Shown piece after piece: positions 1-30,521 of a stretch of DNA of 30,521 bases. The position numbers and the translations under genes are program-made. Within the stretch, counting starts at the first letter, position 1, and every line of letters begins with the position of its first letter. The stretch comes from a virus, in IMG/VR virus record IMGVR_UViG_3300037963_003232, positions 14,487 through 45,007 of that record; one strand, given 5' to 3'. A model generated the notes under the pieces. The model was not told the DNA's origin. It saw only the letters and a list, made by a program, of their open reading frames with translations, and did not search any database.

Positions 1-1957
1 CTAATGTTGGAGAAACAGTATATCCAATACCAGCATCTGTAAAATAGACGGAAGTAACTGTACCTGCTGCAGAAACATTAACTTTTCCAGTTGCTACTGT
101 AGTACCAGCACCAACAGCAGTTGGAAGTGAGAATGTTACTGAGGGGTCAAAGTTATATCCAGACCCCTCACTAGTAATTCCAATTGAACCAATGCCTGCA
201 TAAGTAGTATTTATTACAACACTTGCAGTTGCTCCAACACCAGTTGCTCCAGCAATTGTAACATTGGGAACAGTAGTATAACCAGCACCTGGATTTGTAA
301 TATAAATTTCTTTTACGGAACAGAATCCGCCAATGCAAGATGTTATGGCAACAGCGGTTGCCTGAACAACTGCTGCTGGAGGATCAATTGTCACTGTAGG
401 TGCTTCTGTATAATTTTGTCCAGAACTTGTGAGAGTTATTCCTGTGACAACATTATCATCATTAAATACTACAGTTCCGGTTGCTGGATCTCTTTCAGCA
501 TCTTGAAAAAGTATGGTATTTGGTTGATTCTTGCTTGTAGAAGTTGGTAAAGTTGGTTGTGTATTTGAACCATCGCTACTATATCTCAACTCATCTAAAA
601 ATATTGTTCTGGCAGGGAAAGAACCATCTGGATTTAATACAAATCCATCATCATTCATGAATGTTGTTATAAATTCGCTAGAGTTATATACTGAAGCAAA
701 CGTACCAGAACTTCCCATAAAATGAGTTGAAATTCTATTAGATCCACTATCGTCTTGTGCTAATCTAATCCAATTCCAACGATTTAATTCATTATCACTA
801 ATATCTGCAGCAACTGTTATTGCATCTCTAGTTGCAATAGTATCATCATTTGGTCTATAGTAGAATATGTCATTACGTCCATTATTTTTTTGGACTGTTA
901 ACTCATATTTACTGTTTCCTTCATCATTAGTTCCCCATTTAGCAATAGTCCATTGCTGTCCATCATCTGGAAATCTTGTAAGATAGAACCAAAATTCTAT
1001 TGCCCCAGGTTCTCTATCTGTAACACCAAGAGTTGAAATTGTTGTTCCAGCTAAATATTGCTCACCACCATCATAAGACCTAGACCCAAACTTGACTATT
1101 GTAGTTTCATTTCCTCCACCAGTGGGATTAGAAAAAGTGACATTTGGTGTAGTTAAGTAACCAGGATAATATCCACCATTTGTAATTGTGGTGCCTGTAA
1201 CTTTTCCTACATTGTCTACAGTTACAGTTGCTGCAGCTCCAACAGAAGAGGGAGGACTATCAATAGTTACTGTAGGAACTGTAGTATATCCATAACCATC
1301 ATTTGTTAATGTAATTTTTCTAACATATCCTGCAAGACTAGATATTGCTGCTGATGCAAGTGCTCTGGCACCAGATGCAAATAATGTAAGAGTCTTGATA
1401 TATCCATAGTCTTGAAGAGAACTATCTATAGCATTATCAGATGTGGCAACAATTGCACTATCACTATATTCAAATAGTTCACACTTAAGTTCATAAACAT
1501 ATGTTTTCCCTAACTGATAGAAGGGTTGCTCATGCTCAACGAACTTAATTTCAAATAATCTCTGACCTAGAGGAAAATAAATTAAATCACCTTCTCTTGG
1601 CCTTAAAGATGTAGTATTTTCATCATCTGGAATATTCTCTAAGAAAGGTGAGATAAAATCTTCAAATCGTTCTTTGGAAATAATTAAAGTAACCTCATCC
1701 TTTAATTGCATTCCAAATTTACTTAGTATATCTCCACTTCCACTGTAACCCTCATAGTTACTTAAGTATGCCTCAATCATATACTTTTCTGTAAATCTGG
1801 CAGAAGAAACTTCTTCTATTACAGTTTCTCTCCTTATCATTCTTTGAGGCATGTAAGCAACTTCCATACCATACATGGAAAGTTGCTCATTAATTAACTC
1901 TTGGATAAGTCTCTGCTCAGATTCTGAACCGTGCAGGAAGAACGGATTTAATGCCAT
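1..1957 (-). CDS. 14: gp14-like neck protein, enlarged, 3' end beyond the window
   Basis: Partial gene: the frame is open for 652 codons from the ATG at 1957 to the left edge. The N-terminus (MALNPFFLHGSESEQRL) and the next ~180 residues, including RPREGDLIYFPLGQRLFEIK, look like T4-type gp14, which with gp13 forms the neck closing the head and joining the tail. T4 gp14 is about 256 residues, so this protein is at least 2.5 times longer. Beyond residue ~200 come GxGYTTVP-type repeats (about 205-275), then a segment at about 282-475 with EFWFYLTRFPDDGQQWTIAKWG that resembles a LamG/concanavalin A-like sandwich, then more GxGY repeats (about 505-652) running off the edge. The start lies two bases after the gp13 stop, with AGG upstream. 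The gp14 assignment rests on N-terminal similarity and synteny. The lectin-like fold is my inference from the residue pattern. Confidence 0.82.
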   Translation of the reverse strand, partial: MALNPFFLHGSESEQRLIQELINEQLSMYGMEVAYMPQRMIRRETVIEEVSSARFTEKYMIEAYLSNYEGYSGSGDILSKFGMQLKDEVTLIISKERFEDFISPFLENIPDDENTTSLRPREGDLIYFPLGQRLFEIKFVEHEQPFYQLGKTYVYELKCELFEYSDSAIVATSDNAIDSSLQDYGYIKTLTLFASGARALASAAISSLAGYVRKITLTNDGYGYTTVPTVTIDSPPSSVGAAATVTVDNVGKVTGTTITNGGYYPGYLTTPNVTFSNPTGGGNETTIVKFGSRSYDGGEQYLAGTTISTLGVTDREPGAIEFWFYLTRFPDDGQQWTIAKWGTNDEGNSKYELTVQKNNGRNDIFYYRPNDDTIATRDAITVAADISDNELNRWNWIRLAQDDSGSNRISTHFMGSSGTFASVYNSSEFITTFMNDDGFVLNPDGSFPARTIFLDELRYSSDGSNTQPTLPTSTSKNQPNTILFQDAERDPATGTVVFNDDNVVTGITLTSSGQNYTEAPTVTIDPPAAVVQATAVAITSCIGGFCSVKEIYITNPGAGYTTVPNVTIAGATGVGATASVVINTTYAGIGSIGITSEGSGYNFDPSVTFSLPTAVGAGTTVATGKVNVSAAGTVTSVYFTDAGIGYTVSPTL

Positions 1958-1959
1958 AA

Positions 1960-2832
1960 TTAACCTATAAAGTCATATGGTGGTAGTTCGTATTCTGATG
2001 CCATTTTTTGTTGTAGAGCAGTTAACTCTCTTTCCGCATCATCATATATTTCTCTTCCATTTAATTCAACACCACCAGGAAGCTTAACTCCTCTAAATTT
2101 CAATAGATTTTGTCCCCATTGTCTTTTAATTAGAGCAGTCAAATATTTTTTAATAAAACTATCATTATATATTTGTGTAAATGATGCTGGATCTAGTGCT
2201 CTATAACAATCTAAAACAATAAAATCGTCTACTTGCTGTGATCCCCAATCAATATCCAAATATAATCTATCTTGCCTTTTATTAAATCGTACTTGCTTAT
2301 CAGTAGTCAACATATGATCGATATCTTCAAGATATCTCTTAGTCATAGAATACTGAAGTAACTCTACAGAGTTAAAATAATATAAATCATTCAAAAATAG
2401 TTGATATTTAATACTAAACATTCCACCAGAAATAGAACTAGTGTCAAATTTAAATATTCTTTCAACACCAATTACAGATTCTGGTACTTGAATAAAATTA
2501 GAATTTTCGTAAAAATTGGATGTTACTGTACCAAGACCAGACACATTTGTAGAAGTTCCCGTGGTTGTTACAATACCAACTCCAGATGTACCTCCTACTG
2601 TCGTGCCTCCAGCAGTCGTTACACCTCTGCCTCTATCAATATCATCTTGAGATATCTTATACTTAAGGTACATTCTTTCAACACCATCAAAATGACGCTC
2701 ATTAAAAAACTGAATAGCGTCATCAACTAAATCATCTAGTTGATCATCATCTACATTTATTTCTAAGACGGGATATCCAAGTCTTCTTAAACAATAATCT
2801 ATTAATCCTTGCCTGGTTGATGGTTTTGCCAT
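1960..2832 (-). CDS. 13: gp13-like neck protein
   Basis: Homologue of the T4 neck protein gp13 (about 309 residues; this one is 290). With gp14 it would complete the filled head and form the joining surface for the tail. The N-terminus has the family-like pattern STRQGLIDYCLRRLGYPVLE followed by INVDDDQLDD and an acidic FF..RHFDG helix. A segment at about residues 68-107 is almost only Gly, Thr, Ser and Val (VTTAGGTTVGGTSGVG), apparently inserted before the conserved VPESVIGVERIFKF stretch. The C-terminal half (LYYFNSVELLQYSMTKRY, YLDIDWGS, RQWGQNLLKFRGVKLPGG) reads like the rest of the family. It begins three bases after the 114-residue gene and ends two bases before gp14, consistent with coupled translation of a 13-14 pair as in T4. 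Confidence 0.85.
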   Translation of the reverse strand: MAKPSTRQGLIDYCLRRLGYPVLEINVDDDQLDDLVDDAIQFFNERHFDGVERMYLKYKISQDDIDRGRGVTTAGGTTVGGTSGVGIVTTTGTSTNVSGLGTVTSNFYENSNFIQVPESVIGVERIFKFDTSSISGGMFSIKYQLFLNDLYYFNSVELLQYSMTKRYLEDIDHMLTTDKQVRFNKRQDRLYLDIDWGSQQVDDFIVLDCYRALDPASFTQIYNDSFIKKYLTALIKRQWGQNLLKFRGVKLPGGVELNGREIYDDAERELTALQQKMASEYELPPYDFIG

Positions 2833-2835
2833 AGT

Positions 2836-3180
2836 TTATTCTCTTGTTACAGTCTTTGAAACTATTACTGATCCTTGCAAAACTCTGGTTTTTGAACTAT
2901 CTTCTATTTTTGTCAAAACAACATCATAAACGTATCTTCCAGGTTTTAAAGATGAAGTATCAGAAGGAGTTAAAGATAATGTAAGTTCTCCACTAGTTGG
3001 AGTTACTGCAGTAGTAGCAAAACTGACAGCAGTATTACTATCAGCATGCTTTCTTATCTGTGATGCATACGTATAATCAGATAAATCTAGAGGTCCACCA
3101 TCATCAGCAGTCAAACCAAGAGTTTGTGAAAAAGACGTTGACGTATTAATTGATAAATTCAGTGAAAATGGTGCAGCCAT
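2836..3180 (-). CDS. Small beta-rich protein, probable virion component
   Basis: 114 residues with no membrane segment or signal peptide. The composition (Ser/Thr rich, alternating hydrophobics, a central LSLTPSDTSSLKPGRYVYDV) suggests a single immunoglobulin-like or BppU-N-like beta sandwich. The pattern PGRYVYDV...V..GSVIVS near the end is typical of small phage proteins attached to tails or baseplates. It sits directly before gp13, where T4 has wac (fibritin), but it shows no coiled coil and no resemblance to fibritin. A CATAAATA late promoter lies about 26 bases upstream, and AAAGG precedes the ATG. I do not recognise a named family. A structural role is inferred from position, late promoter and fold-like pattern. 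Confidence 0.72.
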   Translation of the reverse strand: MAAPFSLNLSINTSTSFSQTLGLTADDGGPLDLSDYTYASQIRKHADSNTAVSFATTAVTPTSGELTLSLTPSDTSSLKPGRYVYDVVLTKIEDSSKTRVLQGSVIVSKTVTRE

Positions 3181-3205
3181 CTACCTTTATTACAATTCCT
3201 TTTAC

Positions 3206-3213
3206 TATTTATG
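3206..3213 (-). promoter_or_regulatory. T4-type late promoter (CATAAATA) for the 114-residue gene and gp13-gp14
   Basis: On the minus strand this reads CATAAATA, one base from the T4 late consensus TATAAATA read by the gp55 sigma factor. It lies in the 34-base gap between a 54-residue gene and the 114-residue gene, so a start about 6 bases on would leave a leader near 20 nt. The downstream context ATAAATAGTAAAA matches the promoter before gp8 exactly. It probably drives the 114-residue gene, gp13 and gp14. Confidence 0.7.
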
Positions 3214-3214
3214 A

Positions 3215-3379
3215 TTATATAGAAGACATAACTTCTTGTTGTTTAAGATACAACTTTGCATAAGATTTTGCAACTTGTCTTAAAGTTTCTATACACTCTA
3301 CATCATCTATTTGATTGGAAAGTTTTTGATATTCAAAACTTTTAGATAAATTGCCTAGTTTTATTTCATCTGGATTCAT
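3215..3379 (-). CDS. 54-residue conserved-looking small protein
   Basis: Translation from the ATG at 3379 gives MNPDEIKLGNLSKSFEYQKL... ending ...AKLYLKQQEVMSSI, 54 residues, highly charged and predicted mostly helical. It overlaps the upstream 68-residue gene by 14 bases. A strong ribosome-binding site (AAAGGAG, 7 bases before the ATG) lies inside that gene's last codons, which supports both the start and expression. Small proteins with this KLGNLSK...YLKQQE pattern recall unnamed short genes in marine T4-like phages, but that is recollection rather than a search. It has no known domain. Its place between the DUF4815 giant and the neck genes suggests late expression, perhaps as an assembly factor. 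Function unknown. Confidence 0.72.
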   Translation of the reverse strand: MNPDEIKLGNLSKSFEYQKLSNQIDDVECIETLRQVAKSYAKLYLKQQEVMSSI

Positions 3380-3572
3380 TGATTAACTCCTTTAGTAGAG
3401 ATTTGATTTCACTCACATCATTTTTAAGATTTTCAATTTCTTTTCTGGTATTAATTCTGTTTTGTGATCCGTTAATATACTGTTGATAACCACTGTTATC
3501 TTTATTGATGATTGCACCAGTCTCCACATCTCTGTAAAGGTGTGGAGAACCTTCTACTCTTACTAATTTCAT
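3366..3572 (-). CDS. 68-residue protein with C-terminal coiled coil
   Basis: The first ~30 residues (VRVEGSPHLYRDVETGAIIN) form a compact beta-hairpin-like stretch with an aromatic and Asp/Glu pattern. Residues ~38-66 (RKEIENLKNDVSEIKSLLKE) form a clear heptad coiled coil. The start overlaps the DUF4815 stop by one base (TAATG), so it is probably translated by reinitiation. Its own last codons hold the Shine-Dalgarno sequence of the next gene. Such a hairpin-plus-coiled-coil peptide could be a small oligomeric virion or chaperone protein, but no family is identified. That it is a gene is supported by the tight coupling on both sides and ordinary codon use. Confidence 0.75.
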   Translation of the reverse strand: MKLVRVEGSPHLYRDVETGAIINKDNSGYQQYINGSQNRINTRKEIENLKNDVSEIKSLLKELINESR

Positions 3573-6500
3573 TATGCTAAAGCGATTGCGCGAATGTCTT
3601 GGAATCTAGGATACCTATTCATTTCAGTTGAGGACATTACAATTTTAATGGTGAATCCTATAAATGGACCAACATTAGCTGCAGTGTACTCATGCTGTAA
3701 AAACTGATTTTCTGTAGTACTTGGAGTATATACATCAGGTAATCCACTATTCTTAGAAGGATCTAAGACATCTAGATATCCATCAGTGTCTAAATCTACA
3801 CCCAAGTTATCATAACCTGGGAACATTTCAAAATTAGGAGATGCAGATCTAACTTCAGGTCTAATTAGAGAATACATAACTCTAAAATCAGCAGACTCAC
3901 TTCTGTTCGCATTTACTAAAACTCTTAGTGTATTTGAAGGTTGTTGTAATCTTACAGTTTTAGAAATATACATTGCTTCATGTGGATCATCTGATATAGA
4001 GGCAGTTCTATTATCTTGAACATAATCACTAATTGGATTATTAATTCTATGCTTAGAGTACTCAGCAGAGATATTATCTATGAATACCATTGGAGATAAT
4101 TTATAGTCAGCGGTAGCAAGTCTTAATCCAAGAATACTAGATCTATTTCTAGGAATGTCTGTCAAAAATTCATCTGCATTTGGTTTAGATGCAATCATCC
4201 GTAATGAATTCAGATTATTTGGACGATTCAGAACAACATCAGTATAAGGTTGATCTACGAATGATACTTCAGATCCACTCACACTAGTAGCGGTAATAGT
4301 TCTAACTTGTGCTGTTACTTGAGCAGATGCTCCTGGTATTATAGCAGAAATCAATGGATTTACAGTGTCATATATTACATTCTCACTAATGAATATATTG
4401 CCACCTCCAACAGATGTTTCGGAATTGAAAGATAGTATTTGACCATAGGTTGCACTATCTATAGATCTAGATAATCCAACATCATCTCCTTCCCTATTAG
4501 TTGCTCCTGAGGGAACTTTGATATAGTAAGAATCTAAATCAAGTCCAGTATCTGCAATATCATGTATAGTGTTAATTCTTCTCAATGATACTCCACCAAC
4601 TTCATATTTTTGTATTGAAGATCCACTAGCATGTGCAACAGCAACTGTACCTCCTGTTCCTCTAGTTACACCACCAATTTCAGATCCTGTTGCACTTGTA
4701 TAAGTAACAAGTTCATTGTTAATAACTAAGTATCCAGGATTTGTAGAACTTACTGCTTGACCTTCAAAAGTTTCAAATTTGGATATATCATTTGAGTCGA
4801 TACTGATTGCTTGTGCAGTTCTGCTTAAATCTGAAGTCATTTTAACAACAGAAGTATCGGGAGTTACACCAGAAATCTTAAGGACATTATTTGAAGAATT
4901 CATTCCATGATCAAAATGATTAACCTTCATGTAATCACCAGTATAGTATCCATCGTATGTGGCACTACTAACGATATTAGTAAGTCCCAGACCAATAGAA
5001 GATCCTCCATCATAATAAGCAAGATTTTTTCCGACAGTAAATGATTGGGGTGCTTGAGTTATGTATAGAGTATCAATACTATTTCCATCTGCAGTGACAG
5101 ACAGTCTTGCTCCATTACCACTTAGAGAACCAGTTCCTGAAGTCGTAATTCCAACTACATCACCAATTTGATATCCTCTCCCCACAGAATTTACGGTAGC
5201 TCCAGTAACGGTACCACTAGTAACACTGAGATCTACAGTCAATCCAGATCCATTTCCAGTAATGTTAAATGTGCTTACATTTGTAGATGATCCAGAGTAT
5301 CCAGAACCTCCAGTGTCAATACCAACACCACTTGCTTGACTTCCACGAGATTCAACAATACCACTTACAAAAGATTTGGCACCACTACCTGCTTCACCAA
5401 TCTTTCTTCCAGGAGATAATGTTGATATTAAACCAGCATCTGTAATTGTATCAATGCCTACTTTAAGTTTTCTTGGAAGAATTGTTAATGGATTTGGAGT
5501 CAAATTTCTTTCGTAAGAATTTGATCTTGAAAGATCGGCATTTCCAAGATATAAGATACCTTCTGATTCGGTAAATTCTGCCTTATATAACTTAAACTTA
5601 AGATCTTCATATTGATCAGCAGTCCAAGTAGATCCATTTTGAGACTTGAATAAACTTCCAATTGCAAACTGACGTGTATATCTAACACTTTCAACATCAG
5701 GAAGAGTACTAGTGTTTAAAGTCTTTTCTCCCATTCTAGCAGTAAAGACTCTATACTCATCGCTCTCAGGTGCTAATAAAACAATAGCATATTCATCATT
5801 TGGTGGTAAGAATATTGGATATGGGAAATCAATATGTGTTGCTACAGTTCCATCTGTAGATACATTGTCTCTAAGGATGGTAGTAGTTCCGTTTACTCTA
5901 TCAGTTGGTCTAAGTGTTACGGGATCTCCAATAACAGTTAGTGTTGGAGTACCAAATTCAGTTGTTCTAATTTGAATTGTAACTGGAGCATTGCCAGGAT
6001 CTACTGTTTGGAAATATAAATCTAATCCAGTTAAGAAAGCTCCTTTCTCATCATTTCCATTACCATCTGGTAAAGAATTGAGTGTTCTAGTATTACCAAC
6101 AATAAAGGTTTGTGCCAGAGGATCTCTATACCTTTGTTGCTCGGTAATTTGATTAATATTATTAGTAACTCTAGTTATATTAGTTACATTAGTTACATTA
6201 GTAGTGTTAAATTCTTGTGTGATGAAATTTTGAATTGGAGTTGGGGTGTCAATAGTTCCTATAGATTCTCCCCTTGTTGCAGTTAGTGTTTGAGTTCTAA
6301 TATTATTATTAGTGGTTAAGTTTGCACTTAAGTCAGTAATTCTAATTGTATTTTGGAAAGAATTTACTGTGCCTTCTGAGACATAAGTAGCTTCTGCAGA
6401 TGAAATTTCATTAGAACCAACAACTCCATCAGAATTTTGAGGACTAGAAGAGAGTTTGAATGTCTTAGATCCGGTAGAAACTCTTAGTGGTGGTGCTGGT

Positions 6501-9500
6501 ACAGCATTAGGATCTCTAATAAAGAATGTACCAATAATATCTCCATAATTATCTGATACTAATCTAATATCTTTGACATAAGCAGTAGACTGACTACTTT
6601 CTCCAATTAATAATGCACGTTTTACTAGATAACCTCCATAAAGTTCGCCATTACCATCATCAGATAATGACAATGTATCAATATTTAAAATAGTTGATGA
6701 TTGGTTATATCCAGAAGGTACAACCTCATTCTTATTGTATGGATTAACGTCATAAGTTAAAATTGGATCATCATAAGGTCCGGACTTATGATTAGATGCT
6801 GCAAGCCTGAAGGACATGATGAAATTGCCGTCATTCCAGACTTGAATCCTTTCTCCTACTTCAAAAACACCATTGGTTCCATTATCTGTTAGTAGAATGT
6901 CTTTTGTTACTTCAACTAGTTTTGGTGTAATATCAATATTGCCAAATCCATCTAAGAATGGATAATATCTTGTAAATGCTTTTAAATTGGATGAAGAGAA
7001 TTGTGTATTTCTAGATCTCATAAAGAGATCTTTTTTACTATCAACGAATGTTCTTTCTATTGAAGATGCTATATCTCGATCTGATGATGTTGTAGTTTGA
7101 GTATCAATACTCGTAGTTGCCATATTCAAATTCAAGAATGTATCCCTGAATTGATTTTCACCTAATCCCTGATCTCCCGCAGTTGCTCCACCAGCATTGT
7201 GTAAATTAGTTCTTTGTGTATCAATATTAGATTCTAAGTTTAAAGATAATGTATGTCTGATAGTATTATCAGAAAGTTGTACAGTTCTAACCCATATATC
7301 TCTAAATGGATTTAAACGAATATCTCCAACATATTGAATAACGTGGAAAGGATTTACATTTTCAGATCTAGTAGCTAAAACTTGTTCATGCCAATCTACA
7401 GAATTATAGTCTAATGTTACTACTTGACCAGACTTTTTAACTCTACTATCAAGTAATTCATAATTTTTTGATGAATCAAATGTTTCTGAAGATATATTTT
7501 CTTTTGTTAAAATTTTATAGGGAATTACATTTTGAGATCTAACGGGAGTTAACTCACCTGCTAGTAGGTCAACCTCACACCTAGAAAAAGTTTGATTGAT
7601 TAAAGATGAATTTGAGAATGAATCTGCAAAAAATCCAGTTTTAAATCTATCTAATCCATCAGCATCTCTTATTTGAAGTGTTTGTGTATTAACTTCTAGC
7701 AAAGATAGTGAAGTTACTTCTTCTAAGTTACTAATTCTAGTTTCGAGAGAACCGATATCTCTCATAGTATATCTTCTATTATCAATTGTATCAATTCTAA
7801 TATCAGATGTGTCATATACATACGCTGGAATTACCATTGAAGCTAATTCCAAAACATCAGTATTTTTCTTGGGTTGTTTTGGTTCTAAAGATGGAACTCC
7901 TTGCTCAATAGCAAAAGCTCCTGAAGGATCTAAGAAAAGTTTATCAATCCTAGGAAGATAAACATCATAACTAATAATAGACGCTTGATTGGGTGTAATA
8001 ATTACCTTTGGTGTAGATCCAAAAAGTCTGCCATTCTCGGAGAACGGCGAAGTAGTTGATCCGCTAAAATAAGTAACTCTTGGTCTAAAATCTAAAATGT
8101 CGGATGCCCTAACACCAAATTTTCCTACATTTGGTATTGTTGTTCCATAATCTCCAGAAATATAACTCGATACAGTATAAACATCTCCAACATCACTATC
8201 ATCTAAGTGATAGCGATCAAATACTACCTTTAGTTTTCTAGATGGTTCTGGTTGACCTTTAACTCTTACTAAACGAGAATAATCATAATATTCATCTTTA
8301 TGTCCTTTTTCCAAATTGAAAGAAGATGTTATATCTTTATATGATCCTGGTGTAGTAGATTCTATTACCGCCTTAAGATCACTTGTTTCAAAAATAACTT
8401 CTTCATTCAATTGGAATTTTTCAGTATTTAAATGAACTATTCTTGCACCATTAGTTGTTTTATCTACAACTTGTGCAACAGCATTACTAGATAAACCCCT
8501 TACCCTTTCTCCAACTAAAATATTATCACCCACACTATAAAGTGAAGAGAAATTTAGAGTGTCAAAAGTAACATCAGAATCAATTGCTTCATAAACTGCA
8601 ACTACCCTTACTACATCAGGATAACGCAAACAAATTTCTTCATCCTGAACTCTTAATCCATAGAAACGATTATAAGTTAGACCATCATTATTTGATGAAC
8701 TGGCATCTGTTCCAGATCTCTCATACTTAGATAAACTTACGTCTAATGTTTCACTTTGTTTGTATACTTTGGTTTTACTTTGAATACCACTTTTTATGAA
8801 TGTAGCATTAATTGCATATAAAGTTTTATTTGCAATATTGTTAAATGTTGCAGTCGTAAAATTATTTGAAAATATTACTTGACCATCTACTAATCTTTGT
8901 ATAGTACCATCGGCGTAAATAATTGAATACTTTTCAGGATCAAAGGTATCAAATTTTATGTTTCCAGAATTTCCTGGTAATGTAAAATCAGTAGTTGATA
9001 TTGACAATGTATTGCCACTAACAGTGGTATTTGTAATTGCTTGTGATGTAAATGTTAGTTGAGATCCTTCAAGATCAACAGAAGCTAAATTACTATTTGG
9101 TAGTAAAGAATATAGATAACTTCTTTCTGGGAATTTGATTGAAGAAGAACCAATTCTAAAATTTACAGATTCAATAGTTCCACTATTACCATCTGTACCA
9201 GATGGAACTCTACCTAAATTAACACCAGCAGTAATATCAGTAGGAACTAATGTTAGGGTAAACTCATTTACTGCGCTAACACGATTAAAAATTTCCTCAG
9301 TTTCTCCAGGAATATTATATCTTACAATAGTATCTGAAGAAATACCGGTAAATCCTTTTGTAGATTTTAAAGTCGCTTCGGTATCATCAACTCTCACAAT
9401 ACTTACAGTATCGCCAAAACTATATCCGGGAGGGACAACTTTATCGAGAATTGAATCTGCAAAGAAATTTGTAGTTCCACTACTATCATAAACAGATTTT

Positions 9501-11134
9501 AAATCTGCAATAGTAAATACTCTTAAAGATTTAATACTTCTTTTATTCTCTGAGACACCATCAATATGAATAACTTCATTCTGTACAAATCTTCCAGAAT
9601 CTACTCTAATTTTTAAAGTAGTTGTTCCATCGCCATCAGAAATTGCATATCCAATAGCACCACTACTCTGTCCAACAACTCTAGATCCTCCTTTTATTTG
9701 ACTAGAGGATAATGATGCACCTAATGTAAACTCTGTATAGAAATTTATATCATATAAAAATATATCCCAAGGAGTTGTATTATTACTATAAGCACTATCG
9801 GATACTTTAAAGGTATAAACTTTTGCATCTCCAATAGATTCACTTCCAGCTGTTGGAGCTGAGTTAGAACCTCTTCTACGATCGTAAAAAGTTACAGTAT
9901 TTTTTAATGTAGGAGATCCATAAACATTATTTACTCTAAGAATATTTCCCATATCAAATGGGACTAGAATATCATCAATAGTTGCAGTGTCTCTTGTTTT
10001 TGGAACATCTATTACTGTACTAATAGTCTTAGTAATATCATATCCTTTAACATAGGCCTTTCCAGGACCTAGTGTTACACACATCATGTCATCAGATGGA
10101 TCATTCCCCATTGATGTTGTATCACCTTCAAAGTATTTTCCATTATTTCCTACATAATCATTTAATGAATTATTTACAGAAATATCAAATGGTTCTACAG
10201 TATAGTTTCCAGACTCATCATGTGTTCTTTTCGCAAGATAATCTCTAATCTTATTATAATTACTATCTACTTCTTGAATTTTTTCTAAAACACCGCCTCT
10301 AACTCTAAGTAACTCTACGAAATTAGTATCGTTGTATTCTCCAAGCGGTTTTTTTGTTAGAGTGAGTTCAATTTGAAATCTATCTGCTCCAGGTGATGAA
10401 AAATTATTAAATCCTTTTGCATTATCATAAAGAGATTTGTCAGATTTTGCAGTTACAATCTTTTCATTGACATTTAATCCAACTCTATATGAAGGAAACT
10501 TTGAATAGTAATCAAGAATTAATGTTTGTTTTAAAACAGATACAAAACTACCTCTAATGAAGTAAATGCCATTATCAATAGATACTGCAGATCCTGTTGC
10601 AGTTGCATCACTTGAAAGTAATGATGCAAATGGTGATCCTGCAGTAATAATTACATTATTAATACCATAAGAAATATCTTCAGTTGAGAGTAGAGACTCT
10701 CCATCTATAAAAGTTCCACCAGAAAGAGTATCACCAGACTCTAGATACTTTACATAGAGTGTGATATCCGAAATATCGTTATTTGGAAGTACAACATTTT
10801 TAATAACGGCACGCAATCCAGAAGCCTGTCCCTGAATTCTCTTACCAATAAATTTATCAATGTATTGTGAAATTTCAATTCCAAATGATGTTGGATTTAC
10901 TTTAACGGCACTATAAGCGGAGTCATAATGTATGCTTCCGGGTATAACTTTAGATCCTTCTTTAAATACATGACTGCCAAAAGATTCAATTTGATTTTGT
11001 AAAATCGATTGAATCGTATTTAATTCTCTAGACTGAATAGGTCTACCAGGATTAAAAAGAACCTTATAAAAATTCTTTTCAGCATCAAAATCATCAAAAT
11101 AAGGATTGATGTTAAAGTTTGTTTTTTGTGCCAT
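3572..11134 (-). CDS. Giant DUF4815-type virion structural protein (2520 aa)
   Basis: The N-terminus (INPYFDDFDAEKNFYKVLFN, then PGRPIQSRELNTIQSILQNQ and GSHVFKEGSKVIPGS) has the DUF4815 signature seen in large structural proteins of marine T4-like phages. Further family-like blocks are DYSRLVRVKGQPEPSRKLKV with DILDFRPRVTYFSG near residue ~1000, RRYTMRDIGSLETRISNLEE near ~1120, and DPLAQTFIVGN...YFQTVDPGNAPVTIQIRTTE near ~1680-1730. The C-terminus ends YPRFQDIRAIALA. Residues ~1643-1665 form an Asn/Val/Thr triplet repeat. SGA-type modules (GQASGLRAVI, GQSSGAIGYAI, GLSSNAVAQVV), a GxGY repeat pair near 1930-1990, and a VINNELVTY...VTRGTGGT module are shared with gp7 and gp8. It occupies the T4 9-10-11-12-wac position, so it is probably the outer baseplate or fibre-like organ, which is inference. 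No clear Shine-Dalgarno; it starts four bases after the gp8 stop. Confidence 0.85.
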   Translation of the reverse strand: MAQKTNFNINPYFDDFDAEKNFYKVLFNPGRPIQSRELNTIQSILQNQIESFGSHVFKEGSKVIPGSIHYDSAYSAVKVNPTSFGIEISQYIDKFIGKRIQGQASGLRAVIKNVVLPNNDISDITLYVKYLESGDTLSGGTFIDGESLLSTEDISYGINNVIITAGSPFASLLSSDATATGSAVSIDNGIYFIRGSFVSVLKQTLILDYYSKFPSYRVGLNVNEKIVTAKSDKSLYDNAKGFNNFSSPGADRFQIELTLTKKPLGEYNDTNFVELLRVRGGVLEKIQEVDSNYNKIRDYLAKRTHDESGNYTVEPFDISVNNSLNDYVGNNGKYFEGDTTSMGNDPSDDMMCVTLGPGKAYVKGYDITKTISTVIDVPKTRDTATIDDILVPFDMGNILRVNNVYGSPTLKNTVTFYDRRRGSNSAPTAGSESIGDAKVYTFKVSDSAYSNNTTPWDIFLYDINFYTEFTLGASLSSSQIKGGSRVVGQSSGAIGYAISDGDGTTTLKIRVDSGRFVQNEVIHIDGVSENKRSIKSLRVFTIADLKSVYDSSGTTNFFADSILDKVVPPGYSFGDTVSIVRVDDTEATLKSTKGFTGISSDTIVRYNIPGETEEIFNRVSAVNEFTLTLVPTDITAGVNLGRVPSGTDGNSGTIESVNFRIGSSSIKFPERSYLYSLLPNSNLASVDLEGSQLTFTSQAITNTTVSGNTLSISTTDFTLPGNSGNIKFDTFDPEKYSIIYADGTIQRLVDGQVIFSNNFTTATFNNIANKTLYAINATFIKSGIQSKTKVYKQSETLDVSLSKYERSGTDASSSNNDGLTYNRFYGLRVQDEEICLRYPDVVRVVAVYEAIDSDVTFDTLNFSSLYSVGDNILVGERVRGLSSNAVAQVVDKTTNGARIVHLNTEKFQLNEEVIFETSDLKAVIESTTPGSYKDITSSFNLEKGHKDEYYDYSRLVRVKGQPEPSRKLKVVFDRYHLDDSDVGDVYTVSSYISGDYGTTIPNVGKFGVRASDILDFRPRVTYFSGSTTSPFSENGRLFGSTPKVIITPNQASIISYDVYLPRIDKLFLDPSGAFAIEQGVPSLEPKQPKKNTDVLELASMVIPAYVYDTSDIRIDTIDNRRYTMRDIGSLETRISNLEEVTSLSLLEVNTQTLQIRDADGLDRFKTGFFADSFSNSSLINQTFSRCEVDLLAGELTPVRSQNVIPYKILTKENISSETFDSSKNYELLDSRVKKSGQVVTLDYNSVDWHEQVLATRSENVNPFHVIQYVGDIRLNPFRDIWVRTVQLSDNTIRHTLSLNLESNIDTQRTNLHNAGGATAGDQGLGENQFRDTFLNLNMATTSIDTQTTTSSDRDIASSIERTFVDSKKDLFMRSRNTQFSSSNLKAFTRYYPFLDGFGNIDITPKLVEVTKDILLTDNGTNGVFEVGERIQVWNDGNFIMSFRLAASNHKSGPYDDPILTYDVNPYNKNEVVPSGYNQSSTILNIDTLSLSDDGNGELYGGYLVKRALLIGESSQSTAYVKDIRLVSDNYGDIIGTFFIRDPNAVPAPPLRVSTGSKTFKLSSSPQNSDGVVGSNEISSAEATYVSEGTVNSFQNTIRITDLSANLTTNNNIRTQTLTATRGESIGTIDTPTPIQNFITQEFNTTNVTNVTNITRVTNNINQITEQQRYRDPLAQTFIVGNTRTLNSLPDGNGNDEKGAFLTGLDLYFQTVDPGNAPVTIQIRTTEFGTPTLTVIGDPVTLRPTDRVNGTTTILRDNVSTDGTVATHIDFPYPIFLPPNDEYAIVLLAPESDEYRVFTARMGEKTLNTSTLPDVESVRYTRQFAIGSLFKSQNGSTWTADQYEDLKFKLYKAEFTESEGILYLGNADLSRSNSYERNLTPNPLTILPRKLKVGIDTITDAGLISTLSPGRKIGEAGSGAKSFVSGIVESRGSQASGVGIDTGGSGYSGSSTNVSTFNITGNGSGLTVDLSVTSGTVTGATVNSVGRGYQIGDVVGITTSGTGSLSGNGARLSVTADGNSIDTLYITQAPQSFTVGKNLAYYDGGSSIGLGLTNIVSSATYDGYYTGDYMKVNHFDHGMNSSNNVLKISGVTPDTSVVKMTSDLSRTAQAISIDSNDISKFETFEGQAVSSTNPGYLVINNELVTYTSATGSEIGGVTRGTGGTVAVAHASGSSIQKYEVGGVSLRRINTIHDIADTGLDLDSYYIKVPSGATNREGDDVGLSRSIDSATYGQILSFNSETSVGGGNIFISENVIYDTVNPLISAIIPGASAQVTAQVRTITATSVSGSEVSFVDQPYTDVVLNRPNNLNSLRMIASKPNADEFLTDIPRNRSSILGLRLATADYKLSPMVFIDNISAEYSKHRINNPISDYVQDNRTASISDDPHEAMYISKTVRLQQPSNTLRVLVNANRSESADFRVMYSLIRPEVRSASPNFEMFPGYDNLGVDLDTDGYLDVLDPSKNSGLPDVYTPSTTENQFLQHEYTAANVGPFIGFTIKIVMSSTEMNRYPRFQDIRAIALA
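6155..6205. repeat. Short tandem repeat (ATTAGTTAC) coding an Asn-Val-Thr run
   Basis: Two perfect 9-base copies at 6179-6196, flanked by degenerate copies. In the coding strand they give repeated Val-Thr-Asn (NVTNVTNITRVTNNINQ) in the DUF4815 protein. This looks like slippage-derived expansion of a linker, just before the DPLAQTF module. It is a protein-level linker and not a regulatory repeat. Confidence 0.6.
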
Positions 11135-11137
11135 TTT

Positions 11138-12706
11138 TTAAAATTCTAGAATAATTTTGATATCTTCTTTTTGTCTAGAGTTCCTTGTTACCAAGGGTCT
11201 GTTATCAATAAAAATAATATCGCCAGATGTTTTATTTATTTCAGGATTAGCAAGACCATTTGTAATATTAACGTCTAGATTTATCAAAGTATTGTTTACC
11301 GTGGTAGTAATACCTGTAAAATTGGTATTAATTGTTCCAGTAAAGTTACTATCATCACCAGTTATATTATTAGTTCCACTGAATCTTAATGGGGCAGATT
11401 GCGATCTAGCACCAACATTGGAACTATCTGTCAAATCGTAAGTTGTTTCATTATAATATAATGATCTATCTTGGAAATATTTTAAAATTTTTGTTGTTTT
11501 ATCATATGATGCAACGTAGCCTCTTGCGGTTCCACCTGTTACGGATTGGGTAATCCTTTCACCAATAATAGGATCTCCACTTACTGAATTAAGTTTTAAT
11601 GAATAAGTTCCTGTAAAAGTAGACGCTGTGTAAGAATCTGTAGATATAAATTTAGTTGGATTCTTTAAAATACCAATCTGAGCAAATTTGCTATCTATTG
11701 GAAAGTCTTTAGTAGAATCATCAAATCTATTATATACAAGAACTTTGTCTGCACCTAATTCTCTATAGATATCATATCCATGACCTCTAGATGGTGGGAT
11801 AATTGGAACTAATTTTGCAGGAACTGCATAGGTTTGTTGTAACTGAAGAGAACTTAAATCTACAACTGCATAGGTATATCCAGATCCTCCAGAAGTTACT
11901 GTAGTTTTAGTAATCTGGTTATTTTCATTCACCTCAATAAAGACTCTTGCACCACTACCATCACCATAAATATCTACCTCACCAGATCTATATCCACCCT
12001 CACCTCTATTTTCAATATAAACAAATTTTATTTGATTATTATTTAAGGTAGAGTCACCATTATTCCTAATATTTGCAATTTGAGTTGAGGTAGAAGTACT
12101 CCACTCATTTGGTAATGAGATAAATTCAGTAGAATCAAACTTGATAATATCGCTAGGAGGAACTGTAAACAAATATTTCCAAAGATATCCATCAGACGTT
12201 CCTGCAGCCGATGGTTCTAAATCGGTAAATGTTGGTTCATGTTGTGACTCATTTCCGCTAGTATTAATTCCACTAGATCCATTACTAATACAAACGTAAA
12301 CCTGGAAGCTTTCATTTATAACATAATAATTAGAATCATATAACCTATTTCTATCCGTAACTACCGTTGGATTATTTACACTATAATCATGACGATACAT
12401 ATCATATGTTCTACCTTGTTTCCATTCAATTTTTCGGATACAACGCCTAACATTCTGAGGAATTATTCTTTTTCCATAAAGAATTGTAGATCCATAATGA
12501 CTCAGATAATCAAAGTTATCTATAGGATTTGGTAAGGATGAATTCGCAGTTGATCCATCATCCCAATTAGTATTTCTACCATATCCTGCAGTTGCTGGAT
12601 TTGCCAACCCAACAAACATATAGTAGAAATCAGTCTCATTAGTTATAGAATCTACAAATGTATTTGTAGTCAATATTCTAAATTGATCTGTGACAAACGC
12701 AGACAT
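11138..12706 (-). CDS. 8: gp8-like baseplate wedge protein
   Basis: Homologue of T4 gp8, a baseplate wedge subunit of about 334 residues; this one is 522. Both ends fit. The N-terminal region has Q.R..TTNTF, then FYYMFVGLANP, and in the middle DGYLWKYLFTVPPSDIIKF, close to the T4 gp8 run GYVWEYLFEIPP as I remember it. The C-terminus IDNRPLVTRNSRQKEDIKII resembles the T4 ending (ENRPPI...Q.EEINILF). The extra length comes from a GxGY repeat pair at about residues 229-285 (RGEGGYRSGEVDI and SGGSGYTYAVVDL) and an SGA-type module near 375-410 (IGERITQSVTGGTARGYVAS). A perfect T4 late promoter lies just upstream, and the gene follows gp7 as in T4. In T4, gp8 joins the gp7 wedge complex early in assembly. 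Confidence 0.88.
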   Translation of the reverse strand: MSAFVTDQFRILTTNTFVDSITNETDFYYMFVGLANPATAGYGRNTNWDDGSTANSSLPNPIDNFDYLSHYGSTILYGKRIIPQNVRRCIRKIEWKQGRTYDMYRHDYSVNNPTVVTDRNRLYDSNYYVINESFQVYVCISNGSSGINTSGNESQHEPTFTDLEPSAAGTSDGYLWKYLFTVPPSDIIKFDSTEFISLPNEWSTSTSTQIANIRNNGDSTLNNNQIKFVYIENRGEGGYRSGEVDIYGDGSGARVFIEVNENNQITKTTVTSGGSGYTYAVVDLSSLQLQQTYAVPAKLVPIIPPSRGHGYDIYRELGADKVLVYNRFDDSTKDFPIDSKFAQIGILKNPTKFISTDSYTASTFTGTYSLKLNSVSGDPIIGERITQSVTGGTARGYVASYDKTTKILKYFQDRSLYYNETTYDLTDSSNVGARSQSAPLRFSGTNNITGDDSNFTGTINTNFTGITTTVNNTLINLDVNITNGLANPEINKTSGDIIFIDNRPLVTRNSRQKEDIKIILEF

Positions 12707-12724
12707 TTTAAACCATTTTTTTAC

Positions 12725-12732
12725 TATTTATA
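12725..12732 (-). promoter_or_regulatory. T4-type late promoter (TATAAATA) before gp8
   Basis: An exact match to the T4 late promoter TATAAATA on the minus strand, in the 33-base gap between the gp7 stop and the gp8 start. The gp8 ATG lies 19 bases beyond the promoter box, so the leader would be near 13 nt and A-rich with no strong Shine-Dalgarno. It shares ATAAATAGTAAAA with the promoter at 3206. A separate promoter here lets gp8 and the DUF4815 gene be made without reading through 13 kb of gp7. Confidence 0.8.
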
Positions 12733-12739
12733 CTTGTTA

Positions 12740-15700
12740 TTACGATGATCTGCTAATTAAAGCACCAGTCTTTCTCAATCCATTATTGGATCCTTTTCTC
12801 TTCACTAATCCATATGTCCCAAGACCAGATACAGTGTAACTAGTTACTGCAAACGATACTGGATTAGATCCTCTACTAAATCCACTAATTTTTCCGAAGG
12901 AAAACTTACCAACGGGAGATAATGCTGTTCCTGTAATTCCATCCACAAGATCGCCACTTATATTGGTAGTGCTTAAGATATTACAGGTTATTATACCTGT
13001 GTTAGTATCAATATATTGAACTTTATATACACAATCTAATGCAGTAGTTCCAATACCAACTGTATCAGTATCATTAAAATCGATGGATGTAATTCCCTCA
13101 CCTATTGAGGTTCCGTAAATATAAATTGGTTGGCCAACACTTATATCACTGTAGTCACCTTGATTTTTGGTAGTTTCTCTTAATTGGAATGATAAAGCAA
13201 GTTCTGCACCACCAATACCTGGAGTCGTACCAATACCAAGAATATTTCCATAGAGTCCAACAACTACATCAGCATTAGTAATTCTTTCCTCATTATATTC
13301 TGGAAAATCTACTACAACTTGAGGTGGATTTGTGGATGTATATCCAGAACCTGGATTTACAATATCAGCAGAAGTTATTACTCCATCAGTTATTGTAACT
13401 GTTGCTGTTGCAGTGCTTCCAACACCAACAGAACCTCTTGATAATGTCCCAAAGTTAAATGTAGTTTCAATTTCAGTTGTATTTGTCGATAATTTTGAAA
13501 TCGTTACCAATCCAACATTCCCACCGGGATTAGAAATTTCTAATACTGTTGTACCTGAAAGAATCAAATCCTTAGTTATGGAATTAACAGAATCTCCAAT
13601 GTTAATATTATTATAATTTTCGACCAGAATTTGATTTGAATTAATTCCAACAGACCCTGTAGTTGTTGCAGAATATGTGTCTGGAGTACCAATTCCAACA
13701 GAGTACCAAGATCTATCATCTCCAATACCAATTATTGGATTTGAAATCTTAACTCTTGCTGCAGAAGTATATCCAATACCAGCATCTACAATATTCAATT
13801 GAGAAATAGTTCCTGCAGCAGAAACTGTTGCTGTAATAACTCCAACTTTATTATTAATTTGATATGGAATTAAATCAATATCAATTGGTTTAGATGAAGC
13901 CTTTTCTTCATAATTAAATAAATTTGCATTATCAACATATAGTACAGTATCTGTAGTATTTAAATCTGATATAATTTTAGCAGTTGGATAAATTTGTGGT
14001 TCAACTGCTTGTCTAGATTTTGAATAAGTTATTTCATTAATAATTACATCCTCTCTCTGTTTTATCCAATCTACAGGTTTGTATACATTATCATTAATAC
14101 CATCACCAGTATACAGACTAGTTTCAACAATATCTGAAGCAACAATATCAAATACCATTCTTGGATCTTGAGCAAGAGTATTATCATCAATCTTATTAAT
14201 TTTTAGAATATCACCAACTTTGATTGTTTCATTCACATCAATTCTACTAGAGTCCTCACCTCTAGTTCCAACATAGAAGAATACTTTAACATCATCATTT
14301 GGTTTTGGTGCTGTAGTGAATCTAAATGATGACCCACCATTAAACTCATAAGCATATCCAGGTTTTTGAAGTATTCCATTAACAAAAATTACTAATAGAC
14401 TGTTAAAATCAATATCTAAAGAGTCTGAATTTTCAGTATCTTTTTGGAAAGAAAGCAACTCAGTTTGATAATATAGGGGATACTGCAATCTCTTACCATT
14501 TTGATATGGTTTAAGATCATCAATTCTGTTCAATTCTCCAAATTGCCATGCAGCAACAGAGTCTTTATAAGTATCAAGAACATATAATTGGAACTTTTCG
14601 AGTGGTTCAGATAGACTCTTATCGGTTACTAGACCAACTACAGTAAGTACATCTCCATTTTGGAATCCATAACCCTCCCTAGAAACTTCAAATTTTGAAA
14701 CTTCAAATAATGTAGATCCAACACCTACCCTGTTCAATGCGGGGCCAACATCTACACTTACTCGCATATTTACACCAACTTCAGTAGTCTGACCCACTCC
14801 AAGTCGTGAAACACCAATAACCTCAAGATTGCCATAAGATGGATCATCAATATCTAATATTGGTTGTGTATAATTAGAACCTGCAGAAGAAACTGTAAAT
14901 CCTAAAGTTCCACCAGCACCAACAGTCACGTCAATTTCACCGCCAGAACCCACCATAGATCCTACATTTACAGAAATAGTGTCACTTGTATATGAGGTAA
15001 TAGCGGTTGCAATGCCTGCGGCAGGATCAGTTGCTCTTGGATATCCAATTTCTCTTACATGAGAATCTGAAGAGCATGTGAAGTATATTGAACCAGTTGT
15101 TAGTGTTACAAAATCACTATCAGTCAGACCATGATTTTCCATAGTAAGAACCATGACACCAGTCGTAGGTTCATAAGTTGCAAACGTTGGTGTAAAAGTA
15201 ACACTACTACCCTGAACACCTACAGATTCATCATTAGTTCTCACAAATTTGTGCTCGTAATCTTCAGCAGCGTCTCTTAAAGATACCGATACTGGACTTC
15301 TGTATCCAGAACCTTCAGTTAAATCAGAATACCAAGGATAAACCGTACCATATCCAACATAATAATGTTCTAATGTGGATATTCCAACGTCAACAGTTAC
15401 TGTAGTTGCTCCTATACCAATAATGTCGCGTGGTTTGTCATCATCAAGTTGTGGGAATGAAATGACTGTACCATTTCCAGAATTGCATGTAAATGATAAT
15501 CCAACAAGTCTAACATGATTAACTTTTGGTTGTACCAGTTTATAGATTTCTGACTCTGTACTCACAATTGTCAAAGTTCCATTTTCATTATCATATTTTG
15601 CCGTTGTAATTGCAACAGTATCTCCACTAGTTCCTCCAACGCTAACTACATTTTGAATCCCACCAAGAGAATCTTTCTCTAATCTAACTTTAGCACCAAC

Positions 15701-18700
15701 TAAAGGAGCAAAACCTAGACCAGCACTAGATCCAAGAGAAACAATAATTCCACCTCTAGGTAATTGGTTTTGGTTAACATCAGATTCTGAAATTTGAGTT
15801 TTTCCATTTGATGTTGTAACGCCGGTAAATGTTATCGTAGTTATTCCAAGAGAATCATTAGAAGAAAGTTTAAAATTAAAGTCTGTAACATTTTCTGTTT
15901 CGGGAGTTTGTAGAATACCATTTAAAAATAGCATTCCATTACCTGATGTAGTTCCCAATCCAACTGTACTAACTCCTAATGTTTTTAATTCAAATGAAGT
16001 GGTTTTGCCATCAAAATCATCTGAAAAATCATCGTAAATATCATTAGTACTATAATCTTTTCTTAAAAAGGTTCTTCCTTGGAAAGTTGCTCTTGCTCTT
16101 AAAAGATTTCTTTCATCCTTAGATGCTAAGTCACCAATATTTCCTCTTGGAGGATTCGTGAAATGTAATTCATCACCAACAATATTGTAAGAACCTCTAT
16201 ATAAGTATGCAACATCGCCAAGAGTATGTGTTGTTGCTGCACTACCAACAACACCTCTTTCAACAGAAACGATATTTTTATCACCACTGAAATATAATAT
16301 TGGGCCTTTAGATGTAGTACCGATTCCAACATTAGAAATTTTCATATATTCATCATTCACCTTAAGAATATCTTGAGGTCCTAGTGATGAAATTCCAGTT
16401 AAACTAAAGAAACTATCAGCAACACCAACATTCACATCAAGATTGTGAGTAATTCCAGTGTATAATAATGGATATTGTGCTAAATCATTGACTGTAATCA
16501 AAGTTTTTTCATTCTTCACATACATCTCAAGCATATGAGCATTACCTTCACCAAGATCTGATGGATTAAATGTTATCTGAGTTTGAGTCTCTGCATTAGA
16601 TGTGCTTGATGCTATTTGGAATGTATTATTATCAATTTTAATAGCATAAACCTCAGTTGGAAGATCAGTATTAGAACTAGTCTTCATAGCACGTTTGCCA
16701 ATACCAATAAACGTGGATCCTGGTGTGTAAATTAGTCTTTCACCAGTGCTGAAGAAATGATTATCTATATTGAATGTTCCAGTTGCTGGATCTAATATAT
16801 CCGAATCTGCAGGATCAAATGTTTTGGCATAAATTGGAGTACGTTCATACTCCAATCTAAAATTAGTTCTATCAATATTAGGAGAATTGACACCAAAGAA
16901 TTTTGCTACGGATTGAGTTTCTAAGAGATTTCCATATTGCAATGGTTGTGGTTTATTCAATTCATCTAAGAAACTATAGAACTTATAATCTAATTGAGTA
17001 ATTTGAACATCAGAGTTACTATATTCAGTATTTCTTTCAAAACGTAATTCTAAGTTTGCACCATTTATGACTGATGTAAATTCTCCAATTGTATCATAGT
17101 TGTCACTTCTTCCAGAAGAAACTACAGGTGATTCGACAATGTAAGAATCAGTACCGTCATGTAAATTAATAATTTCATGAAAATCAATTTTATCATTAAC
17201 AGCAACTCTAACAAAAGATTTAATAGAAGAAAAATTATCTTTTGGATATGTTCTTGTTGTGGTAAAACCAGTTTCAGTTCCAGTAGAAATAACTGAATTG
17301 TCTATAATTGCAGTTCTTTCAGATCCTGCAGACTGATTTTTAGTTAAGTATCTGTAAGTACTAGTTCCGCCCGCATAATCTCCAAAAGCATAAGTTTTTG
17401 TATTTACACGTACAGACGATCCATCTAAAGACTGGAAATATAGTTCAAGATTGGAACCGCTCTTTTCAGCTGACAAAGTTCCAATACCTACCAGAGATGA
17501 TATATCATCTTCAGTAGATTCAAAATCATATTTTGTTTCAATAACATTTGTACCATCATATATTGTAGTCATTTCTACATACTCACTTGTATTAAAAGTG
17601 AGATTTTCAATATGAGCTTCTGTAAATAGTACATTATATTCGGAAGCATCAAATGTGTTTAGAACTACTTTATCTGTAGTTGCTAAATTAGTAGTGTCTG
17701 CAAAAATATTAACAGAACCAAAACTTTGTGAACCTTGATTATCAACAGAAGAACTAGTTGTACTTGAAAGTATCTTTATCTCATAATCAAAATCAGCAGT
17801 ATTTTCTGGAATAAATTGTAAATTTAAAAGTCCAACATCATTAGTAAACATCTCTAAAGATGCATAATGTGAAGGCTTTGAATTAACTGCTTTATTCGAG
17901 TGATTTGATTTGGATATAAAGTATACGTTTGCACTTCCATCATAAAGAGCAATAACTTCATTAAATTGTATATGATTATATGTTTCATTATCTATGGATT
18001 TTGTTTGCACTAAAAACTTATAACAGGATCTTCTTTCAGGCAAACTCTTAGCAATAATTTTAGAATCAAAGGATTCATCATCAGAACTAGAGAACTGACC
18101 AGCAATATTGTCTATATTTAAAACTCTATTAGTCTCTGCTCTAAAGAAATCTGATAGTTGTATATTTTTAAACTTGATAAATTTAGAAGTATCATTAACA
18201 GGATCTTCATCCAATACATTATCAAAGTTTTTAATAACATCAACTCTACTCTGTCTGATGAAAGATTGAATGTTTTCTAAAATGCTATCTTTCGCTCTAT
18301 TATCAGTTACTCCAGCATCTGTAGCGATTCCTGTAATTTGAGTATCTGCAAAGTTCTTTGTACCGATTGGGTGTACGGTAGAATTTACAGGTTCTTTAAT
18401 TTCATCCCAAGTTTTTTCACTTCTTATTGTATATGATAAGTTTTGATAATAATCATTATCAGCAATGAATTGAGTATCAGAATTAAGTTTTCCAGATTCT
18501 CCAACCCACCCATAATCTCTTATAGCTGATGCTTCAATAGTAAATTGTCCACTTATAGAGTCAAATGCATCAATTACTGCAATAGTGCCTGATGAAAGTC
18601 CTTTTACAGTATCACCAACAAATACATCTGAATCTCCCAATAACTTAACATAATTTTTATTAGACTTAGTTATTTTTAAATCACTATTTACATATATTCC

Positions 18701-21700
18701 AGTATCACGATCTAATATAGATATTGATTCATTTTCAAAGAAAAGTCCAGGTTCTTGTTCAACTCTAAACAGAGGATAATTATCTTTTTTAAGAATGCCT
18801 GCAAAAGAATCAATTTGGAAAGTAACAGCAACACCTGGGTTTCCATATAGTTTTGGAATCTGCAAGGTAACTTCACCAGGATTAGAATCTGCAACATAAT
18901 CAATAACTTCAAAGAAGGCATATCCATGATCTTTTGAATTAAAACCTACACCAGTATCGGTAAGAGATTCAATGTTTTCAATGAACACTTCGTCTCCAAC
19001 TTGGAATGGATCATTTCCATATCCAAGAATGGGTGTTTTTAGTAAGCAAGTAAAATGTCTACTGTCCGAAATTGAAGGAGTAACTTTATCAATTCTAATT
19101 GCATTTGAATTTTCTACTGCTCTGATGGTTACTGGTGTTGAAGGCAATCCATTTAAAGGAGTTTGAATTTCAACATCCTCAATATTTGAATTTCCTAGTG
19201 TACTTCCAGACATAACTGGAAGTAATAATCCCTGATCAATTTCTATACCTGTATCAGTATCTACAACCACCAATTTTGGTGCATTAGGATATCCAGATCC
19301 ACCTTGAACTATTGATATTGATTTTAAAACTTGAGAATTTTTAATATTAGCATTTAATGATGTTTTTGTTGAAGGTGAAATAGTTCTATCAACAGAATAT
19401 TCAAATCCAGAATTTAAATCAACTTTGTTTATAATTTTACCAATACTTGTAGATCTTGGTAAAATGGATAGTCCAGATCCCTCCTGAGAATCGCTGCCTT
19501 CAAATACTGGCAGATCATTATAATTAATTCCACCACTTTCAATTTTTGTACTAGATACAGATCCATTCGCAGTCTTTGAGGTGGTATCATATTTAATTAC
19601 ACTACAATCCGAATCAGAGTATGATGGTCTTTCTGGAGTATTAGATAAGTAAATGCTATAATTTAAATCTTCAACATCAGTTATTTCGTATACTCCATTA
19701 TAATGACTCACTGTGCTGAATATTTTTGGTTTATTTTCAGTATAGTTTATTTTTTCATCATTACCATCTACTAGAGCATAATATAAATTATCTGGAACTG
19801 TATTGTCATATTTTAATGATATAGTTGCAGTACTTCCCAAACCTACAGCACCAACTCTTGTTATCGGGAATTGTGTAGATATTCCAGATACAAATTCATT
19901 TTTACATTCATTATCATAATAGAATTTTATATTATAACCCTCTAAAGAGGCATCTGATACGTCAAAGAAAAGAGTATTATTTCTTATAGCACTGATATTA
20001 GAATCCAAAAGTTTAATCTCATGATTTCCGCTGCCAGAATCTACAAATTTTATAGTGGTTGATGGTTTTGAAATAGATTCTTTATAAGTTTCTGAAAGTT
20101 TAATAGTATCAATATCAACTTTACTTACATAATAAGCCGTTTCACTATCAATACCAGAGGGAATATCAGATCCAACAAAACTAACTCTTTCGCCTCCATT
20201 TAATAGGTGATTTTCAATAGTTATTTCGTTAGTATCAGAATTTACATCACCAGCCGATACAACAAATGTTTTAAAACTTATTGATTTAAACTTTGAAATA
20301 TATTCAGTATTCAAAATAGTACTATTTCCAATACCGGTTTGTATATCGGGAACAACTTCAATTTTAACAAAATCTCTATCTTTTAATCCATGAACTGTAG
20401 AAACAGATACTGTTGACTTATTTTGGTATATTATTGCAGTTTCTTCCTCAACTGCAGATTCAAGACTGTATTCAAAATTATTTGACCCAGCATTAATACC
20501 ATTAGCAAAAATCAGACCATCAGTTGTAGAAGCAGCATCAATGCTTGTCTGAATACCTATTATATCATCAGTTTTTTTAATTACATATAATACTTCTTGG
20601 TTATTTACAGCAAGAAGATTTTTTGTACTTGTAGGATTATCATTCATCTGAATAGTAATGTTTCCAGATGAACTATTTGCTTTCCTCATTATAACTTTTT
20701 CACGATCCTTAAATCCATGATTGGGGATATATAATGAACGAGTTGGTATAGTTTTTGTTATACGTCTTGTTCCAATATGGAATGAAATTGTACTATTAAC
20801 TCCAGACCATGTTCCAATACCAATAGATTGTTGTGGATTAAAATATCTCTTATAGTTAAATTTTAAATCATTATCAGGGAGTAAAGCATCTATCTTGACA
20901 GTATGTGGTAAAAATTCAATTTCAGTAGTAGCAGAACATAATCCAACCCCTCCAGTTTTTCTACATCTAATAATATTATCTTCTTTAAATGAATTTAGAA
21001 TTGTGTAATGCTGATAATAAGCATCATCACCACCAAATGGTTTAAGTCTTATAGAACTTCCAATTGAAACTCTTGTTGGAAGACTATCTAATTTAATATC
21101 AGTAACGATACCACTTCTACTTTGATGATAAACACCAGCAGATGCATTGTAATCACGTTGCACTATTTCATCTGTTGCCCTTGTTGTAAATTGGTCTACA
21201 CTTGCAATATGATCACCATTCAATTCTGCAAACTCGGTAGATAATCCGGTAATAGTAACTTTAGTATTTGGTCTTAGATTGTGTGATGGTAAAATGTAGA
21301 ATATACTTCCATCAGTTCCATTTGGATATAAATTAGAATTAGAATATTTTAGACTTGTATTTGTAATTGATGTTATTGGTTTTCCTTCAAGAGATTCAAC
21401 CTTTACAGATAACCCATTTCCAGTACCGTTAGTTGTAAAGTTAAGTTTATCACCTACTTGATAATTTTTTCCTGCAGAAGTTATTCCTATCTGATCAATA
21501 CTTCCTTTAGTTACACTTATAATTTCGGAAGTTTGATTTATTGTTGCTCTATTGATGGGGAAGAAATCATATGTTGCATATAAATCCTTAGATTTGTATG
21601 GGAATGTATTTCTTAAAAGATCACTATTATTAAAATCAAAAGAGTGCGACAGTGAAGCATCAACATTCTCTCTAATTAAAGGACTTCTATATGTCAATCC

Positions 21701-24700
21701 TACAAAATATGGGAATGTTCCAACATATTGCTGCTCAGTATTCAATCTTGCAGTAGCAAAATATGCATATACACCATTTGGATATTCTGGAGTAATACAC
21801 CATCTGCCATTGTAACGATCTAAATCTCCAGATCCATCATACTTATAATCTTCAACAAAATATGAAGAATTTGGATCACTTATATTAAATACGGAGTTTG
21901 TAGGTCTATTCTCAACATTATCAGTATCTTTTACATAACTAGACTTTATTAATCTGATGGTAGATATTTTTTCTGGATTCTCATATCCAAAAGGACCATA
22001 GATTGGATTGCCGTCATAAGCCCACCCAATGATAGGAGAGTGTACATTAGGATCTTCATTAAATTCCGATTTCAGTAGATCTGAATATCCTGTTACCGCA
22101 TACTGTAAAACTTCTCTATTATTTTTATAAAGTAATTCGTATGAGGGATCTCTATAGTTATCATATTGAACACCATACTTGTATGCAGTGTCTACAATAA
22201 GACTTCTAATACTTATATCTGCTACAAAATCTTTTCCATCAAAACTAGGAACAATTTCAATATCTTCATATGAATAATTAAGTCCACCTTCAATAACTTT
22301 TACAGATGCTACTGAACCATTACTTATTATAGCTCTCAATTCTGCACCGATACCCTTATCACTAATAACTTTTAAATCTGGTGTAGATTTATAATCATAT
22401 CCACCATAATTTATTTCAACTCTTTCAATTTTTCCTTCTGTTATAATTGGTCTAAAAGATGCCTCTCTTCCTTGAACAACTTCAACAATAGGGGATTCTT
22501 CAACATTTAATGTAGTAGATCCATAATTAGATCCTTTTTCGTACAAGTAAGCACCGACGATAGAACCCTTTATAACAGGAGTTGCAGTAATAGGACTAAC
22601 TGTTCTTTCACCATCTACAATATATGAAACATCAATAGAAATATCTGGATAATCAAAATACTGGTATCCGATACCACTAGAAGCAATAGAGACATATTTT
22701 TCTCTATCATAAAATGAAGTATCGGTTCCGCCAATTCCGGCATCGCATAGTCTAAAAGAATGATCATCTACTTTTAGAATATAGTATTGATTAGATGTTG
22801 AAAGTCCTGAAATAGGAGAAGTTTCGTAATCATATTTTACCAACTCTCCATCAGAAAATCCATGATTAACAAATGCAATTCTATCTGTAATTGTAGAAAT
22901 TCCGGACTGATTAAGTGTTAGTTTTCTGCTTGTATATCCTTCTCCAGGATTTTCAACTACAATATTGGATAAAATCTTTCTTGCATCAGTTCTAAACTTA
23001 TGAATACCAAAATTACCTTCAGTAGATAAACCTACCGTGTTTATACCAGCTCTATAGTCACTTAATGATGGATGTATTCTAATAGTTGATGAATTTACTA
23101 CCTTAGCATAGTAAGAAGTATTATTTTCTAAGTATGTACCATCAGTTTGATTTGCTCCACCAAAAGTAGAAATTCCGATTTTTGGATTATTAATGTTGTC
23201 AGAAATGTAATATATTTTCTGACCATTATAAAAGTTATGATCGGTTAGGAATGTAATTGTATCATCATCTTCATCTATACCACCACCATCATTAAGAGGT
23301 CTTGCATTGAAAGGTACTTCCCTTGATACTACTTTTGTTTGAGGTTGCAAACTAGCATTTCTTCCATTACCACCAGATATAGTAACCTTTATAGGTTCAT
23401 TTACATCAAACTCCATGGGATCAACAAAAACCTTTTCAATTTTTCCTTGAACAACAGGTTGAATTTTTGCATCACCACTGATTCTTAACTCGGGTGGGTT
23501 AATTACATCATATCCACTTCCACCATTATAAACATCAACTGATGATAAAGGTCCATAGTAAATTTTATCTTGAGTGATAGGACTTAAAATATCGACACCA
23601 TTTACCAGCATTCCTACAAAACCGGCATCAACTTTATCTGTACCACCACCCTCAGTCAGTAAATCATTTAATTTTATTTTTCTGAAACTCTTTGAAGGAT
23701 GAATTTTATTATCATTTGATTGTTGAGAAGATAATGTAAAAGTATGCGTTCCTTCTGGTACTATAGGTCCAGAGTAATTTGTTGGAAAGTAAATGAAATC
23801 ACCAATACTTATAGATGAATTTGATCGATATAATTTTACATATTTTTTATCTTCTACTGTTACATAATAATTTCCACTCTTTAGACCATTGATGGGTTCT
23901 CCAGTATGAGTGTATGTAATCTGATCACCATCAATAAAAGATGTTAGATTATTCAAAATTAATCTATAATATCCATCTTTTAGTGGATTAAAAGACGACA
24001 AGTCTACAGTATCAACAGTAGACTTGATAATATCTTTACTGATCGTATATGATGGAAGAGAATTTGATGCTACATAAAAATTTACTCTATTCTCATCGTA
24101 TAAATTTACGATATTTGTCGTTAGGTTATCATACGCTAAAGGTAGAGAAGTACTTGATGCATACTCTACTTTTCTACGAATATCATATTTTCCATCCGAA
24201 TTTAAACTTGTAAGGCCTTTTCCAAAAATAATTTCATTTCCAGTGACGGCAGTAATTTTTACATCTCCATACCCTTCAGGAACAATCTCACTATTTCTAG
24301 ATAAAAATTCGACAGTATCACCAGTTTTTAAGAAACTCTTATCTAAAGTGACAGGAGTTTCTGCAGTACTACCATCAAAATTGCCAATAATGATTGGAAT
24401 CCTAACACTAGTATTGTAAACAAAACTATTTGCTAGAGTCTGCTTAGGATTGTTATTGTTGGTATTTTTAATCTCCATACCAAGAGAATCTACAATAATC
24501 TTTTCTCCTTCATGACTAATATAATTTGGATTTCCATAAGTCAAATTTAGATTTCTGACTGATCCTAAAAGTCTAAATTCTAGTTTTTTGGAAGTATCAC
24601 CATCTTCATAGGCAAAATAAGTATCATCGGAGTGAATATTTGTTACTTTTGGAATATTTAAATTAATATAGTTATCACCTTCAGTGTAACAATTTAAAAA

Positions 24701-25777
24701 TTGATTTATAGTTTTTTCTGTGTAAGTTATTTTTGTACCATTTGCATAAACAACGCCAGATTCTGGAAATCCGATAGTAGAATCTACAGTAAGTGTTGAA
24801 GTTAAATCAGTAGAATTTATGGAATCAATCAGTTTTGTTGAAGGTGTAATCAAAAATTCACCTTCACTTGTCGCAGTAAAGTCATCATAACCAACGTAGA
24901 GTAAAATTTTATATAATAAACGATTTTCTCTTGTTAAAACTTCAACTTCTGAAATAGATCCAAAGACATTTGTATCATTAGTTTTTGTTAGTTGCTGTCC
25001 AATGATCTTTGTGTGGTCTCCAGAAGTCAGTAATTCACATAAAACCTCTCTTCTTCTACGAAAATCTGAGTTTGAAGACTTAATCACATATTTTTCGAGG
25101 TCAACAACCTCTGGTTCAATGCCGAAAAGTGCATTAAACAAAATTCTAAAAGATTCTTTGCTCCCTTTTGATTTGTAAAGTGATGTAGTGTTCTTTAAGA
25201 AGGTATTTACTTTTAAATTTTCATTTAAAGTGGTAGATTCTAACTCAGTAAGTAAGGTATTCTTAATTTTTTGATAAAATTGGCCTAAAAATAGCACACT
25301 AAGGTTAATAACCTTAGTTCCTGAAGTGTGTGAAGCAATATTTGTGGAAGAAAAACTTAAAGATTTTCCATATTCGGCAATTCCACTAAAATTTCTAACA
25401 CAATCTACAAAACTATTGGAAGTTTTGGACTTATATGAGATAATTTCTTCATCAATTTGGATTAATCCATGCTTTTTAGGAAATCCTTCAGTTGTTGTTA
25501 CAAAAATTTCAGATGTAATACCTTTTGTTGCATCTGTAGTTACATCTTGAGTTAATTCAGAAGAACTATTAAGAACTTCTGGTGTCATATTATCTAATTT
25601 CAGATAATATGGCAAGTTTTCAACGATATCTACATTTCCACCCTGTATTTCTTGCGAAATATAATACTGTTTTAAAAATTCTGTGAATTTAGGGCTCTCA
25701 GAAGCAATAAATTCAGGTATCTGATTGTCGATTATGTCCTGAATTTGAACCTTATTTTCAAAACTTGTCTGTATCAT
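12740..25777 (-). CDS. 7: Giant gp7-position baseplate wedge protein (4345 aa)
   Basis: A single open frame of 13 kb between gp6 and gp8, the T4 gp7 position. Residues ~1-300 resemble the C-terminal core of T4 gp7: FTEFLKQYYIS near 31, then LYKSKGSKESFRILFNALF near 196 against T4 FYSTKGIEASYKFLFKVLY as remembered. The other ~4000 residues are modular. There are at least 13 GxGY..P repeats (about 750, 940, 1030, 1077, 1122, 1161, 1430, 2080, 2157, 3630, 3698, 3996, 4136). About nine FCCH-like H-x-F-DGE-V-x-Y modules lie near 611, 843, 972, 1496, 1685, 1797, 1858, 3006 and 3548. A YHYH-like domain spans ~1250-1350 (GWAYDGNPIYGP, later PNGVYAYF). Three tandem sandwich modules lie at ~2560-2940, and two NGILQ-P modules near 3280 and 3795. 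The start is one base after the gp6 stop. The C-terminus (GLVKRKGSNNGLRKTGALIS) is basic. The gp7 name rests on synteny and the N-terminal match. Confidence 0.78.
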   Translation of the reverse strand: MIQTSFENKVQIQDIIDNQIPEFIASESPKFTEFLKQYYISQEIQGGNVDIVENLPYYLKLDNMTPEVLNSSSELTQDVTTDATKGITSEIFVTTTEGFPKKHGLIQIDEEIISYKSKTSNSFVDCVRNFSGIAEYGKSLSFSSTNIASHTSGTKVINLSVLFLGQFYQKIKNTLLTELESTTLNENLKVNTFLKNTTSLYKSKGSKESFRILFNALFGIEPEVVDLEKYVIKSSNSDFRRRREVLCELLTSGDHTKIIGQQLTKTNDTNVFGSISEVEVLTRENRLLYKILLYVGYDDFTATSEGEFLITPSTKLIDSINSTDLTSTLTVDSTIGFPESGVVYANGTKITYTEKTINQFLNCYTEGDNYINLNIPKVTNIHSDDTYFAYEDGDTSKKLEFRLLGSVRNLNLTYGNPNYISHEGEKIIVDSLGMEIKNTNNNNPKQTLANSFVYNTSVRIPIIIGNFDGSTAETPVTLDKSFLKTGDTVEFLSRNSEIVPEGYGDVKITAVTGNEIIFGKGLTSLNSDGKYDIRRKVEYASSTSLPLAYDNLTTNIVNLYDENRVNFYVASNSLPSYTISKDIIKSTVDTVDLSSFNPLKDGYYRLILNNLTSFIDGDQITYTHTGEPINGLKSGNYYVTVEDKKYVKLYRSNSSISIGDFIYFPTNYSGPIVPEGTHTFTLSSQQSNDNKIHPSKSFRKIKLNDLLTEGGGTDKVDAGFVGMLVNGVDILSPITQDKIYYGPLSSVDVYNGGSGYDVINPPELRISGDAKIQPVVQGKIEKVFVDPMEFDVNEPIKVTISGGNGRNASLQPQTKVVSREVPFNARPLNDGGGIDEDDDTITFLTDHNFYNGQKIYYISDNINNPKIGISTFGGANQTDGTYLENNTSYYAKVVNSSTIRIHPSLSDYRAGINTVGLSTEGNFGIHKFRTDARKILSNIVVENPGEGYTSRKLTLNQSGISTITDRIAFVNHGFSDGELVKYDYETSPISGLSTSNQYYILKVDDHSFRLCDAGIGGTDTSFYDREKYVSIASSGIGYQYFDYPDISIDVSYIVDGERTVSPITATPVIKGSIVGAYLYEKGSNYGSTTLNVEESPIVEVVQGREASFRPIITEGKIERVEINYGGYDYKSTPDLKVISDKGIGAELRAIISNGSVASVKVIEGGLNYSYEDIEIVPSFDGKDFVADISIRSLIVDTAYKYGVQYDNYRDPSYELLYKNNREVLQYAVTGYSDLLKSEFNEDPNVHSPIIGWAYDGNPIYGPFGYENPEKISTIRLIKSSYVKDTDNVENRPTNSVFNISDPNSSYFVEDYKYDGSGDLDRYNGRWCITPEYPNGVYAYFATARLNTEQQYVGTFPYFVGLTYRSPLIRENVDASLSHSFDFNNSDLLRNTFPYKSKDLYATYDFFPINRATINQTSEIISVTKGSIDQIGITSAGKNYQVGDKLNFTTNGTGNGLSVKVESLEGKPITSITNTSLKYSNSNLYPNGTDGSIFYILPSHNLRPNTKVTITGLSTEFAELNGDHIASVDQFTTRATDEIVQRDYNASAGVYHQSRSGIVTDIKLDSLPTRVSIGSSIRLKPFGGDDAYYQHYTILNSFKEDNIIRCRKTGGVGLCSATTEIEFLPHTVKIDALLPDNDLKFNYKRYFNPQQSIGIGTWSGVNSTISFHIGTRRITKTIPTRSLYIPNHGFKDREKVIMRKANSSSGNITIQMNDNPTSTKNLLAVNNQEVLYVIKKTDDIIGIQTSIDAASTTDGLIFANGINAGSNNFEYSLESAVEEETAIIYQNKSTVSVSTVHGLKDRDFVKIEVVPDIQTGIGNSTILNTEYISKFKSISFKTFVVSAGDVNSDTNEITIENHLLNGGERVSFVGSDIPSGIDSETAYYVSKVDIDTIKLSETYKESISKPSTTIKFVDSGSGNHEIKLLDSNISAIRNNTLFFDVSDASLEGYNIKFYYDNECKNEFVSGISTQFPITRVGAVGLGSTATISLKYDNTVPDNLYYALVDGNDEKINYTENKPKIFSTVSHYNGVYEITDVEDLNYSIYLSNTPERPSYSDSDCSVIKYDTTSKTANGSVSSTKIESGGINYNDLPVFEGSDSQEGSGLSILPRSTSIGKIINKVDLNSGFEYSVDRTISPSTKTSLNANIKNSQVLKSISIVQGGSGYPNAPKLVVVDTDTGIEIDQGLLLPVMSGSTLGNSNIEDVEIQTPLNGLPSTPVTIRAVENSNAIRIDKVTPSISDSRHFTCLLKTPILGYGNDPFQVGDEVFIENIESLTDTGVGFNSKDHGYAFFEVIDYVADSNPGEVTLQIPKLYGNPGVAVTFQIDSFAGILKKDNYPLFRVEQEPGLFFENESISILDRDTGIYVNSDLKITKSNKNYVKLLGDSDVFVGDTVKGLSSGTIAVIDAFDSISGQFTIEASAIRDYGWVGESGKLNSDTQFIADNDYYQNLSYTIRSEKTWDEIKEPVNSTVHPIGTKNFADTQITGIATDAGVTDNRAKDSILENIQSFIRQSRVDVIKNFDNVLDEDPVNDTSKFIKFKNIQLSDFFRAETNRVLNIDNIAGQFSSSDDESFDSKIIAKSLPERRSCYKFLVQTKSIDNETYNHIQFNEVIALYDGSANVYFISKSNHSNKAVNSKPSHYASLEMFTNDVGLLNLQFIPENTADFDYEIKILSSTTSSSVDNQGSQSFGSVNIFADTTNLATTDKVVLNTFDASEYNVLFTEAHIENLTFNTSEYVEMTTIYDGTNVIETKYDFESTEDDISSLVGIGTLSAEKSGSNLELYFQSLDGSSVRVNTKTYAFGDYAGGTSTYRYLTKNQSAGSERTAIIDNSVISTGTETGFTTTRTYPKDNFSSIKSFVRVAVNDKIDFHEIINLHDGTDSYIVESPVVSSGRSDNYDTIGEFTSVINGANLELRFERNTEYSNSDVQITQLDYKFYSFLDELNKPQPLQYGNLLETQSVAKFFGVNSPNIDRTNFRLEYERTPIYAKTFDPADSDILDPATGTFNIDNHFFSTGERLIYTPGSTFIGIGKRAMKTSSNTDLPTEVYAIKIDNNTFQIASSTSNAETQTQITFNPSDLGEGNAHMLEMYVKNEKTLITVNDLAQYPLLYTGITHNLDVNVGVADSFFSLTGISSLGPQDILKVNDEYMKISNVGIGTTSKGPILYFSGDKNIVSVERGVVGSAATTHTLGDVAYLYRGSYNIVGDELHFTNPPRGNIGDLASKDERNLLRARATFQGRTFLRKDYSTNDIYDDFSDDFDGKTTSFELKTLGVSTVGLGTTSGNGMLFLNGILQTPETENVTDFNFKLSSNDSLGITTITFTGVTTSNGKTQISESDVNQNQLPRGGIIVSLGSSAGLGFAPLVGAKVRLEKDSLGGIQNVVSVGGTSGDTVAITTAKYDNENGTLTIVSTESEIYKLVQPKVNHVRLVGLSFTCNSGNGTVISFPQLDDDKPRDIIGIGATTVTVDVGISTLEHYYVGYGTVYPWYSDLTEGSGYRSPVSVSLRDAAEDYEHKFVRTNDESVGVQGSSVTFTPTFATYEPTTGVMVLTMENHGLTDSDFVTLTTGSIYFTCSSDSHVREIGYPRATDPAAGIATAITSYTSDTISVNVGSMVGSGGEIDVTVGAGGTLGFTVSSAGSNYTQPILDIDDPSYGNLEVIGVSRLGVGQTTEVGVNMRVSVDVGPALNRVGVGSTLFEVSKFEVSREGYGFQNGDVLTVVGLVTDKSLSEPLEKFQLYVLDTYKDSVAAWQFGELNRIDDLKPYQNGKRLQYPLYYQTELLSFQKDTENSDSLDIDFNSLLVIFVNGILQKPGYAYEFNGGSSFRFTTAPKPNDDVKVFFYVGTRGEDSSRIDVNETIKVGDILKINKIDDNTLAQDPRMVFDIVASDIVETSLYTGDGINDNVYKPVDWIKQREDVIINEITYSKSRQAVEPQIYPTAKIISDLNTTDTVLYVDNANLFNYEEKASSKPIDIDLIPYQINNKVGVITATVSAAGTISQLNIVDAGIGYTSAARVKISNPIIGIGDDRSWYSVGIGTPDTYSATTTGSVGINSNQILVENYNNINIGDSVNSITKDLILSGTTVLEISNPGGNVGLVTISKLSTNTTEIETTFNFGTLSRGSVGVGSTATATVTITDGVITSADIVNPGSGYTSTNPPQVVVDFPEYNEERITNADVVVGLYGNILGIGTTPGIGGAELALSFQLRETTKNQGDYSDISVGQPIYIYGTSIGEGITSIDFNDTDTVGIGTTALDCVYKVQYIDTNTGIITCNILSTTNISGDLVDGITGTALSPVGKFSFGKISGFSRGSNPVSFAVTSYTVSGLGTYGLVKRKGSNNGLRKTGALISRSS

Positions 25778-25778
25778 A

Positions 25779-27698
25779 TTAATTTCTTGTTAGACTTCCG
25801 TTGGAGTAGCTGGACTTATAATAATCACTGGTAGAGAATAAGACACCAGATGTATTTTCGCCAGATGAAATAACATCTTTAACCATATTTATTTTACTTT
25901 TTGAAGTGTCAACTGTCAGGTAGAGATCTTTCAAACCAATGATGTCATTAGACTCTGGATAAGCTTGAATTTCAACGACACTATTTGGTTTTTCAGTTTC
26001 AATGATATTAATACTATTCAATCTAATCTCCCCTTTCTCATAATCTACTACACCCGCAGATTGTAAAATTATTCTTGCAGGATCTTGTGGATTTATTGAT
26101 GGTTTAACAACAGCAATAACACCAGTTTTTTTATCTGGATTGGGTATATCAGTGAAATAAACATATTCATTAGTACCAAGATCAACTGCAGGAACCTTAA
26201 ATCCTGTAGATTTTATATTCTTACCTTCAGAATTTACATGGAAACGATTTCCAAAGCATAATTCATACTCTGCAAACTGATTTAAGAGGGAATTTAAATT
26301 TCTTCTAAGCGTAATCTTGGTTATATTTGATGTGATTGAGGTATCAGTTTCGTCAATTAAGTTAATTGCTTTACTATACTTAAATCTTCCACCATACTTT
26401 GTAGAATATAATGAATTTCCAAATGTAGTTAAAGAATTTAAAATCCTACTTTGTAGAGTACTTGCAGAAGAAGACATAGATGTATTATAATAAACATAAG
26501 ATTCAATCTCAATATAAAGAACTTTAATATCAACAATTCTTTGATTAATACCTGTAACTGAATATTGCTTCAATCCAGACAAAATTTGCTGCTTATCAAA
26601 ATCTGAAATATATAAACCATTCTTTGGTTTGATAGAAATCATTACAGATCCATATTCTGGTGGGTCTAATTCCTCACCACCAACAACAGAAATGATTTCT
26701 GCATTTGGATAGATATGTGTTTTAATTAGTGCTTCATAATCATTTTCAGTAACGGCACGATACTGTGATGAATATAATCTAGGAGCATAATATTTAATTG
26801 AATCTGCACTTTCAATCTCAGACCCTCCAGAAGCTGCTTGAATAGTCGTTACGGTAATTACATCATTTGTCGGCGCAATTGTTGCTCCGTTGGAATTTTG
26901 AAGGGTTCCGGCGAATGAAAACTCTGATGCTCCATTACCATCTCTACCATCAGTGACAATGTAATGAACAACTAATTCAGAATTAGTCTCCAACTTCTTA
27001 CCAAATATTCCATCACCAAAAATTAGTTCATATTTCTCGTCTTTGACTTCTTGCAATAAGAATATCTCAGAGTCTTTATCTACAGTAGTAATGTTATCTA
27101 CCATAGAATACTTTTTACCGTCTCCAGTTGATCCAGGAGACTTCACATAGACCCTAATTGTACTTGTATCGATAAAGGGGTTCTGTAAGATAAATCTCTG
27201 GTCTAGGGACCCGTCAACCTGGAAGGTTCTCTTTAAATATCTTCCTTGATAAACTGTTAGATTTGAAAATGATGCCACTCCATTGGTAACAGTGGCAGTC
27301 ACTTCTTCACTAATAGAAAAGATATATGAACTATTATCAACTGATCCTACACAGACTAGTTCTGGTTGTAATGTTAGTGTGGGTGTTTCACTACTTGTTT
27401 GTATATCAAATGAAACAATAGCAGAAGCTGCTTTCCTTGATCTAGGAGTATATCCAATATTCTTTGCCAGAGAAACAATGTTCTCTCTTATTGTTGCAGA
27501 GTCTAAAAAGACTTCATTAACCGCTAGGTTAGAGTTGAATGCATTGATATATGTATTATATGCTAACGTATCGATTAGAACTGAGAAGTTTGATCCTTCA
27601 AAGTCAAAATCAGTAAAGTTTGAATTTGCTCTTAAGTAATCTTTGATCGATGTTTTTATTTGATCAAAGTCTAAGTTGGTGTAATTTGTAAAAGGCAT
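25779..27698 (-). CDS. 6: gp6-like baseplate wedge protein (baseplate J family)
   Basis: Homologue of T4 gp6 (660 residues; this one is 639), the baseplate J-like protein whose dimers form the inner ring linking the wedges and which changes shape on contraction. The N-terminus YTNLDFDQIKTSIKDYLRAN then FTDFDFEGSNFSVLIDTLAYNT is typical, followed by NEVFLDSATIRENIVSLAKN. The middle has ELIFGDGIFGKKLETNSELV and VHYIVTDGRDGNGASEFSF, the GDG...G.G block of the J family. SQYRAVTENDYEALI and GGEELDPPEYGSVMISIKPK follow, and the last ~200 residues are gp6-specific. It lies four bases after gp25 and one base before gp7, matching the gp25-(gp6)2-gp7 core of T4 wedges. GAG upstream of the ATG is a modest ribosome-binding site. 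Confidence 0.93.
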   Translation of the reverse strand: MPFTNYTNLDFDQIKTSIKDYLRANSNFTDFDFEGSNFSVLIDTLAYNTYINAFNSNLAVNEVFLDSATIRENIVSLAKNIGYTPRSRKAASAIVSFDIQTSSETPTLTLQPELVCVGSVDNSSYIFSISEEVTATVTNGVASFSNLTVYQGRYLKRTFQVDGSLDQRFILQNPFIDTSTIRVYVKSPGSTGDGKKYSMVDNITTVDKDSEIFLLQEVKDEKYELIFGDGIFGKKLETNSELVVHYIVTDGRDGNGASEFSFAGTLQNSNGATIAPTNDVITVTTIQAASGGSEIESADSIKYYAPRLYSSQYRAVTENDYEALIKTHIYPNAEIISVVGGEELDPPEYGSVMISIKPKNGLYISDFDKQQILSGLKQYSVTGINQRIVDIKVLYIEIESYVYYNTSMSSSASTLQSRILNSLTTFGNSLYSTKYGGRFKYSKAINLIDETDTSITSNITKITLRRNLNSLLNQFAEYELCFGNRFHVNSEGKNIKSTGFKVPAVDLGTNEYVYFTDIPNPDKKTGVIAVVKPSINPQDPARIILQSAGVVDYEKGEIRLNSINIIETEKPNSVVEIQAYPESNDIIGLKDLYLTVDTSKSKINMVKDVISSGENTSGVLFSTSDYYKSSYSNGSLTRN

Positions 27699-27701
27699 TT
27701 T

Positions 27702-28103
27702 TTATCTCGTTGCCTCTAAAATAAATGTATACTCTTGTGTGGGTAAGTCTTGCCCTATAATATCAAAAATAACTGTTACTTCAAGGGAATTATTGTCAAA
27801 CTCAGGATTAATATCCACTTGAACATTAGATACTCTTGGTTCAAAATTTTCAATCGAATTGACAATATCATCTTTCATAATACCAACAACAGCAAAGTCA
27901 ATATTATCAAATAATGATGATCTAACTTCACTACCAAGAGATGAATTAAAATACCTCTCTGTTGGTATGGTTTCAACAATATTGCGGACAGATCTTATGA
28001 TCGCCCGCTCATTTTTTAAAATAGCAAGATCTTTAGTGACTGGATGTGGTTCAAATGATAAACTAATATCCTTAAATGATCTTGATACCCTTGTTATTGC
28101 CAT
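27702..28103 (-). CDS. 25: gp25-like baseplate wedge subunit
   Basis: 133 residues, the same size as T4 gp25 (132). This lysozyme-like fold (gpW/gp25 family) sits at the inner wedge and nucleates the sheath. Matching features are VSRSFKDISLSFEPHPVTKD at the N-terminus, then LKNERAIIRSVRNIVET, the characteristic ERYFNSSLGSEVRSSLFDN, and a VDI...F......V.F.I strand pair near the end. The start at MAITRVSRSF agrees with the family form, although there is no Shine-Dalgarno in front of it. Instead a perfect 14-base palindrome fills the leader. A CATAAATA late promoter overlaps the stop of the previous gene. It leads the gp25-gp6-gp7 transcript. Confidence 0.92.
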   Translation of the reverse strand: MAITRVSRSFKDISLSFEPHPVTKDLAILKNERAIIRSVRNIVETIPTERYFNSSLGSEVRSSLFDNIDFAVVGIMKDDIVNSIENFEPRVSNVQVDINPEFDNNSLEVTVIFDIIGQDLPTQEYTFILEATR

Positions 28104-28109
28104 CAGGAC

Positions 28110-28123
28110 AAGACTATAGTCTT
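28110..28123. repeat. Perfect 14-base palindrome in the gp25 leader
   Basis: AAGACTATAGTCTT is its own reverse complement. It lies between the late promoter box at 28128-28135 and the gp25 ATG, so it would sit at or near the transcript 5' end. As RNA the central TATA would form a tight loop; as DNA it could be a dimeric protein site. There is no Shine-Dalgarno between it and the ATG. Confidence 0.6.
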
Positions 28124-28127
28124 CAGT

Positions 28128-28135
28128 TATTTATG
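28128..28135 (-). promoter_or_regulatory. T4-type late promoter (CATAAATA) for gp25-gp6-gp7
   Basis: CATAAATA on the minus strand, overlapping the stop codon of the 60-residue gene and 24 bases before the gp25 ATG. Transcription beginning about 6 bases on would give a ~20-nt leader starting near the palindrome. It fits the expected late expression of the baseplate operon and is one base from the T4 consensus. Confidence 0.7.
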
Positions 28136-28313
28136 ACTCATTATCAATCTTTTTTGCACTGTCACGGAATACTTCCTGAATACAAAGGTCTCCATTCTCT
28201 TCTGCACAATCATTAGACTCTTTTGGCATTGTCCAATAGTCCGTGATTAAATCTTTCGTACCCCACATCTTGTACATGTACTCTCTGTCCCTATCGACTG
28301 GTGAATTACCCAT
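28131..28313 (-). CDS. 60-residue small protein, function unknown
   Basis: The protein reads MGNSPVDRDREYMYKMWGTK followed by DLITDYWTMPKESND and an acidic tail with two Cys (NDCAEENGDLCIQEV). The frame is open to an ATG at 28367, which would add 18 residues (MRDRTPIKVLFSRKNRST). I choose the ATG at 28313 because AGGAG lies five bases before it, while the upstream ATG has no ribosome-binding site and lies just beside a late promoter box. The paired Cys and DREYMYKMWG pattern recall small unnamed proteins near baseplate genes in cyanophages, from memory only. It precedes gp25, so an assembly role is possible. No known domain. Confidence 0.68.
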   Translation of the reverse strand: MGNSPVDRDREYMYKMWGTKDLITDYWTMPKESNDCAEENGDLCIQEVFRDSAKKIDNES

Positions 28314-28320
28314 GGTGCTC

Positions 28321-28340
28321 CTGTTTTTACGAGAAAACAG
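28321..28340 (-). promoter_or_regulatory. Leader hairpin next to the ribosome-binding site of the 60-residue gene
   Basis: In the RNA, CUGUUUU and AAAACAG pair over 7 bases around a six-base loop. The last AG of the stem is also the start of the AGGAG Shine-Dalgarno of the gene at 28313. The hairpin can therefore partly mask the site, as in some T4 genes whose early read-through transcripts are not translated. There is no U-run, so it is not an intrinsic terminator. Confidence 0.5.
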
Positions 28341-28356
28341 AACTTTTATAGGGGTT

Positions 28357-29025
28357 CTATCCCTCATCAGTATTTATTTTTTGCTCTTTTGCCGTTTTCC
28401 AGAAATATTCATCTTCACGACCCATTCCAAGTCGATCATTTCCATTTTCAACCTGATAATATTGAGTCGAAACCTTAAAATCGGGCATTTTTGGTTCGAC
28501 AGGTGTCAAACTGTTGTCAAAAATACGTAATCTATTGTTCGGATACAGTGCATACTGTCCATTTTCAAGTTCAATCAGGTTATGTGACTTGTGTTCGGCA
28601 GGATTTTCGCTTGTTGCCCAGTCAACATAATCTGGATCATGATGATAATTGTCAATTGTACAAATATAAGTACCTTTTACGTTACCATGATCTCTTGTAT
28701 AGCACTCAAAATCCATCGAACCAATAAACTTCTTGTCCACCGAGACAACCCCGTAGTCCATACAATTCCAAAACTGTAGGTTGGGTAGGCTCATGTCGGG
28801 TGAAGGGATCTCAGGGTCTGAGACAAAGGCACTGATGGGCAATTTATCGTACATTGCCGCATACTCTGGTAAATATGTCTCAAAATAAAAAGCACGCCCA
28901 GGAATCGATTTAACCGAAACCCAGACGCCCTTGACAAATTCACCATGTCCACTTTGATGATCCGTAAGATATTCTTTACGAACCCATACTTCCATTGAAG
29001 GAAGGTTTGCAATCAAACATGCCAT
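28357..29025 (-). CDS. 222-residue conserved-looking phage protein, function unknown
   Basis: A soluble protein, rich in aromatic residues and His, starting MACLIANLPSMEVWVRKEYL. It has no signal peptide, transmembrane segment or catalytic motif I can name. Notable stretches are GEFVKGVWVSVKSIPGRAFY, LPNLQFWNCMDYGVVSVDK, YICTIDNYHHDPDYVDWA and the tail TQYYQVENGNDRLGMGRED. It resembles, from memory, a hypothetical protein carried beside structural genes in T4-like cyanophages. The leader carries a perfect 16-base palindrome, and the ATG lacks a strong ribosome-binding site. Its last codons (K-I-N-T) contain the late promoter box for the next gene. GC is clearly higher than in the baseplate genes. 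A host-interaction or assembly role would be a guess. Confidence 0.8.
   Translation of the reverse strand: MACLIANLPSMEVWVRKEYLTDHQSGHGEFVKGVWVSVKSIPGRAFYFETYLPEYAAMYDKLPISAFVSDPEIPSPDMSLPNLQFWNCMDYGVVSVDKKFIGSMDFECYTRDHGNVKGTYICTIDNYHHDPDYVDWATSENPAEHKSHNLIELENGQYALYPNNRLRIFDNSLTPVEPKMPDFKVSTQYYQVENGNDRLGMGREDEYFWKTAKEQKINTDEG
28371..28378 (-). promoter_or_regulatory. Late promoter-like box (AATAAATA) inside the end of the 222-residue gene
   Basis: The minus strand reads AATAAATA, one base from TATAAATA. A start about 6 bases on gives a ~50-nt leader for the gene at 28313 that includes its hairpin. It also explains why the ATG at 28367 is unlikely to be used, since it would be at the very 5' end of the transcript. 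Being inside coding sequence (Lys-Ile-Asn-Thr codons), it could also be chance. Confidence 0.5.
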
Positions 29026-29032
29026 GTGACTT

Positions 29033-29048
29033 TACATTAATTAATGTA
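29033..29048. repeat. Perfect 16-base palindrome upstream of the 222-residue gene
   Basis: TACATTAATTAATGTA is identical to its reverse complement. It fills the 27-base gap between the 44-residue gene stop and the ATG at 29025. It contains no late promoter box and is not followed by a U-run. It could be an operator for a dimeric protein or an RNA hairpin at the gene start. AT-rich sequence makes chance more likely, but 16 perfect bases in a 27-base gap is notable. Confidence 0.6.
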
Positions 29049-29052
29049 TATA

Positions 29053-29187
29053 TTATTTTCCTTGCCCGCGATACCTTTTACGAGCTTTGTTACGAGAAGT
29101 CGCAGCGTACTTAGTATGCTGACCGCTTCCTTGACGAGACTTTTTGGGCGCTCCCTCAATGTAACCGCCACCTTTACGCATTGCCAT
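29053..29187 (-). CDS. 44-residue very basic small protein
   Basis: Translation from the ATG at 29187 gives MAMRKGGGYIEGAPKKSRQG followed by SGQHTKYAATSRNKARKRYR and GQGK, 44 residues with 14 Lys/Arg and almost no acid. It is probably unstructured and nucleic-acid binding by charge. A GAGG lies about 10 bases before the ATG, at the end of the 53-residue gene. The start could also be the second Met (residue 3). The lack of stops, the high GC like its neighbours and the tight fit between genes support it being real. Short basic proteins with the GSGQHTKYAATSRNKAR pattern recall cyanophage genomes, from memory. It could bind DNA or RNA or a structural partner. Confidence 0.72.
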   Translation of the reverse strand: MAMRKGGGYIEGAPKKSRQGSGQHTKYAATSRNKARKRYRGQGK

Positions 29188-29192
29188 AAGAC

Positions 29193-29354
29193 TTAATCCT
29201 CAACGATAATTTTAAAAGTAATGGAACCAGGGGCAATGGTTCCGTTTTTATAAAACCCCTCGGCATAATCTTCCATAAGATCAAAGTACTCGTCCTCAGA
29301 AAGACTCTTGTGCTCTAGTTTGCCGTCGATGTAAACGTCGTACTTCTCTCTCAT
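29193..29354 (-). CDS. 53-residue acidic small protein
   Basis: The ATG at 29354 opens MREKYDVYIDGKLEHKSLSE, then DEYFDLMEDYAEGFYKNGTI and APGSITFKIIVED, 53 residues. The pattern is a beta-hairpin (YDVYIDGKLEHKS), a helix (EDEYFDLMEDYAEGFYKNG) and a last strand, a small alpha/beta protein of net negative charge. It begins four bases after the glycosyltransferase stop and ends five bases before the basic 44-residue gene. One acidic and one basic small protein in tandem could be partners, which is inference. I recall similar short genes in cyanophages but have no named family. No Shine-Dalgarno stronger than GGGTAA is visible. Confidence 0.72.
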   Translation of the reverse strand: MREKYDVYIDGKLEHKSLSEDEYFDLMEDYAEGFYKNGTIAPGSITFKIIVED

Positions 29355-29358
29355 TGTA

Positions 29359-30117
29359 TCAGATTACCCTTGATTTTTCGTGACCAACTCTGACGCGAGG
29401 ATCACACCAGATCTCAAAACCAGCCTCTTTTGCATCGAGACAGAACGATACGTCTTCGCCACACATGTCTTGTACTTCACCACTCTCAAAGACTTGCATC
29501 TTTGGTGCAAACCATGGATACTTCATCTCATCATTCTCAAAGACTCCGTTCTTGATTAAGAGCCATCCGAATCCAGTGTAATCAACGGTAAATGGTTTAC
29601 GACGCTTTGAAATACTCTCAACCGTTTCGTGGTTCATTACACCACCATTATTTCGGAAGTCGTCCTCCTCTAACCAGTGTGCAACGGATGTTGTTTGACC
29701 GTCTTCTGTTGCATACCATCCAGCAGCAATATCTTTGTCTAGTAGTAAAATCTGCCAGAACTTCTGTGTGTTAAACACAATGTCACTATCAATCCATAGT
29801 TGGTAATCATATTGTAACTTACCGTCCCATGGTTTCTGGTCGGGTCCTCGTAGTACATTTGCACCTAAACACTTACAACGTGCAAAATTCACCATGGAAC
29901 TGTAGTCCTGTGAAATCTGAATGCTTGCACCTGCTTGTACAAGATCAAAACACAGTTGTACGAAATTCTTTAGATACGTATATGAAACTCCCCTCCCTGG
30001 TAGACAGAATACTACTGTCTTACCTTTGATCATCTCTCTTGCCAAATTATAATCCCACTCCTCTGTAGATTTTTTAGGTGTGGGGGCTTTTGCTTTTACA
30101 GTGAATCCTTTTGCCAT
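29359..30117 (-). CDS. GT-A fold glycosyltransferase-like protein
   Basis: 252 residues. After a Lys/Pro-rich start (KAKAPTPKKS) comes a Rossmann-like strand (KTVVFCLPGRGVSY) and a helix, then the DxD-type motif LWIDSDIVFN at about residue 110, expected to hold the metal and nucleotide sugar. Near the end are CGEDVSFCLDAKEAGFEIWC and DPRVRVGHEKS, matching the ED..FC..A...G...W.DP....GH block of GT-A enzymes. The missing piece is any acceptor clue. It could modify virion proteins, the host surface or DNA bases. No membrane segment is seen, so it acts in the cytoplasm. A sigma70-type promoter with a palindromic spacer lies just upstream, so it may be expressed earlier than the baseplate genes. 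Confidence 0.8.
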   Translation of the reverse strand: MAKGFTVKAKAPTPKKSTEEWDYNLAREMIKGKTVVFCLPGRGVSYTYLKNFVQLCFDLVQAGASIQISQDYSSMVNFARCKCLGANVLRGPDQKPWDGKLQYDYQLWIDSDIVFNTQKFWQILLLDKDIAAGWYATEDGQTTSVAHWLEEDDFRNNGGVMNHETVESISKRRKPFTVDYTGFGWLLIKNGVFENDEMKYPWFAPKMQVFESGEVQDMCGEDVSFCLDAKEAGFEIWCDPRVRVGHEKSRVI

Positions 30118-30140
30118 AATCGAATAATTTGTACTTCAGT

Positions 30141-30169
30141 ATCATACCACTTATATAGTGGAAAGTCAA
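30141..30169 (-). promoter_or_regulatory. Sigma70-type promoter before the glycosyltransferase
   Basis: On the minus strand TTGACT (30164-30169) and TATGAT (30141-30146) are separated by exactly 17 bases, with TGG before the -10. This is close to the bacterial consensus TTGACA-17-TATAAT. The -35 follows directly after the stop codon of the 68-residue gene, and a start near 30134 leaves a leader of about 17-20 nt. It would be read by the host RNA polymerase as an early or middle promoter and feed the downstream small genes. Confidence 0.72.
30147..30161. repeat. Palindrome in the promoter spacer (CCACT-TATAT-AGTGG)
   Basis: Five-base arms with a five-base centre lie entirely between the -35 and -10 boxes. 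This is a typical position for a repressor or activator site, but no partner protein can be named from the sequence. The AbrB-like gene two genes upstream is one candidate, by context only. Confidence 0.55.
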
Positions 30170-30376
30170 TTAATGTGATGAGTCGATCATTGTCGATCTT
30201 GAATAATTGAGTTCCTCATATGTCAAGTCCTCAACCGTGTACTCAGTTTTCATAAGACCTACCATACCCTTCACTTCCGTCCAAGTTTTTTCAAACTCCT
30301 CCTTGTCTAATCCAGAATATAAACATACATCCTTTGCATATATGTGATACATCTTGTCTGCTGTTACTTTGACCAT
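30170..30376 (-). CDS. 68-residue small protein, function unknown
   Basis: MVKVTADKMYHIYAKDVCLY then SGLDKEEFEKTWTEVKGMVG and a tail VEDLTYEELNYSRSTMID. Mixed helix and strand, one Cys, no known domain. The start is one base after the stop of the AbrB-like gene, with a very strong ribosome-binding site (AGGGAGGT) five bases before the ATG, so it is certainly placed. The promoter -35 for the glycosyltransferase follows its stop immediately. The tight pairing suggests joint expression with the AbrB-like protein, and the two could act together, for example as regulator and partner, but nothing in the sequence proves it. Confidence 0.78.
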   Translation of the reverse strand: MVKVTADKMYHIYAKDVCLYSGLDKEEFEKTWTEVKGMVGLMKTEYTVEDLTYEELNYSRSTMIDSSH

Positions 30377-30377
30377 C

Positions 30378-30521
30378 TTATACCTCCCTTAAGAAAATTT
30401 CGTCGCCGTCTACAATCCATTGAATTTCTGTGCCCTCGTACCACCCCATTTCATTGATGATCCACTCAGGTATTTTAACACAATATTCGTCCGTTGCTGG
30501 ATCGACCTCTACAGTTGTAAA
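30378..30521 (-). CDS. AbrB/MazE-like swapped-hairpin protein, 5' end beyond the window
   Basis: Partial gene: 47 residues and a stop are inside the window, with the start beyond the right edge. The visible part, VEVDPATDEYCVKIPEWIIN then EMGWYEGTEIQWIVDGDEIF, matches the AbrB/MazE (SpoVT-like) swapped-hairpin pattern: a strand, then V.IP and a helix ending in a Gly-containing turn, then W.EG..I.W.V.GD.I.LR. Proteins of this fold bind DNA as dimers, as transition-state regulators or antitoxins. No toxin gene follows, since the next gene is the unrelated 68-residue protein, so a phage transcription regulator is more likely than an antitoxin. The AGGGAGG ribosome-binding site of the next gene lies in its last codons. 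Confidence 0.7.
   Translation of the reverse strand, partial: FTTVEVDPATDEYCVKIPEWIINEMGWYEGTEIQWIVDGDEIFLREV

Follow-up and report, generated by a model that had tools for sequence, protein, structure and literature searches.

The gp14 gene and its reading frame

The DNA analysed here, hereafter the window, is a stretch of 30,521 nucleotides covering positions 14487-45007 of the 48.2 kb IMG/VR record IMGVR_UViG_3300037963_003232 (G000). On its minus strand, positions 2..1957 encode residues 1-652 of gp14, a head closure/neck protein, in an ORF that is open at the window edge. The gp13 gene (head-tail adaptor; 1960..2832, minus strand; phrog_211, 3.6e-47) is its upstream neighbour in the neck operon. 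The protein matched phrog_460 (head closure Hc2) at 2.9e-111. Its core (residues 1-180; 1418..1957, minus strand) was identified by a match of residues 3-184 to T4_neck-protein PF11649 (5.4e-33, 114.9 bits; curated cut-off 25) and of residues 3-169 to the solved T4 gp14 (PDB 9mkb/9lu4; 1.9e-24), which bears out the initial annotation of the first ~200 residues as ordinary gp14. The gene order gp13-gp14-gp15, with gp13 upstream and gp15 downstream, was also present. The window phage gp14 is thus a T4-type head-closure/neck protein and, by analogy with T4, would form a hexamer.

As anticipated, the chain continues past residue 652, and its C-terminus was reached by reading the adjoining sequence. 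The window does not include the codons of the final 105 residues (G000:C1:14158-14476, or L006:3756-4070), which lie beyond a scaffold gap of 10 N that falls inside the gene just left of window base 1 (G000:C1:14477-14486). Contig L006 carries a LamG region (see below) 100% identical to that of the window and has no such gap; here gp14 is one frame of 757 codons, the sequences flanking the N gap abut with zero codons missing, and gp15 follows directly. No frame break between the core and the LamG region was therefore found, and gp14 homologues of similar length occur in the isolates S-SSM7 (762 aa) and Sf-FS3 (763 aa). An assembly or annotation error, whereby LamG would not be fused to gp14 in real virions, is suggested by the N gap in the window's own record but can practically be dismissed, as the unbroken L006 frame rules out a false fusion created by that gap, and the same architecture in many independent contigs and in isolate genomes largely refutes an artefact. 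A second scaffold gap was observed in the same record, where the terminase large subunit frame (L003:8937-10631) meets an N stretch near its end.

Repeat units and the LamG segment of gp14

An HMM of the GxGY repeat detected six units in the window gp14, at residues 195-232, 239-276, 492-524, 531-569, 571-610 and 616-655, with domain E-values spanning 1e-5 to 7e-16. A search of viral contigs for gp14 cores yielded 80 loci. Complete proteins were mostly 456-483 aa long with approximately four GxGY units at a spacing of ~42 residues, whilst some reached 542-648 aa through extra GxGY units or another segment without LamG. Unit 1 of the window protein (1262..1375, minus strand; 2e-15) corresponds to baseline unit 1 and, by alignment with P-SSM2 gp14, units 4-6 (residues 531-569, 571-610 and 616-652+; 2..367, minus strand; 7e-16 to 2e-9) to baseline units 2-4. 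The GxGY repeats noted on both sides of the LamG segment are hence real, but they are not special to this protein, since about four occur in nearly all related marine gp14s. The units are followed by a small barrel-like segment and then a C-tail, IIDFTETNLFG, which is common to other marine gp14s and, when compared, showed no clear resemblance to T4 gp14. Because this marine gp14 C-tail (IIDFTExNxFG) comes after the LamG segment, the segment is an internal insertion and not, as initially proposed, an extension of gp14.

Several further observations were made on repeats and large proteins in this group. L086, L069 and similar gp14s (546-559 aa) carry an extra segment near the C-terminal barrel that is neither additional GxGY nor LamG. 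GxGY units were also found in other window proteins, namely a gp53-like protein (residues 252-279) and a 4345 aa single frame (12740-25777; phrog_2885, baseplate wedge), remarkably large among phage structural proteins, that has two clear units near its C-terminus (residues 3975-4006 and 4117-4149). The structural operon also encodes a 2520 aa protein (3572-11134) that matches phrog_358 over its whole length.

The inserted LamG/concanavalin A (ConA)-like domain comprises residues 280-478 (~200 residues; 524..1120, minus strand). The window gp14 had no Pfam LamG match (PF13385/Laminin_G_3, curated cut-off), and we therefore relied on fold prediction and homologues. An AlphaFold2 model of residues 258-520, built from an alignment of 15 sequences (m275a2727c8c7), was of moderate quality (pLDDT 67, pTM 0.72), with most of the sandwich at 70-91 and the flanks below 50. 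In a Foldseek search of the PDB with this model, the top matches were all ConA-like (E 1.7e-5, probability 1.0) and included neurexin LNS, pikachurin LG, agrin and laminin-G domains, with TMt of about 0.5-0.58 for the LNS/LG domains, as well as alginate lyases and lectins. The corresponding domain of Sf-FS3 gp14 exceeded the PF13385 (Laminin_G_3) cut-off (31.2 versus 27.6 bits). That of S-SSM7 gp14 also scored 31.2 bits, and these were the sole such matches in either genome in genome-wide scans. We refer to the window-type domain as type 1 and to the S-SSM7-type domain as type 2; profile comparison related the two at 92.7% (E 4.4e-7). Searches of PDB sequences with the LamG profiles returned no ConA-like match, and a model of full-length gp14 had a poor core (pTM 0.46), with T4 gp14 weakly on top in Foldseek and nothing below 0.001. 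Taken together, a predicted ConA-like/LamG fold for this segment is supported. The LamG-type sandwich proposed for the neck protein has accordingly survived the fold prediction and Foldseek search named beforehand as its check, with the Pfam matches of its homologues in addition.

A third LamG-like segment was seen in L094 (4001-7063; also L187), within a 1021 aa gp14 with approximately nine GxGY units. It is only weakly related to types 1 and 2 (profile 13%) and was left outside the main claim.

Distribution and exchange of the cassette

The unusual part of the window gp14 is a block of ~280 aa consisting of a GxGY unit, LamG and a GxGY unit (residues 239-524; 386..1243, minus strand), of which unit 2 (1130..1243, minus strand; 1e-5) forms the left part and unit 3 (386..484, minus strand; 3e-7) the right. 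The same block was found elsewhere in L015, L016, L022, L023 and gp15 of Pelagibacter phage Mosig, at differing sites. In the window it sits between baseline units 1 and 2, and it likewise follows the first baseline unit in L007, S-SSM7 and Sf-FS3, but follows the third in L016, L022 and L023. The gp14 of L015 is of the pelagiphage type and has no repeat array; its LamG is flanked by a single GxGY unit at either end (213-234 and 443-479). Mosig has a repeat-free gp14 of 272 aa, and the block forms the C-terminal ~280 residues of gp15 (L010:7092-8690), where it is absent from the annotation. Lengths with and without the cassette were 757 versus 470 aa for gp14, 549 versus 272 aa for pelagiphage-type gp14 and 532 versus about 255 aa for gp15. 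These add up each time to a block of ~280 residues that fits every site.

Nucleotide and amino acid identities indicated that this block has moved between phages. The gp14 cores of L015 and L016 shared 42% aa and 56% nt identity, compared with 85% aa and 87% nt for their cassettes. Between these two genes, nucleotide similarity was detectable only over the block, along 747 nt that are 84.6% identical. For L022 and L023 the values were 68% aa and 70% nt in the core, and 91% aa and 92% nt in the cassette; a second nucleotide comparison gave 66.8% for the core and 86.3% for the block. The Mosig gp15 cassette was 82-83% aa and 86-87% nt identical to the gp14 cassettes of L022 and L023, whereas the gp14 cores of these phages and of Mosig share 42% aa identity, and 552 nt were shared between Mosig gp15 and L022 gp14 at 89.5%. 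Core and cassette trees of ten sequences rejected each other (AU p 1e-56 and 7e-70). Given that the trees took in ten sequences only, we regard the identity contrast as the stronger argument. Chimeric assembly fails as an explanation because the shared sequences are not identical and Mosig is an isolate. We therefore consider this architecture and the modular exchange of the cassette to be very probable.

Among the 80 gp14-core loci, LamG of types 1 or 2 was present on the L007 contig only. Searches for the domains themselves found type 2 in about 150 IMG/VR contigs, type 1 in about ten besides the window's, and LamG on gp14 in several isolate phage records. The complete type 2 proteins among the best 80 were all gp14, and 5'-cut frames with type 2 LamG finished in the gp14 tail. 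The view that a lectin-like neck module is unusual thus stands insofar as this is a minority state of gp14, but loses force with the number of contigs and isolates that share it and with neck modules known elsewhere. Every type 1 or type 2 LamG found lies in gp14 or, for Mosig, gp15. Within these searches, which rest on conserved peptides and could miss diverged copies elsewhere, for example in tail fibres, the cassette is restricted to these neck proteins. No copy of the cassette, and hence no hint of a cellular origin, emerged when 84,980 prokaryote genomes were scanned by pattern.

In 23 type 2 gp14s, dN/dS was 0.12 for LamG, 0.05 for the core and 0.17-0.19 for the repeats, which indicates that purifying selection maintains type 2 LamG. 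The greater conservation of LamG than of the repeats in these sequences speaks against it being unusually fast-evolving in general. Between the window and L007, LamG was more diverged than the core (51% versus 84%).

Proposed role at the neck and comparison with known systems

T4 gp14 forms a hexamer, which gates DNA at the neck. Within the virion, residues 178-256 of this protein, which are disordered when the neck is isolated, touch residues 203-245 of gp15 (PMC12270204). We propose that in the marine phages the arm that follows the core barrel of the ring-forming gp14 serves as a display site, into which recombination has placed a self-contained cassette of GxGY unit, LamG and GxGY unit. 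Six LamG domains would then ring the gp14/gp15 joint, and the T4 arrangement suggests that six copies are probably present at the neck-tail joint of the window phage, with LamG presumably exposed on the surface. The Mosig cassette lies after the matching gp15 region, and would reach the same place from the gp15 C-terminus. As an accessory, the ring could bind polysaccharide multivalently and with low affinity, either on particles or on the host's surface. This would increase encounter or lengthen residence before engagement of the tail fibres. We favour such accessory glycan or particle adhesion from the neck position, the lack of detectable fibritin and the precedents for carbohydrate-binding modules (CBMs) at phage necks. 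Set against it, an upright tail keeps the neck at a great distance from the cell, many LamG-fold domains bind proteins and not sugars, and the neck-fibre CBM of cyanophage A-1(L) (see below) failed to bind its host; we would put this accessory function at slightly short of even odds. The full account, of a display arm, a recombined cassette, a LamG ring and accessory binding, is in our judgement the best overall explanation (probability roughly 0.6).

The main rival to glycan binding, and a serious one, is that the LamG ring substitutes for whiskers, holding folded-back long tail fibres or sensing conditions in the manner of fibritin in T4. The latter is located on gp13 at the neck and touches the long tail fibres (PMC12270204). 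Fibritin_C (PF07921), detected in the T4 control at 2.3e-34, had no match in any of four complete marine phage genomes or in G000 (a 48 kb fragment). Most relatives, however, carry gp14 without LamG, including P-SSM2, which also has no detectable fibritin, so the job is feasible without LamG. With a ligand on the phage's own fibres, cassette and fibre type should moreover go together, but cassettes are exchanged between distant phages, and we regard a whisker-like role as unlikely. An equally unlikely, but also serious, rival is that the insertion acts as a clamp or spacer that gives the gp14/gp15/sheath joint stiffness or protection, without binding anything outside the virion. This would accord with the conservation of type 2 LamG, with the other gp14s (542-648 aa) that lengthen the same arm using GxGY units or a LamG-free segment, and with the collar of phage Milano, which covers the same region and has been linked to robustness (PMC10491603). 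On the other hand, the presence and type of cassette vary among related phages and the cassette has moved to another protein, freedoms that a load-bearing part would be less likely to have.

Returning to accessory adhesion, a broader and more tentative proposal, which we consider somewhat doubtful, is that marine T4-like phages may have a dedicated display ring at the gp14/gp15 joint. GxGY units would be exchangeable sockets, and lectin-fold domains would pass between two different core proteins of the neck as well as between host groups. Phages without detectable fibritin would thereby possess another adhesion organ, remote from the baseplate. As essential parts of the head-tail joint, gp14 and gp15 are usually treated as conserved markers; in ocean phages they act as carriers of swappable surface domains. 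Carriers include isolates with cultured hosts, namely Mosig (SAR11) and S-SSM7 and Sf-FS3 (Synechococcus), which opens the role of neck appendages to direct testing with phages and hosts already in culture.

Both lectin-like modules at the neck and the shuffling of domains in phage neck proteins have been described before (PMC10684548). In the titles, abstracts and term counts consulted, we found no LamG cassette inside gp14 or gp15 described for marine T4-like phages, and database records name the LamG-bearing proteins only as neck protein, head closure or sheath stabiliser. The neck passage structure (NPS) proteins of lactococcal 936 phages similarly present carbohydrate-binding-type modules at the neck that are shuffled between phages (PMC6669499, PMC4759559, PMC10684548), and one such CBM binds host cells, albeit weakly (PMC6669499). 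In these siphophages, however, the BppA-type CBMs are carried by NPS, an accessory protein of its own, whereas the LamG domain described here matches LamG folds and lies inside core gp14, or on gp15, of T4-like myoviruses, placing the window protein outside the lactococcal type. Cyanophage A-1(L), a cyanobacterial myophage, also displays a CBM from its neck, through the gp82-gp81-gp80 fibre, though this CBM did not bind the host; unlike in the window gp14, the fibre is a separate trimer on a pentadecamer, outside the neck ring protein (PMC10966104). The whiskers of T4 fibritin (wac) are likewise neck appendages, but are separate coiled-coil trimers on gp13 with no sequence relation. Further counterparts are gp14 of the Synechococcus phages S-SSM7 and S-SSM6a and of Sf-FS3 (762-763 aa), which have the same domain order and a type 2 LamG with a PF13385 match, 23-26% identical to that of the window, and are annotated as neck protein or head closure Hc2 with no mention of LamG. 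Mosig EXVC030M gp15 (QOI69014.1) carries the same unit-LamG-unit cassette, its LamG 31-32% identical to the window's, but appended to a tail sheath stabiliser and not inserted into gp14 as in the window phage.
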